Origin: Hysterangium stoloniferum
Taxonomy: Eukaryota; Basidiomycota; Agaricomycetes; Hysterangiales; Hysterangiaceae
NCBI GenBank assembly: GCA_015178975.1
Contig: WHVD01000269.1
Location: 1 to 64,000, forward strand
Direction: 5' to 3'
DNA length: 64,000 nucleotides
The notes under the pieces are model-generated. The model searched no databases. It had not been told where the DNA came from and worked only from the letters and a program-made list of their open reading frames with translations. Positions within the stretch are counted from its first letter, which is position 1. The number at the start of each line of letters is the position of its first letter. Positions 1-64,000 of the stretch are shown in pieces. Position numbers and translations under genes: made by a program.

Positions 1-3000
1 CTGGGAAGAGCATGCCAAGGGAGATGAGCCATGATGTGCAGACAAGGAGGAAAGGGTCAGAAACTCACAGACTGGGAAGAGCATGCCAAGGGAGATGAGC
101 CATGATGCAGACAAGGAGGAAAAGGTCAGAAACTCACTTGCTAGGAAGAGCATGCCAAGGGAGATGAGCCATGATGTGCAGACAAGGAGGAAAAGGTCAG
201 AAACTCACTTCCTGGGAAGAGCATGCCAAGGGAGATGAGCCATGATGTGCAGACAAGGAGGAAAAGGTCAGAAACTCACAGACTGGGAAGCGCATGCCAA
301 GGGAGATCAACTGTGATGTCCAGACAAAGGAGGAAAAGGTCAGAAACACACAGGACTGGGAAGAGCATGTGCTCAAGGGAGATGAGCCATGATGTGCAAA
401 CAAGGAAGAAAAGGTCATGAAACTCACAGACTGGGAAGAGCATGCCAAGGAGAGGAGATGAGCCATGATGTGCAGACAAGGGGGAAAAGGTCAGAAACTC
501 ACAGACTGGGAAGGAGCATGCCAAGGGGAGATGAGCCATGATGTGCAGACAAGGAGGAACAGGTCAGAAACTCACTTCCTGGGAAGAGCATGCCAAGGGA
601 GATGAGCCATGATGGGCAGACAAGGAGGAAAAGGTCAGAAATTCACAGACTGGGAAGCGCATGCCAAGGGAGATGAGCCATGATGTGCAGACAAGGAGGA
701 AAAGGTCAGAGGCTCACAAGCTGGGAAGAGCATGCCAAGGAAGATCAACTGTGATGTGCAGACAAGGAGGAAAAGGTCAGAAACTCACTTGCTGGGAAGA
801 GCATGCCAAGGGGAGATGAGCCATGATGTACAGACAAGGAGGAAAAGGTCAGAAACTCACTCGCTGGGAAGAGCATGCCAAGGGAGATGAGCCATGATGT
901 ACAGACAAGGAGGAAAAGGTCAGAAACTCACTCGCTGGTAAGAGCATGCCAAGGGAGATCAACGGTTATGTCCAGACAAGGAGGAAAAGGGCAGAAACTC
1001 ACACACTGGGAAGAGCATGCCAAGGGAGATGAGCCATGATGTGCAGACAAGGAGGAAAAGGTCAGAAACTCACGCGCTGGGAAGAGCATGCCAAGGAAGA
1101 TGAGCCATGATGTGCAGACAAAGAGGAAAAGGTCAGAAACTCACTTGCTGGGAAGAGCATGCCAAGGGAGATGAGCCATGATGTACACACAAGGAGGAAA
1201 AGGTCAGAAATTCACAAGCTGGGAAGAGCATGCCAAGGGAGATGAGCCATGATGTGCAGACAAGGAGGAAAAGGTCAGGAACTCACAAACTGGGAAGAGC
1301 ATGCCAAGTGAGATGAGCCATGATGTGCAGACAAGGAGGAAAAGGTCAGAAACTCACTCGCTGGGAAGGGCATGCCAAGGGAGATCAACCGTGATGTTCA
1401 GACAAGGAGGAAAAGGGCAGAAACTCACAAACTGGGAAGAGAATGCCAAAGGAGATGAGCCTTGTTGTCCAGACAAGGAGGAAAAGGGCATAAACTGACA
1501 AACTGGGAAGAGCATGCCAAGGGAGATGAGCCATGATGTGCAGACAAGCAGGAAAAGGTCAGAAAAACTCACTTCCTGGGAAGAGCATACCAAGGGAGAT
1601 GAGCCATGATGTACAGACAAGGAGGAAAAGGTCAGAAACTCACTTCTTGGGAAGAGCATGCCAAGGGAGATGAGCCATGATGTGCAGACAAGGAGGAAAA
1701 GGTCAGAAACTCACTTGCTGGGAAGAGCATACCAAGGGAGATGAGCCATGATGTGTAGACAAGGAGGAAAAGGTCAGAAACTCACTTCCTGGGAAGAGCA
1801 TGCCAAGGGAGATGAGCCATGAGGTGCAGACAAGGAGGAAATGGTCAGAAACTCACTTGCTGGGAAGAGCATGCCAAGGGAGATGAGCCATGATGTGTAG
1901 ACAAGGAGGAAAAGGTCAGAAACTCACAACCTGGGAAGAGCATGCCAAGGGAGATGAGCCATGATGTGCAGACAAGGAGGAAAAGGTCAGAAACTCACAG
2001 ACTGGGAAGCGCATGCCAAGGGAGATGAGCCATGATGTGCAGACAAGGAGGAAAAGGTCAGAAACTCACTCGCTGGGAAGAGCATGCCAAGGGAGATGAG
2101 CCATGATGTACAGACAAGGAGGAAAAGGTCAGAAACTCACTTCCTGGGAAGAGCATGCCAAGGAGATGAGCCATGATGGGCAGACAAGGAGGAAAAGGTC
2201 AGAAACTCACTTCCTGGGAAGAGCATGCCAAGGGAGATGAGCCGTGATGTGCAGACAATGAGGAAAAGGTCAAAAGCTCACTCCCTGGGATGAGCATGCC
2301 AAGGGAGATGAGCCATTATGTGCAAACAAGGAGGAAAAGGTCACAAGCTCACAAGCTGGGAAGAGCATGCCAAGGAAGATCAACTGTGATGTCCAGACAA
2401 GGAGGAAAAGGGTAGAAACTCACAAACTGGGAAGAGCATGCCAAGGGAGATGAGCCATGATGTGCAGACAAGGAGGAAAAGGTCAGAAACTCACAGACTG
2501 GGAAGAGCATGCCAAGGGAGATGAGCCATGATGTGCAGACAAGGAGGAACAGGTCAGAAACTCACAGACTGGGAAGAGCATGCCAAGGGAGATGAGCCAT
2601 GATGTGCAGACAAGGAGGAAAAGGTCAGAAACTCACACACTGGGAAGAGCATGCCAAGGGAGATAAGGCATGATGTGCAGACAAGGAGGAAAAGGTCAGA
2701 AACTCACTTCCTGGGAAGAGCATGCCAAGGGAGATGAGCCATGATGTGCAGACAAGGAGGAAAAGGTCAGAAGCTCACAAGCTGGGAAGAACATACCAAG
2801 GAAGATTAACTGTGATGTCCAGACAAGGAGGAAAAGGGCAGAAACTCACAAACTGGGAAGAGCATGCCAAGGGAGATGAGCCATGATGTGCAGACAAGGA
2901 GGAAAAGGTCAGAAACTCACAGACTGGGTAGAGCATGCCAAGGGAGATGAGCCATGATGTACAGACAAGGAGGAAAAGGTCAGAAACTCACTCGCTGGGA

Positions 3001-3540
3001 AGAGCATGCCAAGGGAGATCAGCCATGATGTGCAGACAAGAAGGAAAAGGTCAGAAACTCACAGACTGGGAAGAGCATGCCAAGGGAGATGAGCCATGAT
3101 GTGCAGACAAGGAGGAAAAGGTCAGAAACTCACTCGCTGGGAAGAGCGTGCCAAGGGGGATCAACGGTGATGTCCAGACAAGGAGGAAAAGGTCAGAAAC
3201 TCACAAACTGGGAAGAGCATGTCAAGGGTGATGTGCCATGATGTGCAGACAAGTAGGAACAGGTCAGAAGCTCACAAGCTGGGAAGAGCATGCCAAGGGA
3301 GATGAGCCATGATGTGCAGACGAGGAAAAGGTCAGAACCTCACAGACTGGGAAGAGCATGCCAAGGGAGATGAGCCATGATGTGCAGACAAGGAGGAAAA
3401 GGTCAGAAACTCACAGACTGGGAAGAGCATGCCAAGGGAGATGAGCCATGATGTGCAGACAAGGAGGAAAAGGTCAGAAACTCACTCGCTGGGAAGAGCA
3501 TGCCAAGGGAGATGAGCCATGAGAAACAGACAAAGAGCAA
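1..3540 (-). repeat. 71-bp tandem array, each unit an intron-like 68-mer plus a variable triplet
   Basis: About 50 head-to-tail units of 71 bp (range about 69-73). Read on the minus strand each unit starts GTGAGTTT, ends CTTCCCAG and is 68 nt long, followed by three bases before the next GTGAG. I counted 49 junctions: 48 have a 3-nt spacer and one (352-355) has 4 nt. One 3-nt junction (1644-1646) has a changed acceptor. The spacers read in sense as TCT 12, GAA 8, CGA 7, TTT 6, CAA 5, CTT 5, TGT 2 and CGC, GTT, GGA once each; none is a stop. The unit contains CTGAC and CTCAT, which resemble fungal branch sites. The array continues the intron chain at 3486-4999 on the same strand and is cut by the window edge. 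The unit structure is seen directly; use as introns is inferred. Confidence 0.93.
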
Positions 3541-4999
3541 CAACTTACCCCCTATAGTGCCCATCCCAACAATTTTCCAAGAGGGCAATTGAAGTTGTAA
3601 TTATAATTCTGATTACAAGGAAGCAACAAATCCTCACCCCCTGCAATCCCAGATGTAAACCCATTGAGTCCCCTTTCTTAAATTGATCCCAAAGAACAAT
3701 ACATACATCCAGCTTTACATCCAAACAATCTGCCACTCAATATCCACATAGACATAGAAATGAATACATCACTAACCTCCTAAATTGTCCTTAGCACATT
3801 TAGCCATGTGATACGACAGAGTTGGATACACTCACTCTCTGCAGGCAATCCACACAACCCAAGATGGTAAGCATTGTTATCCAAACCTTGACAATGCATT
3901 CAACCAGACAACACATACAGTCTAAACAGAAACCAGAGTGTCACGAAATAAGCTCCCAAACTTATATACACATTACTTACAGCCTACCTCAACCAGAGCT
4001 TTTAATACAAGTACAATGGTTATTTTGGGAGACACTCACCTCAATCTGTTTGAGAGTTACAAATATAACATTTGTCTACCTTAGTAGCCAAGCCCAAAGA
4101 ACATTCTAACTTACAGCCTATCAAGGATGTAAGTAGGTGATGTAATTAGAACTCAGACTGATTTTACATTCTTTTCCAAATGTCAAAATCATATAAGGTT
4201 AACTTCAATATACCCATATAAGCATACTCACTATCTGTGCAGTTTAAAATTAGTAGGATTATACTCTTATTAGATTAATGATTTATTCATTAGATGTGAG
4301 CACTTACATCCTGAGTCATCCACAAGTTGTTGAGCGACTGCAGGAATGTATTGTCCAAAAACACTTACCATCTGCCACATTGTAGTTTACAGGAACAGCT
4401 ATGAGCCAGTGTATGCAAAATGGAGGAGACATACTCACATCCTATTGGCAATGTACTAGATGAAGCTCATACCGCACTGAAACAGCGGGAAGGGCTTACC
4501 CTCTATTAAATATGTCAGAAGCCAAACAAACACATGACAAAGCCATACTCACAATCTAAATATCTTGAGCAGTATTATAATCATATTTGCTAAAATACTC
4601 ACCAGCTGGAGACACGATCATAAAATAGTTGAATGAATGTAAACCGAATAAAGAAGACTGCAGCAGTAGAAATGTGTTACATACTTTCTATAGTGACCAG
4701 GGAGAAACGGAGATCAATATAATGATAACACTTCCCAAGGTTAGACCTACATTCTGCTCAGAAGCAATGATATTAAGTTAGATAAGGCAATAACAATCAC
4801 AAGGATGATCAGCTCACAAACTAACGCCAATATACTGGGATCAATGATGGCCAGACATTGTCAACACATGTATGGACACTCACGCTCTACCAACAAAATA
4901 TGAGGAAATGACATGAAAAGAGGATAGCTTCAAGTCACTCACGGGCTGTTGTTACCAATGTTTGAACATGATGGTGCAGGGGTTACAACATTCTCGTAC
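3486..4999 (-). CDS. Chain of single-codon micro-exons, C-terminal extension of the GTPase gene
   Basis: On the minus strand, donors (GTGAG, GTAAG, GTTAG, GTATG, GTAGG) recur every 50-120 bp, each exactly 3 nt after a CAG or TAG. Clear 3-nt exons start at plus positions 4943, 4884, 4818, 4751, 4603, 4553, 4500, 4439, 4369, 4308, 4232, 4115, 3981, 3919, 3836, 3777, 3638, 3549 and 3486. A 6-nt exon lies at 4040-4045. Possible extra exons with AAG acceptors are 4681-4683, 4168-4170 and 3707-3712 (6 nt). Intron lengths are about 47-86 nt, normal for fungi, and the intron sequences are not related to each other. In phase 0 the sense codons read P S F N (Y) L I R D M D I, then (N) A I-E A T R E (L-D) G G R, with no stop. 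Exon 8 of the GTPase also ends in phase 0. The alternative is one very long intron removed through many ratchet points. Junctions are seen; splicing is inferred. Confidence 0.8.
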
Positions 5000-6335
5000 C
5001 AAGACGTGTGGAAAACAATACATGACCGCGCAGAACAAGGATTTTGCTTGTTTTTCGGAAAATGTGCCTGATTCGAGAACAACTGAGAAAAGTGGTACCC
5101 GTGCATTCAATCGTCTATCTTGCATTGGCCATATCTTCCCTCACCTTGCCCTTGCGGTATAATTATCCTTGGGTATCCATGTATTGGCAGTCTACCTTTG
5201 AAGGCGGAGAACTGGGTAGCTTACTTGTTGATAACTTGTTTGATACGAGATTCAATATTGATCCGCAATATCGACAGACAGAACAGTTTCAGGGTGTCAC
5301 GGTCAAGGGCCTGTGAGGTTCTCACGATCAGCTCATCACAATTAGTACCCTCTTTGTTCATGTCTGAGGAGTGTGGTTAAGCACGTTGCTGTGCCATCGA
5401 CAAGAAGCAATGTACCACGGAGGTATACAACATAACGAGGCTTGTGTTTTACTTCGTTGAGTCGTTTGAGATATTTCTTTTGAAATATCTCCTCTGCGAG
5501 ATCGGGAACTTTTTTTTCAATTGCTTCACGAGAAAGATCATCATCATTGAACATTAACTGGTTGCGTGCCTCCTGGTCCAAAGCATCCATCTTCGTAAAA
5601 ATGGCGATAATAGGGACTTGAATGATAATGAGAATAATAAGCAGTGGGTTCAACTGATGAAGCAGATAATCGCTGACCATTTCCCGTGCTCCTCTCAAAC
5701 AGACTCATCTCTTTATCGGTCATCCCTCTATCGTTACTAGTTGGCAAACAATACCTGAACCACAAAAGTCAGAAATTAGAAAAATAACACAGACGTTCAG
5801 CGCACCAGATGGCATGTAGTTGATCCTTTAATTGCGCACCCTTTGCTCGGCTTTCGATAAAGTTTCTGACTTTTTGCAGCTCGACAGCACCACCCGCTTC
5901 AAACCCGCAGGAGTCATGAAATACGAAGCCGTGAGCAGTTGGATATTGAAACTGGTGTTCGATCTCGTGGTTTCCGCGCTAAAAATTGCCATTAGTGCAC
6001 CACCACTGGAGGTATGAGTCGATCCGACACGGACCGATGCCGACGGCTCCAACTTTGAATCGTTCTACATCAGGTAAGTAACAAAAGAATAAAGTAAACT
6101 GCATTGGGGATATTGCAGTTAGGTATGGCACAGATAACTTACATTGAGACAGACCGGTTCGCGACCCTGGGCATGGCACACCTTTTCCAGAATGGTTGTC
6201 TTTCCAGCGTTGGCGTTGCCAATGACCAAAATTCGAAAATGTTCGACTTGCTATTTGGATATCAGAAGGTAATCTGCTATTGTTATGAGCACTCCTTACA
6301 AGATTATTGGAATTTTCAAGTTGTTCTTGCGACAT
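5000..6335 (-). CDS. P-loop GTPase (agaric G-domain protein), exons 1-8
   Basis: Exons, high to low: 6335-6300, 6250-6143, 6064-6035, 5978-5806, 5754-5678, 5616-5416, 5363-5225, 5114-5000. They join in frame to about 293 residues. Introns are 49, 78, 56, 51, 61, 52 and 110 nt; intron 5 ends in AAG. Start ATG 6335 gives MSQEQLENSNNL, followed by Walker A (GNANAGKT, about residues 23-30), the G3-like FHDSCGFEAGG typical of this fungal family, HAIWYCLP, and the G4 motif VPIIAIFTKMDAL. The conserved C-terminal part contains RDMNKEGTNC and TSQALDRDTLKLF. Exon 8 ends YCFPHVL in phase 0 at donor 4999 and leads into the micro-exon chain. The family is a TRAFAC-like GTPase expanded in Agaricomycetes; its biological role is unknown to me. 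No stop or frameshift is needed. Exon 8 is the least certain exon. Confidence 0.85.
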
Positions 6336-6352
6336 GATGTGCTCGATGTTGA

Positions 6353-6640
6353 ATGTCTGAGATGATGTGCGACGCGAGATGGTCTATATCGTGGGGAAGA
6401 CTAGGGCTAAGCGCCGCGCCTGCCACGGGAAGACCTACCAATAATGCGGTAAAAGCCATTCCACCGGTTCAGTTTCTAGCCACGGGTTGGAAGCTCGTGA
6501 TTGAAAGGATCACACTTGCGAAGCATAAACACGGTGTGTTGGAAGCGATGTCATCAGTAAGTGTCTTCTTATGGTGCAAGCGCCGGTGGAGACTCCCAGT
6601 GAGCGTCAATACCACGATTGAGGTTCCAACCAAGATTTGA
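6353..6640 (+). other. Open stretch divergent from the GTPase, possible exon
   Basis: A 95-codon open frame starts 18 bp from the GTPase start codon on the other strand. It is richer in CpG than the surrounding transposon DNA and contains a GTAAGTG donor-like site near 6560. The protein has a plausible composition (for example AIPPVQFLATGWKLVIE), but I do not recognise the family. It could be the first exon of a divergently transcribed gene sharing a promoter with the GTPase, or a decayed gene. Nothing downstream supports a continuation. Confidence 0.25.
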
Positions 6641-7240
6641 TTTGATTGAGCGGGTTTGAAAGCTGGTCTCCTAGTTAGGAAGAGACAAGTAATCTCGGCG
6701 AAACCTGAAATAAAACCATTGTTTGTCCCACGAAGCTTAACCTAAGCATTTCTTTTGTTTACGAAGAGGGCGCTCAATTTTTAACACACACGCACGCCCA
6801 ATGACCAGAGGGAAGTGAGCCATCACACATTTACTAGGAGTGTGATCTGGCTGAGGACGGGTGGACAAAATGGAGGTGGTGGGAGAGACATGGAAGTCAC
6901 ACAATAGTGAGGCATCTCTGTGTCAGTCAATGGGGGAGATGGCGGTGACACTGGGGAATAAATCTAATATGCAAAGGATGGCAGTGATAGAATTGATCAC
7001 CAAATAGACCTATGCATATACAGAAGGTAGCAGCATTCTTAGATATGTTGCAAACCTTGTCCAAGCCATCACCAAGATATATATCAACAGGAAGTACACC
7101 AGTTCTGTTAGGTAATTGAGCCTTGAAGAATGCGCAAACGGAAAAATGAGACAGTGTATGTCTCAAAATGACATAATTAACTTCGGTTTGAATCTCCTCT
7201 TAAAATGTATTGTTATATACGTGTAGGATAGTAAGGTGGA
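6641..7240. other. Intergenic, no gene seen
   Basis: AT-rich sequence with only short open frames and no recognisable motif on either strand. Confidence 0.6.
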
Positions 7241-7394
7241 ACTCTCAGCGAATGGCATATCGCTGAGAGTAAGTACTTAGGTGTTATCATTTACAAAAAC
7301 AAACAAACTCATATGTATTTGTAGCTTAGAGTTGCTATTAGGTAACGTATATATAGCGAATCGCATATCGCTGAGACTTAAAGTTGCTATTAAG
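7241..7394. repeat. Paired hairpins inside a short direct duplication
   Basis: ACTCTCAGCGA (7241-7251) and TCGCTGAGAGT (7260-7270) form a perfect 11-bp stem with an 8-nt loop. A second, shorter version (AGCGA...TCGCT) lies at 7356-7372. GTTGCTATTA follows CTTAGA at about 7325 and CTTAAA at about 7377, so the hairpin and its flank look duplicated. It could be a small MITE or a regulatory palindrome; no terminal duplication is clear. Confidence 0.5.
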
Positions 7395-7694
7395 TTCAAT
7401 CTTTGGCATTATTGTCCTATGGTGAATATCCCATAAGCATGAGCCATAGTTGTCGAATCAAACTCCCACTTCCCCAAACGAAATCACTAGAAATAGCTAT
7501 TTCAATGTATTTATATCGCTATTATAAAAATGTACAATATTCTCCTCACTTAACTTAAAATTATGCAATTTATTTGGTAATTTTATCTTAAATATTGAGG
7601 GAGCTACGAAATTTTGACTTATTATTCTTTTTTAACTATATATCATCAAACCGGCACCTGGCGCTTATTACACAATGCGCGGGAAAATCATCAC

Positions 7695-7815
7695 AACAAG
7701 TGACAGTTGTGACAAAGGCATGTAACTGTCACAAAAGCGTGCAACTGTCACAAAAGCACACAACTGTCACAAAGGCGCAACAGTCACAGAAGCATGTAAA
7801 GTGCAATGGATGTCA
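7695..7815. repeat. TGTCACA-rich short tandem array
   Basis: Five or six imperfect copies of a unit of about 20 bp containing ACTGTCACAAAAGC. Comparable TGTCACA or TTGTGACAC arrays occur at 38670-38850 and inside the LTRs at 39955-40110 and 43940-44080. This suggests a shared promoter-type element of retroelement LTRs. Confidence 0.55.
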
Positions 7816-7859
7816 CACGTGCACAGGTGCGGGAGCATTATGTCATCATATATGCTATT

Positions 7860-8125
7860 GCAGAAAAAGCTGGAAACTCCTGGAATATTCCAGCAGCTTC
7901 CAAAGGAATAGTTACAAATAGATACAAATAGTAAATAAAATATTGGAGAATATTCTATAAGGTTCTAGAATATTCTATTATATCTAGAATATTCTACAGT
8001 GTCTTAGAAATAGTTAGAATCCTCTATAAAGCTCTAGAAAATTCTAAATGACATCATTCATCTCTGAATGACATCATTAAATCTTCTGGAATCTTCTAAA
8101 ATGTCTCAGACTAAAATGTATATAA
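7860..8125 (+). promoter_or_regulatory. Heat-shock-element-like cluster followed by a TATA box
   Basis: Inverted TTC/GAA pentamers repeat through this stretch: GGAATATTCC near 7880, then several TTCTAGAATATTC-type blocks at about 7940-8000 and more TTCTAGAA-like or TTCTGGAA-like blocks to 8100. TATATAAGG follows near 8119. This arrangement matches heat-shock factor sites upstream of a core promoter. The segment carries no gene and sits among retroelement pieces, so it is probably the U3 part of an old LTR rather than a host promoter. Confidence 0.45.
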
Positions 8126-8212
8126 GGAGCTCTGCTCCAGCCCTGAATAGAACTAATCTTATCAACCCATTTATCATCACATCAGTGTGTCACTGCAGCT
8201 AGCAGTTTATTG

Positions 8213-8277
8213 CCACCTCTTGTTGAGCTTCTGACACCAATCAGGATTCCCTGTCACTTCTTGTTGAGCTTCTGACA
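8213..8277 (+). repeat. 23-bp direct duplication, 41-bp period
   Basis: CTTGTTGAGCTTCTGACA occurs twice, ending at 8236 and 8277. It lies just downstream of the heat-shock-like promoter block, probably in the transcribed part of the same old LTR. Confidence 0.6.
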
Positions 8278-8351
8278 ATAGTCCTACCCCTTTATTTTGT
8301 TATGACTGTGTCACAACCCGAAGGTCCCCGAGGTTATCACCACCTATTGAT

Positions 8352-8510
8352 GATTCAAGTTATCGTTCAAGTCATCATATCGGAAGCCATTGGTCTCCCG
8401 ATGCTGACATATGCTTTCATGGCAATCAAACTCTGTTCATGCCCCCGTCAAAATATACTTGTACTATCTGGTTAAACTCCGATATGTCCCTTTTTATTAC
8501 AGTAAGCAAA
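8352..8510 (+). mobile_element. Retroelement 3' region fragment, homologous to 39560-39725
   Basis: This block matches the reverse complement of about 39560-39725, just downstream of the chromodomain of fossil element D. Shared stretches include GCTGACATATGCTTTCATGG and the segment near 8450-8505. It is a fossil fragment of the same chromovirus family, cut on the right by the solo LTR at 8558. Confidence 0.65.
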
Positions 8511-8557
8511 AAAAGGGTTGCAATGTTCAGTGAATTTTAACTCAAATGCTTAAAACT

Positions 8558-9376
8558 TGTTACGACCGGACAATCCTGCCGGACTCCGGGCACTAACCCA
8601 AACGCCCCCACGCGCTACAAGCACCAATCGTCTGTTTATAGGATTTCCCGCCCGGACTCCATTACGACAAGACTTGTTACGTTCGACCACATTACGACAC
8701 ATATCAGTCACCGGACGTCCCCCGGACTCCGTCCCTGTCTATGTCCATCTTCGTCCCACGCATCAGTCACCGGTCCCCGCTCAGAATCCCGTCACCGCTC
8801 TACTTGAGCCCCGTTCCCGTTTTAGTCAAATGACCTGTCACAATTTAGGACTCCGTTCCCACTCTGTTTCCCGTTATGGGTTATGCTTTGTCACGATTCA
8901 GACTCCGCTCCATTCCGTCCCGTTCCTAACACCAAACTTGGTGTTTACATTTCCCGTTTTATGTTTTGTTAGTTTCGTTTCGCCATTACTGGATTTGGTA
9001 TGTTATTCACTCCATGGTCTATATAAACTGGCAGATGTTGTACATACAATCCAGTCAGAAAATTAGCTTAGATTCCCCCCCAGTAATCTACTATATTTTC
9101 CGCCCTAAAACCCTACTCTTATCAGACCGCTCGCACTAGTCAGAGCCCACGGGCTCCGGCGCATCTATCTCTCTCAACCATCTCGACTCACAACTCACAA
9201 CCTACGACCTACGACTTATGACCCTCAAACCCCGCCCGGACTCCCCGGGATTCCCATCCGTCTGTTTGAAATTGGACAACACGATCTAGCGAGGGCGCAG
9301 CCTATAAGCTGAAGCCAAGTCCTACCGGATATCCCGCAGGTTTCTCTGGAGACCCGGCCTGTGTGTGTATCCTAAC
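8558..9376 (+). mobile_element. Solo LTR, family a (Ty3/gypsy)
   Basis: Starts TGTTACGACC and ends TCCTAACA, 819 bp. It is near-identical in layout to the copies at 53229 and 56909 and related to 9841. Flanks are AAACT and TAACT, a target duplication with one mismatch. It carries the shared LTR core (AGCCTATAAGCTGAAGCC) near 9300. A 169-codon open frame inside is a by-product of LTR sequence. Confidence 0.88.
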
Positions 9377-9580
9377 ATAACTCCAGAAATAAATTAGCCC
9401 CATTAGAAAAGAATATACATTAGAATGCCCTGTTTCTGAACTTTAACATGATAAACAAGTTTGTTCAAAAATGTTTATTCATTGTTAAGATATTAAATAT
9501 TGTGTACAGGAGTATCATTGCAACTCTTTTTTTGCTTTCATTTTATAAACATGAAGCTATGCATTCTAGTACATGGTATG

Positions 9581-9633
9581 TGTTAGGATACACACACAGG
9601 CCGGGTCTCCGGAGAAACCCGCGGGATATCCCA
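9581..9633 (-). mobile_element. Terminal fragment of an LTR of family a
   Basis: About 53 bp beginning TGTTAGGATACACACACAGG match the end of the family-a LTR in inverse orientation; the sequence then changes abruptly. Confidence 0.7.
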
Positions 9634-9639
9634 TGTCAA

Positions 9640-9840
9640 ATGTACTTTTCTTGAAAAAGAATATACATCGTGATCAGCATGATCCACACAGTGATCAGTT
9701 TGATCAGTGGCTCTTAGATGTAGGCCATGGAAAGGATTTGCCTTTGGATCATATGATGCATATCACTCCTCATATGATCTGTGGCCAGAAATGTCTGATC
9801 TAATTGCTGGGATATATCCAGACATCCATGTGGATGGAGA
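9640..9840 (+). mobile_element. Helitron helicase (PIF1-like) fragment
   Basis: Two overlapping plus-strand frames carry FDQWLLDVGHGKDLP and SDLIAGIYPDI. These resemble the FxQWLLxVGxG...LIxxIYPDL block of Helitron-encoded PIF1-like helicases. One frame change separates the two parts, so this is a decayed fragment. It lies between two LTR pieces; no Helitron ends were found. Confidence 0.5.
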
Positions 9841-10664
9841 TGTTAGGGTACATACATGGCAGGTCTCCAGAGAAACCCACGGAATATCCAGTAGGACTTG
9901 GCTTCAGCTTATAGGCTGCACCCTCACTAGATCGTGTTGTCCAATTTCAGACAGGTGGACAGGAATCCCGGGAAGTCCAGGTGGGGGTCATGGGTCAAGG
10001 GGTTGTAGGTCAGAGGTCATGGGTCATGAGGTCATGAGTCGAGATAGGTGAGAGAGATAGATGCACCAGAGTCTGTGGGCTCTGACTAGGGTGGGCAGTG
10101 TAATTCAAGTAGGAGTTTAGAGCAGAAAATGTATTAGATTACTGGGGGGAATCTAAGCCGATTTTCTGACTGGATTGTATGTACAACATCTGCCAGTTTA
10201 AATAGACTGTGGAGTGAATGTCATACCAAATCCAGTAATGATGAAACGAAATGAGCAAAACATAAAATGGGAATAGTAAACACCAAGTTTGGTGTTAGGA
10301 ATGGGTTGGAACGGAGCAGAGTCTGAATAGTGACAAATCATAAACCATAATGGGAAACGGAGCGGGAGCGGAGTCCGAATCATGACAGGTCATTTGACTA
10401 AAATGGGAATGGGGCTCTGTTAGAGGGAAGATGGCTATTCTGAGCGGGGTCCAGTGACTGATGCATGGGATGAGGTCGGACATAGACAGGGATGGAGTCC
10501 GGTGGGTTTTCCAGTGACTGAAACACAATGCAACAAAGTTGAATGTAGATGAGTCTGACATACAGAGTCCGGCGGGAATTCCGGTAAACTGATAATGAGT
10601 GCATATAGGGTGTGGGTGTGTATAAGTTAGTGCCCAGAGTCCAGCGGGATTTCCAGTTGTAACA
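9841..10664 (-). repeat. 3' LTR of chromovirus A (family a)
   Basis: 824 bp, TGTTAGGG...TTGTAACA in plus orientation, with the shared core TTGGCTTCAGCTTATAGGC at about 9900. The adjoining plus sequence GTACCCTCCCTTTATGCC is the complement of a polypurine tract, which fixes the orientation. Confidence 0.85.
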
Positions 10665-10833
10665 GTACCCTCCCTTTATGCCAAAGTCCCAAAGAGGCTC
10701 TAGACCTTGATAAGGTTCTTGTCGGCTACGCACATGTGTCAAAGGTCATGTCGGTTACACATATGTGTCAAAGAGTCAGGTGATCTGGAAGGTAAGGTTC
10801 AGACACGATGAGCCTATATAAAAATTTGAAAAA

Positions 10834-11822
10834 ATGAAATTTCTTCTTCTTTATTACCCCCATCTTTGCAACAATGGGACCAAAACCAATGCCCAAACGA
10901 GTTATGCCAACTGCCGGGCCCTCCACAGGCACTCTGTATCGGGTTCCTTGGAGTGTGGCCCAACCTTTGGCGTGGTGAGAAGAGCAGCACCGACTTCGCG
11001 AAGAAGCAGAGAAGGAGGCCAGGGAGGCTGAGGAGGCCTTGGACAGGGAATACAAGGTGGCATTGGCCACAGAGGAAGAGGCTGTGAGGCAGAAGAAAAA
11101 GGAGGAGGAAGAGGCTGCATGGGTGGCTGCAGATAGAGCCATGGTAGTCACGGGAAAAGTAAGTCCCAATTTCATCAACTTGTCGTTTTTTTTTTTTGAC
11201 TGACTTGTCATTTTCGGTACAAGGTGACAGAGGTCGAGTCAGAGTCCAAGGGGGAGCTGGGAAGCCCCCAAAAGGTAAGCATCGGGTTTGTGGGAATCCA
11301 TAGAACTAACCATGTCAACAGAAGGAAAGGAAGGCGGTGCCAGTCCACCTACCCACATGGAATGACCCGCAGTGTTCTGGTTGTAATGACTGGAACACTG
11401 AATGCAATCAAAATTCCGGGCAGGGACCGGGGTGCTTCCAATGCATGCACCTCAAGGTGAGGTGCTCACTTGTCCACGAGCAACCCATGGGATCCAGGGT
11501 GTGGGACATTAGCAGGACAGATGGGTTGGCTGGGTTGGATGATGTGTTGGGGTGGATCACCAAGGGCATAGAGGCCCAGACTGAGTTTCTCAGAAAGAGC
11601 AACAAGGTCCAAGTGATAGTGGCAAATGAGCTCCATGGGCTCCGCTCGGAATTTTGGAAGTTCCAAGCGGAGTTTGGCAGATATATATATGAGGAGCCGC
11701 AAGCTGGGAGTTCTGAGGACACTGGGTCAGATGAGGATGGGGTGCCCACAGAGGTAGTGGAGCTTCCTCAAGAGGTGGCTGAGGAGGTGGGGAAGAAGCA
11801 CAGTCCCATAAATGTAGACTGA
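10834..11822 (+). CDS. Antisense accessory ORF region in chromovirus A (coiled coil, Zn2Cys6-like)
   Basis: Antisense to the element, between its chromodomain and 3' LTR. The first part (about 10870-11160) is rich in Glu, Arg, Ala and Lys and predicts a coiled coil. The open frame 11337-11822 then carries six cysteines spaced CX2CX6CX9CX2CX6C, the spacing of fungal binuclear zinc clusters, followed by an acidic tail. Donor-like GTAAG sites separate the parts, so it may be spliced. Comparable frames occupy the same place in elements B and C. It is a fossil part; function unknown. Confidence 0.55.
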
Positions 11823-14800
11823 GAAGAATAAAAGTTTCAATAAACGTTTCTTGAAAAACATGTCAGAACCTGTAAAAGCAAAGAGAGACATAGGGCAACA
11901 GGGAATAATGTAAATGAGTCCAAATGTAACATGGGGTCCACGGAGTGCAGTCAAAGAGAAGATAGTGGTCCAGGTTTAAGTGAGTAAGCTGTGTGAAAGT
12001 CAGTAATGATTTCCGTGGCATTACTGAGTTCTGTGGCCAAAATCCATGAAGTTTCTTCATCGGTGCCCTCATAACCTGCCCACTTGACCAAGTAACACAG
12101 TTTACAAGTGCATTGACGCTTGTCAATTTTTGAGTCTAAGATTTGCGAGATTTCAAACTCGGGTTCTCCATCAATAATGACCAGAGGAGGTGGAGATTAC
12201 ATGTGATCCGGGATAGTGTTAGCAGTACAAGGTTCTAGCATAGAAACATGAAATACCAGGTGTACCGTGCACATGCTATCCGGAAGCCGTAGGGTCCAAT
12301 AAACTGAACCTACTTGTGTGATAATTTCAAATGGACCTAAATATTTTTCAGCAAGATTTTTTGATGGATGGGTAGTCCAGAAGAATTGAGCTTTGACAAA
12401 AACACGGTCCCCAATCTTGAAGTTGGGTGGAAGGATCTGGTGTCTGTCTGCTGAAAGTTGGTATTGCTCTTGGGCGGACTTTATTGCAGTCCAGAGTTCC
12501 TCGTGGAGCTCGTGGAGGTCTGTGGTGAACTCTTGAGTCCGAGCAGAGGCAAGATTTCATTCTGGATGTACTGTAATATTTGGATTATATCCTTTATTTG
12601 CAAAGAATGGGGAAACGCCAGTAGGCAAGTGGTAACAAGGATTTCCAATTTTCCTGTTGATAGTTGCAATATACGTGGAGATATTGTTCCAATGTCTGAT
12701 TGATGCATTCGGTTTGTCCGTCGCCTTCCGGGTGATGTCTGGATGTGAAGTGTAATTTTATGTCCAAGGATTTCCCAAGGGATCTAAAGAAGTGAGATAC
12801 GAACTCTGATCCTCAATCGGAAGTTATATGGGATGGAACTCCATGCTATCATATTGAAAGCAGATAGATATTCAGACAAGTGGGCCTGCTGACGGGTCAA
12901 AAGCTTTGTGGTAGAAAAGTATTCCAGGTTTTTGTGATCTGTTACAATGTCAATCGGGGTTCCCAAGCCTTCCAAATAGTGTCGTCACACTTTGAAAGCT
13001 GAAAGAATTGCCAGGAGTTCCTTATCATGAACATCTTAGTTGAGCTCTGTTCCGGTGAAAGTCCGGGACAGAAAGGCCACAGGGTGGACTTCTCCATTGG
13101 AGTCCTGGATAGACAGAATGGCTCCAAGTGCATAATCTGAGGCATCCATTTCAATGATGAGCGGGAAGTCCAGTTTCCAATGCAACAGAATAGGACTAAA
13201 GAGAAGGAATTTTTTAAAATATTGAAAGCTTTTTGACACTTATCATTAAAATTCCACAGAGTATCCTTATGTGTAAGATGGGTAAGGGGTACCGTGATGT
13301 CAGAATATCCATGGATAAACTGTCTGTAAAAATTGGCAAAGCCAAGGGAGGATTGTATATCTTTAACTTTTTGGGGTTCAGGCCAACCTTTGATGACTTG
13401 CACTTTAGTTTCATCCATGTGGAGTCCATCGGGTCCCATGATGAAACCCAGGTATTCCATGGAGTCCGTGTCAAAAGTACATTTTTTACCATGCGCGAAT
13501 AAACCATGTTGTCTGAGTCTCCGGAGAACTTCATGGACTTGTTTGTCGTGTTCTGTGGGATTCTCAGAGTAGATAAGAATGTCGTCCAAGTAAACAATAA
13601 TGCATACATCGAGCATGTCGGAGAAAGTGTTGTTGATAAAACACTGAAAAACAGACAGAGCATTGGTGAGTCCAAAGGGCATCACCAACCACTCGAAGGC
13701 CCCATAATGGGTTCTAAAAGTGGTTTGCCATTCGTTGCCCACAGCAATCTGGACCAAATGATAGGTGTGTTTGAGATCTATTTTGGTGTAAATCTGGGCA
13801 TTCTGTGGAGCATCGAGTAGATCAGATATAAGTGGGAGTGGATACATATCCTTTTTGGTGACACCATTGAGGCCTCTGAAATCAACACATAGTTTTAGGA
13901 TCCATCCTTTTTTCGGACAAACAGAACAGGTGCTCCAAAAGGAGACTTTGAGGGTCTGATAAAACCAATGCACAAATGTTCATTCAGGAAATCGTGGATT
14001 GCAGAAAGTTCCGTGGATGAGAGCAGGTAGTTATGTCCTAGGGGTGGCTGGGTGCCATCTTTAAGATCAGTTTTTAAGTTGTATTCTCTGTGGGGCAGAA
14101 GCCAGTCAGCTTTCTGCTTGCTAAAAACATCTGCAAAGTCATGATATTTCTCCAGGACGCCTTCTAGGTCAGCGGCTTGCTCAGATTCGGATACTGGAGT
14201 TGAAAAACGTCCAGTTGCTTCATCAATTTCCAAATTGATAGTGAATGCCTGGGACCCATACATTTTTTGTAGCCCTAATAAAAGCTGCAGCATTAATCAG
14301 AGAAATAGATGGAGGTGCTGTGGGTTCTGGGGAAGCCATGGGCGCTGTAGGGATCACAGGAGTCCTTGAGACTGCAGGTGCTGGGAAGGCCATGGGTGCT
14401 GTGGAGGCCGTGTCAGGTGCAGTTTCCTCGGCTGCTGCGGGAGTCCGGAATGTTATACTGTTAGCTATCCAGTCAATCAATGAATTGTAGCGGGTAAGCC
14501 AGTTGTGTCCAAGGACCACCGAGCAACTTGAGTCTACCTGGGTCACATAGAAAGTGACCAATTGAGTTGTTCCACACGGGAAACAGATGGATAAATCACA
14601 AGCTTGGGTAACAACCGAATCACTTGTGCCATCGAAGAGGTGGAGGCCAATGGGATTAATCAGATAAATTGACAACAAATTTTTTTGCATGAATTTTGTA
14701 TCTAAAAAACAATGAGTCAAGCTGGAATCTATAAGAGCTGAAAAAATGAATTTTCAGATCATATTAGACATAAGTTTAATGAAAAATGAATCAGAATGTG

Positions 14801-15846
14801 AAAGAGAGGATGTGTTGAGACGAATAAACTCTTGAATGCGTGGAGAGGCAACGCAACCCCCAACCTGCACAGAGTCTGCAGGGTTGCTTACTCTTTTTTC
14901 GAGTCGGAAGCCAGTTTGTCCTTCAACGGGGTTTCCATGTAGGCCTTGGCTGTTTGACCCTTTGAAGAGTTTGCTTTTGCCAGCAGACATTCTGGGACCT
15001 GATGACTAGGTTTCCCACACAAGAGATAGAGGTTATTGTCCATGCGACATTGTCTTTCCTGTGGGGTCAATTTGCCATCGGGTCTGAGTTTGCCTGAGAG
15101 GTTGGGTTTTCCAGCTTGCTTGCCAGACTGTTGACCCTTGTTATTGTCCTTCTTGTTGTTGTGGTTTGAAGACTTTTTATCATTGTTCTTGTCAGATTGC
15201 ATGGAGTTTTGGTTGCTGGTTGACAAATTGTTGTTGTTGTTTTTATTGGCCATGGACTTGTTTACTTTGTCCACGGAGGTCTCGTGGGCAACTTCTGCAT
15301 GATATTCCCAATAGTGTGCATCCACATTTTGAGCTTTGAGGTGCATATGGGACAGGGTTTTTGGCTTGCCATCTTCCCCTTTCAAGACTTTGTCTTTAAG
15401 GTGGGATGGCAGACTGGCATAGAATTGGTGGCAGAGAGTGGGATCACCCCACTGACAACGAGCTGCAAGAGTATTGAATTGGATGATATAGTCCATGATG
15501 CGCTGCGTGTCCTTCATACAAAGATTTGTGAGACTGTTCTCAGCTTCACCTGTTGGGTCATATGGGCCAAAGTTGGTTTCAAGCTCCATAACAAAAGCAT
15601 CCCAATCTTTGTTAGATTGAGAATTTATATTTTGATTCTTTTTTCCTGACAATGATTGTAATAGATACTTAAGAGTTGTGGATGTGGGAGGGTTTGCCTG
15701 TAGCAAAGTGGTGGGGGCAGCTCACTTTGATTGGGGTAAATACTTAGAGTTGTGGATGCAGGGCTTTCTGTTCTCAAATAATGAGTCTCAGAAATAGTTA
15801 AAAGTTCTGGATGTGGGGTTGTGGGGCCAGTTATGAAGTGACCATC

Positions 15847-16365
15847 TGTTAAGTGCCGTGTTGGAACTTATTCTGGAACTATCTGAAAGTCACTGGGAAC
15901 TTGGAAACTGTTGGATAGTCAGGATGTTGGCTTCAGCTTATGTGCTGTGCCTCTATGCAAATGCTCAGAAGTCCTTAATTTCAAAGAACGGGAACTATGC
16001 TGGAAGTTATGTATGGATATTCAGGGCTCTACAGAAAGATGGAAGAGGGAATAAGGAACTAAGTCAATATCAGAACTAAAGTAAAGTACAAATTTGCAGA
16101 AACTAATATAAGTTTTCTTGTTATTGTACTTCAAATGAAGACCACAATAAGATGGAAATGGAAGTATTCTGAAACAGGAATACAATAAGACAGACTAAGG
16201 AAATATTATTCCAAAATGGGAATACTATAAACAAATGACTGAATATTTGTCAGACAAGTTACCAAATGTGGAACAAGGAGAAGATATGGAAGATACGGGA
16301 ACTATAATGTTCTGTAGTTGGAGGTTGGGGTTGGATGTTGAAGTATCCAGGAACAGGTTGTAACA
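15847..16365 (-). repeat. 3' LTR of chromovirus B (family d)
   Basis: 519 bp, TGTTAAGTGCC...GTTGTAACA, with the shared core TTGGCTTCAGCTTATGTGC at about 15928. Confidence 0.85.
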
Positions 16366-16399
16366 GTACCCCCTGTTAGGTCAAAGAACTTCAATGAAA

Positions 16400-17494
16400 A
16401 TGACAAAGGATGGAGTAGTTGAAAAGGCAACAAGAGCAGGAGGAGAGAGAGTTGATGTGGGATTTGAAGGAGGTGGAAGAGGTGGAAAAATGTGAGTTGG
16501 AGCAGGTGAAGGTGGAAAAAGAGGTGGAGGAAAAAAGGAAGGTGTGGTTGTGGAAAGTGATGGAGGATCAGAAGTTGAGGGAAGAAGTGGAGAAAAAGCA
16601 GCAGGATGCTGAGGTGGTGGAAAGGCAAGTGAGGGAGATAAGGGAGGGAAAGGTAAGTGAAACAACAATGTTCCATTTTTCATATGATAACAATTGAATG
16701 CAGGTGAAAAGCCGAGGTGGTGGAGGGGGAGAGGCTGGGCCTTCGAGTCCTAAAGTAAATAATTCTGTAAAAGTTTGGGACATGACTAATTTCTGAAACA
16801 GAAACAAAAGGTCAAAGCTCCAGAATGGATGGAAATTGTCCACAATAATCTGTGTTATTGGTGCTCAATTTGGAACTTGACTTGTTAGAAGCAGAAGGTA
16901 AAATGGGGTGGAACTTGCTACCCTTATGTGGTACTCAAACTTCTGTGCACTCTCACTGTGAAAAGGGCTCCAAAAGTTGAGAAGGCTCAGAAAATTGACC
17001 ACATGGAAAATCCCAGAATGTCCAAGAATGTGGAGGCTGAGGTGCTGATTATGGATAGTTCTGGCATTTAACTTCTCAAAGACACTGTGGATGTGTTGGT
17101 TTTTATCTGCATGGAACTGATGAAGACGTGGGATGCTCTGGAGCACCATAATGAGATCCAAGGAAAATGTTTCTGGTCATTGACCCAGAATTTCCAGAGG
17201 CAGAATGAATTCCTGGAGAAGGTAATTGTCAGCATTGGTGTTATTGTGGTTTTCAAAAGGTTTTCCAATAAGGCAAGGGACCAGCCAAATGATTCATTGG
17301 CAGAATGTGTGGAGAAAGGTGGGAGTCAGGAAAGGGGCTGGAAAGTGAAGCTGATGAAGTGCAGGATATGGTGGAAAGTGCAGAGGTTGTGGATGATATG
17401 GGAGTTGAAGTGGAAGGATTTGGGGTGTTGGAAACTTTATGATAGTTGCAAATATATTTTTATTATTTTTAACTTGCATGATTTTGAAGAATGA
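16400..17494 (+). CDS. Antisense accessory ORF region in chromovirus B
   Basis: Antisense to element B between chromodomain and 3' LTR. A Glu/Lys/Val-rich coiled-coil stretch (16419-16697) is followed by a cysteine-containing stretch (about 16840-16960) and a second open frame (17087-17494) predicted to be helical, with NEFLEKVIVSIGVIVVFKRF. The second frame is clearly homologous to the antisense frame of element C (NDFLEKIMVSIGVITVSERF). Fossil and broken; function unknown. Confidence 0.5.
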
Positions 17495-18225
17495 GTATCA
17501 GATTGGAAGTGTTGGAAAATAAACAGAAAGAGAATGGAAAAAAAAAGTCAGAGTGACAATAAAGGTCCAGGTTTACTAGAATACATGGTGTGGAAGTTGG
17601 TTACAATTTCTGTAGCATGTCCAAGTTCCGTGGCCAATATCCATGAAGTTTCTTCCTTGGTACCTTCATAGCCTGCCCATTTGACCAAATAGAGCAATTT
17701 ACAAATACATCAGTGATTGTCGATTTTAGAATCCAAAATCTTGGAAACTTCAAATTCAGGTTCTCCTTCAATGATGACTGGAGGAGTGGAGGTTGAGTGC
17801 ATTCCGGGATATTGTTAGGAACACAAGGTTCTAACATGGAAATGTGGAAAATGGGATGAACTGCTCACATACTATTGGAAAGTCAGAGAGTCCAGAAAAG
17901 TGAGCCAGCTTGTGCTATAATTTTGAAAGGGCCTAAGAATTTCTCAGCAAGTTTTTTAGAAGGTCAGGTAGTTCAGAAGAATTGAGCTTTTACAAAAACC
18001 TGATCACCAACTTTAAAGTTAGGAGGTGGATCCTGTTTTTATCCACCAAATGCTGATAGTGTTCCTGAGAGGAAGAAATAGCTTTCCAAAGTTCTTGATC
18101 TAACTTGTTGAGGTCAGTAATAAATTCCTGAGCATGAGTGGATGCCAAATCTCATTCAGAATGTACTGTGAGATTCGGATTATAGCCTTTATTGGCAAAA
18201 AAGGGAGAGATGCCAGTAGATGCAT

Positions 18226-19022
18226 TCTGTCAGGAACTGGAAAACCCACTGGCCTCTGGGCCCCTGGGACCTCATCCTACATGCTCCCAACCCTCTATAT
18301 TGTATAGTTACAACTGGAGTTCCAGCCAGAGCCTGCATGTCAACTTGTTTATGCCTGACTCTCTCTGTAGGCACCCACCCTATCTGTACCCAACTCTCTA
18401 TACCCACTACCAGACAACCTGCTGGGACCCGGACTACACCCTATATACACCTGACTCTCTGTATCTCACGGACCAGTCACCAGACTCCGACCTGACTTCC
18501 TGGAACCCCTCTAACAGAGCATAGAACCCTGCTCCTGTTATGGTCAAATGGTCTGTCATGTGTCTCATGTACCAGTCATCAGACTCCACCAGACTCAGAA
18601 CTCCACCCTGTATACACCCAACACTCTGTATCTCATGGACCAGTCACCAGACCCCGACTGGACTCCCTGGAACCCCTCTAACAGAGCCCCATTCCCATTA
18701 TGGTCTAATGACCTGTCATGATTCATTCTCTGCTCCTGTTCCGTTCCGTCCCTAATTCCCAGTTTAGTATTTAGTTGTTTTGTTTTATGTTTGATAGTTC
18801 TGCCCCTCATTAATACTGGATTTGGTATTATTATATTTCAAAGTCTATGGAAGTCTGCTACATTCATGTACTTAGAATCCAGTTTCAATCTCGAACAAGT
18901 TTGACCCTCAAACAAGTTACACCCCTGATCCAGTCTCTAGTCCTCTTGTCTGTCTGCACGCTCAATTCCTGGAACTCCCACAGGAACTTGGGAATCTACA
19001 TCCCCTTGTATGCATTCTGTCA
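18226..19022 (+). mobile_element. Family-c LTR fragment inside chromovirus B
   Basis: Starts TGTCAGGAACTGG and follows the family-c LTR (compare 20634 and 37413, reverse complement) up to about 19022. The string ATGCATTCTGTCAG occurs at both junctions (about 18222 and 19010). Confidence 0.7.
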
Positions 19023-20633
19023 GCTTGGCAGAAGTGAAAGCATTTTTCAAAGTCTGGAAAGCAGAATGGCATTTGTCATCAAAATCCCATGGTTGATATT
19101 TACAGGTAAGGTGAGTGAGCGGCATTGTAATATCCAAGTAGTTCTGAATAAAATGACAGTAGAAGTTTGCAAAACCTAAAAATGACTGGATGTCTTTGAC
19201 TTTCTGTGGTTCGGGCCAATCACAGACAACTTGAACTTTAGTTTTGTCCATACAGAGACCATTGGGTCTGATAATGAAACCTAAATATTCAATAGAATCC
19301 ATGTCAAAATAGCATTTTTTATCATTGGTGAAAAGACCATTTTTTTGGAGTCTTCAGAAAACTTTGTGGACCTGCTCATCATGAAGAGCAGGATCCTTGG
19401 AAAATACCAAAATGTCGTCCAAATAGACTATAACACATACTGTATGTCAAGCATGTTGGAAAATATATCATTAACAAAACATTGAAAAATGGAAGGGGCA
19501 TTGGTAAGGCCGAATGGCATAACCAACCATTCAAAGGATCCATAGCAAGTTTTTTTTTTCCATTCATCACCCTCAGCAATTTTGACCAAATGATAGGTTT
19601 GTTTAAGGTCTATTTTGATGTGTGTAAATCTGAGCTTTCCATGGGGCATTGAGTAAGTCGGTACTTATCTTTCTGTGTTATGGAATTTAAACCTCAGAAA
19701 TCGACACAGATTCGAAGGGAACCATCCTTTTTCTTGATGAAAAGGATGGGTGCTCCATATGGAGACTTTGAGGGACAGATAAAACCTATTGACAGATGTT
19801 CATCTAAGAACTCCCGAATAGATGAAAGTTCCAATTGGGACAACAGGTAAATAGGTCCTAAGGGAGGGTTTGAACCAGGCTCAATATTTATTTTGAAGTT
19901 GTAAGGCCTATGTGGTGTAAGCCAGTCTGCTTTCTGCGTACTGAAAATATCCACAAAATCATGGTATTTTTTGGGAACTCCTTCCAGGTCAGCTTTTGAC
20001 TTGAATAATTCTGGAGTTGCAAAACATCCAAATAGTTCATCAACTTTTGAGATGATTGAAAAACATTGTTATCCATCCAGTTTACTTGCCCTAACAAATG
20101 CCACAGCATTCATGAGAGTGATTTTCAGAGGTTTGGAGGTTTTGGTAGAAGCCAGAAATGCCATTGAAACTGAAGAGGCTCTAGCCAGATTAGATGCTGC
20201 AGGAGGAACAGAAGTGTTGGGAATTTAGAAATTAATACTTCCCAATACCCAGTCAATCAATGGATTACATCAGGTGAGCCAGTTGTATCCAAGATGACTG
20301 AACAGCTAGAGTCCAACTGTCTTATGAAAAATATAACCATCTGGATGTTCCACATGGGAACTGGATAGACATGTCACAGGCTTGAGTAATTGCTGTATTG
20401 CTAGTGCCATCAAACAGATGCAAAGAGATTGTGGGAACAGAATGGAGTTATGTTTCATGGCAAAGGTGGTATCTGCAAAACAGTGTGTGGAGCCGGAATC
20501 TATCAGAGCTTGGAACACTAAATTTCCAAGGAGGTCAGAAATAAGTTTTACAAATAGTGAGTCGGGATTAGAGAGAGTGGAAATGTTAAGATGGATAATC
20601 TCAGAAACATGGAGAGAGTCAATGCAACCTCTG

Positions 20634-21706
20634 TGTTAAGTTGCCAAACAAATGCTCCACGGATAGTCCTGCGGAGGTCTCTCCGGTAACTATATCCTGA
20701 ACACACACTCTCCGGGTAATAGTCCCACGGACTCCCCAGGTAAAAGGTCCAGGGAGTGTTCCGGGGATATTAGTAGTACAAGACAGGTGTGTCAGAATAG
20801 TTACCAGAGAAATAGGTATACGACTGAGATGGACTTGGCTTCAGCTTATAGGCTGCACCCTCGTACACTCATTCGGGCGTCCATATTTCGAACTGACAGA
20901 ATGCATACAAGGAGATATAGATTCCGGAGTTCCCATGGGAGTTCCGGGAATCGAGCGTGCAGACAGACAAGAGGACTAGAGACTGTTCAAGGGTCAAACT
21001 TGTTCGGGGGAAAACTAGTTCGAGGGTCAAACTTGTTCGAGATTGAAACTGGATTCTAAGTACATGAATATAGCAGACTTATATAGACTGTGAAATGTAA
21101 TAATACCAAATCCGGTATTAATGAGAGGCAGAACTATTAAACATAAAATGAAACAAGTAAATACTAAACTGGGAATTAGGGATGGAATGGAACGGGAGCG
21201 GAGAACAAATCATGACAGGTCATTTAACCATAACTGGAGCGGGGCTCAGTTAGAGGGGTTCCGGAAGTCCGGTCGGAGTCCGGTGACTTGGTGCACAAGA
21301 TAGTGTCGGGTATAGACAGGTTTGATGTGCAGGAGGTCCGGTGGAGTCCGGTGGGTTTTCCAATGACTGGTGTGTGAGATGCAGAGACAGATAACAGGAG
21401 CAGGGTTCTATTCTCTGTTAGAGGGGTTCCAGGAGTCCTGTCGGAGTCCGGTGACTGGTACATAAGACACAGAGTGTCGGGTGTACATAGAGTGGAGTCC
21501 GGAGTCCGGTGGAGTCCGAGGACTGGTGTATGAGACACAGAGGGTTAGGTGCAGACAGGTGGGGTGCGTACAGAGTCAGGCATAAACAAGTTGACGTGTG
21601 GGCTCCGGCAGGAACTCCAGTTGTAACTATACAATATAGAGGATCAGGAGCATGTAGGATGGGGTCCGGGGGCCCGGAGGCCGGCGGGTTTTCCGGTTCC
21701 TGACAC
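20634..21706 (-). mobile_element. Solo LTR, family c, inserted in chromovirus B
   Basis: 1073 bp, TGTTAAGTTGCC...CCTGACA, flanked by perfect CTCTG duplications (20629-20633 and 21707-21711). It splits the gag-protease part of element B, so it is younger than B. The shared core lies near 20832. Confidence 0.92.
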
Positions 21707-22998
21707 TCTGTCTGTGTAGATTCTGGAGGGTTGCTTACTCTTTTTTCGACTCTGGCAGGTTTTTCCTTGGACATTGTAGTTGTAGTGGAATTCACTGCAC
21801 GGGCCTTGGAAAAGTTAGACTTAACAGTGAAATCGGAAACCTTGTGTCCACCTTTCCTGCAGAAAAGGCAGAGGTTGTTATCCATGCATCATTGTTTCTC
21901 CTTTGGGGTGAGTTTACCATTGGTACCAAACAAATGGGAAATGTTGGGTTTGTCAGAAGTTGACTGTTTTTCTTTGTTGGATTTCTTGTCTTTTTTCCGA
22001 TCGGAATTTGATTTGCCAGTATTAGTGCCAGAGTTGCTGGTGTTATTGCCTGAGTTATTGCTGGAAGACTTGCTAGATGATGCCTCTTTGCCTTGAGAAT
22101 GTTCCATCAGATTCTCTTGAGAAACCTCAGCTTTTTACTCCAAATAATGGGTACCAGATGTCTGAGCTTTAATCCACATGAGTTGGAGAGTTTTCGGCTT
22201 TCCATCTTTGCAGATCTCATCTTTAAGGTGTGATGGAAGTCCCATATACATATATGTAAATGGTGCCTGAGAGTGGAATCGTCCCAACCACATCATGCAG
22301 CGAGGGTATTGAACTTGACAATATAATTGGAAACTCATTGATTGTCCTTCATCTTAAGCATCATTAATTCATTTTCCGCTTCACCCGATTGGTCATAAGG
22401 TCTGAAATTGGTTTCCAGTTCTTCCACAAATGTGTCCCAGTTGTCGAGCCATGTGGGTGTCTCATCAGATATTCTGGATAGTCCAGGTTTGAACCAATCC
22501 TAAGTGGCATCCTTGAGATAAGAGAATGTGAAATTGAATTTTCAACTGTCAGATATAAATGCAGTGGGTTGATCATGGAAACTGAAATGGCATTGGAGAA
22601 GGAAATTCTTCAATTTTTTCGGGTCTTTGCCAGTAAATGGTTCAGGTTCTTTAACTCTGGTTCAGGATGATTCCTTGCTTTCCTCAGTGGATTTCAAATA
22701 GTCAGTGAATTTCACAATGCAGTTAACAAAACATCATTTCAGCTGGTTCATTGGAAGATTTCTTTTTTGATTTGTCCAGCTGTTCTTCTACCTCATTGTC
22801 AGAAACATTGGGAGTGTCGGGATCCTTCTCTACTTCAGTAACTTCTTCAATGGAAGCTGATGCTGTCAGCTGAATTGCGGTTTCAGATTGGGTGGTATAA
22901 AGTTGCAACAGGGATTGAAGTTGAGATGGTCCTTTGGTAGCTTTGCATTTACTGTAGGACCCATGATGAGTGAGTTGCAGAGTTGAGATCTGATATAC

Positions 22999-23538
22999 TG
23001 TTAAGTGCCATGTGGAACATATTCCAGAACTATCAGAAAGTCACCAGGGACTCAGAAACTGTTGGATAGGGTCAGGACATTGGCTTCAGCTTATGTGCTG
23101 CACCTCTATGCAAATGCTTGGAAGCCCTTAATTTCAAAGATGGGAACTACACTGGAAGTTATGGATATTCAGAGTTCTGAAGAGTTCTGAATATTGAGTG
23201 CACAGAAAGATGGAAGAGGGAATAAGAAACTAAGTTGATATCAGATCTAAAGTAAAGTACAAATTTGCAGAAACTAATATGAGTTTTCTTGTTATTGTAC
23301 TACAAACAAAGACCACAATAAGATGGAAATGGAAGTATTCCAAAATGGGAATACAATGAGATGGACTAAGGAAATATTATTCTAAAATGGGAATACTATA
23401 AAAAAACAACTGAATACTTGTCAGTGGACAAGTAACCAAATGTGGAACAAGGAGAAGATACAGAAGATATGGGAACTATAATGTTCCATAGTTGGAGGTT
23501 GGGGTCAGATGTTGAAGTATCCAGGAATGGATCATAAT
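22999..23538 (-). repeat. 5' LTR of chromovirus B (family d)
   Basis: About 540 bp, TGTTAAGTGCCATG to about GATCATAATA, matching 15847-16365 and the LTRs of element C. Core at about 23080. Confidence 0.82.
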
Positions 23539-23791
23539 ATTGGACTAGGACAGAGTTGGAGTCATTTTGTAGCTGAATATTAAAGTTCAATTCCTACCAT
23601 TACATAATGATTATAGATGCTCTGTGTGATTTGTTATTGGATATTCTTTGAAAAATTCTGACACATTTGGATACTTTTTTGAGCTATTGTACATTAACCA
23701 GTCCTCTTCAGAGAGACTCCACAATGTAGTAGCCACCCTTCACTCTCATACTGAATACTGTGCACCCACCATGTATGCTACACTCCATCAT

Positions 23792-24244
23792 TGTTAGGAC
23801 GGGGAAACCTGCTGGTACCTCAAACCTATCCTATAGATATCCAACTCTCTATATTGTACAAACCAGCCACCAGACTCCACCCAGACCCTTATTCCCAATC
23901 TGTCTTTGCCCATTTGCCATCTGGTTCAGTCTTCCCCTTGTTCTGGATCTGTTTTAGATCTGGTTTATTGTCTTATTGTATGCCTGTTATGTATGTCTTT
24001 TTGTCTCTCTGGATATGTAGTACAACTACTATCTGTACTTACAATCCAATCAGAAAATCAACTTAGGTCCAACTTAGTATCTTCCTCAGTGTATTCTTGG
24101 AACCCACAGGTTTCCCATATGCCCCTGTCTGAAGTTGGATGACACAATCTTGTGACGGTGCAGCACATAAGCTGAAGCCAAGTCCTTCCCTGGAACTTCT
24201 GTGGGTTTTCCCCAGAGACCCACCTGTGAGCCCCACACTTAACA
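23792..24244 (+). mobile_element. Solo LTR, family e
   Basis: 453 bp, TGTTAGGACGG...CACTTAACA, with perfect ATCAT target duplications on both sides. It carries the shared core (GCACATAAGCTGAAGCC) near 24160. Confidence 0.92.
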
Positions 24245-24299
24245 ATCATCTATAACAAGGATACTTTTGTCCCGTCTGTTACTGCCTGAGTGAGGCTGA

Positions 24300-24930
24300 T
24301 ACCAACAGGCTTTCACTTTTTTTGATATTGACAAAATTTCTCACCATTGTGCCTTCAATTCCTATCAACACCCAATACCACTCTTCCTCCTCCAGAACAC
24401 AACCACCATGGTTATTATTAAACCACTCTATAATAGCAATGCCTGTCAACAATAGGATTTCTCCTGGACCAGACTCACCATTGAACATGACTATTGTTGC
24501 CACTGTAAATGATGCACAACCTGCCAACTTTGACTTTCCAAGGTATATCAGGACAGCCCTCTAGCAATGAGCCAGAGCTGTAAATATTTGCTGACTTCTA
24601 AATGCTGGCTCAGGCTATCCTTGACAATGTTCAGCATCAGAACTCTAATCAGCACCAGCAGCAGTAAAGTCAACAGCAGAATCAGCACAGCACCTTCAGT
24701 AGCAACAACACCAGCAATTTATCACTGCAGAAATGTAAAATTTGACAGATAATTTGGAACAGCAGATGAAGTTCAGTTGCAGCAGTGCATTTTACAACAG
24801 CAGATTGAGCTTCTCAGTGAAAATTCTCAAGGCCAGAGTTCACACATCCTTGATTCTCAACAAAGGGATGGTCCTTATAATGGTCTACCCACTCCAATCG
24901 GGTCAGGAGGATAACTATACATAACCTTTA
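24300..24930 (+). pseudogene. Degenerate glutamine-rich coding relic
   Basis: The stretch is CAG/CAA-rich (24640-24800), with traces of helical Gln-rich protein in shifting frames and one open frame (24322-24564) with proline- and asparagine-rich composition. No frame is open throughout. It could be the remains of a host gene, for example a Gln-rich regulator, or of an old gag; I do not recognise it. Confidence 0.3.
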
Positions 24931-25004
24931 AAAATTATTTATTCACTCAAATACAGATATATACTTATATTGTTTGACATAAAATTAATGTTTCATTAGA
25001 TACA

Positions 25005-25554
25005 TGTTATGACCCGTTCCCAGATGTTTCAATATCCGACTTCCGACTTCCAATCTCCAACTACGGGACATCACAGTCACCGTATCATCCGCATTCTTCC
25101 CTTGTTCCACATTTGGTAACTTGTCCGTTGACAAGTATTCACTCGTTTGTTTGTTGTATTCCCGTTTCGGAATATTGTCTCCCTAATATGTCTTATTGTA
25201 TTTCCGTTTTAAGAACACTTCCGTTTCCGTCTTATTATGGTCTTAGTTTGTAGTACAATAACAAGTAGACTTATATTAGTTTCCGTGAATTTGTACTTTA
25301 CCTTAGATCTGATATCGACTTAGTTTCTTATTCCTCCTCCCGTCTTTCTGTACGCTCGATATTCAGAACTCTTTGGAACTCTGAATATCCATATCTTCCG
25401 TCATAAGTTCACTTCCGAAATTAAGGACATTGAGCGTTTGCGTAGAGGTGCAGCACATAAGCTGAAGCCAACGTCCTGACCCTATCCACAAGTTTCCGAC
25501 TTTCCGGTGACTTTCCGATAGTTCCGGAATAAGTTCCCGACATGGCACTTAACA
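25005..25554 (+). repeat. 5' LTR of chromovirus C (family d)
   Basis: TGTTATGACC...GGCACTTAACA, 550 bp, with the shared core GCACATAAGCTGAAGCC at about 25451. Confidence 0.95.
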
Positions 25555-25588
25555 GTATATCCAATCTCAACTCTGCGACTCGCTCATC

Positions 25589-26880
25589 ATGGGTCCCAAA
25601 CGCAAAGCTGCCGAAGGACCATCCCAACTTCAATCCCCATTGCAACTTTATACCACTCAACCCGAAACCCCAATTCAGCTGACAACATCAGCTTCAGTCG
25701 AAGAAGTTACCGAGGAGGTTACCGAGGTAACAAAGGACACCAATGTTACCCACACTTCCGACAATGAAGCAGAAGATCAGCCGGAGACATTGAAAAAGAA
25801 ATCTTCTGACAAACCGACTGAAATGTTGTTTATCAACTCCATTGTGAAATTCGCTGACTATTTGAAATCCGCTGAGGATAGTAAAGAATCATCCCACACC
25901 GGAGTCAAAGAACCCGAACCATTTACCGGAAAGGACCCGAAGAAATTGAAGAATTTTCTTCTCCAATGCTGTTTCAGTTTCTGTGATTGACCCAATGCAT
26001 TTAAATCTGACAGTCGAAAAGTCAATTTTGCGCTCTCATATCTCAAGGATACCGCTCAGGATTGGTTCAAACCCGGACTATCTGGAATATCCGACGAGAC
26101 ACCCGTATGGCTCGACGACTGGGATGCTTTTGTGGAAGAACTGGAAACTAATTTCGGACCTTACGATCAATCCGGCAAAGCGGAAAATGAACTAATGACG
26201 CTCAAGATGAAGGACAATCAACGAGTTTCCGATTATCTCGTCAAGTTCAATACCCTCGCCGCACGATGTGGATGGGACAATTCCGCCCTCAGACACCATT
26301 TCTATATGGGACTTCCATCACGCCTTAAAGACGAAATCTGCAAAGATGGAAAGCCAAAAACTCTCCAACTCATGCGGATGAACGCTCAAACATCCGATGC
26401 CCATTATTGGGAACGAAAAGCTGAGGTTTCTCGAGAGAACCCAACGGAACGTTCTCAGAACAACAAGGCGTCGACTAGCAAGTCTTCCGGCAATAACTCA
26501 GGCAATAACACCGGCAACTCTGGCACTAATACTGGCAAATCTAACTCCGACCGGAAGAAAGACAAGAAATCCAACAAGGAAAAACAGTCAACTTCTGACA
26601 AACCCGACATTTCCCATTTGTTGGGTACCGATGGTAAACTCACCCCGAAGGAGAAACAACGACGTATGGACAACGACCTCTGCCTTTTCTGTGGGAAAGG
26701 CAGACACAAGGTTTCCGACTGTACTGTTAAATCTAACTCTTCCAAGGCCCGTGCGGAAACTTCCACTACGACTACAATGTCCAAGGAAAAACCCGCCAGG
26801 GAGCTGAAAAAAGAGCAAGCAACCCTCCGGAATCTGCACGGACAGAGGGTTGCGTTGACTCTCTCTGTGTATCCGAGGTT
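25589..26880 (+). pseudogene. gag region of chromovirus C
   Basis: Starts ATGGGTCCCAAACGC after the 5' LTR and leader. A capsid-like central part contains DYLVKFNTLAARC. A Lys/Asn-rich linker follows, then a CCHC-type zinc knuckle (CLFCGKGRHKVSDC) at about 26680-26725. It binds and packages element RNA in this family. Confidence 0.85.
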
Positions 26881-26892
26881 ATCCGTCTCAAC

Positions 26893-27261
26893 GTGTCCAC
26901 TCTCTCTAATCCTGATTCATTATTTGTAAAACTTGTTTCTGACTTTCTTGGAAATTTAGTGTTCCGAGCTCTAATAGATTCTGGCTCCACACACTGTTTT
27001 GTAGATACCACCTTTGCCATGAAACATAATCTGAAACTCCATTCTGTTCCTGCAATTTGCTTGCGTTTGGTTGACAGCACTAGCAATACGGCAATTACTC
27101 AAGCCTGCGACATGTCTATCCAGTTCCCTTGTGGAACATCCCAGACGGTTACTTTTTTCGTAACACAGTTGGACTCTAGCTGTTCGGTAGTTCTTGGATA
27201 CAACTGGCTCACCCGATATAATCCGTTGATTGACTGGGTATTGGGCAGTATTACTTTCTGA
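26893..27261 (+). pseudogene. Aspartic protease region of chromovirus C
   Basis: Contains [12 protein letters not shown] (active-site DSG) near 26975-27010 and [17 protein letters not shown], typical of gypsy pepsin-like proteases. Confidence 0.85.
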
Positions 27262-27569
27262 ATTCCCAACACATCCGTTCCTCCTGCAGCGTCTTTTCCG
27301 GCCAACGCCTTTTTGGCATCAATGGCACCTCTGAAACTTCCGAGCCTCCAAAAATCTCTCTCATCAATGCTTCGGCATTTGTTAGGGCGAGTAAACTGGA
27401 TGGTTCACAATGTTTTTCGATCAGCTTAAACATTGATGAAGCATCTGGATGTTTTGCGACTCCAGAATTATCCGAGCTAAAAGCCGACCTGGAAGGAGTT
27501 CCCGAAAAATACCATGATTTCGTGGACATTTTCAGTAAGCAAAAAGCTGACAGGCTTGCACCACATAGA

Positions 27570-28968
27570 CCCGAACGACTTAAAAATCGATATTGAGCCC
27601 GGTTCAAACCCTCCGTTAGGACCTATTTACCCATTATCCCAATCAGAACTTTCATCTATTCGAGAGTTCCTGGATGAACATTTGTCGATAGGTTTTATCC
27701 ATCCCTCAAAGTCTCCGTATGGAGCACCCATCCTTTTCGTCCGAAAGAAGGATGGCTCTCTTCGACTATGTGTCGACTTCAGAGGATTAAATTCCATCAC
27801 ACGGAAAGACAAGTATCCACTTCCACTTGTTACCGATTTACTCGACACCCCACGAAAAGCTCGGATTTACACCAAAATAGACCTTAAACATGCCTATCAT
27901 TTGGTCTGAAATGCCGAGGGCGACGAATGGAAAACTGCTTTTCGGACTCGCTATGGATCCTTTGAATGGTTGGTTATGCCGTTCGGCCTTACCAACGCCC
28001 CTTCCGCTTTTCAACGTTTTGTTAATGATATATTTTCTGACATGCTTGACGTATGTGTTATAGTCTATTTGGATGACATTTTGGTATTTTCCGAGGATCC
28101 CACTCTTCACGACGAACAAGTCCGTGAAGTTTTCCGAAGACTCCATAAAAATGGTCTTTTCGCCAATGGAAAAAAATGCTACTTTGACATGGATTCTATT
28201 GAGTACTTAGGTTTCATTATCGGACCTGATGGTCTCCGTATGGATGAAACCAAAGTTCAAGTTGTCCGTGATTGGCCCGAACCATGGAAAGTCAAGGATA
28301 TTCAGTCATTTTTAGGTTTCACCAACTTTTACCGTCGTTTTATTCAGAACTACTCGGATATTACAGTACCGCTCACTCGTCTTACCCGTAAAACTCAACC
28401 ATGGGTTTTTGACGACAAATGCCGCTCCACCTTCCAGACTTTAAAAAATGCATTCACTTCTGCCCCAATTCTTTCCCATTGGAAACCTGATGTTCCAATT
28501 ATTGTGGAAACCGATGCTTCCAATTATGCAATTGCCGCGATTCTTTCCATTCAAGATTCCGACGGTGAAATTCATCCGGTCGCATTTCTTTCTCGGACAC
28601 TTTCAGTATCCGAACTCAATTACGATGTTCATGATAAGGAACTTTTGGCAATTTTTGAAGCCTTCAAACATTGGCGCCATTATCTCAAAGGTTCCGCAAC
28701 TCCCGTTGACGTTGTTACCGATCACAAAAATCTCGAATATTTTTCTACCACTAAACTTTTAACCCGCCGGCAGGCCCGTTGGTCTGAATTCCTTTCCGCT
28801 TTCAACATGATTATCCGTTTCCGACCCGAACGTCTTGGTGGAAAACCAGATGCCATGACTCGACGATGGGACGTCTATCCTAAAGAGGGGGAAAGTAACT
28901 ACGCTGTTGTTAATCCACATAACTTGAAACCGGTTTTTACAATGCAACAACTTTCCGCATCTATCTGA
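27570..28968 (+). pseudogene. Reverse transcriptase-RNase H region of chromovirus C
   Basis: Includes the RT entry motif ([16 protein letters not shown]), the polymerase motif VYLDDILVFSE at about 28062, and an RNase H start (VETDASNYAI) near 28505, followed by HDKELLAIFEAFKHWRHYL. Confidence 0.9.
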
Positions 28969-28992
28969 GCAACTTCCCTCTACTATCCAATT

Positions 28993-29895
28993 ATGCGTAG
29001 CGTCATGATTATGGACATTGAGCAATTACATCAAGATATCCTTTCCGCACTCACTTCCGACCCAGCACTCAAGCCACATTTAGAAGTTCCCGACAATCCC
29101 GACCAACCCCGATGGTCACAAGACTCACAAGGTTTTATCTGTCTCGATGGACGTATCTACATTCCAGATTCCAACAATCTCCGACTCCGCGTACTTCAGT
29201 ATAAACACGATCATCCAATCTCTGGACATTACGGCATCAACAATACTCTTGGTTTAATCCGTAGAGAATACACTTGGCCCAACCTCCGAGATTTCGTAAC
29301 CCAGTTCTGTAAGTCATGCACCACCTGCTTACGCTCCAAAACCCAGAGGCATAAGCCATACGGCCTTCTCAAGCAACTCCCGATACCAGAAAAACCCTGG
29401 AATTCAATTTCCATGGATATTCTCGAACAACTCCCAAGTTCCGAAGGTTTTACATCCATTCTAGTTGTTGTGGATCGATTCTCGAAACAAGGCATTTTCA
29501 TACCCACTCATGACACAATCACGTCCTTACAATTAGCAGAACTTTTCATTATTCACGTATTTTCCAAACACGGAGTTCCATCTCACATAACTTCCGATCA
29601 AGGCTCCAAGTTCATCTCCCATTTCTTCCAGGCCCTCGGAAAAGCCCTCGACATGAAATTACACTTCACCTCGGGATATCACCCAGAAGGTGATGGACAA
29701 ACGGAACGCGTTAATCAAACACTGGAACAATATCTCCGCATCTATTGTAATTATCAACAGGACAACTGGAAATCCCTTCTTCCGATCGCAGAATTCGCCT
29801 ACAATAACTCTCCAAAGCAACCACCGGCATATCTCCTTTCTTCACCAACAAAGGCTATAATCCGAATCTCACAGTACATTCCGAATGAGATTTAG
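28993..29895 (+). pseudogene. Integrase region of chromovirus C
   Basis: Zinc-binding HHCC part (HDHPISGHYG...CKSCTTC, about 29205-29335), then the catalytic core with MDILEQLP, TSDQGSKF and GDGQTERVNQ. These are the D, D and E neighbourhoods of retroviral-type integrases. Confidence 0.9.
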
Positions 29896-30203
29896 CTTCT
29901 GTCCATGCACAAGAATTTATTACCGACCTCGATGAATTACATCAAGAACTTTGGAAAGCTATTTCTTCCACACAGGAATATTATCAATGTTCCGCGGACA
30001 AAAACAGGATCCCGCCTCCTAATTTTAAAATTGGTGATCAGGTTTTTGTAAAAGCTCAATTTTTCCGTACTACCCAACCTTCTAAAAAACTCGCTGAGAA
30101 ATTCTTAGGACCTTTTGAAATTATAGCACAAGCCAGTTCACTTTCATGGACTCTCCGTCTTCCCAACAGTATGTGAGCAGTCCACCCCGTTTTCCACGTT
30201 TCC

Positions 30204-30494
30204 ATGTTAGAACCTTGTGTTCCTAACTCATTCCCAGAACGTATTCAACCTCCGTCTCCTCCGGTCATCATTGATGGAGAACCTGAATTTGAAGTTTCCG
30301 AAATTTTGGATTCTAAAATCGACAATCGCCGACATACTTGTAAATTGCTCTATTTAGTCAAATGGGCAGGTTATGAAGGTACCAACGAGGAAACTTCATG
30401 GATATTGGCCACGGAACTTGGACACGCTATGGAAATTGTTACCGACTTCCACACGGCTTATCCAAGTAAACCCGGACCTTTATTGTCACTCTAA
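30204..30494 (+). pseudogene. Chromodomain at the integrase C-terminus, chromovirus C
   Basis: LLYLVKWAGYEGTNEETSW is a chromodomain core. It defines the element as a chromovirus, a clade in which this domain directs integration to marked chromatin. Confidence 0.9.
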
Positions 30495-30590
30495 CCCTTT
30501 CCTGTTTTCTTTCTGTTCAGTTTCCGTCACTCCCGACACTTCCGATATCACACTCGTTTTAGGTTTTGCAAGTCAAAAATATTATTAGGA

Positions 30591-31570
30591 CTATCTTAAA
30601 GTCTCAGATACCCCAAATCCACCTTCCGGCTCTTCAGCAATTTCTGCACTTTCCACCATATCCTGCACCTCTTCATCCTCACTCTCTGATTTCTCCAGCC
30701 CATTTCCCGATGCCCACCTTTTTTCAACACATTCCGCCAACGGATCATTAGGTTCTTCCCGTGCCTTATCGGAAAACCTCTCGGATACTGTGATTACACC
30801 AATGCTAACCATTATCTTCTCCAGGAAATCATTTTGCCTCCAGAAATTCCGGATCAACGAACGGAAACCTTTCTCCTGGATATCATTGTGGCGATCCATT
30901 GTGTCCCGCATTTTCATGACTTCCGTCCTGATAAAAACCAACGCGTCAACGGTTTCTTTGAGAAGCTCAATGGCCGTACTATCCGATTTTGGCGCTTCAG
31001 TTTCCGTAGCTTTGGCCGCTCCTGAACTTCCCACGTCGTTAGCTTACGGAGTCTTCTCACCTTTTGGAACCCTTTTCGAGGTGAGGGTGCACGGAAGTTT
31101 GAGAACCACGCAGGGATAGCAAGTTTCACCCCATTTTACCTTCTGCTTCCAACAAGTCATGTTCCGTATGGAACATCGATAACACGGAGTTTCGTGGACG
31201 ACTTCCATTCGTTCCGGAGCCTTGACCTTTGGTTTCTGTTTCGGAAGTTAAACAACTACCGTTTCCCTTACAGATGCACTTACTTTAGGACTCGAAGGTC
31301 CAGCTTCTCCCTCTACTTCCACCTCCACGGCTTTTCGCTGTATCAAATTGTTATCGGTTGGAATCACGGAATGTATGGGTCAAACTTACCTTTCCTTCCC
31401 TTACCTCCTTCAGTTTTTCCGCCACCTCCGACTCCCACTGTAATCTTTCCACCTCTTCTTTCTTTTTCTGCGCCAAGAAACAAAAATGTTAATTCAAATA
31501 TTTGGAGGTTTTTATACTCAGAACATCAGCCGAAACTCTCACCTCCATATTTGCGTAAATTTCACGACAC
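30591..31570 (-). CDS. Antisense accessory ORF region in chromovirus C
   Basis: Minus strand, between chromodomain and 3' LTR. A Glu/Lys-rich segment (about 31380-31480) and a cysteine-rich segment (about 31195-31090, spacing CX2CX6CX10CX2CX6C) are followed by a 147-codon open frame (31034-30591) with helical sequence and an acidic tail. GTAAG-type donors suggest splicing. It is homologous in place and sequence to the antisense frame of element B, and in layout to that of A. I know no experimentally defined role; a DNA-binding regulator is only suggested by the cysteine spacing. Confidence 0.6.
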
Positions 31571-31643
31571 ATAACAATCAGCTGTCACTTCAATCACTCA
31601 GTACCTAATTGCCTCTATGGGATTTTGGCCTAACAGGGGGTAC

Positions 31644-32193
31644 TGTTACGACCCGTTCCTGGATGTTTCAATATCCGACTTCCGACTTCCGATCTCCGAC
31701 TACAGGACATCACAGTCACCGTATCATCTGCATTCTTCCCTTGTTCCACATTTGGTAACTTGTCCGTTGACAAGTATTCACTCGTTTGTTTGTTGTATTC
31801 CCGTTTCGGAATATTGTCTCCCTAATATGTCTTATTGTATTTCCGTTTTAAGAACACTTCCATCTCCATCTTATTATGGTCTTAGTTTGTAGTACAATAA
31901 CAAGTAGACTTATATTAGTTTCCGCGAATTTGTACTTTACCTTAGATCTGATATCGACTTAGTTTCTTATTCCTCCTCCCGTCTTTCTGTACGCTTGATA
32001 TTCAGAACTCTTCGGAACTCTGAATATCCATATCTTCCATCATAAGTTCACTTCCGAAATTAAGGACATTGAGCATTTGCGTAGAGGCACAGCACATAAG
32101 CTGAAGCCGATGTCCTGACCCTATCCACGAATTTCTGACTTTCCGGTGACTTTCCGATAGTTCCGGAATAAGTTCCCGACACGGCACTTAACA
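31644..32193 (+). repeat. 3' LTR of chromovirus C (family d)
   Basis: TGTTACGACC...GGCACTTAACA, 550 bp, preceded by a polypurine tract and followed by the ATACA target duplication. Confidence 0.95.
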
Positions 32194-32198
32194 ATACA

Positions 32199-33870
32199 GT
32201 CCATCAGGTAATATCCTGTAGAATGGGGAAATATTAATATAAGTATATCCTACATTAGACAAAATTTAGTCAGATAACCATCTGTAGATTATCTTTTGGA
32301 ATAAATTACACAATGTGGAATGGTAGACCAGATACTTCTGGTTGAGTTTCTGAATCAAATAAATTTAAATTATGCAAACAGTTTGAAAAGGTCACAGAGA
32401 TACCAGACAATACATCTTACCCCAAAGATTAAGTCATAACCCAAATAATCTTGGTTAACCATGATATTTGTGTATATTTTAAAAGAGCATACAGGTATTA
32501 AAGATAAAACTTTGGGGGTAATGTAATATAAAATCATAAAATAGGTAGTCATACCCAGAAGGAACAGTCTCACACAAAAATATGAGAATTTTTCAGTAAC
32601 ATTTTGTATATTCAATGAATTGTGACTATCCTCCAAGAGATCTTCAATCATCTTGGGGGTCCAAGATGTCTGGGCAGAGTCCAGGTAATGGGTCATCCTA
32701 GACAAGAGGGATGAGTACTTATGGGTAGAATCCTAGGGCCCACCAGGTTTCCTGATCCTAAGAAAATGGAACAAACATGTAATGGATCTAAATATGAGTA
32801 GACAGAGACAAGAGGAGTCTAGAAAGGGTGAATATCACAATGGAATGTTAAAGGAATAGCAGAGAACCATCAGCATGGAAATGGAAGAGCATGGATATAC
32901 CTTGAGTTCAAGTTGTTGGGACACTATTTGTGGGACTGCTAGTGTTGGGGGCACTGATGGTGGATTGCCAGAAAGGTGAATAATGCAAGTGGGTGTGAAC
33001 ACTGTGCTTACAAACTAAAGTTCACTTACCTTTAAGCAAAGCCAGTTGTTTTCCCAAGAACATTACACTTGTCCTTCAACTCCCATATTTTCTTCACAGG
33101 TGATAATAGTATGTAAGTGGTGTTGTTCAACAATGATCTAGGAAAAAATTGCTGTCTAGTAAAATGATAGTTCAGCTCTTCCCATGAGCAGCACAGAAAA
33201 AAGTGGATCATCACAGATGTCATTATGTGATGTTCGTATGAACAAGTGTTGTAGTGCAACACTATACCATGCCTTCTGTATACCCTTTTAGGGTAGAGTC
33301 TGGTAGTCAACGACACACTCCGAGGTTCACACAATATAGTTACAATATATATTGAGAATTATTAATATACCAATTACATTGTGGCATTGACGCTCCCGCT
33401 GTAATGAAAATACAAACTGTAATCAGCAATGTAATCAGCAATGTAATTGTTATTGTAATAATAAATGCCAAAAAACACAAACCTCATAATTGTTATATTT
33501 TGTTGAAAACTACCAGGTATCAATGCACTCCCAATGACCCCCCATTATTCCTTATATTAACTCCAACGGAATCAGTAAATCAAGAAAATAATTGTAGTAG
33601 TAACTTACCTGAAAAATGTTGAAGATGCAAGTCGGGACGTGAAGAGTGAGAAAGAAGCGAGGTTGGTGGCACCGCGCAAAATGCGAAATTGAAACTTACA
33701 GATGCCATGCCCAGGACATCACAGAGTGAGATCCCATATGCCAGGATGGACGCTCTTAGGATTTCGAGGATACAGCCTCGGGTACCAGAGTCCTAGATGT
33801 CAAGTCTAACGTGGAGGATGCGCATGCCGTCTATGTATGTCCGTGTATTGTTGTGCATATATAAGCGAAC
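32199..33870. other. Intergenic, no supported gene
   Basis: AT-rich; only isolated open frames (for example minus 33334-33032) without recognisable motifs. GTAAG-like sites on the minus strand near 33007, 33029 and 33609 hint at a decayed spliced gene, but no exon could be supported. Confidence 0.5.
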
Positions 33871-33879
33871 CACTTGGAG

Positions 33880-34640
33880 ACAAAATGGATGAAACATCAC
33901 TGGCCATTTCAATGGCATTAGTAGCTGCCGTGGCAGCAGCAGTGCACAAACTGGGTGGCTGACCAGTGAAGATCCAAGATGCGAAGAACCGCAAAGACTG
34001 GCCAAAGTCGAGGGCACCCCTCGAAAGAAAATGCAGCATCACACGTCAATGCAGGGCCGTGGGTACTGGTTGATGCACCTAATGACGCGAAAGTCATCGG
34101 CAGCATGGTGATCATGGCAGAAAAGTACGCTGTGAAGGTTCGATACTAGACCTCAAGCCTAGGTTCATCGCGTTTTCTCAACAGGAAGGCATATTACAAC
34201 GAAACGTTCTCACCTACCACGAACCTTCCAGCCATCCACATTATCACCGCAATCGCTGCCCGGAATGACTGTGACTAGACCAGACTGACGTTGACACTAC
34301 ATATCTCCATTCGCCCCTCATGGAAATGGTATACATGTGGCAGAGCTCTCAAAATCCCTTGAAAGGAGCATTTCGTGTCCTTGCTCAAAGGCGTAATGGC
34401 GTGATGGGACGGGGCAAAACATGCTGAAGGGGAATGGCACGAATTCCTGGATGGCGTCATGCTCACCATTGATTTCTCAAAGTGTCAGGTGAACACGCCG
34501 TGTTCTGCATGCATATGAATGAAAAAAAAAACCATTTCTGTCCGCACGGGTGTCAACGATATGACGCTGGCAGTAAAATCGAAGGTGGTAATCCTTGAAT
34601 TTAAAAAGGAACTGTGCGCCGTGTAAAGTGCTACTAATAT
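33880..34640 (+). mobile_element. Ty1/copia reverse transcriptase relic
   Basis: Plus-strand frames carry RKAYYNETFSPTTNLPAI followed by HIITAIAARNDC, a conserved copia reverse-transcriptase block, with an upstream piece resembling the KDWPKW region and a downstream EFKKELCA piece. It is a short fossil fragment with many breaks; no LTRs adjoin it. Confidence 0.7.
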
Positions 34641-34656
34641 AATAATATATTCCTAA

Positions 34657-34953
34657 CTAATCAATTGCGAAACCGAGAAGCGAGAAGAAAGCATTATCAC
34701 ACACATATATAATAATATAGACAGTCTTTGCTACAATATAATTACTTCCTGGGCCGTGCTGATTTGAGCAACTTGCCTGGTTATGTAAGTCCGACATGAG
34801 CTTGCATATAAAACTATCCGATCTCGGGTTCATTCTTTTGGTCTTGCCGACGTCCTTGCTTTTAGGGGTAAATAGGAGCTCTTCCCCTAACATTACCCAA
34901 GTCAGTAAGTATATCTTACCCTTGCCTTTACTCTTGACCTCATGGGAAGACAT
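34657..34953 (-). other. Hypothetical open frame overlapping the F-box start
   Basis: 98 codons on the minus strand, with a lysine-rich start and a GTAAGATAT...GTTAG intron-like segment at about 34885-34919. It overlaps the F-box start codon by 12 bp. I do not recognise it; it may be noise. Confidence 0.2.
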
Positions 34954-36660
34954 TTTCTAAAGCTTTATTATATACAAGACTTGATTGCATCCTTCATCAG
35001 CCGCCCCAAAAGACATTTTCTAAAGGATGAGCCTTACGATCTACAAGACTTAATTGCATCCTTCATTAGTCGCCCCAAAGACCTTTTGTCTCTTGCGTTA
35101 ACCTGTCGAACCCTTTATACTTTGATTGTCCCAGATCACTTAGAGTTTCGCTATGTCCATTGCCACCTTCACAATCTCCATGTCTGGGAAGCACTGATAT
35201 CTCGACCATGGCTTGCAACACGAATACACAGCCTTATCATGTTACAATTTAGCTGTGGTCCACATCCAAACGAAGTCATCCCTTGGACAATGGTTGGATT
35301 CCAGGGCCATCCTCCGGGTGGTAGGAGACATCGTGAAGCATGTTTAGCGGCTTTAACAAAACTTCTACATAGAACACCCGTGCTACGTCAATTCGTTTGT
35401 ATTGATTTTGAATTCATGGAAGAGACGACTCTCTCCGAGGATTTCTTCATTGCAATACGTGACCATTGTCTCTTCCTTCAGGAGCTGCAAATGAAATCCA
35501 TACAGTTATATTCAGTAATTGCATGGATATCTGTGAGCACCAGTCCTGTTCGTCCTCCAGTCCACTGTTCGTTTCATTGGGTGTTTGACTGATTGCATTG
35601 TAAGACGCATATCTTCTCGAATCTCACACAGTTCTCGATATCTTTTAAGCCGTTTTGTCGGAAGGTCTTCACAGAGACTGCCACATATTCTTGTCCATTC
35701 ATAGATATTCTCGTCGATGGGATGCCTGCGTTACGAGATTTATGCATTCATGGATGGTGGGGTCTGCGATTACTCGCGCTTTTGGAGCGGGCCCATTGGG
35801 CGTCTCTAGAACGATTTACTATGAGATTCGGCTTTGCCGCGGATCCTGCCTTCCCATCTGCATCTGAGAGGATGGCCGCTGTCGTAGCAGGCTTTTTGGA
35901 AAAACATCCGAAAATAAAGTGTTTTCGTTCAGACGACTACCTTTTCCCTGGGAGTATTCCCGTGACCGCAGTGTTTCGGTCATTAGCATTCGTGCACATG
36001 AGGAACTTATTCACCAAGGATATAGTTCCTCTTAAGGTCCTTCAACACATTCACTCCTTTGATCTTCCTGAAGGTCTGGACTCGACGTTTATTACTATGC
36101 TCAGCCATATGCCATACCTCCGGTATCTCTCACGGGTTAAACAGTGGCATTTGTCCCAAGTTGTCCGAGTAGCATCAAACTTAGAAAGACTTGAAGTTGT
36201 GTGGTCGCAGGATGAACAATATCGTTCGGACCAGGTGAGTATTGTTGTTTGCTCAATTCTCCGGCAGTATAAGCCTCAATTCCGATTATCTCTTCAGGCC
36301 AAGAAGTCATCCATTGACGACCTTCTTAGTCTCAGACATCTAACTCATCTTAGTGCGAGTTCAGGCTGCGGTGATAACGCAGTCTCCACACCAGACGCAG
36401 TGGCAAATTTGGCATCGATTCAATCACTTCAGTACATTTCACTGACACGTAAAGGATGGCACTCGATTGAACGTGACAAGAATGGAAAATATGTCAGATG
36501 TCGTCAATTGAAGCAGTTTGATGCTGGGAAGGATCAATGGGGAGGTTATTATTTTGGTGTTTTGAAGGATGAATTTTCACTTGGTGATCACGTCTCACTT
36601 GGTGATCATGTCTACCAGCATGACGTACCCCTTACCGGCCATTCCAGGGTCATCAGGTGA
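34942..36660 (+). CDS. F-box protein with long leucine-rich-type C-terminal part
   Basis: Exons 34942-35532 and 35605-36660 join in phase 0 to 548 residues. The 72-nt intron starts GTGAGC and ends TGTAAG, an unusual AAG acceptor. The F-box-like motif DLQDLIASFISRPKDLLSLA with CRTLYTLIVPDH lies at about residues 34-65, as in many agaric F-box proteins, which recruit substrates to SCF ubiquitin ligases. The rest has leucine-rich helical repeats typical of these orphan F-box proteins. The first 45 residues hold an in-frame duplication of about 65 bp, so DLIASFISRPK occurs twice, and ATG 34942 may not be the ancestral start. Near the C-terminus LGDHVSLGDHV is a further short duplication. No other break is seen. 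Confidence 0.75.
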
Positions 36661-37412
36661 CCAATAAAACAGCTCTGGTCTCGACCTTATCCGAACGCCA
36701 CTCCCGTTCTCCGTGGTTGTTCGTTAATTAGTAATCATTTCTTCACAACTAATTGAAGCGCCGAATTGAAATACAGGTTACCAACCCACAACTTGAATCT
36801 GCATCAACAACTCTAAATATTTATGAGGCTTATTGTTAGAGGAAATAAATTATAAATTTAGACTACTTTAGAACTTAAACTGTGTTACACTGGAGGCACC
36901 CCAAGGTTTTTGGAGTTGGAAAACCTTCAGAAAGTCTTGCTATTTGGCCAAATTTTCTGAGCATTTTTTTGAACACAAAAATTGTTTAAAAATTTTGAGT
37001 ATTAGCAGGTTTTTCTGAGGCCAAAAATTGTATCTGAAAATCCTAAGAATTTGCATCAGGAAATTGTGAGGAAACATTGTTAGAAATAGTCTATTTTTTA
37101 TGGATTTTATGAATAAGAAAACTCTTAAAAAAACCCTGTAATTTGTTAGGGTTTTTCCACCAACATAATCCTATGAAAACTGTAATAATGTGCCTAGTGA
37201 AATTAAATAAAAACTACATATTTCTACTCAATTTTTGTTAGAGTATGATATTACAGCTCTCACATAGTCTATGATGTTCCCTATATTTTTCTGATATTTG
37301 TAGTATTTTTCCCAGTACTGTAGGTGCAGTATTGAGCAAGTTACCTAGTAAGGTAACTGATGTGTAGGTGCTTAGGTAAGCACCCTGTAGCATACTCTGG
37401 TGTGGGTGTGGG
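36661..37412. other. AT-rich intergenic region
   Basis: No gene seen; long A/T runs and no supported repeat boundary. Confidence 0.6.
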
Positions 37413-38463
37413 TGTTAAATTTCCAAACAAAGCTCCATGGATAGTCCCACGGAGGTTTCTCCAGTAACTATATTCCGAACACACACTCTCCAGGTAATAG
37501 TCCCACAGACTCCCCGGGTAATAGGTCTGGGGAGAGTTCCGGGGATATTAGTAGTACAAGACAGGTGTGTCAGAATAGTTACCAGAGAACAGGTACGACT
37601 GAGATGGACTTGGCTTCAGCTTATAGGCTGTGCCCTTGTACACTCATTTGGGTGTCCATATTTTGAACTGACAGAATGCATGCAAGGAGATATAGATTCC
37701 GGAGTTCCCGTGGGAGTTCTGGGAATCAAGTGTGCAGACAGACAAGAGGACTAGAGACTGGGATCAAGGGATGACTTGTTCAAGGGTCAAACCTGTTCAG
37801 GGGAAGACTAGTTTGAGGGACAAACTTGTTCGGGGGAAAACTAGTTCGAGATTGAAACTGGATTCTAAGTACATGAATATGGCAGACTTATATAGACTGT
37901 GAAATGTAATAATACCAAATCCAGTATTAATGAGAGGCAGAACTATTAAACATAAAATGAAACAAGTAAATATTAAACTGGGAATTAGGGATGGAACGGA
38001 ACGGGAGTGGAGAACGAATCATGACAGGTCATTTAACCATAACTGGAGTGGGGCTCAGTTAGAGGGGTTCTGGAAGTCCGGTTGGAGTCCAGTGACTTGG
38101 TGCACAAGATAGTGTTGGGTATAGACAGGCTTGATGTGCAGGAGGTCCGGCAGAGTCCAGTGGGTTTTCCAATGACTGGTGTGTGAGACACAGAGACAGA
38201 TCATAAAAGGAGCGGGGTTCTATGCTCTGTTAGAGGGTTTCCAGGAGTCCAGTCGGAGTCCGGTGACTGGTACATAAGACACAGAGTGTCGGGTGTATGT
38301 AGGGTGGAGTTCGGAGTCCGGTGGAGTAGAGAGTCAGGCATAAACAAGTTGATGTGCGGGCTCTGGTGGGAACTCTGGTTGTAACTATACAATATAGAGG
38401 GTCAGGAGCATGTAGGACGGGGTCCGGGGGCCTGGAGGCCAGCAGGTTTTCCAGTTCCTGACA
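37413..38463 (-). mobile_element. Solo LTR, family c
   Basis: 1051 bp, TGTTAAATTTCC...TTCCTGACA, with perfect GTGGG duplications at 37408-37412 and 38464-38468. Close to the copy at 20634. Confidence 0.92.
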
Positions 38464-38659
38464 GTGGGAAAGTCTCCTTAGTGTTTACTTTCCTCACACT
38501 CACAGGGTGTTTGTCAAGAGTTATTCAACTGTTTCAACAATTTTGCCCCTCAGAGAATTGATAAAACTGTTATTTCCTGCCTGAAAAAATCTTGTGAGGA
38601 GGCAAAGTGTTCTTAAAGTTTGTCAAGAAAAAAAAAACCATAATCAAATTTAAAATTTA

Positions 38660-38860
38660 ATGATGCGAGTCTTTGTGACACTGCGACTTTTTGTGACTTT
38701 GCAACTTTTTGTGACACTTTGCAACTTGTTGTGACACTTTGCAACTTGTTGTGACACTTTGCAACTTTTTACAATACTTTGCAACTTTGTGTCACTTTGC
38801 GACTTTTTGTGGCACTCTGCAACTTTGTACTTTTTGCAAAAAGTCACAAAGTGTCACACA
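38660..38860. repeat. Minisatellite of about 22 bp (TTTGTGACACTTTGCAAC)
   Basis: Seven to eight imperfect copies of a unit with TTGTGACAC and TTGCAAC. It resembles the array at 7695-7815 on the other strand. Confidence 0.7.
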
Positions 38861-38939
38861 AAATAAGCCCAGAGCTTAACAGTGACTAATATTGACTCAA
38901 TATCAGTTAATTGTTGCAACCACAGAGGCTGAGCACATG

Positions 38940-39600
38940 ACACTTACTGGGATAATAAACCAGGTGTTATGGATGTATTTGGTGATGGATGAAGTAGAGT
39001 ACCTACAGACATGACTGTGAAGAACTGAAAACTGACTAATGTCGGTAGGCCAATGGGGCCTGATCGGAAGGACTTGGCTTCAGCTTATATGCTGCACCCT
39101 TGCAAATAACTGTCAGGTGTCCTTAAATTTTGGATGGGAAAACACTAGTCCTAATGAGGACCTCTTGATGAGTTACTGATTGGGACCAAAGGATAAGTTG
39201 AGTGTCGGGCCAAGGGGTCAGGGACCAAGAGTGGGTGAGTGCATGTAAAGGTGGAGAGTGGGATACTTAAAGTAAGACTTCTGGAGATATATGTGGGTGT
39301 TCTGAGTTGATATTCTGATTGCCTAGTAACTACAAATACAGTGATTCATATACAAGTATTCAGCATCTAGAAAATACTAACTAAGGGAAGAGCAGAACAT
39401 TATTTGACAAATAAACTTGACTAGGAACGGGAAGGTTACAATAAGTTTGGAGGCTGTGATTAACCGAGAGCGGAATTATGAGAAAAGGAAATAGTCTGAG
39501 GGTTACAAGTATATATATAGGCATATGTGAAACATAGAGTAGAATGGATCATCATAATAAAAAGGGACATATCAGAGTATAACCAGATAGTACGAGTATA
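38940..39600 (-). mobile_element. LTR-like relic adjoining element D
   Basis: Contains the shared LTR core (TTGGCTTCAGCTTATATGC) at about 39066 and a possible TGTTATGG start at 38965. It lies directly beyond the chromodomain end of element D, so it is probably that element's 3' LTR. Boundaries uncertain. Confidence 0.5.
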
Positions 39601-39903
39601 TTTTGATGGGGGTGTAAATGGGGTTTGATTGCCATGAAAGCATATGTCAGCATCGGGAGACCGACAGTTTCCGATGTGATGACTTGATCAATAACTTGAA
39701 ACATCACAAGGCAGAGATCCTTTGGGGTGCCAAGGGATGTTGGTTATGGAAGTTATCTACTAATTTTTTAGAACCTTTGAGATTACCAGCAGGTTCCCAT
39801 GTACTTTCTTCTTGAGGGTATCCCTTCCATTTTACCAAATAATGTAAATTTCCCCTTACCAATCTACTGTCCTTGATATATTCAACCTCCCATTCAGGGT
39901 TTT

Positions 39904-40336
39904 TGTCAGGGGCTCATACATTTTATTTTATTTTATTTTATTTTTGTTTTGTTTATTTGTCATGTGTCACATGTCACAAAGTGTGCACGTGATGTGTCAC
40001 AGTGTGTGCATGTCACAAGGCATAGTGTGCACACATGATGTCATGTGAATGTGAAATGGCTTGAAACATTGTTTCATGGCTACACAATGTCAATCATGTG
40101 ACAAACATGTGTCAAATGTAAACTTTATTTTAATTTCCTTCAAGGTTTGAACCTTCAAAAAGAACTTTATTTAGTTTTCCCTTGTTAGACCCCAGTTTCA
40201 ATCTCTTAGGATTTCCACTAAATACAAGTGTGATATTCTCAAGTCATTAGAACTTCCATTCTCCTACTCCTTATCTTGCCCTCTCTCTCTTGTTTCTTTT
40301 TGTGTTTTTGGTAGCCTTGTTAGTGTTGCCATAACA
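39904..40336 (-). mobile_element. LTR, family g, inside element D
   Basis: 433 bp, TGTCAGGGGC...CATAACA. It is the reverse complement of the copy at 43677-44104. It lies between the integrase core and chromodomain of D. No clear target duplication; contains TGTCACA repeats. Confidence 0.75.
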
Positions 40337-41823
40337 CAACCACTCTGCCCAATTATCCTGCCTATGGTTGAGAAAGAGGCTGAGATATTGTTCTACCTCT
40401 TGATTTACCCTTTCAGTCTGACCATCTGTTTGAGGGTGGTAGACTGTGGAGACTGCCACTTTGATCCCTAAGATTGAGTTCAGCTCTTGTGTGAATTTTG
40501 AGACAAACTGGGGCCCTCTATCACTAATGATCTGTAAGGGGAGACCATGGAGCTTCCATACATTATCTCTATAAAGCCTGGCCATGCCTTCTGAAGTGAT
40601 TTGGTCTGTAGTGGGTAGCACATGAATCATTTTGCTAAGTTTTGGAATATCATTGTTAAATGTACCTCCTCTTGGATAGATCCTCCATGATTCAGTGTTC
40701 CATTAACATTGTAGACTGGAACAGCTCTAGGGAGCTTGACAGTGTTAAGGTTATGATACTCCACAAATTTCCTATCCAGAAAAAGACCTGTGGATCCAGA
40801 ATCAAGGAGGGCTGTAACAGATATTCTGGCCCCTGTATCTAGTGTTTTGAGAACAACTGGAAGGTGTATAGGAGTTGTGGGATGGGTGCTTCTAATGAAA
40901 CTTTTTGTGGGAGAATTTCTGAGTAAGATGTTGCTGATAAGAGTTTGGCTTCAGTGTTTAGAGAGTCTGATTGAGATGGAGTAGTATCTGGCAGACTCTC
41001 TAGCACACTAAATTTGTTGCTCCATTGGGACATGTCTTTCACCAATGGTGCTTTCAAAAATCCTGCTTTTCCTCCTTCACCTATGCCTTGAGGGTATCAT
41101 AATCCATACTATTAATGTCCATATTGGACTTGCACTGATTGGCCTTGTGCCCTGGTTTCCTACATTTGAAAAAAATAATGGGTTTAACAGACTTCCAACC
41201 TGAATCAACCTCCATGGGTACAACCTCAGATTGTTTGACATTCTGAGCTGCTTGACTGAAGGGGTTAGGAAGGTTGTTCTGATGAGGTGGGACTGGCCTT
41301 TGGGGCTTGGAGAGCAGGCCAGAATTTTTCTTGCTAGCTTCTCTTTGCCTCCATTGCCTATCCAACTTTGTAGCCCAGTCAAACCACCCTTTCAAGGTAG
41401 TAGGCACTTCTGGGAGAGCATATATGTATCCTGTCTACCAAGGCAGAATTGAGGCTCTGCTCAAACTTTTCAATGAGAGCAGCATCATTGAACAGAGTAT
41501 CCTCCTTTAATTGCCTAAACTTGGAAATATAGTCCGCAGCTGTTAGGGAGTGTGTACTCAGACTACAGTATATGCCATGTACCCAAGTCAAGTACAAAGT
41601 TAAGGACCTACTGTCCTTAACTCCCTAGATTATATACATCCTTGTGCATCTAGCTAAAACCCTAAAGCAATACTAGGTGTCATGCACAGATTTCGTAATC
41701 TAATATCTACGCACTACTAAAGGTATTTTTCGATAGCACTATAACCCAAACCTTGGGAAGTCAGATAGGATGACAAATATAGATTTATCTGTCTAGGGTT
41801 GGCATTAAGACATGCCCTGACAT

Positions 41824-42689
41824 TGTTAAGATCAGAAAACCCACCAGACTCTGGGCACGCACTAACTTATATGCACCCACACCCTACATGCACCAGTTAT
41901 CAGTTTACCAGAATACCCACTGGACTCTGGACATCAGACCTGTCCATGCTCAACCTTCATTACTTCATGTATCAGCCACCAGAATACCCACCTGGACCCA
42001 CACCTGTCTATCTCCAACCCCTTCCCATGCACCAGTCCCTGGACTCCTCTTGGAAAACCTGACAGCTCTCTAACTGAGCCCCATTCCCATTATGGTCAAA
42101 TGACCTGTCATGTTTCAGAATCCACTCCCACCCCATTCCCATTATGGTCTAACGACCTGTCATGTTTCAGACTCCGCTCCACTCCATTCTGATCCTAACA
42201 CCAAATCTGGTGTTTACTTATCTCGTTTCATGATTACTAGTTTGGATTTCATTGTTACTGGATTTGGTATGTTATACATTCCACAGTCTATAGTCTGGCA
42301 GATGTTGTATATACAATCCAATAAGAAAATCAGCTTAGATTCTCCCCAGTAATCTCAGTACATTTTCTGCTCTAATCTCCTCTTTGAAACACACCACTAT
42401 TTACCTTGTTGGGGGCCCACGCGCTCCAACCTATGTATCTAATACTCGACCTCTGACTGATCTCCACCTGACCCCTCGACTTCTGTCGGATTCCTGCAGT
42501 CGACCCTCTGACCTCACAACCCACCAACTACTCCTAGACTCCCTGGGATTCCTGTCTGCCCATCTGAAATTGGATGACATGATTTCGCAAGGGCACAGCC
42601 TATAAGCTGAAGCCAAGTCCAAGTCCTACCAGCTTTCCTACAGGTTTCTCTGGAAACCCTCTGATAAGCTCCATGTATGCCCCTTAACA
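41824..42689 (+). mobile_element. Solo LTR, family b
   Basis: 866 bp, TGTTAAGATC...CCCTTAACA, with perfect GACAT duplications. Inserted in the gag region of element D, hence younger than D. Core near 42600. Confidence 0.92.
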
Positions 42690-43618
42690 GACATTAGCAC
42701 TCTGAACCTTGTTTGATTTGGTTTATCTTGTGTCTGGCTGTGTTGGCAGGATTAGTATTTCCAAATGTCTGTTTTAACTCTTTTAGGAAATCTTCCCAAG
42801 TGGAGTCCCTCTGGTGGAATACCCCTTTACTTTGAGGCTGGCCCAAGGTTCAGTAATCCCTCCTTTCATGTAAGATAGTGTAAAGATTATCCTATCAGAG
42901 CTATCCTGCATTATCTTCCCATGAAAGTAAAGGGAGAGTTGTGTGACAAAGGTGTCTGTTTTCTGTTGTGAGCCATCAAAATTATCTGGAGTGGCTAGCT
43001 TGAAAGTTTTGGCTGGTGGGGTAGGTGATAATGATGACGAGAGACTGTCTAGAAGCTGCTGCATCTGAGTAATCTTCTACTATAGAAGGGGTAGGGTTAT
43101 CTATGGCATCTGGAAAAAAAAGAGAGGTAGCATCTAATAGGATAGGATGTGTACTGGTCTGCTCTCAGGAGTGTGTGTGGAGAAGAAAACTAGCCACAAA
43201 AGTGTTCTATGTCTGACTGTTGGAGTCTGCGAGCCATAGAAGCTGCGAGACTCTGGTATTGTCTCAGATGTTTCATTCTGAGATTGAATTAGGTATTTAG
43301 GTATATAAACATCATGTAGTGAGCGTTATACAATAATGTGCTTTTCCTAATACTGACTACTGTAACTATTGTAAACTAAAAAGACTAGCTAACTACTGAC
43401 ACCCAGTTGTTAGCACTCTGGTTTGTTCCCAGAATCACAAGGATGACTACCTAGATATTTTCTGGAGAACTAAAGCCTGCGTTGTACAAGGATCAGCCCC
43501 AACAGTTGGTGTTCCTATCTACTAGAGTCATGCACACTATAAGGGAGATTTGTTGACAGTACACAGAGCCTGAGAGGTTGATAGGATGGAGGAAAGGGAA
43601 TTGGATGTGAGGAGTTGT

Positions 43619-43641
43619 TGAGAGAGAGAGAGAGAGAGAGA
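43619..43641. repeat. (GA)n microsatellite
   Basis: About eleven AG repeats next to the family-g LTR. Confidence 0.9.
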
Positions 43642-43676
43642 TAAATAGTAGAGTTGTTAAGAGAGTTTCAATCTTC

Positions 43677-44104
43677 TGTTAGGGTGACACTAACAAGGCT
43701 ACCAAAAAACAAAAAGAAACAAGAGAGAGGGAAAGATAAGGAGTGGGAGAATGAAAGCTCTAATGACTTGAGAATATCACACTTGTATTTAGTAGAAATC
43801 CTAAAAGATTGAAACTGGGATCTAACTATATACACCTTGGGATATTTATGCTAAAGGGAGAACTAAATAAAGTTCTTATTGAAGGTTCAAACCTTAGAAG
43901 AAAAGTAAAATAAAGTTAAGTTTTACATTTGATATGTGTAGGTCACATAATTGACATGTGATTGACATTGTGTCACTGCAAACAATCTTTCAAACCATTT
44001 TGCATTCACATCACATGCACACACTGTGACTTATACATACTGCTACATGTGACATGTGACAAATAAACAAAACAAAAATAAAATAAAATATACAAGTCCT
44101 GACA
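43677..44104 (+). mobile_element. LTR, family g
   Basis: 428 bp, TGTTAGGGTGAC...TCCTGACA, opposite in orientation to 39904-40336. The following GGTATCATACC might be a primer-binding-site remnant. Confidence 0.75.
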
Positions 44105-45800
44105 GGTATCATACCTAGAGGGTTGATATTCTTTCTATATTGAGTGGTTAGAATTTCTATGACTCTTCACAGGTGCTTTGGAAGAATTGAGCTTTCACAC
44201 AAGTGTGGTCTCCAATCTTGAAGTTAGGAGGTGTGATTCCATGTTTATCTGCAGAACATTGATAGAGTTCATGAGTGGAAGAAATGGATTTCTGAAGTTC
44301 CTGATGTATGTACATAACTCATCAAGATCCATAATGAATTCCTGACCATGAGCAGATACCAGGTCTCATTCAGAGTAAATAGTGTTATGACTGGAAAACC
44401 CACCAGACCCTGTGCACTACCCTATATACACCCGCACCCTTCATGCACCAGCTATCATTTTACTGGAATACCCACCAGACCCTGGATGTCAGACCTATCC
44501 ATGTCCAACCTTCATTATCTCATGTACCAGTCACTGGAATACCCACCTAAACCCCTGCACACATCTTCCCTGTCTATCCCCGACCCTGTCCCATGCATCA
44601 GTCACTGGACTCCACTCAGAAAACCCATCAGCCCTCTAACTGAGCCCCATTCCCATTATGGTCAAATGACCTGTCACATTTTGGACTCTGCTCCCACCCT
44701 ATTCCCATTATGGTCTAACAACCTGTCACATTTTGGACTCCGCTCCACTCCATTCCATTCCTAACACCAAATTTGGTGTTTACTTATCTCATTTCATGAT
44801 TACTAGTTTGGATTTCATTATTACTGGATTTGGTATGACATACATTCCACAGTTTATATAGTTTGGCAGATGTTGTACATACAATCCAGTCAGAAAATCA
44901 GCTTAGATTCCCCCCAGTAATCTCAGTACATTTTCCACTACTCTGCTCTTTGAAAAACACTGCTATCTACCTCATCAGGGCTCTATTACTTGATCTCCAA
45001 CTCATCACTGCCCAACCCCTCGACCTCCACAGGATTCCTACAGTTGACCCTCTGACCCCTCAACCCACCAACTACTCCCAGACTCCCCAGGATTCCCATC
45101 CACCCGTCTGGCATTGGACGACACAATCTCGCGAGGGTGCAGCCTATAAGCTGAAACCAAGTCCTACTGGCCTTCCCACAGGTTTCTCTGGAAACCCTCC
45201 AATAAGCTCTGCATGCACTTCTTAACAATAGCAAGATTAGGATTATAGCCTTTGTTGGCAAAGAATGGTGATGTGCCAGTGGTGGCATTCAGGGAGTTGT
45301 TGTATGCAATTTCCATGAGTGGAAGAAGAGATTTCCAGTTGTCCTGTTGATAATTGCAATAGAAGCAGAGATATTATTCTAGTGTTTAGTTGACATGTTC
45401 CATTTGTCCATCAACTACAGGTGATATCCAGAGGTGAAGTGTAACTTCATATTAAGAGCTTTTCCAAATAACTTGAAGAAGTGGGAAAGAAACTTGGAAC
45501 CTCAGTTGGAAGTGATGTGTGATAGAATACCATGTTTGGAAAATACATGAATAACAAATAGTTCCACTAATTGCAAAGACATGATAGTATCATGAGTGGG
45601 TATGAAAATTCCTTGTTTCAAAAATCAGTCCACAACAATGAGGATGGAAGGAATTTCAATGAAATCCATGGAAATTAAATTCCAGGGTTTTTCCAGAATC
45701 AATACAGCTTATATTTCTGTGCTTTAGAGTATAAGCAAGTGGTACAATATTTACAGTACTGAGTGATTAAATCTCGGAGATTGGGCCAAGTGTATTCCTA
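44105..45800 (-). mobile_element. Chromovirus E fragment (integrase region), broken
   Basis: Minus-strand integrase sequence of the same family as elements B and C lies on both sides (44105-44382 and 45228-45800) of an inserted family-b LTR. CpG-poor and old; no LTRs of its own are visible. Confidence 0.7.
44383..45227 (+). mobile_element. Solo LTR, family b, in element E
   Basis: 845 bp, TGTTATGACTGG...TTCTTAACA, flanked by ATAG (AATAG on the left). Related to 41824-42689. Confidence 0.88.
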
Positions 45801-46545
45801 TTAAAGGCCAGAATGTCTAAAGATAGGATGATCATGCTGCTACTGAAGTATGTGGAGTCGGAGAGTGTTGGAATCTGGAATGCTGATATATCCATTGAGT
45901 CAGAGAAAACCTTGAGAGTCTTGAGACCAATGTGGTTGATCAGGATCTTCAGGAACATGTCTGTGATTGGATTAACATCCACATATTATATTATCGTGTT
46001 GCTGGTACAGGCCACATTAAGTGTAATGATGTGAGCACGGGGGAAGATGGAGATCATTATGAATAGTTGAAAAAGGCCCTTGAAGAGCATTGGTTTGAGC
46101 AAACGACACATCGCTCAGACGTTCCAACCTCTTGCGGTTATCATACATCTTGGAACAATTGGATTTCACTATCCATCGACACCGAAAGAAAGACGTGCAG
46201 TGGTTCGTAACTCGGATGCTCTTGAAACTGTCGCAATGTACACCATGTCGCACTTGAATCAGTCTTGAGTTACAAGACCAAAATCATGAAGAAGGAACTT
46301 TGCACATGTGAATGAACCGTTCCTATTTGGTGGGCAGGACTAGTGTACTATTTAACTGATAATTTTAGATTAAAGTAAGACGAAGAGAGGGAACTAATAT
46401 TTGAAATATTGCATATAATGACACAAACAAAAAAATAAAACTATGTACCCAACTATACAACCTACAAATCCTCATTTAAAATGGTTAAATCTAGATGGAC
46501 CAGCCTGCTTACAATCACAAACTTGAATATTGTCAATATTGTACC
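45801..46545. other. Unassigned region, possible coding relic
   Basis: Plus-strand fragments at 46030-46300 have codon-like composition, but no family could be named and no frame stays open. The rest is AT-rich. Confidence 0.3.
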
Positions 46546-46547
46546 AG

Positions 46548-46967
46548 GACTCACCTGCATCTCCGGGCATTGATAGATGTTCCTCCTACCCCGCAGTATT
46601 TATTGTCACAGTTCAGATAATTGTTGTCGGTCGTTTCCTTAACCTTTTGCCCACTTTCAGTTCCTACTCCAGATATTGATCTCTCCTCTACGATCGCAGG
46701 TGGACCATCGCTTCCTAAACTGCCGCCTCAGATTCATCTAATTGAATGAGGGTTAAGGGCTGACCTGCATCTCCCGTCATTGATATATGTCCCACCTAAC
46801 CTCGGAATTCTTATTGCGAACACTTCAGGTAATTGTTGTCGGTCGTTTCCTTCCCCTTTTGACCACTTTCAGTGTCTACTCCAGACGTTGGCCTCTCCCC
46901 TACGATTACAGGTGGACCATCGCTTCCTGCACTGCCTGGGGTTCATCTACTTGAATGCGAGTTAAAG
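46548..46967. repeat. Tandem duplication of about 210 bp
   Basis: Two diverged copies (about 46548-46757 and 46758-46967) share CTGCATCTCC, ATTGTTGTCGGTCGTTTCCTT and AGGTGGACCATCGCTTCCT. On the minus strand a GTGAG donor-like site bounds the copy at 46548. This could be a duplicated exon plus intron of the adaptor-like gene to the right. Confidence 0.65.
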
Positions 46968-47320
46968 AGGAAGAAAGATCGGATTGCAACGATAAGGACG
47001 TTATATCCCAAGTAGAGCCTGGAGCGTTGTAGCGGTTTCACGAACAGTTTGGTTATTATTTTCCAGTCAAGTTACCAGCTTGTCACCAATATGGTTAGTC
47101 TCCTTGCGCAAACACCTCTGTAGGAACATTGAGTGTGATAATATCCGGCCAGCAGGAATACGCTTACCGCGTTCTATGTTACAATGTGACGTACTTAGAC
47201 ACCTTCGATCTCGCAAATGCTGATGTGAAACAAGTGTTGCTGCACTCTTTATACCAGGTACTGGGACGGCATCGCCAGCAACTTTGACAACAATGGCTGC
47301 AATGTCCATGACCTATAATA
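46930..47320 (-). pseudogene. MLKL-N-terminal-like adaptor relic
   Basis: The minus strand reads MDIAAIVVKVAGDAVPVPGI near 47309-47250 and ENNNQTVRETATTLQALLGI near 47070-47000. Both resemble the helical-bundle adaptor domain (MLKL-NTD-like) found at the N-terminus of many agaric NLR and kinase proteins. Introns or breaks separate the parts and the frame is not open throughout. It could be the start of a fungal NLR-type gene that has decayed. Confidence 0.4.
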
Positions 47321-47499
47321 GTGGTGGGGGAGAGTTGCTGTTTGGCACGTCGACGCTGTATTTGGTATTGGCTGTGCCCGTGGGATGGAGCACCGGATTG
47401 GTAGGGGAAACGCAGTCTTCATGGTAATAAGCGACACCCTCATATTCGAACGCCGCGGTCGCGATGTAATAAAAACTAAAAAAGACGAACACGCCTATC

Positions 47500-47810
47500 A
47501 TTAGTTTATTGACTCAAATGAAAGGTTCCACGAAGTGCCAAATGACATACGTCCGTTGTGCCTTGGTTAACGATCAGGTTCGTTATATTATTCTTACACA
47601 TTTGTAACAATGCCCAAATTCGCCATGTAAATCTCCGGCTAATATGTAACTCCTTCACATATAAGGTAATAAAAATACCTCCAAGTGTAAAATTCAACAC
47701 AACAGTGATACTGTTGTAAACCGCGGGTGGAAAAGGCATAAATCTGAGGATAAGCCTATATTTACTTCGGTGCGCTACTACTCGAAGGAGCTGTCTTCCC
47801 ACCAATTAAT
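47500..47810 (-). other. Hypothetical membrane-like open frame
   Basis: 99 codons from ATG 47805, with a hydrophobic stretch (VYNSITVVLNFTLGGIFITL) that could span a membrane, then a basic segment. It may be an exon of a multi-pass agaric membrane protein; a neighbouring minus frame at 47501-47313 starts MIGVFVFFSFYYIATAAF. Not recognised. Confidence 0.3.
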
Positions 47811-47864
47811 CTGCATGTTTTATGACCATCCTTTGGAGCTTTGTTGTTTTATATACTAACTACT

Positions 47865-48000
47865 AACTCTGAAAACCTGGCGCCCCAGGCATACCAGGGG
47901 ACCGTTAGTTATGTACATAAGCATCCTGTTCCTTAGTTCGTCAAAAAATGCACGGTGGGCCAATAAACCCGGACCCAGTGAGCCTATTTGACAACAGCCT
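47865..48000 (+). mobile_element. Degenerate copia LTR fragment
   Basis: CCTGGCGCCCCAG near the left and ACCCAGTGAGCCTATTTGAC near the right parallel the two ends of the copia LTR at 50116-50358. Confidence 0.5.
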
Positions 48001-48059
48001 TTCAAATTCTGTCGGTCTTACATCCTTTCAGGGTAAAAAGCAATATCTCATCCACCCTT

Positions 48060-49420
48060 CGCCACTGACTTGAATCTCACGCTATAGATAGTGGCGCTTC
48101 ATAGTGGGATGTTCTTATTATGTTCACACAAGACACGGATGAATGTATGGATGTGCATCCGTGTATGCGCGTGCACATGTGTATACCGTGTATCGTTCGT
48201 AAATCCCATCCCTCTATCATAGCCACCTCTGGAGACGGCTCAGCCCCTCTTCCACTCGCCACTTGTCCCCTCAACTTTCGACTCCACTAAAGTCTCATAG
48301 ATGTCTATAACGATAAGAAAAGCATGACAGTTGGTCAAACGGCGATGTTTCATACCATGAGCCACCAACCCGGATCGTCCACATGTCGAAACAACTGCTC
48401 CGATAGTTGCCTCTATATCACTATCCACGGCAGCAAGTAATGCCCTTGAAAACCGGACGGTAGGAAAGCCGATGCCTTCTAGCGAGGCGGGGTTGGGCGG
48501 TTATAAGGGGGTGGGGGGATTATAGGGGAGAGGCTGGAGTTGGCGCGGCGATAATGTGTGAAGAAGCCAAGTAGGATAACTGTGGAATCAGAGGGAGTGT
48601 GAGGAGTGTAAATACAGCTAGACTCGACCAATACCTTAGATTCCGCCGAATTTGAACAGGAAGACGAGGGAAGCAGAGAAAGGGGATGAGTACAGACCAC
48701 TAAGTGTTCATCACAATTGCCATCCGGCATATTCCGCAATAACGTTCCCTGCGCACTCACGCAACCCCAGCCGTTGATACGGCATCGACAATGCCTCCAA
48801 GGCCGGGAAATCCATGCTCAAAGAATCACACTCGTCCACACGATACCGCACCTGCTTGCACAGAATACACGGCTCCATCGAAGATGTCAGCAGGCTCTGG
48901 CTGAGGCCCACTGCGCCGGGACATTTTTAGCTTGATTACATGGGACCTTCAGATACGCGGAGAAGTATCCCGCGTCATCTGTGTCATCATTAAGAATTCC
49001 CTGTCGCCTTTTCCAATGGGCCACCTGAACATTGTCGGTTTAGCCTTATTGGAATAGGGGAACTGGCGTCGGGGAGGGATGAATGAAGAGATGGCCGTCT
49101 ACTATCATTAGTTCCACAACCTCCGTTAGTACTGGGGCTGGAACGGGGACACGGGCATCAGGAGACGGAAAATGGGTACGGGGGTGCCATTGTCCGCCTG
49201 AGGAGTCCGCCATTTTGGCATCTGACGGTCAATACAGGACGCGTGGCGCTGGTTGGTGTAGGAACAGGCGTGGGTGAGAAAGGATAGGAGGTTGTATGTG
49301 CGGAAGGATCAAAGTCTGAATATTGATTGGAGGGGGGATCCCATGTAGCAGCTGGGTCGAATATTGATAAGTCCTGTCAGTCCTGTAGGGAAGACGGGGT
49401 CGAGGGATGACTCGACCCTT
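48060..49420 (-). other. CpG-rich region with several minus-strand open frames, unassigned
   Basis: Minus frames 48428-48240, 48760-48479, 48911-48711 and 49423-49229 have host-like base composition, and some proline/threonine-rich sequence near 49270-49080. They could be exons of one or two host genes. I recognise no domain and cannot join them. Confidence 0.25.
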
Positions 49421-49836
49421 CAAGAAATGACCTCCCTCTTTGTCCTTGAAAAGCCCAATACCTCACTATCGTCATAAGCTCATCCTGATCCTCCTCCTCC
49501 CGTTCAACAACAGCAAGCTTAGGAAGCGGCGGTCCGCTAAGGTTCTATCACTTCCCAACTCATACTCCCATGCTCACAGAAAAAAACAAACGTATTCGCT
49601 CGTTCAGGTTCGGTTCTTGCATTCTGCTCACATCCAGACCACACAGATGCCCTAGCATCCCAGAATGCAGTTGTACATGCATCGCCTCACATCCTTCCCA
49701 CGCCCTCTCTATCAAATCACGGGAGGCACATGTCGATACCTCTGGTGGATCCTATTAGATTGCGTCGTTAGCACGTAAGCAATATAAGTGGGATCTCACG
49801 TCGATTGGAAGAAAGGAGGACATAATTCTTTGTGAG

Positions 49837-50103
49837 ATGTCTCTGACAGACAAGTGCTGGAAATGCGAGAAGATCGAAGAAGATAAATGGGTGCAAGACG
49901 TAGGACGTGTCTTGGAGCAGGCTATTGGAAAGTGCCGCGCAGGGTGTCGCGCTGCCGCGCAACTGCTGGGACATGTTTCTTTTTTCAAAATCCATAGATA
50001 CTTCAACAATCTTTTATTGAAAATTTACCAAAATAAAATTATATTTGATACTATATCATCAAAACATGAGAACTGTTACATCTGGTGTACATTTTCCTGG
50101 TGA
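49837..50103 (+). other. Hypothetical small open frame
   Basis: 88 codons starting MSLTDKCWKCEKIEEDKW, cysteine-containing at the start and AT-rich at the end. The second half is probably not coding. Unrecognised. Confidence 0.2.
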
Positions 50104-50115
50104 AATATACCTTGT

Positions 50116-50358
50116 TGTAAGCCTGGCGCCCCAGTCTTACGCATTTTCCTTTTGTTCCATTCTTATTGTTCTGTCCTTATTGTTCTGTCCTTTTTGTTTC
50201 TAGCACATATATATAGTCTAGGTAGTTTTCCATCTCTTTAGACTTACTGTATACTGCCTGCCATGTATACTGCCCACTAGTTCATCGAGCAATACACCGT
50301 GGTCCTATCAACCCGTGTGACCTGGACCCCAGTGATCCCATTTGACGACGGGATTACA
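50116..50358 (+). mobile_element. Solo LTR of a Ty1/copia-type element
   Basis: 243 bp, TGTAAGCCTGG...GGGATTACA, with perfect CTTGT target duplications. A second copy lies at 58045-58268. The copia assignment is inferred from the short LTR and TGTAA/TTACA ends. Confidence 0.88.
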
Positions 50359-50514
50359 CTTGTGCACCACTTTAATTGGCACATACTTAGTTTTAGCCCT
50401 TCCTTGAGTGGTATTAATTCTCAAATAAACTTATTAAGCCTTAAATAATTAAATGTAACTTCTAATGACATGGGTTCTAGGTTTACCTGAAAAACTTGCA
50501 TGTCGCGGCAGTTG

Positions 50515-51060
50515 CCTTCTGTGAAGAGTGGTGGATTCTGACCACTCTATATACGAAGAATAGTGTTTATTCAACTACTATTAGAGAGTATTGACCGTCA
50601 GTACAATACTATAGACTACTAGACTGTTAGTACTAGTATAAGAACGCACTGCACGCCTCAAGAGCAACTGTATAGTTGCTCGTGACGGCTTAGAACAGTA
50701 AGATAATGAGTTGACCTTTTACGGTACAACTAGTAGCTAGAAATAAGAAATATACTCAGCTAAAGACTGAGTGTCTAGGATAGAGTATTAGTAGCGTGAG
50801 TCGACTACGGTGTCGACGAGCGCAAAGTCTTGAAAGCGGAACTCGACCTTAGCGGTTCGAGTCCAAAAGGCTATTAGTAGACTAGAGAATGCTACCCTTA
50901 TGGTAGCTGAGATACTACCCTTGACACCTCTCGCTATTCGACGTCTGAGTCGTTACGAAGTGGTGTCTGCTGGGTAAAAGTTGTCTCTGATTTAGCGCTG
51001 AGAGCACCCATAGATATACACAAGACTTCGAACTAAGAAATACGGGTATGCTCGAAGATC
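50515..51060. other. Hairpin-rich non-coding stretch
   Basis: At least six short perfect stems occur in about 400 bp: 50525-50532/50541-50548, 50607-50612/50635-50640, 50662-50669/50674-50681, 50754-50759/50767-50772, 50800-50805/50812-50817 and 50891-50896/50902-50907. The stretch is rich in CTAG and has no long open frame. GGTTCGAGTCC near 50855 matches a tRNA B-box, but no tRNA arm pairs around it. It may be a structured RNA or a decayed palindromic element. Confidence 0.45.
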
Positions 51061-51313
51061 TAGAGAGTTAGGGAAAAAGAGTAAGAACTAAATAATAAAA
51101 TACTATAATATATGTATTATTCCACAGTCCAATCATGATATATGCATACCCTTCACACCTTCCTAATTAGGAAGGTAACTGCTGCGACCTTCTCCAAGCA
51201 TGTGATTCATCAATCTTTCTAAAGTGATTGCTAACAACTCAGAAGTAGGATCTGAAAGTGGTGGTCAGTCAGTAGGTGGAGAATTTTCAACATCTTTGCC
51301 CTTGTTGGGGGCC

Positions 51314-52195
51314 TGTTAAGTTCCGGATCTTGGGGCAGATATTCCGGGGATATTCCGGACACTTCCCAGAAATATGTCCTCGGAGTTTCGGAGAATTAGT
51401 CCGGGAGTTTCCGGGGATTAGTAACGGGAGTATCGGAATATTACCAGAGTACAGATGGACTTGGCTTCAGCTTATGTGCTGTGCCCTCGTGCACTCACTT
51501 GGGTGTCCATATTTCAGAGGATGAATATATGTCGGAATGTTTACGGATACTTGGAAGTTCCGGGAGTTCCGGATATTGAGCGTACAGAGAGACAGAAGAG
51601 ATACAAACTAATTCGAGATTAAAACTAAAGAGTAAGTACATGGTTATGGAAGACTATATAGATGTTCCAGTAATTGTACTACAAATCTAGAAGTATAATA
51701 AGACAGATTAGGATGAAGATTCCGAAATGGGAATACAACAAGAACAATAAACAAGCGAATGAATAACTGTTAACCTGTCAGTTACTAAATACGGAACAAG
51801 GATGAGGTTCGGAAATATGGAAACTATAAATGTTCCATAGTCGGAAGTCAGGTCGGATTTTGAGGTGGATGTCAGAAAGTCGGATCAGAGACTTGGGGTG
51901 GAAAGTCGGATTAGAGATGGGAGTCTGACTGGGAGTCTGACCAGGAGTCTGACTGGGAGTCTGACCGGGAGTCTGACCGGGAGTCTGACCGGGAGTCTGA
52001 CCGGGAGTCTGACTGGGAGTCTGACCGGAAATCTGACCGGAAGTCTGACCGGAAGTCTGACTGGAAGTCTGACTGGAAATCACCTTGAAGGGATGAGGAT
52101 CAGGTTGCAGTGGATTCCGGATCTTGATACTGGTCCGGAAGATGGTTTGGAAGTTGGAAGTCGGATATTGAAATATCCGGGAACGGGTCATAACA
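51314..52195 (-). mobile_element. Solo LTR, family f
   Basis: 882 bp, TGTTAAGTTCC...GTCATAACA, with perfect GGGCC target duplications. Core TTGGCTTCAGCTTATGTGC at about 51462. It contains the minisatellite at 51910-52085. Confidence 0.93.
51910..52085. repeat. 12-bp minisatellite inside the family-f LTR
   Basis: About 15 copies of GGGAGTCTGACC and close variants. The 12-bp period keeps long frames open on both strands (GSLT or QTPG repeats), which makes the ORFs there misleading. Confidence 0.9.
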
Positions 52196-53228
52196 GGGCC
52201 ACAGACTTGTCCTTGTGCTCAGATTCATCAGGGTTTCCTGGGACTTCTTCAATATGGGGTTCAACTGTGGCATCTGGCTGGTTCATGAGTGTCTGGCTGG
52301 TATACAAAGTAAGTGGGGAATGAAGAGTCTAGGAGGATATCTGAAAACTATTAAGTATACAAAATTCTAATATACTCTAAAAGGTCATTTAAACATCTGG
52401 GATGTGATTCAAACATAATTTGGTTTTTAAAGCTTTCAAAAAGCTTTAAAACTCTCTTGTACATTACAAACTAAAGAATCTTTCTGGCCATGAGTAGACA
52501 ATAAAAAAAATTAGTAGTTTGAAACACTAATACTTTTAAAAAATAGATACCTTTAGATAGTCCATTCCATGTATATGTATATCATTGGGACTTCTAAATA
52601 CATGTGTTACTTTAGAATGGATCTGTCAATCTGAACAGATGCCCACTTGATTCAACATACCCAGAATATATAGGTGATTTCACCCAACTAAGAAAGCCAC
52701 AGGACAAAGAATTTCCAATTATATATCACATATTTTACTAGGAAATAACTACAGTTTAGCTTTTAAAAAACAAATTAATAACAAAAGTATTAGCAAGTAT
52801 TTACATAACTTGGAAAACCATATACAATAGGTTCTATTAATAGACTCTGAATTGTTTAGAATGTAATATGGAGCCTCCACCCTGATAATTAAGTCCAATA
52901 TCCCTTCTGTTAGTAGAAGTACTATCCCCTGGACAGATGACTGCCAATTTATCCCCCATTGGAATGTTGTATTATCTTGGATCAGTATGAGCTTTATTTA
53001 TATGTATGTCAGCCTGACCTGGAGCTGAGGAGTGATTGGTTGGTCTCTCAGACATGTCATGGCCTGTTTATAGATGTGAACAAAAGGATTAAATTCTAAC
53101 ATTATATCTGGTAATTGAGAAAGGGTTGTAGCATTGATTCCTTTGTCATGGTTACATGCATACCTATGCTCTAATGCAATATCTGTTTCATAAAAGTAGA
53201 GCTGAGCATAGGAAGGTGTTTGACCATG
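52196..53228. other. AT-rich intergenic region
   Basis: No gene, LTR or repeat boundary could be supported on either strand. Confidence 0.6.
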
Positions 53229-54037
53229 TGTTACGACCGGACAATCCCGCCGGACTCCGGGCACTAACCCATACGCCCCCACCCGCTACAAGCACCAATC
53301 GTCTGTTTATAGGATTTCCCGCCCAGACTCCATTACGTCAAGACTTGTTACATTCGACCACATTACGACACATATCAGTAACCGGACTTCCCCTGGACTC
53401 CGTCTCTGTCTATGTCCGTCTTCGTCCCACGCATCAGTCACCGGTCCCCGCTCAGAATCCCGTCACCGCTCTAATCGAGCCCCGTTCCCGTTTTAGTCAA
53501 ATGACCTGTCACTCCACTCCCGCTCCGTTTCCCGTTATGGGTTATGCTTTGTCACGATTCGGATTCTGCTCCGTTCCATCCCGTTCCTAACACCAAACTT
53601 GGTGTTTACATTTCCCGTTTTATGTTTTGTTAGTTTCATTTTGCCATTACTGGATTTGGTATGTTATTCATTCCATGGTCTATATAAACTGGCAGATGTT
53701 GTACATACAATCCAGTCATAAAATTAGCTTAGATTCCCCCCAGTAATCTAATATATTTTCCGCTCTAAAACCCTACTCTCATCAGACCGCTCACACTAGT
53801 TGGAGCCCACGGGCTCCGGCGCATCTATCTCTCTCAACTATCTCGACTCACGACCCACGACCTCCGACCTATGACTTATGACTTACAAACCCTGCCCGGA
53901 CTCCCCGGGATTCCCATCCGCCTGCTTGAAATTGGACAATACGATCTAGCGAGGGTGCAGCCTATAAGCTGAAGCCAAGTCCTACCGGATATCCCGCGGG
54001 TTTCTCCAGAGACCCGGCCTGTGTGTGTATCCTAACA
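53229..54037 (+). mobile_element. Solo LTR, family a
   Basis: 809 bp, TGTTACGACCGG...TATCCTAACA, with perfect CCATG target duplications. Close to 8558-9376. Confidence 0.93.
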
Positions 54038-54499
54038 CCATGGAAGAGTCTACTGAGCTCTGGTAAATAGATATTTTTTGCATCTCAGAATTATACAGTT
54101 AGACATGATGGAAAAATGTTCAATGAGTTTGTTATTAAAAATAGTATGAGTTGACATATTGTAATACACAATCTACAAGGGTTTAATAGACTTGTAAAAG
54201 AGTACTTGTGTGTCAACCAATGTGTCAGTTAGTGAACCATCTGCTGACATGATAGGTTGGTTGGTGATAGTTTAGGTGTACATGGTCCACAATTTGCATT
54301 TTCATATAAAGGGGTAAAGGAGATGACCTGCTCCTAGGAGAAGGGCATTTCATCATCATTTCCCACATTTTCTTGATTAGGTCCAAGTTTAATGCTCCTC
54401 CTATGTGCACTTAGGTAGCTGTAAATAATTTACCCACCTTATTCCACACTTTAATTGTATTAAATAAGGACAATATCAATGCTCGCATGTCTGGCTCCA

Positions 54500-55989
54500 T
54501 GGTAGGACTGGAAAAAACCACCAGGCTCCAGACCCCATCCTACATGCACCTGACTCTCTATACCCACCAGGTGACAGTTCCTGGTGGCCATCCATGCAAG
54601 CTTTCTCCCTCAGATATTCATTATTCCCTCTAACAAATCACTTCTCAGAAGGCAGAACATGCCACTGAGGTGACCAAAATCCTTCAAAATATGACTGGAG
54701 AGTCCATTTCAGTGAAGACTGTTCATAGAGCACTCAAGAAGGCTGGAATGAGGGCTGTGGTGGAGAGAAAAGGCCTTTACTCACTAAGAGGCATAGGAAG
54801 GCAAGGATGGACTCTGCTCTGGCACACAAGGACTGGACTGTGGATAGATAAGACAAAAATCAATTGTTTGGAGTCAGATGGGAGGAAGTAGGTGTGGAAA
54901 AGGGCAGGAGAGGGGCTCAGTGATAGGGTGGCTGAGGGTACAATCAGGTTTGGAGGAGGAAATCTGATGTTGTGAGGCTGTATGTTGTGGGAAGGACCAG
55001 GATATTCCACCAAAATTGATGGAAGGATGGATGCTGACCTTTATGGTAGCATTATGGAAGATGAACTTCAAGAAATCATGGAGTATTATGGCAAGAACAC
55101 AGGGAATGTGGTCTTTCACCAAGACAATGACCCCAAACACAAGAGCAAAAAGGCCACCAATTGGTTTAAAGACAATGGATTTGTGGTCATAGTATGCCCA
55201 CCTCAGTCTGCTGACCTTAATCCAATTGAACACCTCTGGTATTACCTCAAAAGGACGCTGGGTGGCACCCAAGAGTATTCATGAGTTGTCGGAGAGGGTT
55301 CAGACAGAGTGGGAGAAAATCCCTGCCTCTACTTGTCAGAAATTGATAGAGAGTATGCCTAGAAGGGTTGAGGCTGTTTTGAAGGCCAAGGGAGGCTATA
55401 CCAAGTACTAGATTGTTTAATTTGTATTTTTTTTATACCAGGGACAAAACCCTTCCAATGTGATTTTATTAGTGTTTTATTTATAGCATGGGAAATACTA
55501 ATGCTTATGTCATAATATTTTAAGGGCATATAGATAACATATAGACCTAACCAACCTCCAAATTTCAGGTCTGTATCTAGAGTAGCTCTTGAGTTATTCA
55601 AAAATCTTTGCACAACTAAAAATCATTAGAATGGTTTTGTCCCTCACTGTAGTCTAGCTAATTTTGTGCATACAATCCAGTCAGAAAATCAACTTAGTTC
55701 TCACCCAGTAACTTAAGATATATCCCACTCCATCCCCATCTCTCATCTTTGTATCACAATGCTATTAACCTTGCCAGAGCCCACAGGCCTTCTGACTGGT
55801 CTCCCGACCAAACAACTGTTTGACCTATTGACCTATCAACTACTCCTAGACTCCCCAGGTTTTCGGTCCACCTGTTTGAAATTGGACACCACAATCTTGT
55901 GAGGGTGCAGCCTATAAGCTGAAGCCAAGTCCTACCAGATTATCTGTGGGTTTCTCCAGAAACCCTCTATGAGCCTGCACATCCCTTAA
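54500..55989 (+). mobile_element. Family-b-like LTR relic split by a Tc1 element
   Basis: The left part (about 54505-54575, GGACTGGAAAAAACCACC) and right part (about 55655-55989, ending CCCTTAACA and carrying the shared core near 55915) belong to one LTR. A Tc1 element lies between them. Confidence 0.65.
54580..55652 (+). mobile_element. Tc1-type transposon, 5'-truncated
   Basis: Transposase remains occupy about 54670-55411: GESISVKTVHRALKKAG, then the DD34E core with VFHQDNDPKHKS and ADLNPIEHLW, ending GGYTKY at 55411. At least one stop and one frameshift interrupt it, and the N-terminal helix-turn-helix is missing. The 3' end carries CAGGGACAAAACCCTTCCAATG (about 55438) and, about 190 bp on, its inverted partner ending GTCCCTCACTGTA at 55652, where TA fits the Tc1 target. 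Confidence 0.85.
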
Positions 55990-56199
55990 CACTCCAATAC
56001 TGTATCTGGCCACACAGAGCCATTTATCGGACAGGTCCCTTGAGGGTCCAGAAATATAATGTGGAGAAATAACTTTAAACAAGAATAAGCCAAGGGTAGA
56101 TGGGCCTACATCTCCGGGGTGACTAGATTACTGTCAGACACTGACATTAATAAAGGGGAAGTGAGACATTAAAAATCCTGACACATTTCCACAACCACC

Positions 56200-56873
56200 C
56201 CCTGTCCCAAATTGAGTTACTATTGTCACGAAGGGTTTAACACCATTTATCAGTGGACTTCCCTGCTTACTGATCATCAAATTGTGTGCAGGGACACCCT
56301 TAATCCCACTTTTCTCTATGCAAAGTGGTGCATATACTCTCCATCTATCAGATGAACGTGAACCCCACCACCCCAGCTGAAAGGCCTGAAAATAATGTGT
56401 GCTAGCGAAGCCACAAATTTTAATGTGGCTGTGGAAAAGGCCAGGACATGGCTCAGTGACAGGCTGGTTCTTTCTCAGCTCAACCATCAGTAGTTCAAGC
56501 CTTCTCCCGCCTAGAATCCATGTCGGAGTATTGCATCGCTCGGAGTGATAAATTTACCGCACCGTTGGAAATCGATCATCGGCTATATTTCTTTAAAGAG
56601 GGCTTCGCTTCTGATTACTGTGCCACTTCCCTGGGCATAGTACCGGCATTGCTTTAGGCTCCTTAAACTCGTATTATGATCTCCCATTGCCCGCCTGTTC
56701 TTTGGTACATGTGTTTATCTTCTTTCAACAATATCCTTTTGGCCAGTGGGGGTAGTTCAAAATTGTCGTCCGCTTCATCAGACCAAAGGTTGGTGCCAGC
56801 TGCCATTGAGTTTTATTCCGAAATAAAGTGGAGGATGAATCGATAATAAAGATATACACCATCCTGACGGAAC
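56200..56873 (-). repeat. Inverted-repeat arm 1
   Basis: About 670 bp nearly identical to the reverse complement of 61263-61940. Both arms hold the same open frame starting MVELRKNQPVTEPCP, identical for about 100 residues. The inner end begins CCGTCAGGATGGTGTATATC in arm orientation and directly replaces the 3' part of the ISWI gene. Element type unknown. Confidence 0.85.
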
Positions 56874-56908
56874 GGTAATCAGCTGGAAAACGTAGACCTG
56901 TTTCATCT

Positions 56909-57919
<1,011 letters not shown>

Positions 57920-58044
57920 CTATCAGGGCGATTGTATTCATCAATGGCAGCTATTCGGGACAGCTATTCGGTCTTCATGGGCTGTACCCCCGTCTATTCT
58001 ACAATGTGCTGTATGAAACCGGATAGTCAAAATGGCAGACGAGG

Positions 58045-58268
58045 TGTAAGCCTGGTGCCCCAGTCTTACACATTCTCCTTTTGTTTCACTCTTTTGTGCC
58101 ACTCCTTTTGTTCTAGCACGTGATCACAGCACATATAAGCCTAGGTAGTTTTCCTTTCTCTTACCTTACCGTATGCTGCATCTGCCTGTATCCTTTCTTG
58201 TTCTGGACAATACACCGTGGTCCTGTCAACTTGTGTGACCAGTGATCCCAATTGACGACGGGATTACA
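58045..58268 (+). mobile_element. Solo copia-type LTR in an ISWI intron
   Basis: 224 bp, TGTAAGCCTGG...GGGATTACA, homologous to 50116-50358. Flanks CGAGG and CGAGA. The insertion lies between a GTACCGTGC donor and a CATACAG acceptor of the gene. Confidence 0.85.
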
Positions 58269-60655
58269 CGAGAACAAATAGAGACAGATTACGCACGGTA
58301 CCGCCGGAAAGTGCAATAGTCTTCTAAAATGTCTAGGACACGACTCATTTGACTGAATACGAGAACGCGAGAGCCTTTGGCTTTCATTTGGTGTAGGAGC
58401 TTGTCTAGGATAATCATTTTGCCGCAGTTGTCTATGAGGTGCTCATCGGTCGTGTAGGGAGGGCCAGGTTCCTAAGGGATCCGGAGTGAAAGAACAACTA
58501 AGTAACACAATAGCATAGAGACATACAGCTCCATCAAACAAGTATGGGTGGCAAGTCACTGCATGAGGGAGGTATCGGTATCTTCCACAAAGACAATGAG
58601 AAGACAATTCCCAACCTTTTCGAAGTTGCATGACGATGTTCATCAGCCTCGTCTTCGTCTTACCTTCCTTCTTACCACTTAAGCCTAGGCTTCCATTGAA
58701 TTCAAGTGCACAACCGAGCGGTGTGTGTGTACATACCAGTTACAGCATCTATATCTTTCTCTAGCACTGATCGATACCATTTCTTTTGCATGTCAATTAG
58801 ACCCGACGTATATATTGATTTCCTTTTCTAGATACGCAATTCAGACTCGTCTCCATCTGCATAATCTTGAAAACACTCACCAGGCAAAAGGTTTTTCTCT
58901 ACATCAACCTTCACCCTCCGCAGCAAGAACGGGGGCAGAATCTTATGCAAAGCTTCCACAACCTTCTTGCTCGCATCCTCTCCCGATCCCAATCTATCAT
59001 CATTGTGCAAGAAACTATCCAAATTTTTAAAGTCCGAGAAGATCTCCGGACAGATGAAGTTGAGGAGTGAAAAGAGTTCTTGGAGGTTGTTTTGAAGTGG
59101 TGTACCAGTGATGAGCATGCGACCACGGGAAATGAGTATGCGCACAATCTGGGAGAGAATAGAATCGACATTTTTAATCCGGTGGGCTTCGTCGATCACG
59201 ATGTATGAAAAGGAAAACTTCTTGAATACGTTCTTCTCTCGGAGACACATCTCATAAGAGGTAATGCAAACTTCGAATTTCTGAGGCAGTAGCCGTGAAG
59301 CCACAATCTCCGCCTACACGTCGTCTGGTCAGTGGCTGTGACAAACGTCCATGAATACAGTACACGGACCCTTTCTTTTCTGGTACCAGTCAGAACTAAA
59401 ACTTCAAAGTCGGGTACCCATTTTGCAAACTCTCGCGCCCAGTTTTGCAATGTACTCTTTCGGACCACGATAAGATGCGGTCCGGGCATATCTCGATAGT
59501 GCTTGAGGTAAGCCAAGAATGACAGAGTTTGAAGGGTCTTTCCAACACCCATCTCGTCTGCCAGAATACCATTAAGACCATTATGATGCAGTGATACCAT
59601 CCCGTTAAGCCCTTGAATCTGGTAGTCACGCATTTTCCCTCCGTGAATGACTGCTGCCAAGTATTAGTATCATAGACAGCATAAAAAGATGCATAAAATA
59701 CCTGCATGGTGGCGGGTCCTCGAAGACAAATGGTTGATCATCGCTGTCAACTGCCCGCTCTCCACCTTTTAGCATTTCTTTGTCCTTTTCCTTTCCACTT
59801 TCCCAATGTTGTTTGTCATTTTCAGCGCTACAAATGTAACAGAAAAATCAATCGCGTCGAATACGTGTATAACACAATGCACAAGTACTTACGTAGCCTT
59901 TTTCCGCCCACGCCCTTTTGGCTTAGGCTCCGCGTCCATCAGCGCTGCATACTCAGGATCTCGGGGGCGCGCTGCGAACAAGTCAGAGAGTAAAAACGGG
60001 AGTCTCAACCAGTACCAACGAACCTTTACATCTACAAAATGACGGAAAAGATCTGTCTGTCCAAGCAGATATAAGTTTCGCTTGATAGAATCCGTCATCT
60101 ATCCGAAGCCCGTCAAAACATTCATAAATCACGTCCAAATACCTTCGCCTTATCCATTTATTTCCTGTTATTAACAAGGTGTCCCTCTTGAATCTTCCTG
60201 AAACTCCGCTTCTGCCGCTTTTCCGCTGCTTCAACCTTTTGGGTGACCCGAGATGGTGACATTGGCTCATCAGGGAACTGGGAGAAAAACGTGTCAAGTG
60301 CTATTAATTTAAAGCCATAAATACAACAACATATAACGCCACATTTTTTCTTACCCCTTCCGGTGCCTCCAAATCAGATTCCAATTCGTCCATTTTGCTT
60401 TCTTGTCCCTCAATGGCCGAGCGCATGCTTAGGTCCTCATACGGGCGTTCGCTCACCTAATAAAATATAAAGTTAAACCACAGAGAACACGTATGTGACG
60501 TGAAAAAAAGAATTTACCTGGCGGGAGATATCATTACTATCGGGAATTACATCACTTAGCTTGTCCTCTTCCATAGCAGGTGGCGGTGCGAGAGTCTGTA
60601 TCAATGAAATTAGATCGCCTGGTACCACTTACTAGATAGTACTACGTACACTCAT

Positions 60656-61262
60656 ATTTATGAGAAGTGTTTAGTCGCGGTTGATGACGGGCGTGCTAGT
60701 GGAAGAGGAGAGGAATTTATGAGGCTGTGACAGATGTGACAGCCCATCAGGTGGCGGACTTAAAGACCTTCAATCTAAATCTTAAAAATCCCAAGGAGGA
60801 GGCAGCTATAGATTCGAAGAAGAATGTTTCCAGAACGTAAATTTCACAATTTGACCCCAATATTATTATAACAATAAACGTCAATTATTTAGTAGTAGTA
60901 GTTCTGAACCCGACAGTACAGATGGCAGCGCCAAATTAATATTGTTATCACTTTTCCTCAATTCACCCATTCAACCAAAGGTGCATGGCAATACTACTTC
61001 AATTTCCCACTTGAAATCCGGTTTTTGTGGAGGGCTCCTGGATATCAGGTCCAAACATTGCCACCCAAATGAGGTGAACGCTATTACCAAGTTCGCCACA
61101 AACAGGTCATTATCGACAATCCGGGGGATCTTGAAGGATTAAGACATGTCTATGTAATTTCTAGTACAACTAAATTGTATTTATTTTCTCTCTCTTGCTC
61201 CACACATTAATAAGAACCAAAGGCTGCGAGATATTGCTGTCAAGCACCTTCGCCCATCATTT
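60656..61262. other. Upstream region of ISWI, no further gene
   Basis: This probably contained the ISWI promoter. A 66-codon plus-strand frame (60942-61142) is unrecognised. Confidence 0.5.
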
Positions 61263-61940
61263 CCGTCAGGATGGTGTATATCTTTATTATCGATTCATCC
61301 TCCACTTTATTTCGGAATAAAACTCAACGGCAGCTGGCGCCAACCTTTGGTCTGATGAAGCGGACGACAATTTTGAACTACCCCCACTGGCCGAAGGGAT
61401 ATTGTTGAAAGAAGATAAACACATGTACCAAAGAACAGGCGGGCAATGGGAGATCATAATACGAGTTTAAGGAGCCTAAAGCAATGCCGGTACTATGCCC
61501 AGGGAAGTGGCACAGTAATCAGAAGCGAAGCCCTCTTTAAAGAAACATAGCCGATGATCGATTTCCAACGGTGCGGTAAATTTATCACTCCGAGCGATGC
61601 AATACTCCGACATGGATTCTAGGCGGGAGAAGGCTTGAACTACTGATGGTTGAGCTGAGAAAGAACCAGCCTGTCACTGAGCCCTGTCCTGCCCTTTTCC
61701 ACAGCCACATTAAAATTTGTGGCTTCGCTAGCACACATTATTTTCAGGCCTTTCAGCTGGGGTGGTGGGGTTCACGTTCATCTGATAGATGGAGAGTATA
61801 TGCACCACTTTGCATAGAGAAAAGTGGGATTAAGGGTGTCCCTGCACACAATTTGATGATCAGTAAGCAGGGAAGTCTGCTGATAAATGGTGTTAAACCC
61901 TTCGTGACAATAGTAACTCAATTCGGGACAGGAGGTGACC
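61263..61940 (+). repeat. Inverted-repeat arm 2
   Basis: Reverse-complement partner of 56200-56873. It ends at GGGACAGGAGGTG, a few bases before the Tc1 end at 61950. The open frame 61646-61987 is the same as in arm 1, then runs into the Tc1 end. Confidence 0.85.
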
Positions 61941-61949
61941 CAGCTATAA

Positions 61950-63410
61950 TGTACAGTGAGGGACAAAACCCTTCCAATGATTTTTAGTTGTGCAAAGATC
62001 CTTGAATAATTCAAGAACCACTGTAGATACAGATCTGAAATTTGGGGGTTGGTTAGGTCTATATGTAATCTATATGCCTTAAAATATTATGACATAAGCA
62101 TTGGTATTTCCCACATTATAAACAAAACACTAATAAAATCACATTGGAAGGGTTTTGTCCCTGGTATAAAAAGAACACAAATCAAACAATCTAGTACTTG
62201 GTATAGCCTCTCTTGGCCTTCAAAACAGCCTCAACCCTTCTAGGAATACTCTCTATCAAGTTCTGACAAGTAGAGGCAGGGATATTCTCCCACTCTGTCT
62301 GAACCCTCTCCCACAACTCATGAATACTCTTGGGTGCCACTTCATACTCTCCCAACCTCCTTTTGAGGTAATACCAGAGGTGTTCAATTGGATTAAGGTC
62401 AGCAGACTGAGGTGGCCATACCATGACCATAAATCCATTGTCTTTGAACCAATTAATGGCCTTTGTGCTCTTGTGTTTGGTATCATTGTCTTGCTGAAAG
62501 ACCACATCTTCTGTGTTCTTGCTATAATACTCCACAGTTGCTTGAAGTTCATCTTCCAAAATGCTATCATAAAGGTCAGCATCAATTCTCCCATTAATTT
62601 TGGTGGAATATCCTGGGCCTTCCCACAACATACAGCTCCACAACATCAGATTTCCTCCCCAAAACCTGACTGTGGCCTTGACCAGCCTACCACTGAGCCC
62701 CTCTCCTACCCTTTTCCACATCTAATTCCTCCCATATGACCCCAAACAATTGATTTTTGTCTCATCTGACCAAACAACCCTCTTCCAATCATCCACAGTC
62801 CAGTCCTTGTGTGCCAGAGTAAAGTCCATCCTTGCCTTCCTATACCTCTTATTGAGTAAAGGCCTTTTTCTCTTCACCATAGCCCTCATTTCAGTCTTCT
62901 TGAATGCCCTATGAACAGTTCTAACCGAAATAGACTCTCCAGTCATATCTTGAATGGTTTGGTGACCTCAGTGGCATTTTCAGCCTTTTGAGAAGTGATT
63001 TGTTGAATAAAATAATGAATATCTGAGGCGGAAAGCGTGCATAAACAGCCACCAGATGAGTTGGCAAGTGATGAGCAATGGGTAGAATGAATTCTGGATA
63101 TAGTGGACAGATCCTGGCCAGTGATTTCAGAGATCTGAGGAGCAGACTTGCCCTTATTGAGAAAAGTGAGAATATGGCTAAGCTGAGGAGGTGTAAGAGC
63201 CTTCATGGTGTAGAATGTTGAGCTATGGGGATGTTTTTGGATTGGAAAGTAAACAGATGTATATATATATAATTTTGACAGGTCAGATGATTTTTATTTG
63301 CACTTATTTGCATATAAACAATATGGTTATATGTTAATCATGTGACAGGGACAAAACCCTTCCAATGCAGTTTAATTATTATTTTATTTATAGTGCAGGA
63401 AATATGTAGG
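61950..63410 (-). mobile_element. Tc1-type transposon with long compound terminal repeats
   Basis: The minus-strand transposase starts MKALTPPQLSHILTF at 63206 (helix-turn-helix) and ends GYTKY near 62191. It has WSDETKINCLG and VFQQDNDTKHKS ... LNPIEHLW with 34 residues between the last D and E (DD34E). There is one frameshift near 62945 and one stop near 62722. The 3' side has an outer end TACAGTGAGGGACAAAACCC (61950) and an inverted inner copy at about 62141-62165. The 5' side keeps the inner copy (about 63346-63368) and part of the repeat to about 63410; the outer end is missing. Confidence 0.85.
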
Positions 63411-64000
63411 AATAAGGATCAGAGATCAGTGATGAGAAAAACAGGGAGGACTGAGGGTCGACAGCGACGTCGTACGAGAACACAAGGCGTGCGAATCCTA
63501 GATATGCTCAGCTGGACGTTGAGTGCCGAACTACTCCCGGCACGCCAGGGATCGTGCGGCACTCGACACTAAGATAGCTCAATATATGCTATAGTGTCAC
63601 AGAGCTTCAACAATAAAACAAGCAAAGGTGAAGTAATTTAAATACTGATAGATTAATGAGCTGCGCTATTAAGGTTAAACAACTCAAATCAATGCTTATT
63701 TTGATTATTGAAAGGTTCAATAGAACTGTGTATGACTCTTTTAGCACATAAAAGAACTATTCCTTGAGAATAGGGGCTGGAAGCTGAATATATGTGCAGT
63801 AACTTGGCAGAGACTTGATATAAGAGCTTTGGATTCTTCTATGCTTATTTGTAACTATTAATAGTTATTTAACAAGGTGTTAAATAATTTATTAATAGAG
63901 AAAATAATATGTATTGGATTATCTGAGTGCTTGTACTTGATTAATTCAATAAACTTAGGGCTGGGCCTTGAATAATCTAGTATTGGCAGGGATTTCAGTA
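63411..64000. other. Window end, no gene seen
   Basis: A GC-richer segment (63420-63580) contains the inverted words GAGTGCCG and CGGCACTC near 63520-63570. The rest is AT-rich with no supported feature. Confidence 0.5.

Follow-up and report, generated by a model that had tools for sequence, protein, structure and literature searches.

In the first part of the window (the whole stretch of 64,000 nucleotides that was analysed), eight ordinary exons were found on the minus strand between 6335 and 5000 which, when joined, encode a protein of 293 residues, and the gene looks intact. A G domain is defined by the motifs GxxxxGK[ST], DxxG, and [NT]KxD in that order, and in the joined exons we read GNANAGKT, DSCG, and TKMD in that order, by which the gene is apparently a P-loop GTPase. 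When the 293-residue protein was compared with Pfam, 12 families matched at E ≤ 1; the matches to G-alpha (1.3e-5), GTP_EFTU (9.9e-5), and MMR_HSR1 (0.002) were weak and below the curated cut-offs, and AAA_23 was also among the best of these weak matches. Neither a NACHT domain nor ankyrin repeats were among the 12 families matched by this protein, which represents the part of the gene within the window. No relative of the GTPase was confirmed in bacterial and archaeal genomes or in viral contigs, and the seven matches to solved structures all had E values of 0.49 or worse. When an additional upstream domain was looked for, the longest minus-strand open frame between 6384 and 10,000 was of 90 residues. 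No terminal exon and no stop codon of the GTPase gene were found within the window, and the 3' end of the gene lies beyond the window edge.

After the GTPase exons the minus strand can be read as about seventy further exons, mostly of one codon each, which fall into a chain and, beyond it, a tandem array (Table 1). In our curated parse the chain has 23 exons, of which two comprise two codons and all others one codon (21 exons); they are in frame and free of stops, with the weak links settled by frame; its translation is PSFNKLIRDMDINAIEATRELDGG, followed by the R of the array. Phase 0 of the chain continues the phase of GTPase exon 8 and is open over 25 codons, whereas phase 1 has two stops and phase 2 has five.

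Table 1. Features of the GTPase gene, the chain and the tandem array, in the order of transcription
Feature	Position	Strand	Remark
GTPase exon 1 (MSQEQLENSNNL)	6300..6335	-	start ATG at 6335 is inferred
GTPase exon 2, P-loop GNANAGKT	6143..6250	-	Pfam P-loop matches
GTPase exon 3	6035..6064	-	
GTPase exon 4, DSCG (G3-like)	5806..5978	-	
GTPase exon 5	5678..5754	-	
GTPase exon 6, TKMD (G4-like)	5416..5616	-	
GTPase exon 7	5225..5363	-	if unspliced at GTAAGC donor, ends at TAA
GTPase exon 8	5000..5114	-	ends ...CFPHVL in phase 0; donor GTACGA at 4999
Micro-exon CCC (P)	4943..4945	-	curated parse
Micro-exon AGC (S)	4884..4886	-	curated parse
Micro-exon TTT (F)	4818..4820	-	parser favours acceptor 14 nt upstream
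Micro-exon AAT (N)	4751..4753	-	curated parse
Micro-exon AAA (K)	4685..4687	-	curated parse
Micro-exon CTG (L)	4603..4605	-	curated parse
Micro-exon ATT (I)	4553..4555	-	curated parse
Micro-exon AGG (R)	4500..4502	-	curated parse
Micro-exon GAT (D)	4439..4441	-	parser favours acceptor 14 nt upstream
Micro-exon ATG (M)	4369..4371	-	curated parse
Micro-exon GAT (D)	4308..4310	-	curated parse
Micro-exon ATA (I)	4232..4234	-	curated parse
Micro-exon AAT (N), weak: AAG acceptor, GTAAAA donor	4168..4170	-	43-nt exon instead at penalty -8; exon lengths fit at -6
Micro-exon GCT (A)	4115..4117	-	curated parse
Two-codon exon ATTGAG (IE)	4040..4045	-	free and curated parse
Micro-exon GCT (A)	3981..3983	-	curated parse
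Micro-exon ACT (T)	3919..3921	-	curated parse
Micro-exon AGA (R)	3836..3838	-	curated parse
Micro-exon GAG (E), donor GTTAGT	3777..3779	-	free and curated parse
Two-codon exon CTGGAT (LD), AAG acceptor	3707..3712	-	analyst's choice; parser has 23-nt exon from 3729
Micro-exon GGG (G)	3638..3640	-	curated parse
Micro-exon GGG (G)	3549..3551	-	curated parse
Transitional intron, 3' part resembles array intron	3489..3548	-	z 15.9
Tandem array, 49 units of ~71 bp: variable codon + intron of ~68 nt, GTGAGT...CCCAG	1..3488	-	cut by window edge
Damaged array junction: acceptor AA instead of AG before GAA	1644..1652	-	
Damaged array junction: four-base exon TCCT before GTGTGT	346..355	-	

When the pattern YAG-NNN-GT[AG]N[GTA]N was searched for, 19 rows were obtained between 4945 and 3551, and as one of these (4230) merely overlaps the site at 4234 the number is 18, or 19 with the site at 3488. 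With the stricter donor GT[AG][AT]G there were 18 sites in the chain at a gap of three bases after YAG, a count that includes the by-product at 4230 and misses 4753 (GTAGGT), and three or fewer at each of the other gaps between 0 and 30. In first-order Markov sequences the mean number of strict sites at gap three was 0.32 and the maximum in 1000 sequences was 3. A free parser, in which all exon lengths from 1 to 60 nt had equal prior weight and the splice weights were generic and set by hand, gave exons of 3 nt in 18 of 22 cases at a penalty of -6 and in 16 of 21 at -8, whereas it found two such exons at most (mean 0.28 or 0.23) in each of 64 equally long controls taken from other parts of the window. 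The weak links of the chain are at 4170, 3779, and 3712. Those at 4170 and 3712 were placed by the analyst: in the free parse the latter gives way to an exon of 23 nt (3729-3707), and the former is replaced by one of 43 nt (4157-4115) when the penalty is -8. For the exons at 4820 and 4441 the free parser prefers acceptors that lie 14 nt further upstream. The spacing of the chain is even (mean 66, CV 0.15), and none of 20,000 random placements was as even, but this test is partly circular because limits on intron length were built into the curated parse.

The chain introns are 47 to 86 nt long and are mostly unlike each other, as only 5 of 253 pairs exceeded z = 3 against an internal shuffle (mean z 0.15). 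The last of them (3548-3489) resembles the array consensus strongly, and three of the other 22 reached z values of 2.7 to 3.5 in the same comparison. Since the introns are unlike inside while splice signals and frame are kept, these have either outlived other similarity or arisen independently in each unit, and in both cases the splice signals and the frame of the chain look constrained. Branch-site motifs were not in excess over shuffled introns (YTNAY in 16 of 23 introns against a mean of 16.5, CTRAY in 4 of 23 against 3.4) and are thus of no use for or against splicing. When 1-7000 was searched for RNA families, the single match (5602-5659) was on the opposite strand and far below its gathering score, so that no known RNA family was found in the introns.

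An earlier, sequence-only reading of this DNA had described a chain of exons of exactly one codon between 3486 and 4999. Its count of 18 donors three bases after a YAG (19 with that at 3486) was reached again after the overlapping site at 4230 had been dropped, its statement that this regularity is beyond chance agrees with the Markov sequences and the parser controls, and its range of intron lengths and its observation that only phase 0 is free of stops were reproduced by the curated parse. The absence of common sequence among the chain introns is borne out by nearly all pairs. Other parts of it have to be modified. One codon per exon holds for 21 of the 23 exons but not for the two of two codons, and the acceptor is YAG in most links but AAG at 4170 and 3712. 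The chain does lie where it was placed, but the same architecture carries on to position 1.

In the array, the unit of 71 bp is made up of a 3-nt exon and a 68-nt intron, so that a complete intron plus exon is repeated in tandem. The three exonic bases are present in 48 of the 49 units, in one of these behind a broken acceptor; two of the 49 units have damaged junctions and one has a GTCAGT donor. What varies in the array is mainly the codon. The entropies at the three exonic bases are 1.62, 2.00, and 1.10 bits, whereas among the 68 intron columns two reach 1.20 and 0.87 and the remaining 66 do not exceed 0.78 bits (53 are below 0.3). On average, the diversity of the codon sites is 10 times that of the intron sites (46 of 50 alignment rows). 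Nine units with an identical 68-nt intron carry four codons (CGA, TCT, TGT or CGC), and among the 37 pairs of units with identical introns the codon differs in 26, at all three bases in 15. Ten distinct codons, none of them a stop, occur among the 48, and the identity between codons at lags of 1 to 25 units ranges from 0 to 0.22 against 0.13 overall (no formal test was applied). Outside 1-3600 the array intron has just three short and weak matches in the 64-kb window (E 0.42), one of which is inside the chain, and no relative of it was confirmed in viral contigs.

Codon choice was examined in both parts. The 25 curated chain codons are nearer to the codon usage of the GTPase than are 225 triplets in the YAG-NNN-GT context elsewhere (P = 0.0002), nine of which are stops; the 18 codons of the plain pattern are also nearer to it than the same 225 triplets (P = 0.007), and the chain codons are nearer to it than intron triplets (P = 0.00015). 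The scores, although above background, are nevertheless below what is expected of coding sequence: 5.3 for the chain codons against 19.5 (sd 9.2), 1.5 for the 18 plain-site codons against 14.2 (sd 7.9), and 20.8 for the array codons against 37.2 (sd 12.7). When the ten distinct array codons alone were considered, they leaned to GTPase usage with P = 0.028. Absence of stops from 25 chain codons is weak evidence alone (P = 0.30); in the 48 array codons there is none against 4.4 expected under independent codon positions (P = 0.003), although the array units are related and tests that take their codons as independent overstate significance. Codons starting with A make up 11 of the 25 in the chain (4945 to 3486) and 88 of the 225 context triplets, whereas none of the 48 array codons starts with A, which may reflect descent from a few founder codons.

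Markers in the array introns show how the units have been mixed. All four combinations were found in 22 of 44 pairs of intron markers, and 6 of 10 intron markers showed all four combinations with codon class. Adjacent introns differ at 5.07 positions compared to 5.01 in random pairs and are therefore as unlike as random pairs, which indicates that the array is well mixed. Markers 9 and 15, which are near the donor, are associated with the codon before the intron (P = 0.00015 and 0.00044), and the best association of marker 46 is with the codon after it (P = 0.00064); these P values are guides only, as about 120 marker tests were made on related units. The pattern is imperfect: 34G, 41, and 44 go best with the preceding codon, 51 goes slightly better with the next, and 58 goes with neither. 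Taken together, the marker patterns suggest exchange with breakpoints inside introns, which would be able to reorder single codons.

The best explanation of these observations, to which we give a probability of roughly three in four, is that the GTPase has a variable C-terminal tail which is spliced and translated from exons of one, rarely two, codons with ordinary short introns between them and which has grown and been reshuffled codon by codon. The basis for this is what can be read from the DNA, namely the regular architecture, the frame, the codon choice, and the pattern of variation. The sequence-only reading had offered two possibilities, a real tail built residue by residue or a ratchet for the removal of one giant intron, and the former gains from phase and frame, codon choice, the absence of stops, and the variation at the exonic bases. 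With exons of three bases, complete spliceosomes are hardly able to sit on both neighbouring introns at once, and one-after-another splicing is therefore the natural way to read such a series. The pre-mRNA would be spliced by intron definition, intron after intron, and at each step three bases would join the upstream exon and a strong donor would be brought beside them, so that the growing end would resemble a normal exon end. The match of donors to GTRAGT is 3.55 of 4 after micro-exons (n = 22) compared to 2.5 after ordinary exons (n = 8; P = 0.001), a difference that is in part a product of site choice; strong donors would be expected where U1 lacks exon bases to pair with. Since exon length is divisible by three in almost all units, skipping of a unit, or damage to it, would remove one residue and leave the frame intact. 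Retention of an array intron in phase leads to TGA after three codons in 41 of 48 units, and 11 of the 22 chain introns have an in-phase stop. New units would arise by tandem duplication of a codon together with its intron, and the near-identical introns would then serve as recombination sites by which codons are added, dropped, and reordered, and the differences between codons would be maintained by selection for variety in the tail or by targeted mutation. In the older units, close to the GTPase, the similarity of the introns would have been lost and the splice signals and the frame kept.

A different possibility is that the splice sites are real but that the micro-exons are mostly or all skipped, exon 8 being joined to a normal terminal exon beyond the window and the chain aiding the removal of a long intron. 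The position of the gene's end beyond the window fits this, skipping would preserve the frame, strong sites throughout would permit stepwise removal, and the codon scores do fall short of the coding expectation. We nevertheless consider it unlikely, because skipped codons give no cause for coding-like usage, for the absence of stops, or for excess variation. The same applies to the ratchet of the sequence-only reading. Recursive splice sites, as they are described in an account of the human UBC gene, leave no exon between AG and GT (PMC10809524), and at a gap of zero the chain has no strict YAG-GT[AG][AT]G site and six plain AG-GT, against the 18 strict sites at gap three. With a gap of three, each step of a ratchet would leave a codon in the mRNA, which makes it the less likely of the two possibilities.

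Two other explanations do without a tail that is built unit by unit. The array is a clean tandem repeat, and as tandem copying alone would repeat any motif, it might be an untranscribed 71-bp satellite with splice-like ends by chance that lies beside its own decayed older part. This is improbable, as a focus of the variation on the three bases between AG and GT is then unexpected, and so is a decayed part that retains AG-N3-GT, in frame with the gene, after other similarity is gone. Least probable of all is that an older tail without interruptions received its introns singly, each between two codons, in an introner-like spread. Old codons and young introns would account for identical introns beside differing codons and for codons that look like coding ones. 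The near-constant spacing of three bases between insertions is however left unexplained, no copy of the intron is found in the window beyond 1-3600 apart from the three weak matches, and the linkage of some codons to intron markers fits copying of codon and intron together.

If the tail is translated, its likely use, purely by analogy with the nonself-recognition proteins of fungi, is in binding, with a sequence that varies rapidly. The sequence-only reading knew of no gene with a long uninterrupted series of one-codon exons, and this claim to novelty has to be reduced, as the NACHT-ANK (nank) genes of Tuber melanosporum have alternatively spliced 3-bp microexons that precede it, according to two reviews which both cite Iotti et al. 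2012 for them and in which these microexons are read as a means to diversify a sensing part (PMC4986451, PMC10197012). Multiple 3-bp microexons in a fungal gene are thus already known, and what is new here is their presence on a GTPase without a NACHT or ankyrin match. Both cases concern fungal genes for a P-loop NTPase that have multiple microexons of three bases; they differ in the domain and in that here the evidence points to diversification at the level of DNA, with varied codons beside identical introns, while alternative splicing is stressed in the two reviews. The repeat domains of fungal NLRs evolve in concert and have positively selected positions (Dyrka et al., PMC4986451). Near-identical units reshuffled by recombination, with variation at few codons, are common to them and to the array, but they are protein repeats (WD, ANK, TPR), whereas here the repeat is mostly intron and the variable codon is its sole coding part. 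In Cryptococcus CNN00420, introns were gained by expansion of an exon-plus-intron repeat, the copy number of which varies among strains (PMC2395259). There, too, the introns in the repeat are identical and an intron with flanking exon was duplicated, but that repeat measures about 107 nt, includes exon ends and belongs to a gene of six introns, compared to an exon part of one codon in 49 array units here. A three-base exon is also known from Drosophila homothorax, where micro-Ex8 is of 3 bp and the internal exons are bounded as CAG-exon-GTGAGT or GTAAGT (PMC7392893), but it is one isolated exon and not a series. Dual-specific splice sites occur in the tandem repeat gene human UBC (PMC10809524), where, as here, splice sites are in register with the repeat. 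The UBC isoforms differ by whole units; unlike here, these units are full ubiquitin monomers and AGGT is both donor and acceptor.

A more far-reaching reading, which we put forward as tentative and rather doubtful, is that the locus works as an engine for codon shuffling, in which near-identical introns are the handles for unequal exchange, single codons are added, deleted, and permuted in frame, and their diversity is kept by selection or targeted mutation. Renewal of this fast-evolving tail would take place at the end away from the GTPase, and the old units would become a fixed stem close to it. If this were true, it would be exon shuffling at the smallest possible scale, by which a gene lengthens and reorders a protein tail by single residues at little risk to the frame, and one locus would show units of both ages, young ones in the array and old ones in the chain. 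The locus would then also be a natural test of the shortest serial exon that a spliceosome can handle and of protein diversity promoted by introns through recombination, and it would suggest that the codon-sized microexons of the truffle NACHT-ANK genes are an instance of a more general device. Genes with three-base exons tend to be missed by annotation pipelines because such exons are hard to align.

Elsewhere in the window, open frames that were named Ty3/Gypsy-like retrotransposons by reading the frames are at 12942-15721 (-), 18937-19353 (-), 25553-29895 (+), and 40271-40702 (-), and in the sole one of them that was tested a Retrotrans_gag Pfam match was found at 14888-15721. A DDE_3 transposase match is in the frame 62191-62721 (-), and the open frames 56134-56553 (-) and 61580-61987 (+), which are nearly identical and oppositely oriented, have the look of a mobile element that is present twice. 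The Gypsy-like and DDE transposon genes, together with the short introns and the type of gene, suggest a filamentous fungus rich in transposons. At 34909-36660 (+) one frame has a weak F-box-like match (E 0.00078, below the cut-off) and the open frame after it matches no Pfam family at E ≤ 0.01, and an SNF2-type helicase is at 58828-59663 (-) in two overlapping frames. Finally, a 12-bp tandem repeat of about 13 copies with the unit GGGAGTCTGACC lies at 51919-52073, within long open frames of both strands.
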